From Nannochloropsis oceanica (Eukaryota > Sar > Eustigmatophyceae > Eustigmatales > Monodopsidaceae), in NCBI GenBank assembly GCA_004519485.1, contig CP038120.1, positions 581,578-645,577 on the forward strand: DNA of 64,000 nucleotides, written 5' to 3'. The position numbers and the translations under genes are program-made. The stretch's first letter is position 1; every line of letters starts with the position of its first letter. Under the pieces are notes generated by a model, which searched no databases, was not told the DNA's origin, and saw nothing but the letters and a program-made list of their open reading frames with translations. Positions 1 to 64,000 of this stretch are shown here, one piece after another.

Positions 1-53
1 TCCCTAACCAACCTCATCACGCATGCACGTGCCATGAGCCGCCTTCCTTGTCC

Positions 54-3000
54 TCATACGCACAATGTGGCTGAATGGAAGGGGGTGTGGATGGAGACCG
101 GTCTCTTGAAAAGGGGGGTTGGAAAAGGGTAGAAACCTGCCTTTTGCAAAGCTGGGCCAGTCGCTGGTTCTGATCCTGGGAGGGTCATAGGGAGGCCGAG
201 AGCTCCTTCTTTCTCAATTTTCAGTAAAGTAATCAAGATAAAAACAAAAACAATCCTTTAAAGGAAAAACAACAGGTAATTTGAGCTTTCCAAGCGCATT
301 TCCCTCCAGACACACCTTACAACCCTCCTAGATCCCTAACCAACCTCATCACGCATGCACGTGCCATGAGCCGCCTTCCTTGTCCTCATACGCACAATGT
401 GGCTGAATGGAAGGGGGTGAGGATGGAGACCGGTCTCTTGAAAAGGGGGGGTGGATAAGAGTAGAAACCTGCCTTTTGCAAAGCTGGGCCACTCGCTGGT
501 TCTGACCCTGGGAGGGTCATAGGGAGGCCGAGAGCTCCTTCTTTCTCAATTTTCAGTAAAGTAATCAAGATAAAAACAAAAACAATCCTTTAAAGGAAAA
601 ACAACAGGTAATTTGAGCTTTCCAAGCGCGTTTCCCTCCAGACACACCTTACAACCCTCCTAGATCCCTAACCAACCTCATCACGCATGCACGTGCCATG
701 AGCCGCCTTCCTTGTCCTCATACGCACAATGTGGCTGAATGGAAGGGGGTGAGGATGGAGACCGGTCTCTTGAAAAGGGGGGTTGGAAAAGGGTAGAAAC
801 CTGCCTTTTGCAAAGCTGGGCCACTCGCTGGTTCTGATCCTGGGAGGGTCATAGGGAGGCCGAGAGCTCCTTCTTTCTCAATTTTCAGTAAAGTAATCAA
901 GATAAAAACAAAAACAATCCTTTAAAGGAAAAACAACAGGTAATTTGAGCTTTCCAAGCGCATTTCCCTCCAGACACACCTTACAACCCTCTTAGATCCC
1001 TAACCAACCTCATCACGCATGCACGTGCCATGAGCCGCCTTCCTTATCCTCATACGCACAATGTGGCTGAATGGAAGGGGGTGTGGATGGAGACCGGTCT
1101 CTTGAAAAGGGGGGTTGGAAAAGGGTAGAAACCTGCCTTTTGCAAAGCTGGGCCACTCGCTGGTTCTGACCCTGGGAGGGTCATAGGGAGGCCGAGAGCT
1201 CCTTCTTTCACAATTTTCAGTAAAGTAATCAAGATAAAAACAAAAACAATCCTTTAAAGGAAAAACAACAGGTAATTTGAGCTTTCCAAGCGCATTTCCC
1301 TCCAGACACACCTTACAACCCTCTTAGATCCCTAACCAACCTCATCACGCATGCACGTGCCATGAGCCGCCTTCCTTGTCCTCACACGCACAATGGAAGG
1401 GGGTGAGGATGGAGACCGGTCTCTTGAAAAGGGGGGGTGGAAAAGGGTAGAAACCTGCCTTTTGCAAAGCTGGGCCACTCGCTGGTTCTGATCCTGGGAG
1501 GGTCATAGGGAGGCCGAGAGCTCCTTCTTTCTCAATTTTCAGTAAAGTAATCAAGATAAAAACAAAAACAATCCTTTAAAGGAAAAACAACAGGTAATTT
1601 GAGCTTTCCAAGCGCATTTCCCTCCAGACACACCTTACAACCCTCTTAGATCCCTAACCAACCTCATCACGCATGCACGTGCCATGAGCCGCCTTCCTTG
1701 TCCTCATACGCACAATGTGGCTGAATGGAAGGGGGTGTGGATGGAGACCGGTCTCTTGAAAAGGGGGGTTGGAAAAGGGTAGAAACCTGCCTTTTGCAAA
1801 GCTGGGCCACTCGCTGGTTCTGACCCTGGGAGGGTCATAGGGAGGCCGAGAGCTCCTTCTTTCTCAATTTTCAGTAAAGTAATCAAGATAAAAACAAAAA
1901 CAATCCTTTAAAGGAAAAACAACAGGTAATTTGAGCTTTCCAAGCGCGTTTCCCTCCAGACACACCTTACAACCCTCCTAGATCCTTTACCAACCTCATC
2001 ACGCATGCACGTGCCATGAGCCGCCTTCCTTGTCCTCATACGCACAATGTGGCTGAATGGAAGGGGGTGAGGATGGAGACCGGTCTCTTGAAAAGGGGGG
2101 GTGGAAAAGGGTAGAAACCTGCCTTTTGCAAAGCTGGGCCACTCGCTGGTTCTGATCCTGGGAGGGTCATAGGGAGGCCGAGAGCTCCTTCTTTCTCAAT
2201 TTTCAGTAAAGTAATCAAGATAAAAACAAAAACAATCCTTTAAAGGAAAAACAACAGGTAATTTGAGCTTTCCAAGCGCATTTCCCTCCAGACACACCTT
2301 ACAACCCTCCTAGATCCCTAACCAACCTCATCACGCATGCACGTGCCATGAGCCGCCTTCCTTGTCCTCATACGCACAATGTGGCTGAATGGAAGGGGGT
2401 GAGGATGGAGACCGGTCTCTTGAAAAGGGGGGTTGGAAAAGGGTAGAAACCTGCCTTTTGCAAAGCTGGGCCACTCGCTGGTTCTGACCCTGGGAGGGTC
2501 ATAGGGAGGCCGAGAGCTCCTTCTCTCACAATTTTCAGTAAAGTAATCAAGATAAAAACAAAAACAATCCTTTAAAGGAAAAACAACAGGTAATTTGAGC
2601 TTTCCAAGCGCATTTCCCTCCAGACACACCTTACAACCCTCTTAGATCCCTAACCAACCTCATCACGCATGCACGTGCCATGAGCGGCCTTCCTTGTCCT
2701 CATACGCACAATGTGGCTGAATGGAAGGGGGTGTGGATGGAGACCGGTCTCTTGAAAAGGGGGGTTGGAAAAGGGTAGAAACCTGCCTTTTGCAAAGCTG
2801 GGCCACTCGCTGGTTCTGACCCTGGGAGGGTCATAGGGAGGCCGAGAGCTCCTTCTTTCTCAATTTTCAGTAAAGTAATCAAGATAAAAACAAAAACAAT
2901 CCTTTAAAGGAAAAACAACAGGTAATTTGAGCTTTCCAAGCGCATTTCCCTCCAGACACACCTTACAACCCTCTTAGATCCCTAACCAACCTCATCACGC

Positions 3001-6000
3001 ATGCACGTGCCATGAGCCGCCTTCCTTGTCCTCACACGCACAATGGAAGGGGGTGAGGATGGAGACCGGTCTCTTGAAAAGGGGGGGTGGAAAAGGGTAG
3101 AAACCTGCCTTTTGCAAAGCTGGGCCACTCGCTGGTTCTGATCCTGGGAGGGTCATAGGGAGGCCGAGAGCTCCTTCTTTCTCAATTTTCAGTAAAGTAA
3201 TCAAGATAAAAACAAAAACAATCCTTTAAAGGAAAAACAACAGGTAATTTGAGCTTTCCAAGCGCATTTCCCTCCAGACACACCTTACAACCCTCTTAGA
3301 TCCCTAACCAACCTCATCACGCATGCACGTGCCATGAGCCGCCTTCCTTGTCCTCATACGCACAATGTGGCTGAATGGAAGGGGGTGTGGATGGAGACCG
3401 GTCTCTTGAAAAGGGGGGTTGGAAAAGGGTAGAAACCTGCCTTTTGCAAAGCTGGGCCACTCGCTGGTTCTGACCCTGGGAGGGTCATAGGGAGGCCGAG
3501 AGCTCCTTCCTTCTCAATTTTCAGTAAAGTAATCAAGATAAAAACAAAAACAATCCTTTAAAGGAAAAACAACAGGTAATTTGAGCTTTCCAAGCGCATT
3601 TCCCTCCAGACACACCTTACAACCCTCCTAGATCCTTTACCAACCTCATCACGCATGCACGTGCCATGAGCCGCCTTCCTTGTCCTCATACGCACAATGT
3701 GGCTGAATGGAAGGGGGTGAGGATGGAGACCGGTCTCTTGAAAAGGGGGGTTGGAAAAGGGTAGAAACCTGCCTTTTGCAAAGCTGGGCCACTCGCTGGT
3801 TCTGACCCTGGGAGGGTCATAGGGAGGCCGAGAGCTCCTTCTTTCTCAATTTTCAGTAAAGTAATCAAGATAAAAACAAAAACAATCCTTTAAAGGAAAA
3901 ACAACAGGTAATTTGAGCTTTCCAAGCGCATTTCCCTCCAGACACACCTTACAACCCTCCTAGATCCCTAACCAACCTCATCACGCATGCACGTGCCATG
4001 AGCCGCCTTCCTTGTCCTCATACGCACAATGTGGCTGAATGGAAGGGGGTGAGGATGGAGACCGGTCTCTTGAAAAGGGGGGGTGGAAAAGGGTAGAAAC
4101 CTGCCTTTTGCAAAGCTGGGCCACTCGCTGGTTCTGATCCTGGGAGGGTCATAGGGAGGCCGAGAGCTCCTTCTTTCTCAATTTTCAGTAAAGTAATCAA
4201 GATAAAAACAAAAACAATCCTTTAAAGGAAAAACAACAGGTAATTTGAGCTTTCCAAGCGCATTTCCCTCCAGACACACCTTACAACCCTCTTAGATCCC
4301 TAACCAACCTCATCACGCATGCACGTGCCATGAGCCGCCTTCCTTGTCCTCACACGCACAATGGAAGGGGGTGAGGATGGAGACCGGTCTCTTGAAAAGG
4401 GGGGTTGGAAAAGGGTAGAAACCTGCCTTTTGCAAAGCTGGGCCAGTCGCTGGTTCTGACCCTGGGAGGGTCATAGGGAGGCCGAGAGCTCCTTCCTTCT
4501 CAATTTTCAGTAAAGTAATCAAGATAAAAACAAAAACAATCCTTTAAAGGAAAAACAACAGGTAATTTGAGCTTTCCAAGCGCATTTCCCTCCAGACACA
4601 CCTTACAACCCTCTTAGATCCCTAACCAACCTCATCACGCATGCACGTGCCATGAGCCGCCTTCCTTGTCCTCATACGCACAATGTGGCTGAATGGAAGG
4701 GGGTGAGGATGGAGACCGGTCTCTTGAAAAGGGGGGGTGGAAAAGGGTAGAAACCTGCCTTTTGCAAAGCTGGGCCACTCGCTGGTTCTGATCCTGGGAG
4801 GGTCATAGGGAGGCCGAGAGCTCCTTCTTTCTCAATTTTCAGTAAAGTAATCAAGATAAAAACAAAAACAATCCTTTAAAGGAAAAACAACAGGTAATTT
4901 GAGCTTTCCAAGCGCATTTCCCTCCAGACACACCTTACAACCCTCTTAGATCCCTAACCAACCTCATCACGCATGCACGTGCCATGAGCCGCCTTCCTTG
5001 TCCTCATACGCACAATGTGGCTGAATGGAAGGGGGTGAGGATGGAGACCGGTCTCTTGAAAAGGGGGGGTGGAAAAGGGTAGAAACCTGCCTTTTGCAAA
5101 GCTGGGCCACTCGCTGGTTCTGATCCTGGGAGGGTCATAGGGAGGCCGAGAGCTCCTTCTTTCTCAATTTTCAGTAAAGTAATCAAGATAAAAACAAAAA
5201 CAATCCTTTAAAGGAAAAACAACAGGTAATTTGAGCTTTCCAAGCGCATTTCCCTCCAGACACACCTTACAACCCTCTTAGATCCCTAACCAACCTCATC
5301 ACGCATGCACGTGCCATGAGCGGCCTTCCTTGTCCTCACACGCACAATGGAAGGGGGTGAGGATGGAGACCGGTCTCTTGAAAAGGGGGGTTGGAAAAGG
5401 GTAGAAACCTGCCTTTTGCAAAGCTGGGCCACTCGCTGGTTCTGACCCTGGGAGGGTCATAGGGAGGCCGAGAGCTCCTTCCTTCTCAATTTTCAGTAAA
5501 GTAATCAAGATAAAAACAAAAACAATCCTTTAAAGGAAAAACAACAGGTAATTTGAGCTTTCCAAGCGCATTTCCCTCCAGACACACCTTACAACCCTCT
5601 TAGATCCCTAACCAACCTCATCACGCATGCACGTGCCATGAGCCGCCTTCCTTGTCCTCATACGCACAATGTGGCTGAATGGAAGGGGGTGTGGATGGAG
5701 ACCGGTCTCTTGAAAAGGGGGGTTGGAAAAGGGTAGAAACCTGCCTTTTGCAAAGCTGGGCCACTCGCTGGTTCTGACCCTGGGAGGGTCATAGGGAGGC
5801 CGAGAGCTCCTTCATTCTCAATTTTCGGTAAAGTAATCAAGATAAAAACAAAAACAATCCTTTAAAGGAAAAACAACAGGTAATTTGAGCTTTCCAAGCG
5901 CATTTCCCTCCAGACACACCTTACAACCCTCCTAGATCCCTAACCAACCTCATCACGCATGCACGTGCCATGAGCGGCCTTCCCTGTCCTCATACGCACA

Positions 6001-7971
6001 ATGTGGCTGAATGGAAGGGGGTGAGGATGGAGACCGGTCTCTTGAAAAGGGGGGGTGGAAAAGGGTAGAAACCTGCCTTTTGCAAAGCTGGGCCACTCGC
6101 TGGTTCTGATCCTGGGAGGGTCATAGGGAGGCCGAGAGCTCCTTCTCTCTCAATTTTCAGTAAAGTAATCAAGATAAAAACAAAAACAATCCTTTAAAGG
6201 AAAAACAACAGGTAATTTGAGCTTTCCAAGCGCGTTTCCCTCCAGACACACCTTACAACCCTCTTAGATCCCTAACCAACCTCATCACGCATGCACGTGC
6301 CATGAGCGGCCTTCCTTGTCCTCATACGCACAATGTGGCTGAATGGAAGGGGGTGTGGATGGAGACCGGTCTCTTGAAAAGGGGGGTTGGAAAAGGGTAG
6401 AAACCTGCCTTTTGCAAAGCTGGGCCACTCGCTGGTTCTGACCCTGGGAGGGTCATAGGGAGGCCGAGAGCTCCTTCTCTCTCAATTTTCAGTAAAGTAA
6501 TCAAGATAAAAACAAAAACAATCCTTTAAAGGAAAAACAACAGGTAATTTGAGCTTTCCAAGCGCATTTCCCTCCAGACACACATTACAACCCTCTTAGA
6601 TCCCTAACCCACATCATCACGCATGCACGTGCCATGAGCCGCCTTCCTTGTCCTCATACGCACAATGTGGCTGAATGGAAGGGGGTGTGGATGGAGACCG
6701 GTCTCTTGAAAAGGGGGGTTGGAAAAGGGTAGAAACCTGCCTTTTGCAAAGCTGGGCCACTCGCTGGTTCTGACCCTGGGAGGGTCATAGGGAGGCCGAG
6801 AGCTCCTTCTTTCTCAATTTTCAGTAAAGTAATCAAGATAAAAACAAAAACAATCCTTTAAAGGAAAAACAACAGGTAATTTGAGCTTTCCAAGCGCATT
6901 TCCCTCCAGACACACCTTACAACCCTCTTAGATCCCTAACCAACCTCATCACGCATGCACGTGCCATGAGCCGCCTTCCTTGTCCTCATACGCACAATGT
7001 GGCTGAATGGAAGGGGGTGTGGATGGAGACCGGTCTCTTGAAAAGGGGGGTTGGATAAGAGTAGAAACCTGCCTTTTGCAAAGCTGGGCCACTCGCTGGT
7101 TCTGATCCTGGGAGGGTCATAGGGAGGCCGAGAGCTCCTTCCTTCTCAATTTTCAGTAAAGTAATCAAGATAAAAACAAAAACAATCCTTTAAAGGAAAA
7201 ACAACAGGTAATTTGAGCTTTCCAAGCTCGTTTCCCTCCAGACACACCTTACAACCCTCTTAGATCCCTAACCAACCTCATCACGCATGCACGTGCCATG
7301 AGCCGCCTTCCTTGTCCTCATACGCACAATGTGGCTGAATGGAAGGGGGTGAGGATGGAGACCGGTCTCTTGAAAAGGGGGGGTGGATAAGAGTAGAAAC
7401 CTGCCTTTTGCAAAGCTGGGCCACTCGCTGGTTCTGATCCTGGGAGGGTCATAGGGAGGCCGAGAGCTCCTTCCTTCTCAATTTTCAGTAAAGTAATCAA
7501 GATAAAAACAAAAACAATCCTTTAAAGGAAAAACAACAGGTAATTTGAGCTTTCCAAGCGCATTTCCCTCCAGACACACCTTACAACCCTCCTAGATCCC
7601 TAACCAACCTCATCACGCATGCACGTGCCATGAGCGGCCTTCCTTGTCCTCACACGCACAATGGAAGGGGGTGAGGATGGAGACCGGTCTCTTGAAAAGG
7701 GGGTGTGGAAAAGGGTAGAAACCTGCCTTTTGCAAAGCTGGGCCACTCGCTGGTTCTGATCCTGGGAGGGTCATAGGGAGGCCGAGAGCTCCTTCTTTCT
7801 CAATTTTCAGTAAAGTAATCAAGATAAAAACAAAAACAATCCTTTAAAGGAAAAACAACAGGTAATTTGAGCTTTCCAAGCGCATTTCCCTCCAGACACA
7901 CCTTACAACCCTCTTAGATCCCTAACCAACCTCATCACGCATGCACGTGCCATGAGCCGCCTTCCTTGTCC
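54..7971. repeat. Higher-order repeat copy 1 (24 monomers, 7918 bp)
   Basis: Measured from one diagnostic monomer (with 'ccagtcgct') to the next identical one. 24 units, five of them short: 24 x 332 minus 5 x 10 = 7918 bp, which matches the observed spacing exactly. Monomers 1-6 and the last six match copy 2 in order and variant type; the middle is rearranged. The boundary is a chosen phase, not a biological end. Confidence 0.88.
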
Positions 7972-10900
7972 TCATACGCACAATGTGGCTGAATGGAAGG
8001 GGGTGTGGATGGAGACCGGTCTCTTGAAAAGGGGGGTTGGAAAAGGGTAGAAACCTGCCTTTTGCAAAGCTGGGCCAGTCGCTGGTTCTGATCCTGGGAG
8101 GGTCATAGGGAGGCCGAGAGCTCCTTCTTTCTCAATTTTCAGTAAAGTAATCAAGATAAAAACAAAAACAATCCTTTAAAGGAAAAACAACAGGTAATTT
8201 GAGCTTTCCAAGCGCATTTCCCTCCAGACACACCTTACAACCCTCCTAGATCCCTAACCAACCTCATCACGCATGCACGTGCCATGAGCCGCCTTCCTTG
8301 TCCTCATACGCACAATGTGGCTGAATGGAAGGGGGTGAGGATGGAGACCGGTCTCTTGAAAAGGGGGGGTGGATAAGAGTAGAAACCTGCCTTTTGCAAA
8401 GCTGGGCCACTCGCTGGTTCTGACCCTGGGAGGGTCATAGGGAGGCCGAGAGCTCCTTCTTTCTCAATTTTCAGTAAAGTAATCAAGATAAAAACAAAAA
8501 CAATCCTTTAAAGGAAAAACAACAGGTAATTTGAGCTTTCCAAGCGCGTTTCCCTCCAGACACACCTTACAACCCTCCTAGATCCCTAACCAACCTCATC
8601 ACGCATGCACGTGCCATGAGCCGCCTTCCTTGTCCTCATACGCACAATGTGGCTGAATGGAAGGGGGTGAGGATGGAGACCGGTCTCTTGAAAAGGGGGG
8701 TTGGAAAAGGGTAGAAACCTGCCTTTTGCAAAGCTGGGCCACTCGCTGGTTCTGATCCTGGGAGGGTCATAGGGAGGCCGAGAGCTCCTTCTTTCTCAAT
8801 TTTCAGTAAAGTAATCAAGATAAAAACAAAAACAATCCTTTAAAGGAAAAACAACAGGTAATTTGAGCTTTCCAAGCGCATTTCCCTCCAGACACACCTT
8901 ACAACCCTCTTAGATCCCTAACCAACCTCATCACGCATGCACGTGCCATGAGCCGCCTTCCTTATCCTCATACGCACAATGTGGCTGAATGGAAGGGGGT
9001 GTGGATGGAGACCGGTCTCTTGAAAAGGGGGGTTGGAAAAGGGTAGAAACCTGCCTTTTGCAAAGCTGGGCCACTCGCTGGTTCTGACCCTGGGAGGGTC
9101 ATAGGGAGGCCGAGAGCTCCTTCTTTCACAATTTTCAGTAAAGTAATCAAGATAAAAACAAAAACAATCCTTTAAAGGAAAAACAACAGGTAATTTGAGC
9201 TTTCCAAGCGCATTTCCCTCCAGACACACCTTACAACCCTCTTAGATCCCTAACCAACCTCATCACGCATGCACGTGCCATGAGCCGCCTTCCTTGTCCT
9301 CACACGCACAATGGAAGGGGGTGAGGATGGAGACCGGTCTCTTGAAAAGGGGGGGTGGAAAAGGGTAGAAACCTGCCTTTTGCAAAGCTGGGCCACTCGC
9401 TGGTTCTGATCCTGGGAGGGTCATAGGGAGGCCGAGAGCTCCTTCTTTCTCAATTTTCAGTAAAGTAATCAAGATAAAAACAAAAACAATCCTTTAAAGG
9501 AAAAACAACAGGTAATTTGAGCTTTCCAAGCGCATTTCCCTCCAGACACACCTTACAACCCTCTTAGATCCCTAACCAACCTCATCACGCATGCACGTGC
9601 CATGAGCCGCCTTCCTTGTCCTCATACGCACAATGTGGCTGAATGGAAGGGGGTGTGGATGGAGACCGGTCTCTTGAAAAGGGGGGTTGGAAAAGGGTAG
9701 AAACCTGCCTTTTGCAAAGCTGGGCCACTCGCTGGTTCTGACCCTGGGAGGGTCATAGGGAGGCCGAGAGCTCCTTCTTTCTCAATTTTCAGTAAAGTAA
9801 TCAAGATAAAAACAAAAACAATCCTTTAAAGGAAAAACAACAGGTAATTTGAGCTTTCCAAGCGCGTTTCCCTCCAGACACACCTTACAACCCTCCTAGA
9901 TCCTTTACCAACCTCATCACGCATGCACGTGCCATGAGCCGCCTTCCTTGTCCTCATACGCACAATGTGGCTGAATGGAAGGGGGTGAGGATGGAGACCG
10001 GTCTCTTGAAAAGGGGGGTTGGAAAAGGGTAGAAACCTGCCTTTTGCAAAGCTGGGCCACTCGCTGGTTCTGACCCTGGGAGGGTCATAGGGAGGCCGAG
10101 AGCTCCTTCATTCTCAATTTTCAGTAAAGTAATCAAGATAAAAACAAAAACAATCCTTTAAAGGAAAAACAACAGGTAATTTGAGCTTTCCAAGCGCATT
10201 TCCCTCCAGACACACCTTACAACCCTCCTAGATCCCTAACCAACCTCATCACGCATGCACGTGCCATGAGCCGCCTTCCTTGTCCTCATACGCACAATGT
10301 GGCTGAATGGAAGGGGGTGAGGATGGAGACCGGTCTCTTGAAAAGGGGGGGTGGAAAAGGGTAGAAACCTGCCTTTTGCAAAGCTGGGCCACTCGCTGGT
10401 TCTGATCCTGGGAGGGACATAGGGAGGCCGAGAGCTCCTTCTTTCTCAATTTTCAGTAAAGTAATCAAGATAAAAACAAAAACAATCCTTTAAAGGAAAA
10501 ACAACAGGTAATTTGAGCTTTCCAAGCGCATTTCCCTCCAGACACACCTTACAACCCTCTTAGATCCCTAACCAACCTCATCACGCATGCACGTGCCATG
10601 AGCCGCCTTCCTTGTCCTCACACGCACAATGGAAGGGGGTGAGGATGGAGACCGGTCTCTTGAAAAGGGGGGTTGGAAAAGGGTAGAAACCTGCCTTTTG
10701 CAAAGCTGGGCCACTCGCTGGTTCTGACCCTGGGAGGGTCATAGGGAGGCCGAGAGCTCCTTCCTTCTCAATTTTCAGTAAAGTAATCAAGATAAAAACA
10801 AAAACAATCCTTTAAAGGAAAAACAACAGGTAATTTGAGCTTTCCAAGCGCATTTCCCTCCAGACACACCTTACAACCCTCTTAGATCCCTAACCAACCT

Positions 10901-13900
10901 CATCACGCATGCACGTGCCATGAGCCGCCTTCCTTGTCCTCATACGCACAATGTGGCTGAATGGAAGGGGGTGAGGATGGAGACCGGTCTCTTGAAAAGG
11001 GGGGGTGGAAAAGGGTAGAAACCTGCCTTTTGCAAAGCTGGGCCACTCGCTGGTTCTGACCCTGGGAGGGTCATAGGGAGGCCGAGAGCTCCTTCTCTCT
11101 CAATTTTCAGTAAAGTAATCAAGATAAAAACAAAAACAATCCTTTAAAGGAAAAACAACAGGTAATTTGAGCTTTCCAAGCGCATTTCCCTCCAGACACA
11201 CCTTACAACCCTCTTAGATCCCTAACCAACCTCATCACGCATGCACGTGCCATGAGCGGCCTTCCTTGTCCTCACACGCACAATGGAAGGGGGTGAGGAT
11301 GGAGACCGGTCTCTTGAAAAGGGGGGTTGGAAAAGGGTAGAAACCTGCCTTTTGCAAAGCTGGGCCACTCGCTGGTTCTGACCCTGGGAGGGTCATAGGG
11401 AGGCCGAGAGCTCCTTCCTTCTCAATTTTCAGTAAAGTAATCAAGATAAAAACAAAAACAATCCTTTAAAGGAAAAACAACAGGTAATTTGAGCTTTCCA
11501 AGCGCATTTCCCTCCAGACACACCTTACAACCCTCTTAGATCCCTAACCAACCTCATCACGCATGCACGTGCCATGAGCCGCCTTCCTTGTCCTCATACG
11601 CACAATGTGGCTGAATGGAAGGGGGTGAGGATGGAGACCGGTCTCTTGAAAAGGGGGGGTGGAAAAGGGTAGAAACCTGCCTTTTGCAAAGCTGGGCCAC
11701 TCGCTGGTTCTGATCCTGGGAGGGACATAGGGAGGCCGAGAGCTCCTTCTTTCTCAATTTTCAGTAAAGTAATCAAGATAAAAACAAAAACAATCCTTTA
11801 AAGGAAAAACAACAGGTAATTTGAGCTTTCCAAGCGCATTTCCCTCCAGACACACCTTACAACCCTCTTAGATCCCTAACCAACCTCATCACGCATGCAC
11901 GTGCCATGAGCGGCCTTCCTTGTCCTCACACGCACAATGGAAGGGGGTGAGGATGGAGACCGGTCTCTTGAAAAGGGGGGTTGGAAAAGGGTAGAAACCT
12001 GCCTTTTGCAAAGCTGGGCCACTCGCTGGTTCTGACCCTGGGAGGGTCATAGGGAGGCCGAGAGCTCCTTCCTTCTCAATTTTCAGTAAAGTAATCAAAA
12101 TAAAAACAAAAACAATCCTTTAAAGGAAAAACAACAGGTAATTTGAGCTTTCCAAGCGCATTTCCCTCCAGACACACCTTACAACCCTCTTAGATCCCTA
12201 ACCAACCTCATCACGCATGCACGTGCCATGAGCCGCCTTCCTTGTCCTCATACGCACAATGTGGCTGAATGGAAGGGGGTGAGGATGGAGACCGGTCTCT
12301 TGAAAAGGGGGGTTGGAAAAGGGTAGAAACCTGCCTTTTGCAAAGCTGGGCCACTCGCTGGTTCTGACCCTGGGAGGGTCATAGGGAGGCCGAGAGCTCC
12401 TTCCATCTCAATTTTCAGTAAAGTAATCAAAATAAAAACAAAAACAATCCTTTAAAGGAAAAACAACAGGTAATTTGAGCTTTCCAAGCGCATTTCCCTC
12501 CAGACACACCTTACAACCCTCTTAGATCCCTAACCAACCTCATCACGCATGCACGTGCCATGAGCGGCCTTCCTTGTCCTCACACGCACAATGGAAGGGG
12601 GTGAGGATGGAGACCGGTCTCTTGAAAAGGGGGGTTGGAAAAGGGTAGAAACCTGCCTTTTGCAAAGCTGGGCCACTCGCTGGTTCTGATCCTGGGAGGG
12701 TCATAGGGAGGCCGAGAGCTCCTTCTTTCTCAATTTTCAGTAAAGTAATCAAGATAAAAACAAAAACAATCCTTTAAAGGAAAAACAACAGGTAATTTGA
12801 GCTTTCCAAGCGCATTTCCCTCCAGACACACCTTACAACCCTCTTAGATCCCTAACCAACCTCATCACGCATGCACGTGCCATGAGCGGCCTTCCTTGTC
12901 CTCACACGCACAATGGAAGGGGGTGAGGATGGAGACCGGTCTCTTGAAAAGGGGGGTTGGAAAAGGGTAGAAACCTGCCTTTTGCAAAGCTGGGCCACTC
13001 GCTGGTTCTGACCCTGGGAGGGTCATAGGGAGGCCGAGAGCTCCTTCCTTCTCAATTTTCAGTAAAGTAATCAAGATAAAAACAAAAACAATCCTTTAAA
13101 GGAAAAACAACAGGTAATTTGAGCTTTCCAAGCGCATTTCCCTCCAGACACACCTTACAACCCTCTTAGATCCCTAACCAACCTCATCACGCATGCACGT
13201 GCCATGAGCCGCCTTCCTTGTCCTCATACGCACAATGTGGCTGAATGGAAGGGGGTGAGGATGGAGACCGGTCTCTTGAAAAGGGGGGGTGGAAAAGGGT
13301 AGAAACCTGCCTTTTGCAAAGCTGGGCCACTCGCTGGTTCTGATCCTGGGAGGGTCATAGGGAGGCCGAGAGCTCCTTCTTTCTCAATTTTCAGTAAAGT
13401 AATCAAAATAAAAACAAAAACAATCCTTTAAAGGAAAAACAACAGGTAATTTGAGCTTTCCAAGCGCATTTCCCTCCAGACACACCTTACAACCCTCTTA
13501 GATCCCTAACCAACCTCATCACGCATGCACGTGCCATGAGCGGCCTTCCTTGTCCTCACACGCACAATGGAAGGGGGTGAGGATGGAGACCGGTCTCTTG
13601 AAAAGGGGGGTTGGAAAAGGGTAGAAACCTGCCTTTTGCAAAGCTGGGCCAGTCGCTGGTTCTGACCCTGGGAGGGTCATAGGGAGGCCGAGAGCTCCTT
13701 CCTTCTCAATTTTCAGTAAAGTAATCAAGATAAAAACAAAAACAATCCTTTAAAGGAAAAACAACAGGTAATTTGAGCTTTCCAAGCGCATTTCCCTCCA
13801 GACACACCTTACAACCCTCTTAGATCCCTAACCCACATCATCACGCATGCACGTGCCATGAGCCGCCTTCCTTGTCCTCATACGCACAATGTGGCTGAAT

Positions 13901-16192
13901 GGAAGGGGGTGTGGATGGAGACCGGTCTCTTGAAAAGGGGGGTTGGAAAAGGGTAGAAACCTGCCTTTTGCAAAGCTGGGCCACTCGCTGGTTCTGACCC
14001 TGGGAGGGTCATAGGGAGGCCGAGAGCTCCTTCTTTCTCAATTTTCAGTAAAGTAATCAAGATAAAAACAAAAACAATCCTTTAAAGGAAAAACAACAGG
14101 TAATTTGAGCTTTCCAAGCGCATTTCCCTCCAGACACACCTTACAACCCTCCTAGATCCCTAACCAACCTCATCACGCATGCACGTGCCATGAGCGGCCT
14201 TCCTTGTCCTCATACGCACAATGTGGCTGAATGGAAGGGGGTGAGGATGGAGACCGGTCTCTTGAAAAGGGGGGGGTGGAAAAGGGTAGAAACCTGCCTT
14301 TTGCAAAGCTGGGCCACTCGCTGGTTCTGATCCTGGGAGGGTCATAGGGAGGCCGAGAGCTCCTTCTCTCTCAATTTTCAGTAAAGTAATCAAGATAAAA
14401 ACAAAAACAATCCTTTAAAGGAAAAACAACAGGTAATTTGAGCTTTCCAAGCGCGTTTCCCTCCAGACACACCTTACAACCCTCTTAGATCCCTAACCAA
14501 CCTCATCACGCATGCACGTGCCATGAGCGGCCTTCCTTGTCCTCATACGCACAATGTGGCTGAATGGAAGGGGGTGTGGATGGAGACCGGTCTCTTGAAA
14601 AGGGGGGTTGGAAAAGGGTAGAAACCTGCCTTTTGCAAAGCTGGGCCACTCGCTGGTTCTGACCCTGGGAGGGTCATAGGGAGGCCGAGAGCTCCTTCTC
14701 TCTCAATTTTCAGTAAAGTAATCAAGATAAAAACAAAAACAATCCTTTAAAGGAAAAACAACAGGTAATTTGAGCTTTCCAAGCGCATTTCCCTCCAGAC
14801 ACACATTACAACCCTCTTAGATCCCTAACCCACATCATCACGCATGCACGTGCCATGAGCCGCCTTCCTTGTCCTCATACGCACAATGTGGCTGAATGGA
14901 AGGGGGTGTGGATGGAGACCGGTCTCTTGAAAAGGGGGGTTGGAAAAGGGTAGAAACCTGCCTTTTGCAAAGCTGGGCCACTCGCTGGTTCTGACCCTGG
15001 GAGGGTCATAGGGAGGCCGAGAGCTCCTTCTTTCTCAATTTTCAGTAAAGTAATCAAGATAAAAACAAAAACAATCCTTTAAAGGAAAAACAACAGGTAA
15101 TTTGAGCTTTCCAAGCGCATTTCCCTCCAGACACACCTTACAACCCTCTTAGATCCCTAACCAACCTCATCACGCATGCACGTGCCATGAGCCGCCTTCC
15201 TTGTCCTCATACGCACAATGTGGCTGAATGGAAGGGGGTGTGGATGGAGACCGGTCTCTTGAAAAGGGGGGTTGGATAAGAGTAGAAACCTGCCTTTTGC
15301 AAAGCTGGGCCACTCGCTGGTTCTGATCCTGGGAGGGTCATAGGGAGGCCGAGAGCTCCTTCCTTCTCAATTTTCAGTAAAGTAATCAAGATAAAAACAA
15401 AAACAATCCTTTAAAGGAAAAACAACAGGTAATTTGAGCTTTCCAAGCTCGTTTCCCTCCAGACACACCTTACAACCCTCTTAGATCCCTAACCAACCTC
15501 ATCACGCATGCACGTGCCATGAGCCGCCTTCCTTGTCCTCATACGCACAATGTGGCTGAATGGAAGGGGGTGTGGATGGAGACCGGTCTCTTGAAAAGGG
15601 GGGGTGGATAAGAGTAGAAACCTGCCTTTTGCAAAGCTGGGCCACTCGCTGGTTCTGATCCTGGGAGGGTCATAGGGAGGCCGAGAGCTCCTTCCTTCTC
15701 AATTTTCAGTAAAGTAATCAAGATAAAAACAAAAACAATCCTTTAAAGGAAAAACAACAGGTAATTTGAGCTTTCCAAGCGCATTTCCCTCCAGACACAC
15801 CTTACAACCCTCCTAGATCCCTAACCAACCTCATCACGCATGCACGTGCCATGAGCGGCCTTCCTTGTCCTCACACGCACAATGGAAGGGGGTGAGGATG
15901 GAGACCGGTCTCTTGAAAAGGGGGTGTGGAAAAGGGTAGAAACCTGCCTTTTGCAAAGCTGGGCCACTCGCTGGTTCTGATCCTGGGAGGGTCATAGGGA
16001 GGCCGAGAGCTCCTTCTTTCTCAATTTTCAGTAAAGTAATCAAGATAAAAACAAAAACAATCCTTTAAAGGAAAAACAACAGGTAATTTGAGCTTTCCAA
16101 GCGCATTTCCCTCCAGACACACCTTACAACCCTCTTAGATCCCTAACCAACCTCATCACGCATGCACGTGCCATGAGCCGCCTTCCTTGTCC
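7972..16192. repeat. Higher-order repeat copy 2 (25 monomers, 8221 bp)
   Basis: 25 units, eight short, plus a one-base insertion in the G-run near 14275: 25 x 332 - 80 + 1 = 8221 bp, as observed. The left part (monomers 1-6) and the right part (14160-16192) repeat copy 1 closely, including the rare 'gggggtgtggaa' and 'tggataagagt' variants. The central block is enriched in short monomers compared with copy 1. Confidence 0.88.
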
Positions 16193-18553
16193 TCATACGC
16201 ACAATGTGGCTGAATGGAAGGGGGTGTGGATGGAGACCGGTCTCTTGAAAAGGGGGGTTGGAAAAGGGTAGAAACCTGCCTTTTGCAAAGCTGGGCCAGT
16301 CGCTGGTTCTGATCCTGGGAGGGTCATAGGGAGGCCGAGAGCTCCTTCTTTCTCAATTTTCAGTAAAGTAATCAAGATAAAAACAAAAACAATCCTTTAA
16401 AGGAAAAACAACAGGTAATTTGAGCTTTCCAAGCGCATTTCCCTCCAGACACACCTTACAACCCTCCTAGATCCCTAACCAACCTCATCACGCATGCACG
16501 TGCCATGAGCCGCCTTCCTTGTCCTCATACGCACAATGTGGCTGAATGGAAGGGGGTGAGGATGGAGACCGGTCTCTTGAAAAGGGGGGGTGGATAAGAG
16601 TAGAAACCTGCCTTTTGCAAAGCTGGGCCACTCGCTGGTTCTGATCCTGGGAGGGTCATAGGGAGGCCGAGAGCTCCTTCTTTCTCAATTTTCAGTAAAG
16701 TAATCAAGATAAAAACAAAAACAATCCTTTAAAGGAAAAACAACAGGTAATTTGAGCTTTCCAAGCGCGTTTCCCTCCAGACACACCTTACAACCCTCCT
16801 AGATCCCTAACCAACCTCATCACGCATGCACGTGCCATGAGCCGCCTTCCTTGTCCTCATACGCACAATGTGGCTGAATGGAAGGGGGTGAGGATGGAGA
16901 CCGGTCTCTTGAAAAGGGGGGTTGGAAAAGGGTAGAAACCTGCCTTTTGCAAAGCTGGGCCACTCGCTGGTTCTGATCCTGGGAGGGTCATAGGGAGGCC
17001 GAGAGCTCCTTCTTCCTCAATTTTCAGTAAAGTAATCAAGATAAAAACAAAAACAATCCTTTAAAGGAAAAACAACAGGTAATTTGAGCTTTCCAAGCGC
17101 ATTTCCCTCCAGACACACCTTACAACCCTCCTAGATCCCTAACCAACCTCATCACGCATGCACGTGCCATGAGCCGCCTTCCTTGTCCTCATACGCACAA
17201 TGTGGCTGAATGGAAGGGGGTGTGGATGGAGACCGGTCTCTTGAAAAGGGGGGTTGGAAAAGGGTAGAAACCTGCCTTTTGCAAAGCTGGGCCACTCGCT
17301 GGTTCTGACCCTGGGAGGGTCATAGGGAGGCCGAGAGCTCCTTCTTTCACAATTTTCAGTAAAGTAATCAAGATAAAAACAAAAACAATCCTTTAAAGGA
17401 AAAACAACAGGTAATTTGAGCTTTCCAAGCGCATTTCCCTCCAGACACACCTTACAACCCTCTTAGATCCCTAACCAACCTCATCACGCATGCACGTGCC
17501 ATGAGCGGCCTTCCTTGTCCTCATACGCACAATGTGGCTGAATGGAAGGGGGTGAGGATGGAGACCGGTCTCTTGAAAAGGGGGGTTGGAAAAGGGTAGA
17601 AACCTGCCTTTTGCAAAGCTGGGCCACTCGCTGGTTCTGACCCTGGGAGGGTCATAGGGAGGCCGAGAGCTCCTTCTTTCTCAATTTTCAGTAAAGTAAT
17701 CAAGATAAAAACAAAAACAATCCTTTAAAGGAAAAACAACAGGTAATTTGAGCTTTCCAAGCGCATTTCCCTCCAGACACACCTTACAACCCTCCTAGAA
17801 CCCTAACCAACCTCATCACGCATGCACGTGCCATGAGCCGCCTTCCTTGTCCTCATACGCACAATGTGGCTGAATGGAAGGGGGCGAGGATGGAGACCGG
17901 TCTCTTGAAAAGGGGGGGTGGAAAAGGGTAGAAACCTGCCTTTTGCAAAGCTGGGCCACTCGCTGGTTCTGATCCTGGGAGGGTCATAGGGAGGCCGAGA
18001 GCTCCGTCTTTCTCAATTTTCAGTAAAGTAATCAAGATAAAAACAAAAACAATCCTTTAAAGGAAAAACAACAGGTAATTTGAGCTTTCCAAGCGCATTT
18101 CCCTCCAGACACACCTTACAACCCTCCTAGATCCCTAACCAACCTCATCACGCATGCACGTGCCATGAGCCGCCTTCCTTGTCCTCATACGCACAATGTG
18201 GCTGAATGGAAGGGGGTGAGGATGGAGACCGGTCTCTTGAAAAGGGGGGTTGGAAAAGGGTAGAAACCTGCCTTTTGCAAAGCTGGGCCACTCGCTGGTT
18301 CTGACCCTGGGAGGGTCATAGGGAGGCCGAGAGCTCCTTCTTTCTCAATTTTCAGTAAAGTAATCAAGATAAAAACAAAAACAATCCTTTAAAGGAAAAA
18401 CAACAGGTAATTTGAGCTTTCCAAGCGCATTTCCCTCCAGACACACCTTACAACCCTCCTAGAACCCTAACCAACCTCATCACGCATGCACGTGCCATGA
18501 GCGGCCTTCCTTGTCCTCATACGCACAATGTGGCTGAATGGAAGGGGGTGCAT
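16193..18553. repeat. Higher-order repeat copy 3 (partial, about 7 monomers)
   Basis: Begins with the same diagnostic monomer series as copies 1 and 2 (16193, 16525, 16857, 17189), then departs from them (17521, 17853, 18185) and stops inside a monomer at about 18550. Two units here have 'agaaccctaacc' in place of 'agatccctaacc', making the telomere-like string longer. This is the proximal edge of the array. Confidence 0.85.
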
Positions 18554-18934
18554 GCACGTGCCATCGGCCACTTTCGCTGCTGTTATGCTCCTTTTTCAGC
18601 TGAGAAGAACGGCTGGTGATATCAACTTCTTTGTGCGAGTTCATTAATATGGGGAAACTTTCATCTTGTATGGCTGCGTTTCCTGCTTTTAAGGTCGGTT
18701 GCTGACAACGAATGTTTGGGATGAATGGAAAGAAGTGCACACCCTCTAGTATTTATACAAAAAAATGTTGCGATGCAAACATAAAAGATTATCGAAGAAT
18801 TCTTGACACGCATACGCACGTCTTGCCCTATGGTCACCTCCTGACAACTTTTGTCCTCGACTTGCCTATCTTCGCTTAACGCTGTGTGCGAATGTTTTGA
18901 TTGAGACACCAAGCCCCAAATGAAGAGAGACGAT
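18554..18934. other. Array junction, no gene recognised
   Basis: Directly after the last truncated monomer the monomer-start string 'gcatgcacgtgccat' appears once more (about 18549-18564) and then gives way to unique sequence. I see no convincing coding exon, RNA gene or TATA element here. Confidence 0.5.
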
Positions 18935-20030
18935 GTTGACCCCGAGGCTTTTTCCTTCATTCTATGTCCCTCCTGTTATCTCCTGCAGACGTTACACGAT
19001 TCAGTCGGCGGCTTGTGCAACGGCTAGACATTCAGTTATTCCTCCCTCTTCGTCTTTATTGCATTAGTTAGTGTCCATAGTTTTATGTCTCTGCAACAAC
19101 CAGTGGAGAAAGAGGAAAATAGTGTCCTGTTGTGTGTATGCTCACTAGCTTGACACGACTCTCGCAACACACTTCATGGTCGGGGCAATGAATCAAGCGC
19201 CGCTCCTAGCATCCTCCCGATTTTACTTCTCTTTGCTTTTTGCGTTTGCTTGTTGTTCCTGCACGCACATCATCTAGCACTATCAACAGTTGCAGTAGAA
19301 AATAAAGAGATAGTACTGTCACTACATGACACACAGGCCAAGGGAGAAGTTTGTCTGTGATCCTGGTGCTCTTTCCGGGAGCCCCTACAGTAACACACGC
19401 ATCGACACCTGCACACGATTCTCATCACTGACATTCCCTCCGATCCCGCATTCACCCTTTTTATTCAGTTGCTACTTCCTGACCGAAGACAGACGGTTTT
19501 GACCCCGAGGCGTTACTTCCTTCCCTCCGTCGTTGTCAGTCCTGTTATCTCCTGCAGACGTTACACGATTCAGTCGGCGGCTTGTGCAACGGCTAGACAT
19601 TCAGTTATTCTTTCTCTTCGTCTTTACTGCGTTGACGTCCATGGTTGTATGCCTTTGCAATAACCAGTGGAAAGAGAAAAGCTATTGTATTGTAAATCAG
19701 TGTGCATGCTTTCTCGCCTTCCACAACTCCCGTAGCACACTACATGGTCGGGGCAATGAATCGAGCCCAACTGCTAGCGCCCTACACGAGTGTGAAACTG
19801 ATTTCACTTCTCTTTGTCGTTTGCGTTTTTGCTTGTTGCTCCTGCACGCACAACAGCTAGCTCTATCATCAGCAGCATTCGCAGCAGTAGCAGCAATACT
19901 TTCACGACACGACAGGCAGGCCAAGGGGGAGGGTGTTTCTGGTCCGGTCCTGGTCCTCGTCCCGCGAGCGCCTCCACCAGCACACGCATCGACACCAGCA
20001 CACGACTCCTGTAATTGACACTCCGTCTCA
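18935..20030. repeat. Tandem duplication of a ~560-bp block upstream of the GH6 gene
   Basis: Copy A (about 18935-19460) and copy B (about 19498-20030) can be aligned along their length by eye. Both begin with 'ttgaccccgaggc', share 'cctgttatctcctgcagacg' and the following 'ttacacgattcagtcggcgg', 'catggtcggggcaatgaatc', 'gcacgcacaaca/catcatctagc' and 'cacacgcatcgacacc'. Divergence is substantial, with many substitutions and small indels, so the duplication is not recent. Copy B lies just upstream of the cellulase start and probably contains part of its promoter or 5' UTR. ORFs in it are not conserved between the two copies, so coding is unlikely. Confidence 0.85.
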
Positions 20031-20125
20031 CTTCTTATACCCCACACTTATGCCACACGTAACACCAACTGCAGGCAGCAGTACCAGCTACTTCCTTTTT
20101 ACCTCTCAACTACAACCAGTGCACC

Positions 20126-23100
20126 ATGCCTCGTCTTTTTCACCCTGCTGCCGCCACGGCCGCTGTGCTCGCCTCCATGCTCCTCTCCTCCTTCACTTCC
20201 GTCCAGGCAGCAATCAAGACGCAGAACATGCGTGGCATGGCTGTCACCAGCACGGGCAAGCCTAGGGGCACCAACATTTTTAAGGGTAAGGAAGGAGGGA
20301 AAGAGGGAGGATATGGAACAGGGGCAAGCAGGGGAGTGTTGCCCTGTGTACGTGTCGAGAGGGACCCATAAGATGTAATAAGAATATCCATGAGAGCGAT
20401 AGTTGCAGCAGTCTTGTGAGGAAAAGGTGAGGGTGGTGGTGGTGCGCTGGCGGGAGTCACATACTGAACAACTCAAACAGCCACAGGGAGTGTCTCCGTC
20501 TTCCCCTTTCCCTTTCATTTTCCGTCTTCCCCGCCCTTCTACTCTCCCTCCCTTCCTCTTCCTCGATCCACCAGAATGTGTAATCGCACTCATTCCCCTC
20601 TCTTCCTCCCTCCCTGCCTCCCTAGGCGCGGACATGTACGTCAACCCCTACTTCCAAGAGGAGCTCGACTCCTCCATTGCCACGGCCTCGGGGGAAGTCA
20701 AGGTAGGGAGGGAGGGAGGGAGGGAGGGAGGGAGGGAGGGACAGTTTCCCTCTTCAAGTTTTACCCTTCTGGACGCACGTCACTTACTTCCCTTCCCTCC
20801 CTCCCTCCCTCCCTCCAACAGAAAACCCTGAAGTCGATCCGCGGCCTCTCTTCCGCGTATTGGTTGGACGTCAAAAGCAAGGTACGGAAGGGAGGGAGGG
20901 AATGGGAGAAATGGATATTTTGCCCCCTCGATACAATCATTTGATGTAGATTGATTGTACCCGTACTCATTCCCTCCCTCCCTCCCTCCCTTCCTCCCTC
21001 CCCTCCCCTCCTCTCTCAGGTCCACCGCGCCGACGGCCCGGGTGATGATTTTTTTTCTATGGAAGGCATTCTTGAGGATGCGGCTTCCAAGAACCCTCCC
21101 CCCGCCACTACTTTTATCGTCTACGACTTGCCCAATCGGTACGTCGTGCCCTCCCTCCCTCCCTCCCTCCCTCCCCCCCTCCCTCCTCCCCGTTTTCCCT
21201 ATTTGGTGTGTCGTCCTGGATCCCATCTTTCCATCTTTGAGCGACTCTCTCACTTTGACACCTCGCTTTAAACGCCCTTAACGCCTCTAACGATGGCATC
21301 TGCTGCATGTCCCTGCCCGACGACCGCTCCCTCAACTCGCATATGTTTCCCTCCCTCCCTCCCTCAGCGACTGCCACGCTCATGCCTCCAACGGCGAGAT
21401 CTGCTGCACCTACCTCCCTGACGGCCGCTGCGACTACCAGGCGGAGGGAGATTGCAAAGAGGGCATTCAGACGTACAAGAAGCAGTACATTGATCCCATT
21501 GTCCAGGTACCTCCCTCCCTCCTCCCTCCCTCCTCCCTCCCTCCCTCCCTCCCTCCATCTTTCCCCCCCCTCTATGTGTGTGTGTCTTATTTTTTCCCGC
21601 CTTCCTTATTGTCCCCTCCCTTCCCCTAACCCTCCTCCTCTCTCCCTTCTCTCTCACCAGCGTGTCCGCCTCCGGAGCCCGCCCTCCACTCTGAAACCCA
21701 CATCTCCCACATACTTCCCTCCACCCCCCTCCCCCCCTCCCTCCCTCCCTCAGGTCCTGAAGAAGTTCCAGGGGAAGGTTCCCATCGCCCTCGTCATCGA
21801 GCCTGACTCTCTTCCCAATCTGGCCACTAACCTCGGAGACCCCCGCTGCGGCTCTAAGGTACACCCTCCCTCCCTCCCTCCCTCCGTTCCGTTTCCAAGC
21901 CCTCCCATTCCCCACAATACAATCGCATTCACTTTCCTTTTCTCTTCTTCCTCCCTCTCTCGCTCTTTCCAGGCTACCGTGAACGCCTACGAGCAAGGCG
22001 TGGCCTACGCCGTCGAACAGATCGGAACCCATGTAAGGAAGGAGGGAGGGAGGGAGGGTAAGAAGTAATGTGATCACCGTGTGTCGGTACTCACACTCTT
22101 CCTGTCCTTTCCTAACTCATCCCTTCCCTCCCTCCCTCCCTCTCCTCCTCCCCAAGGCCCCGGACGTGATGATGTACCTCGACTCCTCCCACGGCGGCTG
22201 GCTGGGCTGGGAGCACTCGCTCATGGACTACCTGGCCATCCTCGAGAAGATCAACGTCGTACGTCCCTCCCTCCCTCCCTCCTCGCCTGCCTGACGTTTA
22301 CTTGCTTGCCTTCCCTCCCTCCCTCCCTCCCTCCCTCCCTCCCTTGTCCTGCATTTCCCCCCACTACAACTCGAATCCACACTCCCTCCCTCCTTCCCTC
22401 CCTCCCTCCTTCCCTCCCTCCCCCCAGGCCAAGCACGTCCGCGGCTTTGCCCTCAACACGGCCAATTATCAGCCCGTCGGGGAAATGTGCCCCTTCTGGG
22501 ATTATTGCCTCGGGGGGAAGAACGTCAACGCCACGTACGGCCCTCCCTCCCTCTTTCCCTCCCTCCTGTATTCGACTCATGTCTAATCGCTTCTTCGGCG
22601 GGCGTAGATTTATATGGTCCCTCCCTCCCTCCCTCCCTTCCTTCCTCCCTCCAGAACCTCCTTCCTTCCCTGCCTTTTCCGAAATCCTCGAGGCATCATT
22701 CTGACCATCTCCCTCCCTCCCTCCTCCCAGGTGTTGCGCGGACCCGTGCAAGCTGGCGCAGCAGTACAACGCAGGGAACAACGAGATGAACTTTGCCCTG
22801 ATGATGCACAATAAGACCACCGGCATGTGGCCCTCCTTCGAGCCGCGCTTCGTCATCGACACGGGCCGCAACGGGCAGGTAGGGAGGGAGGGAGGGAGGG
22901 AGGGAGGGAGTAAGCACAAGCATATGGACATGGGCCGCTGTATCACACATGGGTATTACCACCAGAATAAGTGTCCTCCAGAACGTACACTCAACCACCT
23001 TCCCTCCCTCCCTCCCGCCCTCCCTAGTCCGGCATGCGCGAGTCTTGCTCCAACTGGTGCAACATCCGCGGGGCTGGTATTGGGCACCGCCCCACCACCG

Positions 23101-24075
23101 ACACAGTACGTTTCCTCCCACCCCTCCTTCTCTCCCCCTTCCTTCTCTCCCTCCTTCTCTCCCTCCCTCTCTCCCTCTTTCCTTCCATCCCTCCTTCCCT
23201 CCCTCCCTCCTTGCCTCATCCTGCCTTTTTTGACCCGGCATTTCCCACGTAGCTTAATCTCATCTTCTTATTGTAATCATTTTGATTAGCTGTAAACCTT
23301 ACTTAAACCTAATTACTTTGACTTATACAACACCTATCTTCTCACGCAGGGCTCGCCGTTGGTGGACGCCTTCCTGTGGCTCAAGACCCCCGGGGAGTCG
23401 GACGGGTGCACGCAGGTACGTGAGTAGAAGGAGGAAGGTTTTGTGCGCAAGAGGGTGCGTGAATGATAATGAATGATAGTGCTGCTTTCAGAGCACTCCC
23501 TCTCTATGTACATATGTAATACGGGCCGGCCTCTGTTTGGTCCCGGGCGTGTGGATGGATGGGCGAATGTATGTGTCGTGTGTCCGCGGGGTTGTTGCGC
23601 GGGTGTCTGTCTCTGTCCCTCTCTCTACCGCGTGTGAGTTTTTCTATGTATGTACTTGTACCGATATACATATGTACATATATCCGTTCAACGAGGCGTA
23701 AAGGGACGCTCCCCACTCACATCTTCCTCACTCCCTCCCTCCCTCCTTCCCGCTTAGATCTTGCCGGGCCCGGATAAGACGCAGTGCCCTCGTTTTGACT
23801 CCATGTGCATGTCCCCCGACTCCATTGGCTCCCTTGAGATGGATCCGCGCGCGCCCGAGGCCGGCCTTTGGTTCGACTACCAGGTATGCTGCTAAGGAGG
23901 GAGGGAGGGATGGAAGGCGGAAGAAGCGGGTGCGGAGGATTAAATTTGGTCGTCCACGATTGAGGATCAGGTGATGTTACGCGACAGCTGACACTCTTTC
24001 TCTCGCTCTCTCCCTCCCTCGGCTCATCCACAACAGATCAAGGAGCTGGCCGCCAATGCCAACCTGGACGGTTAA
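20126..24075 (+). CDS. Secreted glycoside hydrolase family 6 (cellobiohydrolase/endoglucanase), 14 exons
   Basis: Predicted to hydrolyse beta-1,4-glucan outside the cell or in the secretory pathway. Exons by hand: 20126-20285, 20626-20702, 20822-20881, 21020-21138, 21368-21506, 21754-21858, 21973-22032, 22157-22258, 22428-22534, 22731-22878, 23028-23105, 23350-23415, 23758-23883, 24037-24075; all GT-AG, in frame, 461 aa. Residues 1 to about 28 are a signal peptide. GH6 landmarks appear in order: DLPNRDCHAHASNGE (Asp140), VIEPDSLPNL (Asp203), SSHGGWLGWE, LNTANYQP, FVIDTGRNGQ, and PGESDG (Asp403). In GH6 the Asp residues of the first two motifs are the catalytic pair. There is no carbohydrate-binding module or linker, and length fits a single catalytic domain. 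Nearly every intron contains (GGGA)n or (TCCC)n. Cello- versus endo-mode cannot be read from sequence. Confidence 0.93.
21280..21338 (+). pseudogene. Decayed copy of GH6 exon 5 inside intron 4
   Basis: Translates as NASNDGICCMSLPDDRS, against NGEICCTYLPDGRCD in the true exon 5 at 21368. No AG acceptor lies immediately before it and no GT donor after it, and keeping it would break the GH6 motif. It sits upstream of the exon it copies, separated by a TCCC tract. Confidence 0.75.
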
Positions 24076-25796
24076 GAAGCGAATTTTCTTTCTTCCCGTC
24101 CTCCCTCCCGCCTTAGGGGGGAGGAAGAAATGGAAGAAGATGTCAGCTTTCGCTAGGGAAGGTGATAGCCTGTGTGTGAGAAAAAAACCGATGTCATGTA
24201 ATCGAGTAGAGGAAAGTAGAGGACGAGTACGGGTCATTGAAGAGCGAGAATATCAGCGGTAAGAACGACAACAGTGATAACGAGAATAGGGGCACTACTG
24301 TACAGTGCCCCCTAGGGAAATGAGAAGGAGAAGGATAAGGAAGGAAAAGAAAGGGGGGCTTCATGCCGAGAGCGGAAGGGAAGAAAGAAGCGTCGACAAC
24401 ATTCAGAAAGTACAAGTTGTATCATTAGAGGAACTTCATGAGGACGTAGAATTAGACGCACTCTTATGAGGATGTAGAATTAGAGGAAATCAAATGGGGA
24501 AAATTTGGGGGAAGATGGGTGGGAGGACGAGCCTCTTGGAGAGAGTCGTGAGTCCAGTCCTACTCCCGGAGCCCCCAATGGCCGTCGGTATTTACTGCTT
24601 GAAATTAGCGGGAAATGCTCGGTGTTTTCCGTATTCTATCTTACAAGGGGTCACGGTGATGAAAGAATGAGGGCTAAAAATAGAGAGAACGAGAGAGATG
24701 AAGGGAGGGAGAAGAAGACAACAGGAGGGGACTTGGACCAATACCGCCAATGGGAAAATAGGTAACCGGACCGGGTGGGAAATAGACAGATACACACTCG
24801 GGAGGGTCTCGATGTTCAGTGTACGTCTTTCAACCCCTCCGTGGATTCTCCTGCCGGTGGATGCTCTTTAAGTCAGTTTGGGCTCTTTCCCTCCCTCTAC
24901 TCGATCTCTCCATCCTTGGATGGGCGGGACAGGGAGATGGGGAGGGAATACATGAAGAGCAGCACAACACACAAAGAGAAAGAGAAAAAGAACAAGGGAA
25001 AGTCAAGACAAAAGAATGTGACCAAAGTCCCACCGAAATAACGCACAAATTTTCCTCGTCTTCCCTGCTGCTATTGTTGACTAGCACTTACCGACCCCAC
25101 TATTCTTCCACCCGTCCTCTCTCTCACACACTCTCTCTCTCTGTATATGTATATATATTTCTTTCACATACACATTTACATAAAAAATAGACAGGATGTC
25201 TCTTTTAGTCGACACGTGCCCGACATCTTTTACATTCTCTCACTTTATTCACTCTCCATCTTCTTCCACTTCCCGCAAATTCTTAATTCAATTTATCATC
25301 TTTCATACACACACTCACCCACACACTCCCCTATGCATTCTCACACACTGTCTCTCACCAGCTGCAATAAGATTCTCTCGCTCTGCAGAGAAAGACGGCT
25401 TGCTGTCGCACGCTCCCTCTTCTTCCCTCCCTCCCTCCCTCCCTCCCTCCCTCTACATTCTCTCCCTTTTCGTTTACTTTTCCATTCTTTCCCTATCCCT
25501 CTATCCCCATTGCCTGCATTCCCCACCCCTAAGAAACTCCTCCATTCCATGATGGAAAGCGCTTACTTACAAGTGATCCTGTTCACACACCTGTACACCT
25601 AACCTTAACCCTCACACTTTCCTATTCATGCTAAGCACACAATGCACACACTCTCTTTACACACATGCATACCTTAACTGTGTAAGGTAAAGCCACCACA
25701 TGCCGCGCCTCGCACTCTCATTTCATCATATCCCTTCTTCCGCCTCCGCCTCCTCCTCCTCTCCTCCCTCTTTTCCTTTCTCCCTCCCTTCCTCTC
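24076..25796. other. Intergenic, no gene recognised
   Basis: Region after the cellulase stop. It holds purine-rich sequence, a small direct repeat ('tgagga(c/t)gtagaattaga', 24439 and 24468), a pyrimidine/CA-rich stretch at 25080-25680 and a (TCCC)n run near 25425-25452. No ORF resembles a known protein and none extends through plausible splicing. Part is probably 3' UTR. Confidence 0.5.
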
Positions 25797-26282
25797 TCAC
25801 TCCACCAGCAATCCCATTCCCCATGCTAGCCCTTCCATCACTTCTCTTTCTTTCTCCTCCTTCTCATCCTCGCTCCTCTGCACCTTTCCCTTCCCCTCCT
25901 TCCCTCCCTCCCCCTCCGCCTCCTCTCCAAAACCCTTCCCTTCCGCCATCGCTTGCAGGCACATCTGAAACGCCCGCGCCCATTCCGCATTCCGTCTATG
26001 ATGAGGAGGTGTCACATGACACGCTCTTTCTCCTTCCCTCCCTTCCTTTTCTTGCATCACTACCTCCATTTGATACTCTTCTTCCCGCGAGCCCTCCATC
26101 CCCACGATTTCAGAAGAAGGCACTTCATGCTGCCCGTGGTGTCTGCTGTCCTTCTTAGCTGCCTCAACACCCTCAACAGCAGCAGGGGGAGCGGGAGGAT
26201 GACTAAGGGAGAGCTGAGTAGATGTTGTAGAAGTGACGGAAAAGGAAGGAGGAGGAACGCGAGGAGGAAGAGGACGAAACAT
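25797..26282 (-). CDS. Possible small hypothetical protein (161 codons)
   Basis: A continuous minus-strand frame from ATG at 26282 to TGA. The product is Pro/Ser-rich at the N-terminus, then Glu/Gly/Lys-rich with a short less biased segment (NAEWARAFQMCLQAMAEG). It does not match a family I know. Support is weak: purine-rich DNA favours long frames, and no partner exon was found. An acceptor-like 'ttcctacag' lies just upstream on the same strand, so the true gene, if any, may have another exon. Confidence 0.25.
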   Translation of the reverse strand: MFRPLPPRVPPPSFSVTSTTSTQLSLSHPPAPPAAVEGVEAAKKDSRHHGQHEVPSSEIVGMEGSREEEYQMEVVMQEKEGREGERACHVTPPHHRRNAEWARAFQMCLQAMAEGKGFGEEAEGEGGKEGKGKVQRSEDEKEEKEREVMEGLAWGMGLLVE

Positions 26283-27138
26283 AGCAACGACTTACTGCCC
26301 GGGCCTTCGGCCTCGCCTGTAGGAATATATGAATAAGGATGCAGAAGAAGTGATAGCTATAAGTGTGTGGATGATGAAGAATCCAAGTTATTCTGTGTAC
26401 TCTCAACCAGGGGGAGGAAGTGCGATAGACTCTCGGAGAGCAGGACAGAGCCCCTATGATGATGGTGGAGGGAAGAGGAGGACGGGCCGGTGCGATGAGG
26501 GTAAAATGGCAGAGACATAGACTGTACCACTTATTGGGTATATGCATAAACGAGGAGAGAGAGGGGTAAGGTCAGCAGCAGAGTACTCGCACACAAATCG
26601 ACAAGGACGCCCCAGAGCTGCCTTGTGCAAGCGTACTACATGGCTGAGTCCTCACACCCTCAAATAACTTGCCGCCACGACAAATGTATATAAATCACAG
26701 GGCTTTTAAGTACCCGCCCTTTATCCAATTGTCGCCGTATTTTCAGCGTCCCAAACGAAATCAGTGAAAGCCCTACTACGGGGGTTGGCAGCTGCGTCTT
26801 TTCAGGCCAATGGAGGGAAGGACGGAACCACAGGGTTATGGTCTTTCTGCTCTTACGGAACTCATGTGCCCTGCACCTCGGTTACCGCTTTTTCACCGCT
26901 TGCGATTCTTATCATTGTCCTTCTTAAGGAAGGAACAGTATAGGAGAGAACACTTTTTTTGACGAATTCCGTTGGATGACAACGTCTTTCCAAAAGGCAG
27001 GAGGTTGTACAACACGGCGGCTTGGCATGTTCTTTGCCAAAAAATTTTTTCGTAAACCTGATTCAGCATTTTGCTTGTGCAAAGTTGCATGTAAATTAAA
27101 AGATTTTTTGGAATCGTGGTTCTCCTCACCTCCTCCTG
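26283..27138. other. Intergenic, no gene recognised
   Basis: Mixed-composition sequence with few TCCC tracts. Short ORFs on both strands show no recognisable protein features. The right part is upstream promoter sequence for the ankyrin gene that follows. Confidence 0.5.
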
Positions 27139-27146
27139 TATAAAAG
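27139..27146 (+). promoter_or_regulatory. TATA box of ankyrin gene 1
   Basis: TATAAAAG, about 175 bp upstream of the ATG at 27320, placing transcription start near 27170. Spacing leaves room for a 5' UTR or a short leading intron ending at the AG just before 27265. Confidence 0.55.
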
Positions 27147-27319
27147 TGCAAGGCGGTCTTACTTCTAACTTCCCTCATTACATACAGGATCGACACAACT
27201 GCAAACAAAGCGTTGTGTTATCAGCATCTTTTCTCTGTTCCCCTCGCCCACCACTCTGAACAGGCGCATCAAAGATCCGGCAACTCCGTCAGCAAGCGGC
27301 CAGTCTCATAGCCCACTTC

Positions 27320-28735
27320 ATGAAGATGTTCCTCCCCCTAGGCGCTCTCGCAGAGGATGATGTGGGCGACCTGCAAGACTTTCTCAATACCTACCACTGC
27401 GCCGCCAAGTACTTCATGGGCTTCGATGGGATGACCCTCCTCCATTATGCCGCGCAACAAGGCAGTGGAAAAATCACTGCCTGGCTCGTTCATCCTCATC
27501 GAGGCCTTGACTTGGACGCCCGCAACATCCAAGGACGCACCGCTCTCTTTATTGCTGCTTCTACCGGTGGACCAGGAAGCGCTAGGGTCGTAGAGATTCT
27601 GTTGAAAGCAGGAGCAGATCCCTCCATCCCTACTTTGATTGGGAGTACCGCTCTGATGGTGGCAAGGAGCGCAGAAGTCATGAAGTTACTATTGCAGTAT
27701 CCGGAGAAGAAAGAAGAGGATGAGAATGATGAGGAAGTAGGGATGACGGAGGTAACGGAGAAATCAAAAAAACGAGGAGAGAGAGGAGGGAAACAATTGA
27801 TTTTGTTAATTACTGGAGGAGGATTAGATGGGGTAATGTATAAATATGAGAAAGACTGCGGTGAAGCAGGGACCAACGAAAAAGAAAGAGGGTTAGGGTC
27901 ATGTCGGGCATATCGATGCGGAGGAGAGAGTGACCGGGGAGGAGGAGGGCGAGAAGGCGCACCTGGGAGTGACATGAGATGGGAAAGAAAAGGGAAACGA
28001 ATGAATTATGAGACACAAACACCATTGGACATAGATGCAATGGATGTCAACGGACACACCGCCCTGCACCACGCCATGTTCGGCGGCCGCAAGGCATACT
28101 GGGCTCTTCCCCTCCTCCTTGCCAATGGAGCCAACCCTTGGGTAAAAGACAGACGGGGAAGACTTTCTATCTACTACCTCTCGAGATATTCCCAGCCCGC
28201 TTTTATCGAGGCTTTGCTTTCTAAGGCCATGACCTCCCCTCCGCCGCCGGTGTGGAGTTTGTGTAAAGCGCGGGCGGCAGAGGAAGTGGAGGAGATGGAG
28301 GAGAGGGAGAAAGAGAGGGAGAAGGGGTGTGCAGATGGACAGGAAGTGAGCAGGCCGTCAGGAGTGCGGGGAGTATGTAGGACAGATATACGTAAAATAA
28401 TGGGAGTATCGGAAGCGGAACTTATAGAGGAGGAAGAAGCGGAGGAGGAAGGAGGGAAGGTGATGGCGCAGGAAGAGAGGGGAAGGGGGGGGAAGGGTAG
28501 GGTGGCTTGTTCGGTGGAAGAAAGGGCAAAAAAGGGAAACAAGATGCCTCGTATTGTGTGGACAGGAGGAAGTATGGAGGTCAAGGAGGCGAACGAGGTG
28601 GTGAAGGCTGTGGTTCGATTTGTGGTAGGTGGGGAAGGAGGGAGGTTACGGAGGGAGGGAGGGAGAGCAGTATTGCCCACGGAGTTATTTGCGGAGCTGG
28701 TAGAGATGATGGACTGGCAGGGACGGGAAGGCTGA
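27320..28735 (+). CDS. Ankyrin-repeat protein 1 with shared C-terminal module
   Basis: Single-exon frame of 471 codons from ATG 27320. Ankyrin-type segments include GMTLLHYAAQQGSG, GRTALFIAAS with LLKAGADPSI, GSTALMVA, GHTALHHAMFGG with LLLANGANPW, and GRLSIYYLSRYS. Two low-complexity charged stretches interrupt the repeats. The C-terminus (MPRIVW ... AVVRFVVGGEGG ... LPTELFAELVEMM) recurs in the other three ankyrin genes of the window. Ankyrin repeats mediate protein binding; the partner is unknown and there is no signal peptide or membrane segment. The frame stays open upstream of the ATG to an acceptor-like 'ctctgaacag' before 27265, so an additional 5' exon is possible; the upstream residues (IRQLRQQAASLIAHF) look protein-like. 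Confidence 0.82.
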   Translation: MKMFLPLGALAEDDVGDLQDFLNTYHCAAKYFMGFDGMTLLHYAAQQGSGKITAWLVHPHRGLDLDARNIQGRTALFIAASTGGPGSARVVEILLKAGADPSIPTLIGSTALMVARSAEVMKLLLQYPEKKEEDENDEEVGMTEVTEKSKKRGERGGKQLILLITGGGLDGVMYKYEKDCGEAGTNEKERGLGSCRAYRCGGESDRGGGGREGAPGSDMRWERKGKRMNYETQTPLDIDAMDVNGHTALHHAMFGGRKAYWALPLLLANGANPWVKDRRGRLSIYYLSRYSQPAFIEALLSKAMTSPPPPVWSLCKARAAEEVEEMEEREKEREKGCADGQEVSRPSGVRGVCRTDIRKIMGVSEAELIEEEEAEEEGGKVMAQEERGRGGKGRVACSVEERAKKGNKMPRIVWTGGSMEVKEANEVVKAVVRFVVGGEGGRLRREGGRAVLPTELFAELVEMMDWQGREG

Positions 28736-29576
28736 TTGGGAGGAGAATGAGCGGGAAGTGGAGGAGTAGGCGGTGGTGAATGATGACGAGAAGGAGGAAG
28801 GGTATCGATATATTTTACCAAGACGAGCAGAAGCATAAGGGGAGGATAATTAAATTCTTGCGCAATTCATGCTCATTTTTATAGCCTATACTAAGATTGG
28901 CACTGCTCCTTCAGTCTTTATTGATAGAAACTTACTTCTATCGTACTTGTTTTGTTGCTGCTGGCGGGTGGGCACGTATTTTCTCAAAAGGAAAGACACT
29001 AGGAAGGCTGAATATTCATCTGTATGATTGGACATGCAAGAGGGCATTAGAAAATAACACAAATAGAACAATATTCATGTAATTTGCGGTAGGCGCGTAG
29101 TTCGACAAAAAAGTTGGTAATTTTATATACAGAGAGAATCTAGATCAGCCCTCTGCTAATCTTTTCCTCCCTGGCTTGAAGCAAGAGGAAGATTATTATG
29201 CATTCACCCAAGCGCTGTCGCAGCCTTACCGAGATGACAACAAGCTTGTGGCCATAGAAGCTCTTGTGTCCTCAGTGCATCTACTTCGACTTGAACATTT
29301 CTTCACAGGCACGCGTGCTTTTGTCTGATGGGTAATGGTAATCGCGACACAAGTTGAACCGACCGTATTTGAAACAAAAGGCACATGTCCCTCCACTCCA
29401 CCCAGAACCCTCTGGTGCAGAGTCCCTGTACACGTAATTCATGCGCGTGCATGGTCTGCAAGGTGACAGTCGCTATATTATCCAGTGATGCGGGTGCTGA
29501 CAGGGGCCATCGGGTGGCTACCCTTTGTCGAAATCCTCATGATGCTCCACACCACGCCCCCTCACAAATAAGCTAT
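28736..29576. other. Intergenic, no gene recognised
   Basis: Relatively AT-rich spacer between two co-directed genes: 3' UTR of ankyrin gene 1, then promoter sequence. No repeats or RNA genes recognised. Confidence 0.5.
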
Positions 29577-29588
29577 TGCTATATATTC
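29577..29588 (+). promoter_or_regulatory. Putative TATA element of the GH5 gene
   Basis: The string 'gctatatattc' lies about 45 bp before the ATG at 29629, which would give a very short 5' UTR. Position fits a TATA element; no other support. Confidence 0.35.
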
Positions 29589-29628
29589 ACTCGCTCACAC
29601 TACACACACCATCCGCACATAGTCAACG

Positions 29629-33175
<3,547 letters not shown>

Positions 33176-33935
33176 GGGCTGCAACCAAGGGAAGGAGGGG
33201 GGGAAGGAGGGGGCGCCAGTCGTGAAGGTAATTTAGGACGTATGCGTCTGACGGCTGAAAGGAATATTTGATGGGTCAGAACGAGAAGGATGGATGTATG
33301 GCCGTAACGCATGCTATTGGGGGGGCATATATTATATTATATATTACATATTACATCAAAGAAAACAGGGAAAGAGGGTGGGCGGGGTCGAGACTTTGCA
33401 TGTGTGAGAGTAGTAATGGGATGGCGTGTGGGCGTTAGAGGGACAGCTGAATGTGTGTTAAGTCTTGGTCGTATCTATCTGTAGGGTATAGCGTTGTCAC
33501 TTTGTCACAGCCTCGCCTCCCAGCTGTGTGTGGGTGTAAGTGTATATGTGTATGTGTATGCGGGGAAACAATACGACCAGCCAGGAATCTCCGCAAGAGG
33601 TGAATTATAACAAGGACGAGAAGAAGAACAGAAATGGCTGGGAGTTATGGCAAGGAGGATCCACCTTAGGGTCTAATGGGGGGCATCGAGTCCAGAACCA
33701 ACCGCCACAGCCGTCGATGAAAATTTGGGGGTTGGGGGGGGGGGGACAAACGCAGTGTAGCGAATCAAAACGCAGCAGAGAATAACAGATTTGGGGTCCA
33801 TCGCATCGTCAGAACGTGCGGGTGAAGCGCGCTTACAGGGAATCCACTTTCGCTCTCCTATTTTAATAAACGGATCATGTGGGTCGCCATATTTGTTTAA
33901 TTTCATTGCTGCTAAGTCTATAACAGGTCAGTCAT
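33176..33935. other. Convergent intergenic region
   Basis: Lies between two genes transcribed towards each other, so both 3' UTRs fall here. Contains a short AT stretch near 33328-33356 and a G-run near 33730-33748. No gene recognised. Confidence 0.5.
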
Positions 33936-35935
33936 TCATTCATGTCCTATAATGCCTCTTTTTTTCTCGGCGATTTCGTCTTTTCCTTCCTCCCTCCCTG
34001 CCTCGTAGGCCCTGAAAAATAAGTCATAAGCCTTTATCAGACGCGCTCGCAATGGCTGCGCTCTCTCAAACAGCACCTGCTGCTCCGCCTGGTACTCCCT
34101 CCGTCCCTCTTCCGTTTCGATCTTAATAGGCGATACTGGGAATGCATATCCCTCCTGCTGCTGCTGCTGCTGTAGTTCAGCACCGCTTACTTCTCGGAGC
34201 ACAGTTAGATCATAAGGAGACGCCCGCATATCCACCACCCGACACGCCACCGCCAATGACAAGGTTTCCTCCAGCAGGTCGCTGGGCGCATACGGGCCCA
34301 ATTTAACTGCCCATTTGAACAAATCCATATTTGCGTGTAAACATCCCGGCTGTTCATGTAACGCTTGCCCAAGCAGTCGACCCTGACTCAAGTCGTCGTG
34401 AAAGATATTCAGGGGACGGGCGTCAGGGGTGAAAAACCGAAACGCGTCAAAATGCGTGCAGCGCATCGGGCGCTCTTCCACGAAGCGATTCAAGACTTGT
34501 TGGGGTATGCGCAAAGGCAAGGCATCTTGGTATTTATGGGGCGGTGGGTGGGTAGAAGAGGGCGGGTGATAGAGCATCGCCCACTGTGGGTTGCGGAGGG
34601 AAGGAAGAGGGAGGAGGGTGGGGAAGGGACGTGAGACCCCGATATTTGAAAAACCGTCAATTTCAATCTCACGTCCACTCGGATACAGAGACAGGCGAGC
34701 AAAACAAGGACAAACGCTGACAAGTCATTTGAACATCTCCCTCTGAATCTCCTGCCTTGGAGCAAACCCGTGGATGGATGCCCTTACCTCGTGCGCGCCA
34801 TGACAAAAGAAGATGGGCGGCCGTGTGGTCGTCGCGCGCATCACACACAAGCCGAAGCGCAAAGCCTCTAAATGCTTGTCGGTAAATGACGCCACCCCCG
34901 GTAACGGCAGCCATACCAGACCTCGAGTTCCTTCCTCCCTCCCTCCCTCCTCTGCACACGTCCGAACCATTACGGTCTTGCTCGCTAGGAAGCTTGGCAA
35001 GAGCTCGTCTACCCCTTCCTCTTCTCTTTCTGCTGCAGCAGAAGCTGCTTCTTTTGCGAATTTCCCTCCCTTTGGGTCATTTTCCTCATCCAGCGAGAGG
35101 ATTACAGGCTCAATTCCCACCGAAAAGTCCAGTAGGGCTTGAGACTTAAAGTGGTAGTACTACAGGAGGGAGGGAGGGAGGGAGGAAGGGAGGGAGGGAG
35201 GGAGGCAGGGAGAGAGAGGGATGTCAGAGTGAGAATCATTTGTGAGTATTTGGCATGCACCACTCTACATAGCTCTTCATTCCTTCGCCCTCTCCATCCA
35301 TTCTGTGTATTTGCTGCCTTTACCTCAAATAAGAAGTTGAATATCTGTACCAACCAGTAGTGAGGACGATAGGGAAACAAGAGGGAGATGTATGAGTGTA
35401 CGCTTACAGTAAATGGCGGTATCGACATCTGTGCAAGGAAACGTTCCATTCTGTTCCTTCCTCCCTCCTCCACAACTCCCTACTATCTCATTACCGGGTT
35501 GCCGTGGTCATGCCTGGTGCTCCCTCCCATCAGAGCCAGCATCCTTGACTTGTGCTCTCGGGCCTTGGCCTCCCATGCGGCCCGCGGCAAGCAAGTCATC
35601 TCCTCGGGATTTATGCCCCAGAGACGCTGTGTTGTCCTGGTATCAAGTGTGAGTCGGGGAAGACAATAGGAAGGCGACGAGGGAGGGTTGGCAAGGGAGG
35701 AGGAGGAGGAGGAGGAGGAGGAGGAGGAGGAGGAGGAGGAGGAGGAGGAGGAGAACGACGAGGAGGAGGAGGAGGAGGACGAGGAGGAGGACGAGGAGGA
35801 GGAGCAGGAGGACGAGGGAAGAGAGGAGGGAGAAGCTCTGGTGGCAAAAGCCAAGGAATGGGATGAGTGGGCAGCAATTGTCCGGACCCGTGCAGCGGTA
35901 GCCAGCGTAGATAGTCTGTTGAAGGTGACTGGCAT
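33936..35935 (-). CDS. Homologue of the actinobacterial family labelled '3-methyladenine DNA glycosylase', with presequence
   Basis: Exons (minus): 35495-35935, 35324-35344, 34788-35159, 33936-34583; in frame, 493 aa. The second exon is only 21 nt (IFNFLFE). Joined motifs: NPIFNFLFE-YYHFKSQALL, IEPVILSLD, PPIFFCHGAHE-WAMLYH, RCTHFDAFRFFTP, EQPGCLHANMDLFKWA, VVDMRASPYDL. From memory these match a bacterial family, common in actinobacteria, that databases often call 3-methyladenine DNA glycosylase; biochemical support for that label is unknown to me. The start chosen (MPVTFNRLSTLATAARVRT) gives an Arg/Ser/Ala-rich mitochondrial- or plastid-style presequence, followed by a poly-Ser tract of about 45 residues from TCC codons. 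In-frame ATGs at 36064 and 36121 are alternatives. Shares its promoter region with the divergent cupin gene. Confidence 0.72.
35324..35344 (-). other. 21-nt micro-exon
   Basis: Encodes IFNFLFE between 'ggtacag' and 'gtaaag'. Skipping it would leave the frame intact but delete the conserved NFLFEYY motif of the family, so it is very likely used. Confidence 0.7.
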
Positions 35936-36297
35936 AGCTAGAGGTCGCACTGGGATGAGGAGAAGGACGAGGAGGATGAGGTGCAGCAAAGGGAGGGGAG
36001 AGAGAAGTGCACTGGTTGGGATACTAGGAGCGGCAGCAGCAGCAGAACGACAAGTTTGTTGCATCCTTCCCCGCCTCAGATCCTTGAGAACCCCTTCTCT
36101 TTTTCGTGCGGCTTCGACCAAGGGTTCATGTCTCTTATCCTGTGGTTTGTATGGTGGATGGTGGTATCGTGTCTGTGTAGGATTTCGGAGGGTACGTATG
36201 ATGTGACGGCGTTGGCGACTGCTTTTTTTTGTGAATTGCCGCGGCTTACACCATGCAATCGATTCAAGGCCTTACATAACCCCTTTTTGTTCACACC

Positions 36298-37762
36298 ATG
36301 CACACAGAGCAGGATATGTTGCCGTTGCTTTTGGAAGACGAACGTCGAGGGGCACGAAGAGTCGTGCTGCCGCTCCTGAAGACGCTGGGGCTTCTGCTGG
36401 TGCTGCTGCTCACTATAATCTCACAGGCAGCAGCAATTACCTCGACCACCACGACAGTCAGCGACGGCTCCTGTAGCGCAGCATCTACGGTAAGGGCAGG
36501 TAGCGTCGGGAAGTGCACAGAGGAAGAGTGACTTGTCTGTGCGGCGTGGCGCGGTTGCCGTCTCTTGTCCGTGCAGGCACGAGGGCGGTGATCCACGGCA
36601 CTGCGTCCGACACGAAATAGTCTGTACTCACAGACATTAAAATATGCTGAGCTGAGTCTGAATTCATTGCTGTTCAATTTTTGGGAGGGCTGAACTCAAG
36701 AAATTGCGCGCCTCTCTCTCTGCTCACCTCATTTAATCCCCCATTGGTCCGCCCGCCTCATCTCTACCTCCTCCACTTCACTTCTCTCGCAATCCCCCCA
36801 ACCATCCTACATTTGTTTTCCCCATTAAGTCACACGCCCATGACAGGGACGAGAATCATAAAAACGGCGTAGGCAGCCGTGTCCTCCATGAAGATGACCA
36901 GATAAAGGTCTGGGAGATGGTAAGGAAGGGAGGAAGGGAGGAAGGGAGGGAGGGGAGTAAGGGAGAGGAGGAGAGGGGGAGGAAAGACGGAAAGTCAAAT
37001 TGGATGGTACACAATGCCGGAAGGAAGAAGGGTGGAAGGGGGGGGGACTAAGGGAGGGAGGGAAGGAGGGAATGGAGACCGCCTTTTTTCCCTTGAATGT
37101 CTCGTGACGCAAGTACACGTCTAAGTTTCCTCCCTCCCTCCCTTCCTCCCTTTTCCCACCAGATCCTGCAGCCAGGAGAGTTGGCCCCGCTTCACACGCA
37201 TGAGTACCCCTACACCTTCATCGTGGAGGTAGGAAATGAGGGAGGTTGGTAGGGAGGAAGGGAGGGAGAGAATGAATGACGGGGGCGGTCCACACACAGT
37301 GAGACGAACAACTCAATGATCGGGACTTAACCCTCTTTCTCCCCTCCCTCTTGCTCTCCATCCCTCCCTCTCTGCCTCCCTCCCTCCTCCCGAACGGTAG
37401 AGCGGGTCTACCGTGGAAGTGCGGGGGGCCGAGGAAGAGCATCTGCTTACGTTTACGGCCCATGCAGGCGAGGTCCTCTCCTTTAACCTTATCGGTACGT
37501 GGAGGGAGCGAAGGAAGGAGGGTGAGAAGCCTGAGGATAGTGGATTTCCTCTCTCTTTCCTCGTCTATTGAAACGGTAATCGCCTACAAGGAACATCACC
37601 TACACCCTTCCCTCCCTACCTCCCTCTCCCTCTCTCCCTCCCTCAGGCGACGAGCTGGTGGATCCCACGGGCCAATATCGCCTCAACAAGAGCCACAGCG
37701 CTCGCAATATCGGTGCAAGTATCTTCAAGGAAATGTTGATCGAGAAAAAGACTAAACAGTAA
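36298..37762 (+). CDS. Membrane-anchored or secreted cupin-domain protein, 5 exons
   Basis: Exons: 36298-36489, 36830-36919, 37163-37228, 37401-37494, 37647-37762; 185 aa. An N-terminal hydrophobic segment (about residues 22-42, LPLLKTLGLLLVLLLTIIS) suggests a signal anchor or signal peptide. The rest is a single small beta-barrel cupin: RVLHEDDQIKVWEM, LQPGELAPLHTHEYPYTFIV (metal-binding HxH), VEVRGAEEE, and HAGEVLSFNLIGDEL. This resembles the short cupin family in which 'RVWEM..PGE..P.H.H..' is the core; substrate is unknown. It diverges from the glycosylase-like gene with about 360 bp between starts. A second copy of the end of the last exon lies 83 bp downstream and could be an alternative 3' exon. 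Confidence 0.82.
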
Positions 37763-37844
37763 AGAATTAAACCATGGCTGCCCTCCCTCCCTCCCTCCCT
37801 CCCTCCCTCTCTCCCTCCCTCTTTCCCTCGTTTCCCGCCACAAA

Positions 37845-37886
37845 GGTGTGACTATAATTAAGAAAATGTTCTTCGAGAAGAAATGA
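37845..37886 (+). pseudogene. Copy of the terminal cupin exon (relic or alternative 3' exon)
   Basis: Encodes GVTIIKKMFFEKK then TGA, against GASIFKEMLIEKK in the true last exon (37712-37750). The copies are separated by a (TCCC)n run. An AG lies directly before this copy ('acaaag'), so use as an alternative terminal exon is possible. Confidence 0.65.
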
Positions 37887-38577
37887 ATTAAAATGCACGA
37901 AGGAAATGGAGGGGGGGGGAAGGTAGAGAGGAAGGGAAGGAGGGAAGATGATAAAAAGGCAAAAACGTCCACTAGGAATCTGACAGCCTGGACTTCCCCG
38001 GAAACTCGGGAAGAGGCAGGCGAGGAAGGGAAGGAGAGAGGGAGGGAGGGATGGGCACTAAAAACTAATTGGTCATTTTAAGAACAAAAAGGATTCAGGA
38101 ATGCCGAATGATTTCCCTGGCTCCTGTTTCTCCCTCCCCCTTCGTTTAAATCTGACAGATGGAGGGAGGAGATTGGGTGTCTGGCATCATACCGTAGGCT
38201 TCGTATCCCCCCTTCAAGTAACACGTCCTCGAAGGCCTATGTAAGGAAAAGGTACACGCGCTTCCTCTACTGCCTTCATACCAGAAGGAGAGAGAAGAAT
38301 TAAGGGTGGGAAATCCATTTTCCTTTTTTCTTTATCTCTCACTACTCATCGTGCTACCTCCACTGCTTCCATGCCAGAAGGACATGGAGAAACTACCATA
38401 GGGTTACGATATTTCTTATTCCTTTTCCCCCCTCCCACTACTCATCGATCGGATATGTGCAAAATCTGTCCGGGATGTCCCTAGCCCTATAGTATTTGCC
38501 CTATAGTATTCTTTCCATGAGGACAACGCAACCCAAATCCCATTATTATATTAAATAACATGATATTTTCCATCAGT
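37887..38577. other. Convergent intergenic region
   Basis: 3' UTRs of the cupin and haloperoxidase genes. A partially repeated phrase ('tgccttcataccagaaggag' near 38270 and 'ctgcttccatgccagaagga' near 38361) marks a weak direct duplication of about 90 bp. No gene recognised. Confidence 0.45.
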
Positions 38578-41037
38578 TTAGTTAACGGGGACATTGAAAG
38601 TCCGAGCGTTCAGGCCATAGGACATTGAAATCATTCCGTCCATGCCGTTCATGTCACTCATACACCCGGTATTGTCAGAAGTCACGTAGTAGGTAGAGGC
38701 TTGGAACGTCAGCCAGCTCGATACTTGCTCATGCACACGTACCTTGATGGTAAAGACATTTTCCTCACCGGCCGCGAGCGGAGCGTACTCCCACGTAAGT
38801 GTCCGTCCACTCACCTTGGGCTTTCTCAACTCCTTCACTTTCCCAGTCTTCGAACTGATGGTATGCCCGGAGCCGGCAAATTTGACTTTCCTCGGCAAGG
38901 TCAGGGTGACCACAGCCAAGTCCCCACTGGATACCGATTGCTCATTACTCTGCACGAGCTGGATGACACCCCGGCCCTTACGATTGAGGAAAGTGGTGCC
39001 TTTACGGGCGGCTGCAGTAGACACAGAGGCGGAGGATGCAGACGCCGCGGACATGGGCATCATCATCCCATCATCTTCGCTGGCCTCGCCTTCAAATTCT
39101 TCTCCGTTGGCGCGCAACGCAATTGAGAGACGAGGCGCACAGGCACTCGCACCCATGGGAGAGGCGAAGCCAGTGGTGCATGACGTACAGCTGTCGGTAA
39201 AGAGTTCGCTAGGCCAGTACGTGTCCATCTGGCATGGCAAGCAGGCGCTACCCCATGCATACATACCCGCACCGCAGCCACCCACGCCCAAGACCTTGAC
39301 AGTATTAGCACCCAATTGCCGTCCAAGCGTCTGCCCTGCCGCGGTGGAGAAGGAGAAGTGCGCTCCGCCCAGAACGCGTGACCGCGTTATTTCGTTGGCA
39401 ATGGCAGTGAGGCTCGTGAAGGTCCGTCCACCCATCATTGGCATCATGGGACTCGTAATGGTGACAGCAGGGATGGTGTCACCCCCGTTGAGGAACCGTA
39501 GGGCCTCGATACAGGCTGCCGATGTGGTGGAATGACCGGCCATGTACTCAGGATGGGCGGGGGTTTCTAACAGCGGCTCCCAGGTCTCGTCCATGGGAAA
39601 CTTTGCAGTGTCATTCATACTGATCAATCACGGAGTGGAGATTTCAGGGAACCAGAAGATGAGTTATGTGTGGAGTCGACAATTGAATAAGATCATCTCA
39701 CGAATCTACACACTCACCAGTTACCCAGCCGGATGGCAGTGATAGGTCGCCAGAAGCTATATTCGTACTTGGTATCCCAACCCGCAATCGCCGCATCGGC
39801 GAAGGCAATGGCGTTGGTAACGAAGTAGCGGGCCGCTTTCACAAGGTCGTAATCGACCGTCAACTGTTTGAAATTGAGGTCGGTGGATTAAGTCATATAC
39901 TATCAGATGTGCAAACATATCATATATGTGTATTCATAAGGATGTTGCTTTATATTCATATTTACCTCGCGAACGAGCTCATTCGTATATACTTGAACAT
40001 TCATCATCCTGTGGGCAATAAATATACGTGCAGAATATCAGAATTAGTGAAACTGTCCCTCTGGTCCACTGTCTGAAACCTAGCCTATGATTTCTTCACT
40101 CGCTACGTACCAAAATCTGGCGGTCATCGTCTCCTCCTCCGTACGGAAAGCCGAGACCTTACGGCCGAGACGCATGACTTCATTGTAGGCTTCCTGGTAG
40201 ATGCTAGACTCTTGAAAGTCCGGCGGCGGTGGGAGGCGGAACTGGGACGGGGCCTCCATTGCCCACGGCGTGACGCTGCGCCACTGAGGAAAGGCAGCGA
40301 TTGCAAATTCGGACGGGGTGGATCGCCACACGCCGCATGTCGAGTTGTCACCTTTGCATATGTTTATCAGAATGTGATCGAAAAATCTATCAAAGTGGGA
40401 CTTTGAGGTCATTTTCTACCATATGAAACGCCTTACCGTTGGAGTTAGGGTTCGGGGCGGTGGAGCCGTCATTGGCCCGCATTGCAATGATGTCCTGGCC
40501 AGCGGTTACACCGATATTGATGGCGGCAGTCAGAGTCAGATCAACCTGGCTGTCATACAATGCTTCGATGGCTGCCATTGCACCAGCAGGCACGAATTGT
40601 CCATCTACCAGGACGGTCTTGGCCGCCGCGGCGACTCCTGTCTGCAGCGCAGGGAGGAGACTGGAAATGGGTAAGTTGGGTGAATCCGGCGTGAGGTCCT
40701 GCTGGAGGAGGATCTCCTTGACTGTATTCCATTGGGCTAGGTGCATGCCTGCGATGGCACGGCTGGTGTTCTGCATTGAATGCGGTGTGCGCGTGTTTGC
40801 GTATTTGTATGAAGATGAGACATTCTACCCCATCACCTCACTTCATCCCTCGCCCCTCCGCCACATCCCAAACCAAACATGATACAAATTACTTACAAAG
40901 GGAGAACCAGTTAGCTTTTCCAGAAATTGGTCAAGTATCAGTTGGTTCCATTCATTCATGGTTGCGTCGGCGCGTGCGAAGGGTACATTAACCAGGCCCG
41001 CAATCGCCAAAAGGCAAGCGAGGAGGTCGAAGCGCAT
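38578..41037 (-). CDS. Vanadium-dependent haloperoxidase (PAP2 superfamily) with Cys-rich and beta-sandwich extension
   Basis: Secreted enzyme predicted to oxidise halides with hydrogen peroxide using bound vanadate. Exons (minus): 40897-41037, 40437-40770, 40111-40351, 39966-40008, 39718-39863, 38578-39619; 648 aa. Residues 1-23 are a signal peptide. Vanadate-site landmarks: KYEYSFWRP (Lys285, Arg292), PEYMAGHS (His331), SRVLGGAH (Arg383, His389), in the order expected for this superfamily. After the core comes a Cys-rich segment (CLPCQMDTYWP ... CTSCTTGF), a Ser/Ala linker, and a region reading like an immunoglobulin-like repeat (LAVVTLTLPRKVKFAG ... GRTLTWEYAPLAAGEE). The introns lack the TCCC tracts seen in neighbours. 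Halide preference cannot be read from sequence; a plain PAP2 phosphatase is less likely given the W-R-P and GGAH context. Confidence 0.9.
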
Positions 41038-43428
41038 GGTTACCGCCGCACGGATTTTATCGCGAGTCTGTTTTGAGTGTGATTGAAAGGATATGAATTA
41101 GCATTATTGAGTACAGGTGGTTTAATGTATGCCCCACTGCGATGTCGGAGTTCATGCCACTGCTAGACGGCCCCGCCTTGTGGTGATCCGACGACGAGGG
41201 ATCGAGCATGGCTCCTGAGGGAGGCACATAGATGGATGCGAGTGGGCGTGTGTAGAATAGGCGTGTGAGTGAGTAGGAGCGATTGTATGTGCTTTAGAGT
41301 TGAAGGAGACCTTTTATCCCGGGCGGGAAAGCACGGCAAAGGCCAGGTTTCGATAGTTACTGAGTGCTGGTTCTCCTGAAAAGTTGTGGTCAGTGCTCCT
41401 AAGAAGGCGAAAATGTATGCGCGTGACAATCGATAGCGCTATAGCTTTAGAAGGGCAGGAGGTGTGGGCATGCATATAGTTTAATCAATTTAATCATTCT
41501 TATTAGAGGCACAAAGACCGCTCGCCAGGAGTTGAAATGGCAGAAACTCCGGAGGTCGAGGGAGGTGCCTGCGGCCTTGACCTGACGGCACGAACGGACA
41601 CTGTATGAGTGCTGTGCTACTGTCATAGGACATATTAAATATATGCAGGGTCTTTCCCACGCCATTCGCAGCCTTAGAGGCACGGAAATGCCCCGTAGCT
41701 CGTTGGTTTGGCCCAGGTTTCAAATCACTTTCCAACCCCTCGTGAGCGGTTGAGATGGGCCGGATTCGAAGAGGTTCAATGTGGAGGAAAAGTACGATCA
41801 TGAAAAGCACACGAGATGCCAGCGGGGTGAAGGACAGAGATTTGTTAGTGAACTTCAGCACGATTATATTCTTCCTTTCCTCTTTTTTCTTCTTGCTCCT
41901 CCATCATTTATATTTATATGATACGTGGGACATAAGAGGCGATCGGAGATAGTGCCACCTTGCCGAAAGTGCGTGTATGGGACACATGAGCATTTTTCTG
42001 GCTTTAGGGGTCCCACAATCCATTCATAAGTTCATATTATCTTTAAACCTTGTGAATCATTGACATTTCTTGGCGAGGCTTTACCCCAAAAGTTTTTGGG
42101 CTTGTTTTCAGTGCTTTCCAATTTGCCCCCCCCCACTTGCCATATCGTCAGGTGATGTGCAAAAAGTGCTATGAGCATGCCCATTTCCTTCACAATTTGA
42201 ATAAATCGACCTGGGTCATGCCTTATAACTATATATTATATCACTATCCATTATTTTATTTATCACCGGCTCTAGGATTTTGACCTGCTTTCAGTGCCCC
42301 CCAATGCATTGCCCTCATGGTATCGAAGGGGGCAGATCGGCTTTCGCGCCCTGGCCGCGTTCACCTTTCAGGTATCCGGGAAATACAACCAACAACCGAC
42401 CCACTTGCTTCATGTTTTTGCTGACGAGAGCTCCTCTCACTTACAAGAAACCACCTGCAATATACGAGTGCATTACACTTCTCATATAAGATGATAATTT
42501 CTTCGACTTCTGTCACTTTTGATTCAGTTTTACTACGGTGCTACTGCTGCTTTCCCCAACGAACTCATTGATCTTTTATTTTTTCTGACGATTGACGGGT
42601 CGCAGGAAAGGATCCAAGACAGAATCTGAAAGCGCATAGAGGATGTTAACCACGTAAGGAGCGGTCCGAGCGGCCTGTCGGCGTTCACATCGACGCCAAG
42701 TGCACGAGTGGAGATGGGGATGTGTGGCACTGGATAGAAGCCGATTCTTAACGGATAAAGGACAGGGATAAGATTTCCAGGGCAACCGAACGATGAATGG
42801 TAAATTGATCACGATACGTACAGCCAAAAGGAATGGCGCGCACCCTCCCTGATTCCTGTCGCTGATCCGGCAAAAAATGGCTTTTATCCATTGCCGCATC
42901 TCCTCCTCGTGTACGGAGTAAAAATTTACAATCTTCCCTATCACAGCGGCAGGCATAGTCCTCCCTCGCCATGCTCCATAAGCGCACGAGAGGAAAATTC
43001 CTGGGAGGTGTGCTTATACATTGTGTTGGTGGATGCTTGCCTGCGAGCTACGGTAGAAACTCTCAACTTTCACGGTTCGGTGAAGTTTACGTGCCCCTTG
43101 CCTTCTGTAGTTCTGCCATCCGCCGCCACAGACCTTTCGTGCGAAAGGCGTGGCATGAAAAAGGGCAAGCAAGGCCCAGGAAAAGGGAAGACGCACGAGA
43201 CGGCGTTGGCAAGGCCCCCAGGGAAGAGGGGGCGGAAGCAGTGACCTAGAGGGGACTTCGGAAGACCGCCGTCATTTAGCTCCTCCTTGCCTATGCCTTT
43301 TCTCTCATTTGCCTTCCTCTCCACGTACATCCAATCACACATAGGAGCGCTCCACACGCATCACCCATCGTCCTGTCATCATCGTCTATCCATTTTATCC
43401 TTGCAACCCGGGCAAGCGAGACACAAAA
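41038..43428. other. Divergent intergenic region, no gene recognised
   Basis: 2.4 kb between the divergent haloperoxidase and DUF962 genes, with almost no TCCC tracts and a more AT-rich middle (41860-42540). A minus-strand frame at 41490-41861 (123 codons) begins with a hydrophobic segment but has no family match and no supporting exon. I see no tRNA or other RNA gene. Confidence 0.5.
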
Positions 43429-44354
43429 ATGGCCTCCTCCAAAACCTCCTCCCTCTTTCCCTCCTCCCTCTTTCTCCTCCTCCTTATCGCGGCCCTGGCC
43501 ATATCCTACCAGTACTTATCCACTCACCACGCGCAGATTGAGGCTATGCTAGGTGGAAAGCGAGCACGGCAGTATGAGAGCTTTGACGCGTTTTACAAGG
43601 GCATGTATCGGTGAGTGGAAGGAAGGGACGGAAGGATCGAGGGACGGAGGGACGGGCAAAAGCAGGGAGGAAGGCAGGGTTGTGGGCCTCTACCTCTATT
43701 AACTCTATGGAGTGCTACTCGCTTTGCCTGTCCTGTAGATCAATGGCAGCACGGAGCACAACATGGACTCGTGTCGTGAATGTTGTTCTCATGACATGCC
43801 TTTCCTCCTCCCTTACTTCCCTATACGCGTCAGGAAGGAGCACTCTGACGACAAGAACCGTTATCTGCACTTCATCGGCACCACCATTGCTCTTGCATCT
43901 GCGGCTGCTGAGCCAACCCTCTTTCTTGCTGCCCTAGCTGCAGTGGTCGTAGGGCTTAATGTGTTTGAGCTCACGTACATGGTGAGGAAGGGAGGGAGGG
44001 AGGGCAGGAGGGAGAGAGCACGGTGAAAGGGAAGGTGGCGACAAACACGACCAATCACTCACAGCATCCTCCCCCTCCGTCTCCATGTTCCCCTACCAGC
44101 GTTCCAATGGCGCCATCGAAGGGGCAGCAATGCTCCTGGCCTACCTCTCTCTCGCGTACATCCCCCGTCGATCCCTCCGTCGGCCCCTCCTTACCATCCT
44201 CTGTGGGTATGCATGTGCCTGGGTCGGTCATTTCGTGATAGAGGGGAATAAACCTGCCACGTTTACGTATGCCGTCTTCTCTTTCATAGGCGACTTTAGG
44301 ATGTGGTGGGAGACGGTAGGGGAGCTAGGAAATAAATTCATCAACATCAAGTAA
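43429..44354 (+). CDS. DUF962 / Mpo1-like membrane protein, 3 exons
   Basis: Exons: 43429-43610, 43834-43981, 44100-44354; 194 aa. Family landmarks: ESFDAFYKGMYRKEHSD, RYLHFIGTT, AYIPRRSLRRP, VGHFVIEGNKPATFTY, and FSFIGDFRMWWE. The family (DUF962, including yeast Mpo1, a 2-hydroxy fatty acid dioxygenase of the ER) is small and multi-pass; the conserved His residues are thought to bind iron. Hydrophobic stretches at about residues 12-28, 80-110 and 125-160 fit several membrane spans. Fatty-acid alpha-oxidation is plausible by homology but not shown. The N-terminal hydrophobic segment may be an extra anchor compared with shorter bacterial members. Confidence 0.85.
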
Positions 44355-44805
44355 ATCCTCGGTCTTGCCCTGTTCCCCAAAAATAACCATAAAAATTGTG
44401 GAAAGCAAGGATCAAATGAAGAAGAAAAACACAAGGAGGGACACCATTTTAAGATGTTTTCATCTTATTGGAAGGTAGGCTCAGATCTCCTTGTGGTAGT
44501 GTGTGAGAGCGAGAGGAGCCAAAGGCGGGCGAGGTAGGGATGTTCGGCAACACCGCTGTTGCTGCAGCAGCTGCTGCTTCTGCTGCTGTTATCGTGTCAT
44601 GTTTTTCTCCGGCAATCATCCAGTTTGTCTTGCTTTTGGTTATCGTCATTTCCCCTTGGCTTCACTCATCAATCGCCCGCGCTCTCTTTCTTCCTTCTTC
44701 CTTCCCTCCCTCCCTTCCTTCCTTTCCCCACAAGGAATCCAACCTCAAATCCTTCTCCTTCTCCTTCCCTTTTCTCCCTGGATTTATCTTTTCTTCATGC
44801 TCCCC
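44355..44805. other. Convergent intergenic region
   Basis: 3' ends of the DUF962 gene and ankyrin gene 2 meet here. A GCT/CTG-type run near 44555-44590 and pyrimidine-rich DNA account for the ORFs seen; no gene recognised. Confidence 0.45.
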
Positions 44806-46372
44806 TTAGGCCCCTCTCACCCCCACCTCCTCTCTTCCCTCCTTTCTCCCCTCCTCCTCCTCCGCCTCCTCTTCCTTTCCCTCCTCATCCTCCTCCTTCC
44901 TCGCCTCCTCCTCTGCCCACGGTACCCGCACCAGCTCCATGACCTCTCTAAAATGATCCGCAATCATCCTCCCTCCCTCCCTCCCTCCCCCCACCTCCTC
45001 CTCTGTCCCTCCACACACATACCTCATCACAGCCACCACTCGCTCCACCCCCTCCCCCCCTCCCTCATTCCCCCCCTCCTCCCCTCCCTCCATTTCTATT
45101 TTCTCCTTCCTCTCTCTCACTACCACCACCCGTGGCAAACGCCATCCCTCCCTGTCGCCTCCTCTTTAACAACACCGATACCGTCTCCTCTTCTTCCCTC
45201 CCTCCCTCCCTCCCTCCCTCCCTCCCTCCCTCCCTCCTCCCTCCCTCCCTCCCTCCCTCCCCCCACCATCCTCCCTCCTCTTCTACACCCCTTATTTTTC
45301 GGACCCATCCCTCCCTCTCAGGCTCTCTCCCTCCCTCTCTCAGCCTCTTTTCTATCTTGCTCCTTTTCTTGCTACTACTGCTGCTGCTACTGCTGCTGCT
45401 ACTGCTGCTGCCACTACTACTATAACTACTGCTGCTGCTGCTGTTCATCCCTTGTGCCAGCAACACAGCTTCAAGCGCGGTGAGTCTCCTGTTGTTTTTC
45501 AAATTTACGTTAACCCCGGCAGCAAGTAGGAAGGAAAGGGAACGGAGGATGTCAGGCGCCTCTTTTCGAGAGCACAGCCAGTGGAGAACGGACCATCCCT
45601 GACGATCAGTGGCATTCAAAAAGAGGGAGGGAGGGAGGGACGGGCGAAAGGCCAGCAGGGCCTGTGTGGTGTGAGATAAATAGGCCCAGATGAGGAAATA
45701 TTTGAAGGAGACAAGGGTATCAGTGACTGCGTTCCATTTTCTATTATTTGTTGGGTTATTTTTCCTCCTGGCGTCCGACATTTCTATTTGTCGTTTCTCT
45801 TTGCCTCGCCTCTTGTCCCACTGTGCCCCCTTACTCCCTCCCTCCCTCGCTCCCTCCCTCACCTTGATCGTTTCCGAGGGATTCCCATACCGAGTCGCTG
45901 CGATCAAACAGGTCGTCCCATCCTTGCCTACCAACAAGGGATCAGCTCCTGATTTCAGCAGCAATGTAGCCTAAAGAGGGGAAAGAGGGGGAAGCGTATA
46001 GCATGGTCAGTTCGAATGGTGCGATTCCCACAATCAGTCACCACCTCTTTTCATCTTTCCCTTTCTCGTCCGTTGCCTCACCTGCGCCGCTTGGCCATTT
46101 CGACATGCGTAATACAAGGCAGTCAACTCCTCCTTGTCCTGGGCATTGATTTCCGCGCCTCGCTTTAGGAGATAGCTGAGGACCGGGAGGGAACCACGAC
46201 CAGCAGCAGCAAACATCACAGGAGTCTTGCCACTGTAGTCTCGTCCATTGACATCTTTCTCTTCATCTTCTACCAGCTCCATGACACGCGGGAGCCCCAA
46301 CCCTTGCTGAAGGGCATCATGTAGAGTGGTATCAAGGCCATATTGGTAGGGGAAGTTGACCTCCACCTCCAT
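44806..46372 (-). CDS. Ankyrin-repeat protein 2 with shared C-terminal module
   Basis: Exons (minus): 46082-46372, 45863-45970, then from 45661 downward, then a last exon ending at 44806. Ankyrin units: GKTPVMFAAAGRGSLPVL with LLKRGAEINAQD, LTALYYACRNGQ, ATLLLKSGADPLLVGKD with GTTCLIAATRYGN, and GWSVLHWLCSRKEAPDI with LLAAGVNVNLKNN. A Ser-rich tract (AGC-type codons) and a charged Gly/Arg/Glu stretch follow. The C-terminus (LPRVVVV ... VVAVMRYVCGG ... IADHFREVMELV) matches the other ankyrin genes but lies in a different frame from the preceding exon, so an intron between about 45280 and 45150 is required; I could not fix its ends inside the GGGA repeat. Exon 3 appears to carry a translated TCCC tract (SLPPSL) within an ankyrin repeat. 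Confidence 0.75.
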
Positions 46373-47235
46373 GATATTTTGGTCTGAGAAAGGGGAAGGG
46401 AGGGAGGGAGGGAGGGATGGAGGGAGGGAGGAATCAGCTGCTGCTTAGAACTTCTCGCGGAAGGACGATCACGCCGCAGGCACGTCTCGAAGGATTTTTG
46501 TAAGTGCTAATAGTAATAAAGTGTCGCCTTGATAAGTGTGAATGTGTGTGTATGAGCTTCGGGCATGGATGAAAAGTGCAGGAAAGGAAGGCGCAACGGG
46601 AGGAGAGCATGAGCAGCCACACTCGAAAAGCAAGCGGTAGCATCAGCACGACCCCCGCAAAACCTTGTCAATAATTGGCACCCGCATTCGATCCTTTTCT
46701 ATTAATACAACGTGATAGCGAGCCAGACAGCATGACCACCGGTAAGCAAGCTCACCGCCGGGAGAAAGGGTACGCACGTTTCGCAGCCATTAGCCGTTTA
46801 CGCGATACATGGGCCATCAATAAGGGTTGGATTGGTGTCTGATTTTTGTGGTTACCACGTCTGAGTCAACATCGTTTGGAATGTCGACAAATGTCATGAC
46901 ATGACATAAGATTATCGTTTGTGTAAGCTACACTTTGGGGAGTCGTAGAATGATATTGTTTTGGTGCAGTTGTACAGGAAAGAACAGGAAAGAAAAAAAG
47001 GAACGAAGAAGGCTTCAAGGAACTTCTGTCGCAGCCCAGTGATGATGTTCGTGCCTGCAGTCTTCACATTGACATCCCACTCACAAACCTAGACTTATCA
47101 CTGGCCAAAGCATCAATACTCCACCCTCTACATTGCGCTCCTTTCCCTATTTTGCCGGGCCCAGCAGTTGTCACGGCTTTCGTTTTGTTCGGCTTCTCTC
47201 CTCCTTCTTGCCTCCTTCGCCGCTTCCTCTCTTTC
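46373..47235. other. Divergent intergenic region
   Basis: Holds the promoters of ankyrin gene 2 (minus) and the NPC1-domain gene (plus), with a GGGA tract near 46397-46429. No gene recognised. Confidence 0.5.
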
Positions 47236-49982
47236 ATGATGGTCAGAGTAGGGAGGTCGCGCGCCGTCCTCCTCCCCCCTGCCGTCCTCTTTATTATACA
47301 TCTCTTTCCCGTCACACAAGCGGGGCAATGCGTCTTTCGACAGGTTTGTACTTGTGATGCATGCTTTCTTTGTATATGCTAGTACAGCACAACCCATTCT
47401 AGGCCTGCCCTCCCCCCCTCCCTCCCTTCCTCCCCCGACAGACCTGCATCAACACAGGCATCGACTCGCCTTGCATCCCGTCCTTGACAGATTCGACGGT
47501 TTTTGAAAATGGGTAAGTGCATGAGGGAAGACACGGAGAGACGGGAAAACTTACAGCATGAAAGCTCATCCTCATTCCCTCTCCCTCCTTCCCTCCCTCC
47601 CTCCCTCTCTCCTTCACTGGCTCTCTCCTTTCCATCACAGGACATTTGCCAACAGCTCTTTCCCGATGGATGAAGCACATGGCTTCCTCATGCCGCATTC
47701 GGACGTGTGGAACGGCTACATGACTGACGCCACAGGGGATTGTGTGGAAGGGGTAGGGAGGGAGGGAGCGAGGGAGGGAGGGAAAGGAGGAGAGGCCTGC
47801 AGCCCATGGACGGTATCTTTTGTCGAGTCCTTCCCCCCTCCCTCCCTCCCTCCCTCCCTCCCCCACAGATTCCCGACCCCACCACCGGCCGTTGCCTCAC
47901 GCCCTCCCTCGATCTGGTCCCTATAGTCTGTCCTGCGTATACCAACGACTCGTGCTGCACGTGGGAGCAGAATTACATCCTCTACAAAAACCTGCACACC
48001 CTGGTCAAGACGTATGTAGCCCTCCATCCCTCCCTCTTTCCTTCTTGCCCTTTAAACATCGTCCATGACGCGTAGATCTCACAAGCCCTCCCTCCCTCCC
48101 TCCCTCAGCTTCGGCGGTCCTCAAGGCTGCACGGCCTGCGCCGTCAATCTTGTGGATATGTGGTGTGCTCTCATCTGCAGTCCTGAACAGGTAGGGATGG
48201 ATGGAGGGAGGGAGGAGGGAGGATCGGTTTAGCTTCTCCTCCCACACTCACCTACCTCCCTCCCTCGTTCCCTCCCTCCTTCCAGTCCTCCTTCGCTCGG
48301 CCTCATAACCCTCCCTCAGCCATCCGGCGCGACGACCTGACCAGCACGGATGAGGAGGAGGTGAAGGAGGAAGGAAGGGAGGGAGGGAGGGAGGGAGGGA
48401 GGGAGGGAGGGAGGGAGGGAAGAATAACCTCATCAAACGCCCTACAACGAAAAAAGTGGTCGAAATTCCCATGTACCTTCCCCCTCTCCCTCCACCCCTC
48501 CCTCCCTCCCTCCCTCCCTCCCTCCCTGCCCAAGGTCCTTGCCCCTGTTCTTCAGATAGACGTTTGGATGATGCCTGACTATGTTTGTGCCCTCTACGAC
48601 AGCTGCAAGAGCGTCAACGCTGTGGCGCAGGTACGCCCTGCCTCCCTCCCTCCCTCCCTCCCTCCTTCCCTTCCTCCCTCCTTCGACTCCATCACCCCCC
48701 CTCCTCCCCCTCCTCCTCCCACAGGTCTCCGGCATGCAATCAGGCCTCGGCCTCCTCACCTACCAGGGGCAAACAGGCGCCGTCGGACACGGAGAGTATT
48801 TCTTCTTCCACTTCGGTATGCATGCCTTCTCTCCCTTCCACCCTCCCTCCCTCCCTTCCACTCATTATCAGTCTGCCCCTTCAGTCACCAACATTCGTCA
48901 CTCCCTCCTTCCCTCCCTTCCCTCCCTTCCCTCCCTCCCATCCTCCCTTCCAGAGAAAGACTCCAGCGATCCCTCCCTTATTCCCCTCCTCCGTCCCGCC
49001 CTCGACTGCGCCTCCTTCTTCCACCCGGGGACCTCAGATGTGCCATTCCCTTTCCCCCCCCCTCAGGAAGACATCATCTCGTGCAGGTAATCGCCCTCCC
49101 TCCCTCCCTCCTTCCCTTCTTCCACTCCCGGGACCACAGAATAGTCCACCAGTGAAGAGGAGGAGGGAGGGAGGGAGGGCGTGATGATGAGAGGGAGGGA
49201 GAGGAAGAATAGCATCCAATTTGAATGGGCTCACCTGACCCCGATCCCTCCCTCCCTCCCTCCCTCCCTCCCTCCCTAGCTGCACCTACTGCGCTGCTGC
49301 GTGTGAGGGAAAGGGTCTCACCACTGTGGCATCTCCCATCTCTCCCTTCTCAGGCTTTGACTCTCCCCTGGTGCTGGTAATACAAGGAGGGGATAGGGGG
49401 GGTGGGGAGGAGGGAGGGAGGGAGGGAGGGAGGGAGGGAGGGAGGGAGTGCTCCGGAGGCCGTGACTTTTCCCTCTCTCTCCCATCGCTTGGTGCTGATG
49501 AGGAGGGAGGAGGAGAGGAAGGGTGCTGATGAGGAGGGAGGAGGAGAGGAAGGGTGCTGATGAGGAGGGAGGCAGGAAACGCGGCTAGCAAGATAACTCG
49601 ATGGAGCTCACCTTCATATACCGTCCTCCCTCTTTCCCTCCCTCTTTCCATTCCTTCTCTCTTTCATTCCCTATTTCCCTCCCTCTTTTCCTCCCTCCGT
49701 AGGGCGTCTATCTCACCCTTTTTGTCGTGGCTATCATCGCCGTGGGCTATCGTCAATATCAAAGGAGAAATAAAGGGAGGGAGAGAGGTATGAATTAAGG
49801 GTGGAGGGAGGGAGGAAGGGAGGGAGGGAAAGGGCATGGGTACTAACGGATTTATGTCACATTCCCACATACACATAGGACTGTCGGCTTCACTTTTAGG
49901 AAATGAGGTCTTTGAGCACGAGGAGGAGGAGGAGGACGAGGAGGAGGAAGAGGAGGAGGAGGAGGAGGAGGGTGGAGGGTGA
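47236..49982 (+). CDS. NPC1 N-terminal-domain protein with a single membrane segment, 12 exons
   Basis: Exons: 47236-47343, 47442-47512, 47641-47752, 47869-48011, 48109-48190, 48286-48360, 48535-48630, 48725-48815, 48954-49086, 49280-49376, 49703-49787, 49879-49982; 398 aa. Signal peptide (about residues 1-29), then a Cys-rich luminal domain: SCCTWEQNYILYKNL, GCTACAVNLVDMWCALICSP, ALYDSCKSVNAVAQ, GLGLLTYQG, CTYCAAACEGKG. The order and cysteine pattern fit the sterol-binding N-terminal domain of Niemann-Pick C1. Full NPC1 continues into a 13-span transporter; here one membrane helix (YLTLFVVAIIAVGY, about 339-352) is followed by a basic stretch and a C-terminal run of Glu residues, then stop. 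The role is presumably binding a sterol or other lipid at a membrane. An in-frame ATG at 47152 is an alternative start but would bury the signal peptide. Confidence 0.82.
49491..49573 (+). repeat. 31-bp minisatellite in intron 10 of the NPC1-domain gene
   Basis: The unit beginning 'ggtgctgatgaggagggagg' occurs at 49491, 49522 and 49553 with a 31-bp period, nearly identical each time. Confidence 0.85.
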
Positions 49983-51140
49983 GGATCGAGACTGTGGGGA
50001 AGGGCGGTGATGGTAGGGGAGGTAAGGAGGTGGAGGAAGATGATATGATGTAGAAATATCAAAAAGGAATGAATTAATGCTCGCTTTCATAGAACTTAAA
50101 GGGTTTATAGGAAAAGGGAGCGATTACCCTCGGACGGTTGCCCTTTCTTCTGGTTGCGTCTCCTTCGCTTCTTTCACTGACATTAGCCCAGCAATCCTTT
50201 CCCCTTCCACTTCTTTTGTTTGATTTGATAGCATCATATCCTCTTTCGCACGATATAAGATCAGATAAGACCACGAGAGGCATATGAAGTGCGGGAGGAG
50301 AGGAGGGAAAATTGGAGGGTGAAGTCAACCACAGGAGCAAACAGGTGACGAGAAGCAGCAAAGGAAGCATACAAAAAGGGACCACACGTCGAAAAAGAAT
50401 ATTGCACAAACAAGCCACCATCAGTATGGTTTTCGTTTCCCTCTCTGCGCAGCTTCTAGTGCGTGTGTGTGCCCTTGTTTGTTTGGGCGGACAGGGCTTA
50501 CTCCTATTTTCCGTCCACCAGCATATCTATGGACGTTATAAAGGTAAAAAAAATAAGCCTCACGTCACGGGAAAGAGAGACCAGGTAGCTTCTCTAGCTT
50601 TCTTTGCTGGTGAATGTAGGCATGTGGTGTGGGAATCGCGCGCGCGAGATATACGCAGTCACAACGCCTCAGCCAACCCGCTCCTGCGTCATATTTGAGA
50701 TTTCAAGAGGATGAGTAAGCCTGAGAGATATTTTTGGCGTTTGAAGTGCCTCTGACTTAACCATCAAGGCAAGAGAGGCAAAGAGAGAAAGCCATTTGCT
50801 TGTTGCACCTCTGAAACCACCACGGGAGAGGAGCACAAGGAAGGCAATAAGAGGAACAAAGTGAATTGGCGAAGGAGCTGCAGGACCACGCCACGCTCCG
50901 TCCTATTTTTTTGGCCTCGTGTGTTTGCAAGGCAAGGGATGAAAGGTAGGAGGTTGCCCGCTGGAAACTCTTGTCTTGTCCACAAGCGCTTTTTGCCTCA
51001 TGCTATGCGTGCTCGGCTTGACTCACGCCTTATTTTGCTAGTGTAATTAGTGTTGATTAAGACGACCCTCACCTCTACAGCAACAACGTCACTCCTCCGT
51101 CCGTTGTCTCTCCTCACTCAAAGCACCGGACAGACAGACG
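49983..51140. other. Intergenic, no gene recognised
   Basis: About 1.15 kb between two co-directed genes, largely free of TCCC tracts. Short ORFs (for example 50312-50698 plus) lack recognisable features. Probably the 3' UTR of the NPC1-domain gene and the promoter of ankyrin gene 3. Confidence 0.5.
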
Positions 51141-53694
51141 ATGGCGACGCCGCACGGGGGAGCGGGCGCGGAGCAACAAGAGGAATTACTGCCACAGCAA
51201 CATCACCACCATCATGAGGTGGTGGAGGAGGAGCAGCAGCTACAGCCTGACGCACAACAAGAGGTAGAAAGTTCGCTTGTCCTCTCGACAGCAGAGTCTC
51301 TCGTCCATGCGGCCACCGTTGGCGACCTCCCCTATCTCCAGCAACACCTTGACACCTTGGAACAAGAACAAGAAGGAGAAGCACTAGAAGGCCGTAACCC
51401 CAATGCGACCTCCTCCCTCCATCCCTTCCCGCGTCCTTCCTCCCGCCCTCCTCCCAACCTGTCCTCGCTTCTGGCGGTGGCGGCCGCGCATGGGCACGAA
51501 GCCTGCGTGACTTACCTCCTGAGACGAGGGGCGTCGGTGGAGCACACCGACGAAGAAGGTACGTCCCTCCGTCTGCTGCGTTCCTTTTTCCGTCCCTCTC
51601 TCCAAAATAGTCCCTCCATCTCTTGTGTCTCTCCCTCTCTGCCTCCTCCCTTCCTCCCTCCCTCCCTCCCTCCCTCCCTCCCTCCTTCCCGCCCCTCCCT
51701 TTTGTCATTCACGGGAGCACGTCCGATTTCCTCAACCGTCTTCCCCCCTCTTTAGGTCACTCATCAAGTCATCCTCCCTCCCTTCCCCCCCCTCCCCTAG
51801 GCTGCACTCCACTTTACGATGCTTGTAAGGCCGGGCACGAAGGTGTCGTCCGGCTGCTGATCCAGGTGAGAGATGGAGAGAGGAAGAGTGGAGATAGGGA
51901 GGGAGGGAGGAAGGAAGGAAGGAAGGAAGGTATGGAGAGAGGGAGGGAGGAAAGACCGAATTGTTTGAGAAAGAGAAGAGTAGGGGAACGCTGGAGACAT
52001 ACTAAAGCGCGTGCAGCTCTCTAACTCCTCTCCCTCCCTCCCTCCCTCCCTCCCTCCCCCAGGCGGAGAGCGATGTGCAGCGAAGCAATGCCCGCGGTAC
52101 CTCCCCTCTAATTTGTGCGGCGGGAGAAGGCCACACTAGAGTAGTCGCCCTACTGATAAATACGCTGCTGAAGGAGGGTAAGTAGAGAGAGAGGGAGGGA
52201 GGGAAGGAGGGAGGGAAGGAGGGAGGGAGGGAGGGAGGGAGTGAGGGAGGGGGGCTGGAACGGTCGCACCTCTCACTGATTCCTCGATGTGATATAATCT
52301 CCCTCCCTCCTCCCCTCCCTCCCCCCCTCCCTCCTTCCTTCCCGTAGGCCACGCGGATCACCTGGACCACCGCAACAGCAACGGCAGCACGGCCCTCTGC
52401 TGGAGCGCATTTTACGGCCATACGCACGTGACTCGCCTGCTCCTCATGGCAGGTACGTCGCGTCTTCCCGCCCTCCTTTCCTCCCGCCCTCCCTCGGTCT
52501 ATGTCCGGCGTCCCGCCTGTGGAGTCTTTGCATCCCTCCCTCCCTCCGTCCCTCCCCCCCTCCCTCGCCCCCTCTCCTCCCGTCATTCGACAAGCACCAT
52601 CCCAATCTTTTCGACACACCACATGCCCTTCCCTCCCTCCCTCCCTCCCTCCCTCCCTCCCTTATGCAGGCGCCAATCCCATCATCGCCAATAATGACGG
52701 TCGCTGCCCCCTGGTCAAGGCTAAGGAACGAGAGCACGAGGGCTGCATCGAGCTGCTCCAGGTAAGCCCTCCCTCCTTCCCTCCTACCCCCCCTCCCTCC
52801 CCCCCTAAAATCTTCCCATTTCATCCCACCCCTCACTCTTTCCCATCTTCCTCTCCCTCTCCCTCCGATCTTCAATGTGTCTCACCCCTCCTTTTTCCTC
52901 CCTCACATCTTTTCCCCCTCTCCTCCCCTCCCTCCCTCTTTCACTCCTCCCCTTGATTGGTTCATCCTACCCCTTCCCTCCTTCCTTCCCTCCTTCTCTC
53001 CCTCCTTCCCTCCCTCTAGACCTTCCACCTCGAGCCCACCCGCACGTACCTCCTCCATAAACTCCGAGCCATTAGTAATGTCCGACACGCGCACCAACGG
53101 CATTCATCCCCCAGCCATCGGCAGCAGCAACAGCAGCAGCCCGAGGAGGGAGGGAGGGAGGAAGGGAGAAAGGAAGGGAGGGAGAACGAGATGCCGCCCT
53201 TGGAGACTCTTTCTTCACCTTCCGCCTTCTTTCCTCTCTCTTCCTCCTCCTCTTCCTCCTCCTCCTCCTCCTCCTCCTCCTCCTCCTCCTCCTCCTCCTC
53301 CTCCTCCTCCTCCTCCTCCTCCTCCGAAACGACCACCGTCGCCAGTGGTGACGCCTGCCCCTCCTCTTTGTCCTCTCCCCCACCCTCCTTCCCTGCCCTC
53401 CTCTCGCCTTCCTCCTCCTTCTCCTCTACTTCAACCTCCCTCGCTCCCCCTCCCTTCCTTCGAGACAGAATGGAAGAGGGATTGGAGCTGCCCTACGTCC
53501 GTATCATCGAGGGAGGGAGGGAAGGAGGGAGGGAAGGAGGGAAGGCCGCGGAGCGGAGACGAGAAGTGTTGAGATACGTTGTTGGGGGGCAGGGAGGGGG
53601 GGAGGGAGGGGGGGAGGGAGGAGCAATGGCAGCGGAGCATTTTGTAGAGCTGTTACAATATATGACCTTGCGCTGGGCGGTTGGAGAGGGGTGA
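51141..53694 (+). CDS. Ankyrin-repeat protein 3 with shared C-terminal module, 6 exons
   Basis: Exons: 51141-51558, 51801-51865, 52063-52177, 52348-52452, 52670-52761, 53020-53694; 489 aa. The N-terminus is Gln/His/Glu-rich. Ankyrin units: LLAVAAAHGHEACVTYLLRR, GCTPLYDACKAGHEGVVRLL, GTSPLICAAGEGHTRVVALL, GSTALCWSAFYGHTHVTRLL, CPLVKAKEREHEGCIELLQ; several exons hold about one repeat each. The last exon has a Gln tract, a poly-Ser tract of about 38 residues from TCC codons, then the family C-terminus (LPYVRIIEGG ... VLRYVVGG ... AEHFVELLQYM). No signal peptide or membrane helix; likely a soluble binding protein of unknown partner. Confidence 0.87.
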
Positions 53695-54157
53695 ATGGAG
53701 GGCGGGAGGGCGGGAGGGAGGGATAAGGCAAAATTTTGATTAGGTGTTAGGTAAATATGAAGAACAAGTGATAGATAACAATAAAGAGAACTCTCTATAT
53801 ACATATATACATATATATGTATATATGTAAGTATACAGACATGTGATCACACATCGCTTTTTCTCTCTCTCTCTCTCTATATATATATACATGATACACA
53901 TAGATTTGTCGACATGTCCATGACTTATTGCATATGTATGTTTCTCTGAACAATATGATAGAGGACTCTGTATCTACATATATATGTATACATTATTATT
54001 GCTATTTGAAGGAAAAGGCAATAGCAACATCCGCCCTCCCCTCCTCTCTTCCCTCCCTTCGTCTTCCGGATTTTAACTGCTCTTTAATCGCTTTAATTCT
54101 TTCGTGCATCGCGGCCCTCTCCTCCCTCCCTCTCTCCCTCCCTCCCTCCCTCCCTCC
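53695..54157. repeat. Convergent spacer with AT/CT microsatellites
   Basis: Between two genes ending towards each other. 53795-53840 and 53860-53995 are TA/TATG-type repeats with a (CT)n run near 53862-53877, markedly more AT-rich than the surroundings. No gene recognised. Confidence 0.7.
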
Positions 54158-57100
54158 CTAATCACTATCATCCCCAAGCGCCGCAAATGCATTTCCGGGC
54201 TTTTTCCCTCCTCCTCCTCCTCCTCCTCCTCCTCCCCCTCCTCCGCCCCTCCCTCCCCCCTTCCCTCCCACGCTGGCCCATCCGCCCCCACTGGTGCTCT
54301 TCGTTGCGCCTCCTGTCTTCTTGGCCGGTTCGCCCTTGTAACCTGCCAACGCCTGAGGGAGGGAGGGATGGGTGATGGAACGATGGGAGGGATCGGGAGC
54401 AGGGAGAAGAAAGGAGGGGAGAAGGGAAGGAGGGAGGGAGGGAGGGAGGGAGCATGGGAGGGAAAGAGGGATAGAGGGAGGGAGGGAGGGAGGGAGGGAG
54501 GGAGGGAGGGAGGGAGGGAGGGAAGAAACGGCCTACCTTTCTCTTGCTGGCCTTGGCCCGATCTTGCACCTCTTCGTCACTCTCGAAGAAGCCTTTGGAC
54601 TCCTCCACCAGGGCGGCGATCTGAGGGAGGGAGGGAGGGAGGGAGGGGCGGTTTGTGAAGCGTATAGCTTGAGAAGATTTACTGTTCGCTTGTCTCCTTC
54701 CCTCTTTCCGTCCTTCCCTCATCACCTCCCCCGTAAGAAATGCGTCCAGTCCACCGCCCCTCCTCCACTGATCCCATCTCTCCCCCCCTCCCTCCCTCCC
54801 TCTCCCCCTTCCTCCGTCCCTCCCTCCCTCCCTCCCTACCTGCTCCTCCAGGCGGTCTATTTCCGAGAATTTCTTCACCTCTGCCACCGACAAGAGACGA
54901 CCTTTGATCCCATCCCTCTCCTTGCTCAGGAGGGCGTGCTTGCGGAAGAGGGGCTTGAGCTCGGCCTGAGGGAGGGAGGGGTGAGTATTGAGGCAACGCT
55001 TGGAATTTAATCCTTCCTCCACCCTCCTCGCTCTCCTGTCCTCCTGCTCTCCTTCCCTCCTTTCCTCCCTCTTTTTGCCTTCATCGTGATTTTGATCTTC
55101 CCGAGCGCGTCATTCTGAAACTCATATTCCCCACACACCCATGCACTTTATTTCGGACCTCCTCCCTCCCTCCCTCCCTCCCTCCCTCCCTCCCTTCCTC
55201 CCTCCCTCCCTCCCTCCCTCCCTCACCTCCCGCTTCAAATTGTGCACCATAATGGCGATCTGGACGGCCTTCTCCTTTCGCTCCCTTAGCGTCTTGATCT
55301 GCTCCTCCAGCTTCAGGACCTGAGGAAGGAGGGAGGGAGGGAGGGAGGGAGGGAGGGAGGGGCGATCAAACCTATACGCGATAAATATTCTTAACTCTTC
55401 TTTTTTTTCCCTCCTTCCCTCCCTCCATCCCTCCATCCCTTCCTTCCTCACCTTCTTCTCCTTCCCTGCCTCTTTCGCATCCGCCTTCTCCTTCTCCAGC
55501 CCATCAATCCTGCCCTCCATCTGCTGCAGCAGCCGCTCCTTATCCGCTTTGGTCAGCTGCCCCTTGTCCACTTGGGCCTGCGGGAGGGAGGGAGGGAGGG
55601 AGGGAGGGAGGGAGGGAGGGGAAGGGATTCGAGGGTAAAATAAGGTGTTTGGGAAGCACATGGGAGATGTGGGCGTCGGAATAGCATGACGGGCTCGACG
55701 AGGTAAGAGCATGATGGGGAGGGAAGGGAGGGAGGGAAGGAAGGAGAAACGGAGGATGGAAGGAAGAGAGGGAGGGAGGGAGGGAGGGAGGGAGGGAGGG
55801 AGGGAGGGAGGGAGGGCGTACCTTCATGGCCTGACTAGTCCACTCTGCTTTTTCCTTTAGCTGACTGGCACTCAGTTCCTCGTAGAGAGCACTCTCGCTG
55901 TCCGACAGCTGTTCCCCGCGCATCATCTTGGCCTAGAGCAGAAGGGAGGGAGGAAGGGGGGAAAGGGTGGGAGGAAGGGAGGGAGGGAGGGAGGGAGGGA
56001 GGGAGGAGAGATCAGCGCTAACTGACCCGCAGAGGCTTACATCCTCGCAATCAAGAGGAAGAGAGGGAGGGAGGGAGGGAGGGAGGGAGAGAGGGAGGGA
56101 GGGAGAGAGGGAGGGAGGGAGGGAGGGCGTACGTACCTCGATGGATTCAAAGGCTTCCTGTAGCGGCAGGAGCAAATCTTTGAGACCCCGTTGCTTCTGC
56201 GACCAGGAGGGACATTTGGAGGTCATCATGTCGGGAAATACGGCCATCTGAGGGAGGGAGGGAGGGAGGGAGGGAGGGAGGGAGGGAGGGGGTGGAGGAC
56301 TGGCAATCGGAAAGCATAGTGTCGGAAAAGACGGCCATCCGAGGGAGAGAGGAGGGACGGAGGGAGGGGAGGGAGAGAGGAGGGACGGAGGGAGGGAAGG
56401 AGGGAGGGACGGAGGGAGGAAGGGGAAAAGCAGCGTACCGAGATGGAAACGATCATGTCCCGCTCTTTTCCTGTCACAGTCGCTTCATTGAACCCTCCTG
56501 CTGCTCCTGCTGCTCCCCCTTCGTTCTCCTTCTCAGGTTCCTGTCGTTTAGGTGGGAGAGAGAGGGAGGGAGGGAGGGGAGGGAGGGAGGGAGGGGAGGG
56601 AGGGAGGGAGGGAGGGGAGGGAGGAAGAGGAGAACAAGAGGGAGGGAGGCAAGGAATTGAAAGACGAAATTGAGCACACGGGGATGAGAACTCAACAGAT
56701 GGACTGATTGTCGGGTGCATCCCTTCCTCCCTCCCTCCCTCCCTCCCTCCCTCTTTCCCTACCTCTCCTGGCCCCCCGGCGCCCGCGATAAGGGGGAAGA
56801 CGACGATGGACTTAAGGTTTTTGCCTATTTGTTTTTTGAGAGAGAAAAACGGGGGGCGAAGGAGGGAAGGAGAGGGACAGGGGAGTCATGCATTCGCAGA
56901 AGCCATGTCCAGCGCTGCAGGGGCAGAGAAGGGGAGGGAGGAAAGATAGGAAGGGGGTGTGGGCAGGGAGGGAGGACGGTACGGCAGGGAGAACAGGGAG
57001 GAAGGGAGGGAGGTAGGGAGGGAGGGAGGGAGGGAGGGACGTACCCGTGTCATGGTGAAATTTGAAACATCCAGCGGATGCGAGGTCATTGGCAGCCGAC

Positions 57101-57879
57101 TTGTCCTCAATAAAATTGATACCCTTCAGAGCATTAGAGCACCATTTCTGATGGAGGAGGGAGAAAAAGACAAAGATGAGATAAAACAAATATCACATAT
57201 CTTTCTCATTCGATAGCAGTCTCGCATATATTTTTGATGGGCCTTCCTTTCCCTCCCTTCCCCCTCTCTCCCTCTTTCAATATCACCCTCGCGTTCTTGT
57301 GTGAGTGGCCTTTCTTTCCCTTCCTTTTCTCCTTCCTCCGTCTTTCAGTATCACCCTCGCGTTCTTGTGTGAGTGGCCTCTCTTTCTCTCCCTCTCCCTC
57401 CTCCTCTCTCTCCCTCTTACCGGCATGCTATCGTCGTAACGGGCCCTGACGCCTTTCCCCCCTCCTACCACAAAGGTCAGTCGCACCATTTCCGTCAGGT
57501 TCTCGAAAGGGGTGGCGAAGGCACTAGACAGAATATGTGTGACCTGTTACAGAGGATGAGAATGTGAAATACGTCTACCGCAGCGGCATGCCTACCGCCC
57601 CTCCCTCAAGCCCTACCTTCTTCCAGCCCTTGCCTCCCCTCTACTTACTTGCGCCTCGTTCAAGCCACCCAAGTCAAAGGTCTCGGCATCGACCGCGGCT
57701 CTATTTGTATATGAGGTGGACGCACATGAGTGCACATGAGTGAGCTGGACGACGATGATCACGACCTTGCTATCTACCCGCTTGCCGTCCCCTCCTTCCT
57801 CCCCTCCCTCTCTCCCTGAAGCAGGCAAGACGTACCGGACGTGCTTCACGAGGGAATGATGCTGTTGCTCTTCCGCCAT
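54158..57879 (-). CDS. Conserved-looking coiled-coil protein of unknown function, 14 exons
   Basis: Exons (minus): 57836-57879, 57649-57700, 57421-57543, 57045-57147, 56763-56824, 56439-56540, 56137-56247, 55822-55932, 55452-55577, 55227-55319, 55079-55114, 54840-54965, 54537-54620, 54158-54352; 455 aa. The N-terminal third looks globular (MVRLTFVVGGGKGVRARYDD, KWCSNALKGINFIEDKSAA, CFKFHHDTGKNLKSIVVFP). The middle is helical with long coiled coils (ERLLQQMEGRIDGLEKEKAD; KLEEQIKTLRERKEKA). The tail is Gly-rich and ends KKPGNAFAALGDDSD. Exon 11 appears to use a GC donor (AAG|GCAAAA). I do not recognise the family; no signal peptide or membrane helix. Introns here are mostly polypyrimidine from donor to acceptor on the coding strand. 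Confidence 0.8.
54420..54525. repeat. Long (GGGA)n tract
   Basis: A good example of the intronic simple repeat found throughout 20 kb onward; other long runs are at 45196-45260, 48369-48420, 55767-55815 and 56248-56289. It falls inside an intron of the coiled-coil gene, where the transcript carries (TCCC)n. Confidence 0.9.
56291..56339 (-). pseudogene. Decayed copy of exon 7 start in the coiled-coil gene
   Basis: Minus-strand translation MAVFSDTMLSDCQSST, against MAVFPDMMTSKCPSWS in the real exon 7 (56137-56247). It lies upstream of that exon in transcript order and the AG acceptor is mutated (gg before atg). Confidence 0.75.
57281..57416. repeat. 68-bp direct repeat in intron 3 of the coiled-coil gene
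   Basis: The string 'tatcaccctcgcgttcttgt' followed by 'gtgagtggcc' occurs at 57281 and 57349, with pyrimidine-rich sequence after each copy. Confidence 0.85.
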
Positions 57880-58741
57880 GACTATTGCTTACGTAGTAGT
57901 TGCCGGTTTTGTTGCCTTTGTAGCGTGGTGTGAGGAGAGATGGGAGGAGGAAGAGGGTGAGCACGGACATGGTTCTGGAATGCACGACGACCCATCATCA
58001 TTATTGCAATGGGTTGAAGCAGTCTTGCTTCTGACGTGCGCTCTGATGTTGCTCAGGCATACAAAACCGCAGCATCAACGCTGTGGTCACGTTTATCGTG
58101 GCAGATGTTCTGGTGAGCCTACGCGGCCTCAGTATTCGTTTTGCGGAGTTAGGCACGTGAGATATGGGTTGTGCAAGACGAGAGATAGAAGCAGGGAAGA
58201 AGCCCGTTTGACGGGTGTGAGCCGTTGAGTCACGGTGACCTGAGGAGGTCGAGTCTGTGTGGCAATCATTGTGTGTATATATGAATATGTACGCATACAC
58301 TCAACGCACACATGACACACATAACTTTTTCTGTCCTTTGTCCCTCAGGTCGCTCGAATTTCCTCGGCGAAACCATGGCCGGCTCCACGTCTGCCGGCTG
58401 CATCACCATCGCAGCAATATCATCTCCCTACCTGTTTTCCGGGGAGGTGGGGAGGGGGGATTGAAAAAAATGCTTTCGAGCAATCTTATGAGTCCTGATG
58501 GTTCTCCTTCCGGCGTTCGTACAACTTTGACTTCCGTAGCCCGTGTGTCAATGACATAACACTCGCCGGGATGGACTGAAGCGCCTGCCGCTGCTTGTGT
58601 AAGTATTCATACGTCTTCTTCTTTCCGCCGGATCTTGGTCTTTTGATAAACAACTTATATGATTAAATATTAACTTAATCATTTCAATGCTTAGCAAAGA
58701 GAAAAACTCTTTGCTGGAAGCACGTGCCGGAAGGCATATCT
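57880..58741. other. Intergenic, no gene recognised
   Basis: Upstream of the coiled-coil gene. A plus-strand frame starts at 57878, overlapping the minus-strand ATG within CATG, but lacks family features. Exon-like stretches near 58030-58150 and 58349-58440 (the second preceded by 'tgtccctcag') could not be assembled into a credible protein. Confidence 0.4.
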
Positions 58742-59035
58742 ACCGGTGTGTAGCATGCGTGGTATGGGCCGTAATGTGCAAAAAAGGGCAAAAGAATCGA
58801 CACCCGACCTTCCAACCTGGTCACCCACGGTAGTACTATACCGGTGTGTAGCATGCGTGGTATGGGCCGTAATGTGCAAAAAAGGGCAAAAGAATCGACA
58901 CCCGACCTTCCAACCTGGTCACCCACGGTAGTACTATACCGGTGTGTAGCATGCGTGGTATGGGCCGTAATGTGCAAAAAAGGGCAAAAGAATCGACACC
59001 CGACCTTCCAACCTGGTCACCCACGGTAGTACTAT
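58742..59035 (-). repeat. Three 98-bp tandem units containing the 3' end of 5S rRNA
   Basis: Units at 58742-58839, 58840-58937 and 58938-59035, nearly identical. Each has 51 bp of 5S 3'-flanking sequence, including the T-rich terminator, plus the last 47 nt of the 5S rRNA; the third unit merges into the complete gene. The flank contains 'acggcccataccac' on the minus strand, which resembles the 5' end of canonical eukaryotic 5S rRNA. Confidence 0.9.
58975..58980 (-). terminator. RNA polymerase III terminator of 5S rRNA
   Basis: T6 on the minus strand, 8 nt after the 5S 3' end, preceded by a shorter T4 directly at the end of the gene. The same T-run is repeated in each upstream 98-bp unit. Confidence 0.7.
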
Positions 59036-59107
59036 TCGGGCTCGAACGCGCTTAGCTTCGGAGAGCGGACGGGTTCCGGCGTATTCCACGTTGAGATGGC
59101 CGATTCT
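58989..59107 (-). rRNA. 5S ribosomal RNA
   Basis: 119 nt. The 5' end AGAATCG pairs perfectly with the 3' end CGATTCT to close helix I. Internal landmarks: CCCGTCCGCTCTCCGAAGC with CTAAGC (loop C and helix III) and AGTACTACCGTGGGTGACC (loop E region and internal promoter C box). A run of six T on the RNA strand (58975-58980 in complement) serves as the RNA polymerase III terminator. Ends were set by the helix I pairing and may be off by one or two bases. Confidence 0.93.
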
Positions 59108-59868
59108 GTCTGTGACGTTGTTCCCAATCTATAAATACATCACTTAACTTTTTTAATTTTTTTTAACCATAAGTGAGTACCGCCAAAAGGAAACACCCCG
59201 GGGGATGGGGGACAGATCACGGAGTGGAGTGTATATAATGAGTGAGGAGACTTGTAATTCCATTTGTTGCGAATCGTTGCGGGTTTGGGTATGAGGCGGC
59301 AGGAATCCACCGTCTTGAGCCATCAGGAGGAATGCCTGGGCTGCCTGTATATCCACGCACTAATAAAAACACCAGTGCTCAAATCCTCAATCTCGCTCTC
59401 ACTTTCTCCACTGGCGCGTTAAGGGGTGATGCGCGTACCAGTCCAGGCAGGCAGCGTATGGCTGCTGAAAATGAACGAATGCCGACCGCTGTAAAAGATT
59501 ATTCGTCTTTCAAAATGCACCGCCCGAGGTGACGAGTCTCGCCGAACTTTGAAGCCGTTTTCTGTTCTGATACGTCAAGGGGTATGTCGATCACTTGTAT
59601 GATGAGGCGTCCAATATCACTCACCGGCGAGACGTAACAATTTACTGGCAGCGGCAGGGTCCGCGAACCACAGGCGGGTGGATGCCTGCACCACTCTATC
59701 ACATCGGAACGCCCTTGCCTCCCAGCTGCCTGAACTTGAATTTCAAGTAATCGCACATACCGCGCCGCTGAAATATTGCGGCGAATGAGAGGCCGAAGTT
59801 GTCAAAAAACGCGACCTGCTCCATGCTCCACACTCATTTACATTGAAAATCATACAGATATTTCCATT
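59108..59868. other. Intergenic, no gene recognised
   Basis: Between the 5S gene and ankyrin gene 4, free of TCCC tracts. No convincing ORF; contains upstream sequence of both flanking transcripts. An in-frame ATG at 59785 is an alternative start for the ankyrin gene. Confidence 0.5.
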
Positions 59869-61880
59869 ATGGAGCTGCCTGCCGGAGCCGAGGGAATGAC
59901 ATCGCCGCCGCAGCAGCAACAGGTTGAAGGCCAAAATCTCTTACAGCACCCGCACCAGCAGCACTGGCAGCATCAGCACCACCAGCAGCAGTCCATAATT
60001 GCTATGGAGGAAGAGATGCCGGTCGCAGCACCACAAGATGCTGTTGGAGCCGCAGGAGCAGCAGTAGGAACTAAACGACAGTGTGAGACGAACATGCTGG
60101 AGGAGGGAGAGGAGAGAGCAGCGGAGAACGAAGTGGGCGATGGTAGGGAAGTGTGGCGAGATGTGTTGAAATCTGAAAGCGTTCCAGCTCTCCGAAAGAT
60201 TTTCGCACGCTCACCGACGAAGGTCGTCCAATGGCTTTTGGAGGAAGAGCTGGAAAGAGGGGAGACAGCAGCAGCAGCAGCAGCAGCGGGCGGAGAAGGG
60301 GGGGGAGGAGTGGGAGATAACGAGAGGGAAGGGAGGCAGACTGTGTTGCATCTATGCGCTATGAAGGGAGAGACGGATATGATGCAGACGATACTGGAGC
60401 TTGCTAGTGGCAACTGTGGCAGCAGCAGCAGCAGCAGCAGCAGCGGTGGCGATGAAAGAAGAAAAACGAGAGGAGGAGGAGAAGAAGGAAAAGAAGGAGA
60501 AACCGGAATTCAGCGACTGCACGGCGTTCTCTCGAAACGGAACGCTCAGGGCCGGACCCCCCTCTATCTTGCTGCTCAAAACGGACATGACAAGTGTGTA
60601 GCCATGCTCCTCTCCCTCTCTTCCTCCCTCCCGCCTTCCCCCCCTTCCTTCTCCTTCCCTCCTGCGGCATCGTCGCCAACAGCACCACCACCACCACAGA
60701 TAGTGGCAGCAGCAGCAGCAGCAGCAGGAGCAGCAGGAGCAGAAGCATCGATCACCACCACCATTCCCTCTCTCCGTCCCTCCCTCCACGCCCTTCCTGA
60801 TCACCACGGGACGACGCCTCTTCTCATCGCCACAAGAAGAGGACACACCGCCGTCGTCCGGCTACTGCTGCAGGCGTATCGGGAGGAAGTGAAGGAGGAG
60901 GGCGTGGACGCCCCAGACGCCATGGGCCGCACCGCTTTTTTTGAAGCCTGTCGGTTCGGTCGAGAGGAGGTAATGAGTCTCCCTCCCTCCCTCCCTCCCT
61001 CCCTCCCTCCCCCTCCTCCAAGCAGGCACCAATCGCATCCTTGGTTTGGCCCATATTCTCATCCTCTACCCCTCCCTCCCTCGCTTCCTCCCTCCCTCCC
61101 TAGATCATTCCACTGCTCCTCCAAGCAGGGGCGAGTCCTCTTCTAGGGCCTTCGCTCCCCCTCCCCGCCGCCCGCCGACAGGGAAGAGGCAGGACATTAC
61201 TGGATCAGATCGAGGTCAGGAGGGAAGGAGGGAGGAAAGGAGGGATTGAGGGACCAGAGAGGTATCCTCCTCTCACCCTGTGCATATTCTCGTTCTATTC
61301 CCCACCTTTTCCCTTCTTTCCCACTCATCGCTTCCTCCCTCCCTCCTTTCCTCCCCCCCTCCCTCCCTCCCTCTCTCATCAGAAAGCAACTGTTGAGCCG
61401 CAACGGTCTTTCCTCCTTCTCAAGATTCGAGTCCTCACTGAACTTACCTACACCTTGAACAACGACCTCTACCTCCCTCCCTGTCTCCCTCCCTCCCTCC
61501 CTCCCTCCTCATCTTCCTCCTCTGTCATCAAGGCCTTGCCGGCTTGTGTACGGGGGAGGGTGGAGGGAGGGAAAGAGGGAAAGAGTGGGGGAGGGGATGC
61601 CATGCCATGGGTGGAGATAAGGGGGGAGACAGAGCAAGCATACCGAGACGAGATTGACAGAGAGAGGTACGTTAGAGTTAGGGAAAGAGGGGGAGGGAGG
61701 GAGGGAGCAAGAAACAGGTTGAGAAACACGGAGCTTCCTTAGTAATGATACTCCCTCCCTTCCTCTCTTCTCCCTTCCCTCAGGATTCTGGCTGTTCTCT
61801 CTCTTTGTGCGGATGGTACCTCCTTGCCTTGGGAGTTGTTCGTCGAGCTAGAGGGGTTCCTTCCAACACAGTTTGATTGA
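59869..61880 (+). CDS. Ankyrin-repeat protein 4 with shared C-terminal module, 4 exons
   Basis: Exons: 59869-60969, 61104-61214, 61383-61666, 61784-61880; 530 aa. The N-terminus is Gln/His-rich, with Ala and Ser homopolymers further on. Ankyrin units: RQTVLHLCAMKGETDMMQTI, GRTPLYLAAQNGHDKCVAML, GTTPLLIATRRGHTAVVRLL, GRTAFFEACRFGREE joined to IIPLLLQAGASPLLG. The C-terminus (MPWVEIRGETEQA ... RILAVLSLCADGTSLPWELF with VELEGFL) is the fourth version of the module shared with the other ankyrin genes, lacking the Gly/Glu insertion. The start at 59869 was chosen because the preceding in-frame residues from 59785 look non-coding; the longer form cannot be excluded. The exon 2 donor (GAG|GTCAGG) is weak but required for frame. 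Confidence 0.85.
61011..61043 (+). pseudogene. Decayed copy of ankyrin gene 4 exon 2 in intron 1
   Basis: Reads LLQAGTNRILG, against LLQAGASPLLG in the real exon 2 (61104-61214). Separated from it by pyrimidine tracts and lacking its own acceptor AG. Confidence 0.65.
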
Positions 61881-62893
61881 GTTTGATTGAGGAGAGGGAG
61901 CCAGGGAGCGAGGGAGAGAGGGGGGGAGTAGTTGCAGTAGTCACAGTGTAAGTAGTGAAGGCAATAGTAGCAAGGCAACAACAGCACTAGCTGCGACAAA
62001 AAGCACCTGTAGAACGCCACACCAGCACCAGCACCATCACTAGCACCAGCACGAAAGTCATCAACCAAAGAAAAGATTATGTTTTAATTAAGTGTGAATT
62101 GATCACAAAGAATAAAACTGGATGCGGCGGAAGCGCCCCATGCAAGCTCTTCGGCCACTTTTCCCATTGATGTGATCCCCTTTCCTCCCTTTCACTCCTC
62201 CACCCGCACTCGAAGTCGCTACGTTTCCCCCCCCCTTATCCCTTTGCCCTTATAGAAACCTATCGTTTGACAGGGACCAGAATACCTCGTGTTGCCGTAC
62301 ACAAACTCAAGGTCCTTAATACCGTTTCATACATCGATACAGGCATGTCTTGAAGCCTAGACAATTTTGCCGGACGGGGACAACCAACCTCCCCCCTATT
62401 TTGTTGGGTTTGACGTTGCAAAATAATCAATACAGGTCGAGTATTAGTAAGTCAGCAAGCAGAGAGACACGCTTTTGACCCATCAATTTCTCTCCATGGA
62501 TAATCGATTCCAAGCGTCCTTGGCATTGTCGAGTGCATTTACAGGGATATCGATATTTGGGGCCAAACGTGGCGGCGAACATGGCGTATCATGTTCCTCG
62601 GCGATGATCGACCAAGGGACTCTACTTTGTGCATCTGGCCGTGGTGCAAGCAGCCCCCTCCATTCCCTCCATCCCCGTCCACGCGCACACCAACGTCTGT
62701 AAATGCGCGCTACCCATTCACCTTCAGCAGGTCGCTCAGAGAACCACGACATCAAGCGAAAGGAGAGCGAGCAGCAAGGGACATCAACCTCAGCAAGCAG
62801 CCAAGCACCATGCGTCCTACCCCGTGTCCTTTTTCTAATTCAGGAACGCAGTAACAGCGGGAGCAACGGTAACAGCAGCAGCAAAGACATCGC
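61881..62893. other. Intergenic, no gene recognised
   Basis: 3' region of ankyrin gene 4 and upstream region of the next gene. Small ORFs near 62475-62755 have no recognisable features. A leading non-coding exon of the NRDE2-like gene may lie here. Confidence 0.45.
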
Positions 62894-64000
62894 TTGGCAA
62901 CGACGAGCAAACTTGTATATCCACGAAGCATGGAAGAAGATAAACCGCGACAGCCAGCGTTACAGCTTGGGCCCCCGCCCTGCAGGCCCTTATTTGCTGC
63001 TGCAGCAGCAGCAGCAGCCAGATTGTCATCCTGCCCATCTCCTTCCTCTTCAACAGAAGCTCCAGGAGCTGTAGTGGCCCCATGGTTAAATGTCGGCCAG
63101 AGTTTCCATGCGGACGAAGGGGTGGTGGCCCTGAGACGGTAAGAAGGGAGGGAGGGAGAGGGGGGGGAGGGAGCATGAGGCGCTGCAAGTCAGCGAGTGG
63201 TGACGTGAGACATCAATTTTTAATGGCATTTGTTTTCCCCTATACACAGGCAAAGAGAAGATGGAGAAGAGGCAGAAGAAAGGGTGCGCGACGGGCACCG
63301 TAGGGACAAGAGGAAGAGGAGGAAGAGGGAGAGGGAACAGAAGGAGGAGGAGGAGGTGGAGGAGGGTGGGGAAAGAAATGTAAGAAAAAGGAAAAAGAAG
63401 GACAAGAAGAAGAGAAAAGAGGAAAAGGAAAAGAGGAAACCAGCTCGTTTCCTGCTCGATCAAGGCCGAGAGAGAGGGAGGGAAGGAGGGAGGGAGGGAG
63501 GGAATACGCATCTTGCTACCCATGACCATCCTCCCCCCCTTGCTGCTCCTCTACCTTCGCCTTCCTTGCCATCTTCCTCCTTGTTTGTGGAGGACAGAAG
63601 GAGAGACGAGGACGTGAGGCGGCTGCGACAGATGTACTCGCACGACATGCCTTTGTTCCGGAGGCCCGGGTAAGGGAGGGAGGGAGGGCGGGAGGGAGGG
63701 AGGGAGGGAGGGAGGGAGCGAGGAGGGGGGGAGGGGGCTGCAGCAGATGGACTCGCACGGCTTTCTTTCTGCCGGGCTGAAATGACGGACGGCAGGAGGG
63801 AGGGAAGGAGGGGGACACTTTGGCGCAATATTTTCATTCACTTTCTTCCCTTCCTACCTCCTTCCCTCCCTTCCTCCCTCCCTCCCTGGGATCCCTTTTA
63901 TTTAGGACTGAGGAAGGAGCCGCCCGCTCTCTGATTGGGAAAGATCTCTTGTCTTTTTCTCAGCTTTCCTGCGTGTGGAAAAAATTGGTCAGCAGGTACG
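62894..64000 (+). CDS. NRDE2-like protein, 5' part only (runs off the window)
   Basis: Exons: 62894-63138, 63250-63669, 63906-63995, continuing beyond the edge (the last exon ends at a GT donor, AG|GTACG). Features in order: an Ala tract; VAPWLNVGQSFHADEG, like the early W-L-x-N-x-S-F motif of NRDE2; a long Lys/Arg/Glu-rich region (about residues 82-150); then DVRRLRQMYSHDMPLFRR, like the family's 'LY..D...Y.R' motif. NRDE2 proteins are nuclear and act in RNA surveillance and small-RNA silencing with exosome cofactors, with a C-terminal HAT-repeat region that would lie outside this window. The assignment rests on two short motifs and composition. ATG 62930 is an alternative start in the same frame. 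Confidence 0.5.

What the first reader, a model, noticed from the sequence alone, without database searches (positions are those of the whole stretch)
21280..21506. Exon echo in the GH6 gene: a decayed copy of exon 5 beside the real one
Intron 4 carries 59 bp that translate like the start of the next exon (NASNDGICCMSLPDDR versus NGEICCTYLPDGR) but lack splice sites. Three other genes in the window show the same arrangement: a copy of exon sequence beside its original, divided from it by a (TCCC)n tract. That suggests the simple repeats promote local duplication of exon edges, a possible source of alternative exons and relics.
Basis: seen in the sequence. Interest (0 to 1): 0.72.

Follow-up and report, generated by a model that had tools for sequence, protein, structure and literature searches.

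The report
Decayed exon-edge copies inside algal introns
In a cellulase gene of the alga Nannochloropsis oceanica, an intron holds a decayed copy of the start of the next exon; such copies are several times commoner than expected in the genes sampled, and most likely are harmless leftovers of small tandem duplications across the splice site rather than products shown to depend on the TCCC repeats.

Summary
The echo is real. In intron 4 of a 14-exon GH6 cellulase gene, 21272-21328 matches exon 5 at 21376-21429: local score 49, maximum 39 in 5,000 shuffles. I predicted gene models (196 introns) in the window and 19 loci of the same genome, which matches Nannochloropsis oceanica. Introns resemble the edges of their own flanking exons about seven times more often than controls: 10 of 392 intron-edge pairs at score 20 or more, 1.4-1.5 expected. 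Outside the window it was 6 of 190, 0.5-0.9 expected. Two clear cases include the splice-site region: a minus-strand gene (56296-56338, acceptor AG read as GG) and a helicase gene (L037, AG intact). Best reading: tandem duplications of about 91-115 bp across an exon-intron border; the copy joined to the exon stays in use, the other decays silently in the intron. The tract between copies is then part of the copied splice site. That TCCC tracts promote this is not supported: 7 of 292 pairs in tract introns, 3 of 100 in others (p 0.72), with low power. Intronic exon duplicates are a known class. Separately, the tracts are strand-polarised within introns, and the places listed lie mostly towards contig ends.

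The parts
20126..24075 (+). GH6 (cellobiohydrolase-like) gene, 14 exons; no second copy found in this genome
   Evidence: Pfam PF01341 E 2.6e-75; PDB GH6 matches, best 6.1e-54; all 13 genome matches listed lie in this gene; the gene finder gives the same exons as the hand model of the first 13
21139..21367 (+). intron 4 of the GH6 gene
   Evidence: GT..AG, phase consistent with exons 4 and 5
21272..21328 (+). echo: decayed copy of the start of exon 5
   Evidence: score 49, maximum of 5,000 shuffles 39; masked score 37, highest of 392 pairs
21240..21246 (+). possible remnant of the copied acceptor and first exon bases (AGCGACT)
   Evidence: read in the sequence; inference, short
21348..21367 (+). 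(TCCC)4 tract plus TCAG acceptor between echo and exon 5
   Evidence: sequence
21368..21506 (+). exon 5; source copy of the echo at 21376-21429
56296..56338 (-). second clear echo, in intron 5 (56248-56438) of a minus-strand gene; acceptor AG of the copy reads GG
   Evidence: 55-base alignment including the acceptor, score 54 unmasked; masked score 28, 18 with the stricter mask
56205..56247 (-). start of exon 6 of the same gene, the source copy; copy offset 91
63716..63808 (+). probable echo of an upstream exon end with donor and AGGG tract, in a weak gene model (62930-63911)
   Evidence: alignment score 71, inflated by the tract; masked score 27, 21 strict; no Pfam match for the predicted protein
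30575..30583 (+). nine exon-start-like bases in an intron of the GH5 gene, preceded by GG instead of AG
   Evidence: alignment score 29 including tract bases; not significant alone
22924..22938 (+). weak echo of the end of GH6 exon 10 (22855-22869), after an AGGG tract in intron 10
   Evidence: score 20
20319..20334 (+). weak echo of the end of GH6 exon 1 (20251-20268) in intron 1
   Evidence: score 20

Best explanation
A short tandem duplication (about 91-115 bp) copied a stretch reaching from the intron's splice-site region (tract plus AG, or GT plus tract) into the edge of the adjoining exon. The copy still joined to the rest of the exon keeps the original reading frame if its splice site is used, so the duplication does not change the protein. 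The outer copy falls inside the intron, its splice site is lost or ignored, and it decays. The GH6 echo is one such relic. Shown: the similarity, and its excess for adjacent exons over four kinds of control. Shown in two clear cases and one in a weak gene model: the splice-site region is part of the copy. Inferred: the duplication step, the neutrality, that the outer copy is not used, and that copies favour the exon edge (not formally tested).
For: GH6 echo beyond all 5,000 shuffles. Own adjacent exons: 10 of 392 at score 20 or more, against 1.50 expected from non-adjacent exons of the same gene (17 of 4,452), 1.40 from other genes (42 of 11,760), 1 of 392 for reversed and 0 of 392 for reverse-complemented own exons. 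Among genes scoring 100 or more: 9 of 306 against 0.9-1.2; without GH6 intron 4, 8 of 304 against 1.0-1.1; outside the window only, 6 of 190 against 0.5-0.9. The copies include the splice-site region in the minus-strand gene, in L037 intron 14 (AG intact; score 61 unmasked, partly from pyrimidine-rich bases) and in the 63.7 kb case. Copy offsets 101, 91, 115 and 97. Use of the upstream AG in L037 would add 97 nt and shift the frame.
Against: Gene models are my own predictions without RNA evidence. Only four cases are strong; one rests on a weak model, and the GH6 copy itself shows at most a 7-base trace of the acceptor. One reversed-exon control pair of 392 scores 24 or more, and one same-gene (of 4,452) and one other-gene (of 11,760) control pair score 26 or more, so single hits at that level can be chance. 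At score 16 the excess is small (22 of 392 against 13; 15 reversed). The exon edges compared were cut at 80 bases, so edge preference was not tested; a window profile found hits only within 60 bases of the edge, but five of its six are GH6 intron 4 or single others. No relative genome could show the state before duplication. Of the three hits without tracts, two are doubtful: a CAA-rich exon (L020) and a doubtful exon (L037 intron 22).
Confidence: 0.65

Rival explanations
1. One reading: (TCCC)n/(GGGA)n tracts cause the duplications, by slippage or unequal exchange between the intronic tract and short tract-like runs in the exon.
For: The four best cases lie in tract introns. In the minus-strand gene the copy ends at an exon-internal TCCCTCCT, and in the 63.7 kb case it starts at a purine-rich run. 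Near direct repeats: 18 hits in 45.9 kb unmasked of the four tract-rich sequences, 11 in 120.6 kb of the other 16; many hits stem from the same repeat and I made no test.
Against: No excess in tract introns: 7 of 292 against 3 of 100 pairs, p 0.72; 4 of 146 against 0 of 50 introns, p 0.57. The GH6 copy runs past the TCCCT within exon 5 and ends at no clear tract run. A tract between copies is expected because it is part of the splice-site region.
Confidence: 0.22
2. Relics of intron gain by tandem duplication of an exonic AGGT segment (the Rogers model).
For: That model also leaves exon-like sequence inside introns; a boundary-crossing duplication with intron gain is documented in potato (PMC4974935, abstract and Results section read).
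Against: It predicts that the intron's first bases resemble the start of the next exon and its last bases the end of the previous one. Matches over 20 anchored bases in 158 introns: 5.37 against 5.44 (sd 0.14) shuffled, and 5.96 against 6.05 (sd 0.13). The strong echoes lie inside the intron, not at its ends.
Confidence: 0.05
3. The echo is a working alternative exon or exon extension.
For: The GH6 echo reads open for 15 codons, with 0, 5 and 6 mismatches at codon positions 1, 2 and 3; the L037 copy has an intact AG.
Against: No splice sites adjoin the GH6 echo; from the nearest AG (21240-21241) the exon frame runs into a stop (read by eye); GG instead of AG in the minus-strand gene; the L037 extension is 97 nt, not a multiple of three. 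No RNA data either way.
Confidence: 0.05
4. Chance or composition-driven similarity.
For: Introns and exons here are rich in simple sequence; unmasked alignments are dominated by tract matches, with controls reaching 56. A few control pairs score as high as some claimed hits.
Against: Masked tests with non-adjacent, reversed, reverse-complemented and other-gene controls, and shuffles for GH6. Many short hits near score 20 may still be chance.
Confidence: 0.03

Closest known systems
Intronic and partial exon duplications (Exonize classification, PMC12343006; abstract and passages read)
   Same: A copy of part of an exon lies in an intron of the same gene and may be a degenerate exon; the paper reports partial, inter-boundary and intronic events in significantly more genes than full-exon duplications.
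   Different: Here the clear copies hold about 15-55 exon bases from the edge facing the intron, with the splice-site region in two clear cases. The tool was not run here.
Boundary-crossing tandem duplication in the potato RdRp gene (PMC4974935; abstract and Results section read)
   Same: The duplicated block spans the 3' part of an intron and the 5' part of the next exon, including polypyrimidine tract and AG.
   Different: In potato the duplication made a new intron and added exonic sequence; here the outer copy appears simply absorbed by the existing intron.
Drosophila novel introns by regional tandem duplication (PMC2891723; abstract and one section read)
   Same: Local tandem duplication of coding sequence and intronization of one copy.
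   Different: There new intron positions arise at proto-splice sites; here intron positions appear unchanged (no orthologues seen).

Membership tests
Intronic partial exon duplication | sequence in an intron derived from an exon of the same gene | tested here: met
   no second GH6 copy found
Intronic partial exon duplication | copy not part of the mature transcript | not testable with these tools
   no RNA data; absence of splice sites only suggests it
Boundary-spanning tandem duplication | direct orientation, same gene, copies about 100 bp apart, splice-site region included | tested here: inconclusive
   met in the minus-strand gene and L037 intron 14; for GH6 orientation and spacing met, but only a 7-base acceptor trace
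Intron gain by AGGT tandem duplication (Rogers model) | intron start resembles next exon start and intron end resembles previous exon end | tested here: not met
   158 introns, no excess
Tandem exon duplication with mutually exclusive splicing | second full exon with both splice sites | tested here: not met
   the clear copies cover only exon edges; no usual donor at the GH6 echo

The most novel reading that the evidence does not exclude
The end compartments of N. oceanica chromosomes hold intron-rich genes whose introns carry strand-polarised tetranucleotide tracts, and in them splice-site-spanning duplications act as a quiet ratchet that keeps lengthening introns with exon-edge copies, the tracts being both splice signals and duplication breakpoints.
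Probability: 0.15. Interest if true: 0.6.

Novelty: new member of a known kind. Interest (0 to 1): 0.36.

Why it matters
Exon-edge copies that include the splice site can be fixed without changing the protein, so they offer a simple route by which introns lengthen and by which cryptic splice sites arise beside real ones. At roughly 8-9 excess pairs in 196 predicted introns they would affect a few per cent of introns in these genes. The wider value is a caution for gene annotation, and a testable case for whether simple repeats seed such duplications.

Tried and rejected
Paralogue source for the echo: none found (the search scores only best candidates, exon by exon). Unmasked scoring of exon edges: abandoned because low-complexity matches dominate it (10 of 324 pairs at 36 or more, 4.2 expected; one search was a failed run of the same script). 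Window self-comparison by blastn: of the 12 near pairs, six direct, the GH6 echo was the only intron-exon pair within one gene. Ungapped near repeats: I compared only the window and L037 hits with gene models; L037 3896/3993 was a second intron-exon pair, and L037 6110/6152 falls almost wholly in a doubtful exon. A profile of 24-base exon windows by distance from the edge gave six hits in all, four of them GH6 intron 4. A pattern for TCCC directly after GT showed no excess (530 against 526).

Literature searches on Nannochloropsis with intron and genome, polypyrimidine (none), simple sequence repeat (3 papers) and subtelomere (2 papers), on exon duplication relics and on intron gain showed no report of these echoes or of TCCC introns in the titles and abstracts listed. 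The word TCCC occurs in neither PMC6610115 nor PMC3499364 (passages seen). The library is open-access only. PMC11782384 was seen as abstract only.

Dropped before counting: loci L017-L019, returned wholly as N; the satellite at the window start (masked), gene models scoring under 100 and introns beside exons under 15 bases. One search uses a looser mask and exon stretches up to 200 bases; one search uses a stricter mask and 80 bases. Two named cases score lower under the stricter mask (28 to 18, 27 to 21), so the minus-strand case is not among the 10 pairs.

Full report
Where it is. The window is the end of a 645,577-base contig in a genome of 29,264,788 bases and 32 contigs. Contig C1, 1,670,642 bases, equals the longest pseudochromosome in Table 1 of the N. 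oceanica assembly paper, which reports 32 pseudochromosomes and a total of 29,303,273 bases, slightly more than held here (PMC6610115, passages read). I take the organism to be Nannochloropsis oceanica.

The gene. The GH6 gene at 20126-24075 has 14 exons by a small gene finder that I wrote; the first 13 agree with a hand model. The 449-residue translation of those 13 exons matches Pfam Glyco_hydro_6 at 2.6e-75 and GH6 cellobiohydrolases of the PDB. All 13 genome matches listed for the protein lie in this gene, so no paralogous source of the echo was found.

The echo. Intron 4 (21139-21367) holds at 21272-21328 a sequence that aligns with exon 5 positions 21376-21429. Its score of 49 exceeds all 5,000 dinucleotide shuffles. 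The core of 46 bases has 11 mismatches: none at first, 5 at second and 6 at third codon positions. The copy lacks an adjoining AG and any usual donor. The nearest AG upstream is followed by CGACT, as in exon 5; I read this as a possible remnant of the copied acceptor.

Is it general? In the window plus 19 loci the gene finder gave 60 genes and 196 introns, 146 of them with a tract of three or more perfect units. The loci were 14 fixed positions, three further ones and two chosen for tract density, so the sample is not random. With low-complexity sequence masked, each intron was compared with the adjoining 80 bases of its two flanking exons. At score 20 or more there were 10 of 392 pairs; expectation was 1.50 from non-adjacent exons of the same gene (17 of 4,452) and 1.40 from other genes (42 of 11,760), with 1 of 392 for reversed and 0 of 392 for reverse-complemented own exons (Poisson 2e-6 to 4e-6). 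At 24 or more it was 4 of 392 against 0.07-0.26, with one reversed pair. At 16 it was 22 against about 13, with 15 reversed. Restricting to genes scoring 100 or more gave 9 of 306 against 0.9-1.2; leaving out the discovery case, 8 of 304 against 1.0-1.1; only loci outside the window, 6 of 190 against 0.5-0.9; only the window without the discovery case, 2 of 114 against 0-0.3. The excess is specific to adjacent exons and seen in an independent sample, but rests on few events.

Anatomy of the best cases. In the minus-strand gene (54158-57879; no Pfam match) intron 5 holds a 55-base match that includes the acceptor region; AG reads GG in the copy, and the match ends where the exon has TCCCTCCT. 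In L037, a helicase gene by Pfam, intron 14 repeats the pyrimidine-rich acceptor, AG and about 15 exon bases. In the 63.7 kb model the match runs from a purine-rich part of the exon through its end and donor into the AGGG tract, but that gene model is weak. Offsets between copies are 101 (GH6), 91, 97 and 115.

Mechanism. A tandem duplication across an exon-intron border leaves the exon-joined copy able to make the original mRNA. The outer copy lies in the intron and is free to decay. This explains why copies come from adjacent exons, why the splice-site region is copied too in the clear cases, and why a tract stands between them. It needs no special role for the tract. The sample is too small to exclude a moderate effect (my judgement), and tract-like sequence at the exon-side end in two cases keeps the idea open. 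The classical intron-gain model by AGGT duplication predicts similarity at the intron ends; none was found in 158 introns.

Relation to the literature. Intronic and partial exon duplicates are a recognised class (PMC12343006, abstract and passages). Tandem duplications crossing or making intron borders are documented in potato and Drosophila (PMC4974935, PMC2891723; abstracts and one section each). The present case is a further member, in a stramenopile alga. The searches named in Tried and rejected listed no report of it for Nannochloropsis.

Limits. The gene models are predictions; the gene finder's intron model was first trained on GH6 introns, which favours tract-bearing introns and makes the tract-in-intron counts partly circular. 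No RNA data or related genomes were available. Scores near 20 include chance hits.

Noticed in passing
window 20126-63911 and loci L020-L038; patterns genome-wide: Tetranucleotide tracts are concentrated in predicted introns and strand-polarised: 281 of 321 tracts in the sample lie in introns; (AGGG)3+ occurs in the 5' half of 59 of 196 introns and the 3' half of 4, (TCCC)3+ in the 3' half of 106 and the 5' half of 52, TCCC-5'/AGGG-3' in none; 38 have AGGG-5'/TCCC-3' and could pair as a hairpin (partly circular, see Limits). Genome-wide, TCCCx4-TCAG occurs 360 times against 18 for the reversed pattern and GTA-(GGGA)4 590 against 360.
   Followed up: partly
This suggests intron-rich terminal compartments.
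   Followed up: partly
window 18922-19440 and 19485-20027: Old tandem duplication of about 0.5 kb (72% identity) ending 99 bases upstream of the GH6 start codon, possibly a promoter duplication.
   Followed up: no
window 1-18550: Satellite array of a 332-base unit, about 56 copies at 96% match, ending 1.6 kb before the GH6 start codon.
   Followed up: no
L037 2986-3095: Three copies of a roughly 27-base sequence at the acceptor end of one predicted intron, another local duplication at a splice site.
   Followed up: no
window 58741-59035: Three exact tandem copies of a 98-base unit, presumably recent.
   Followed up: no
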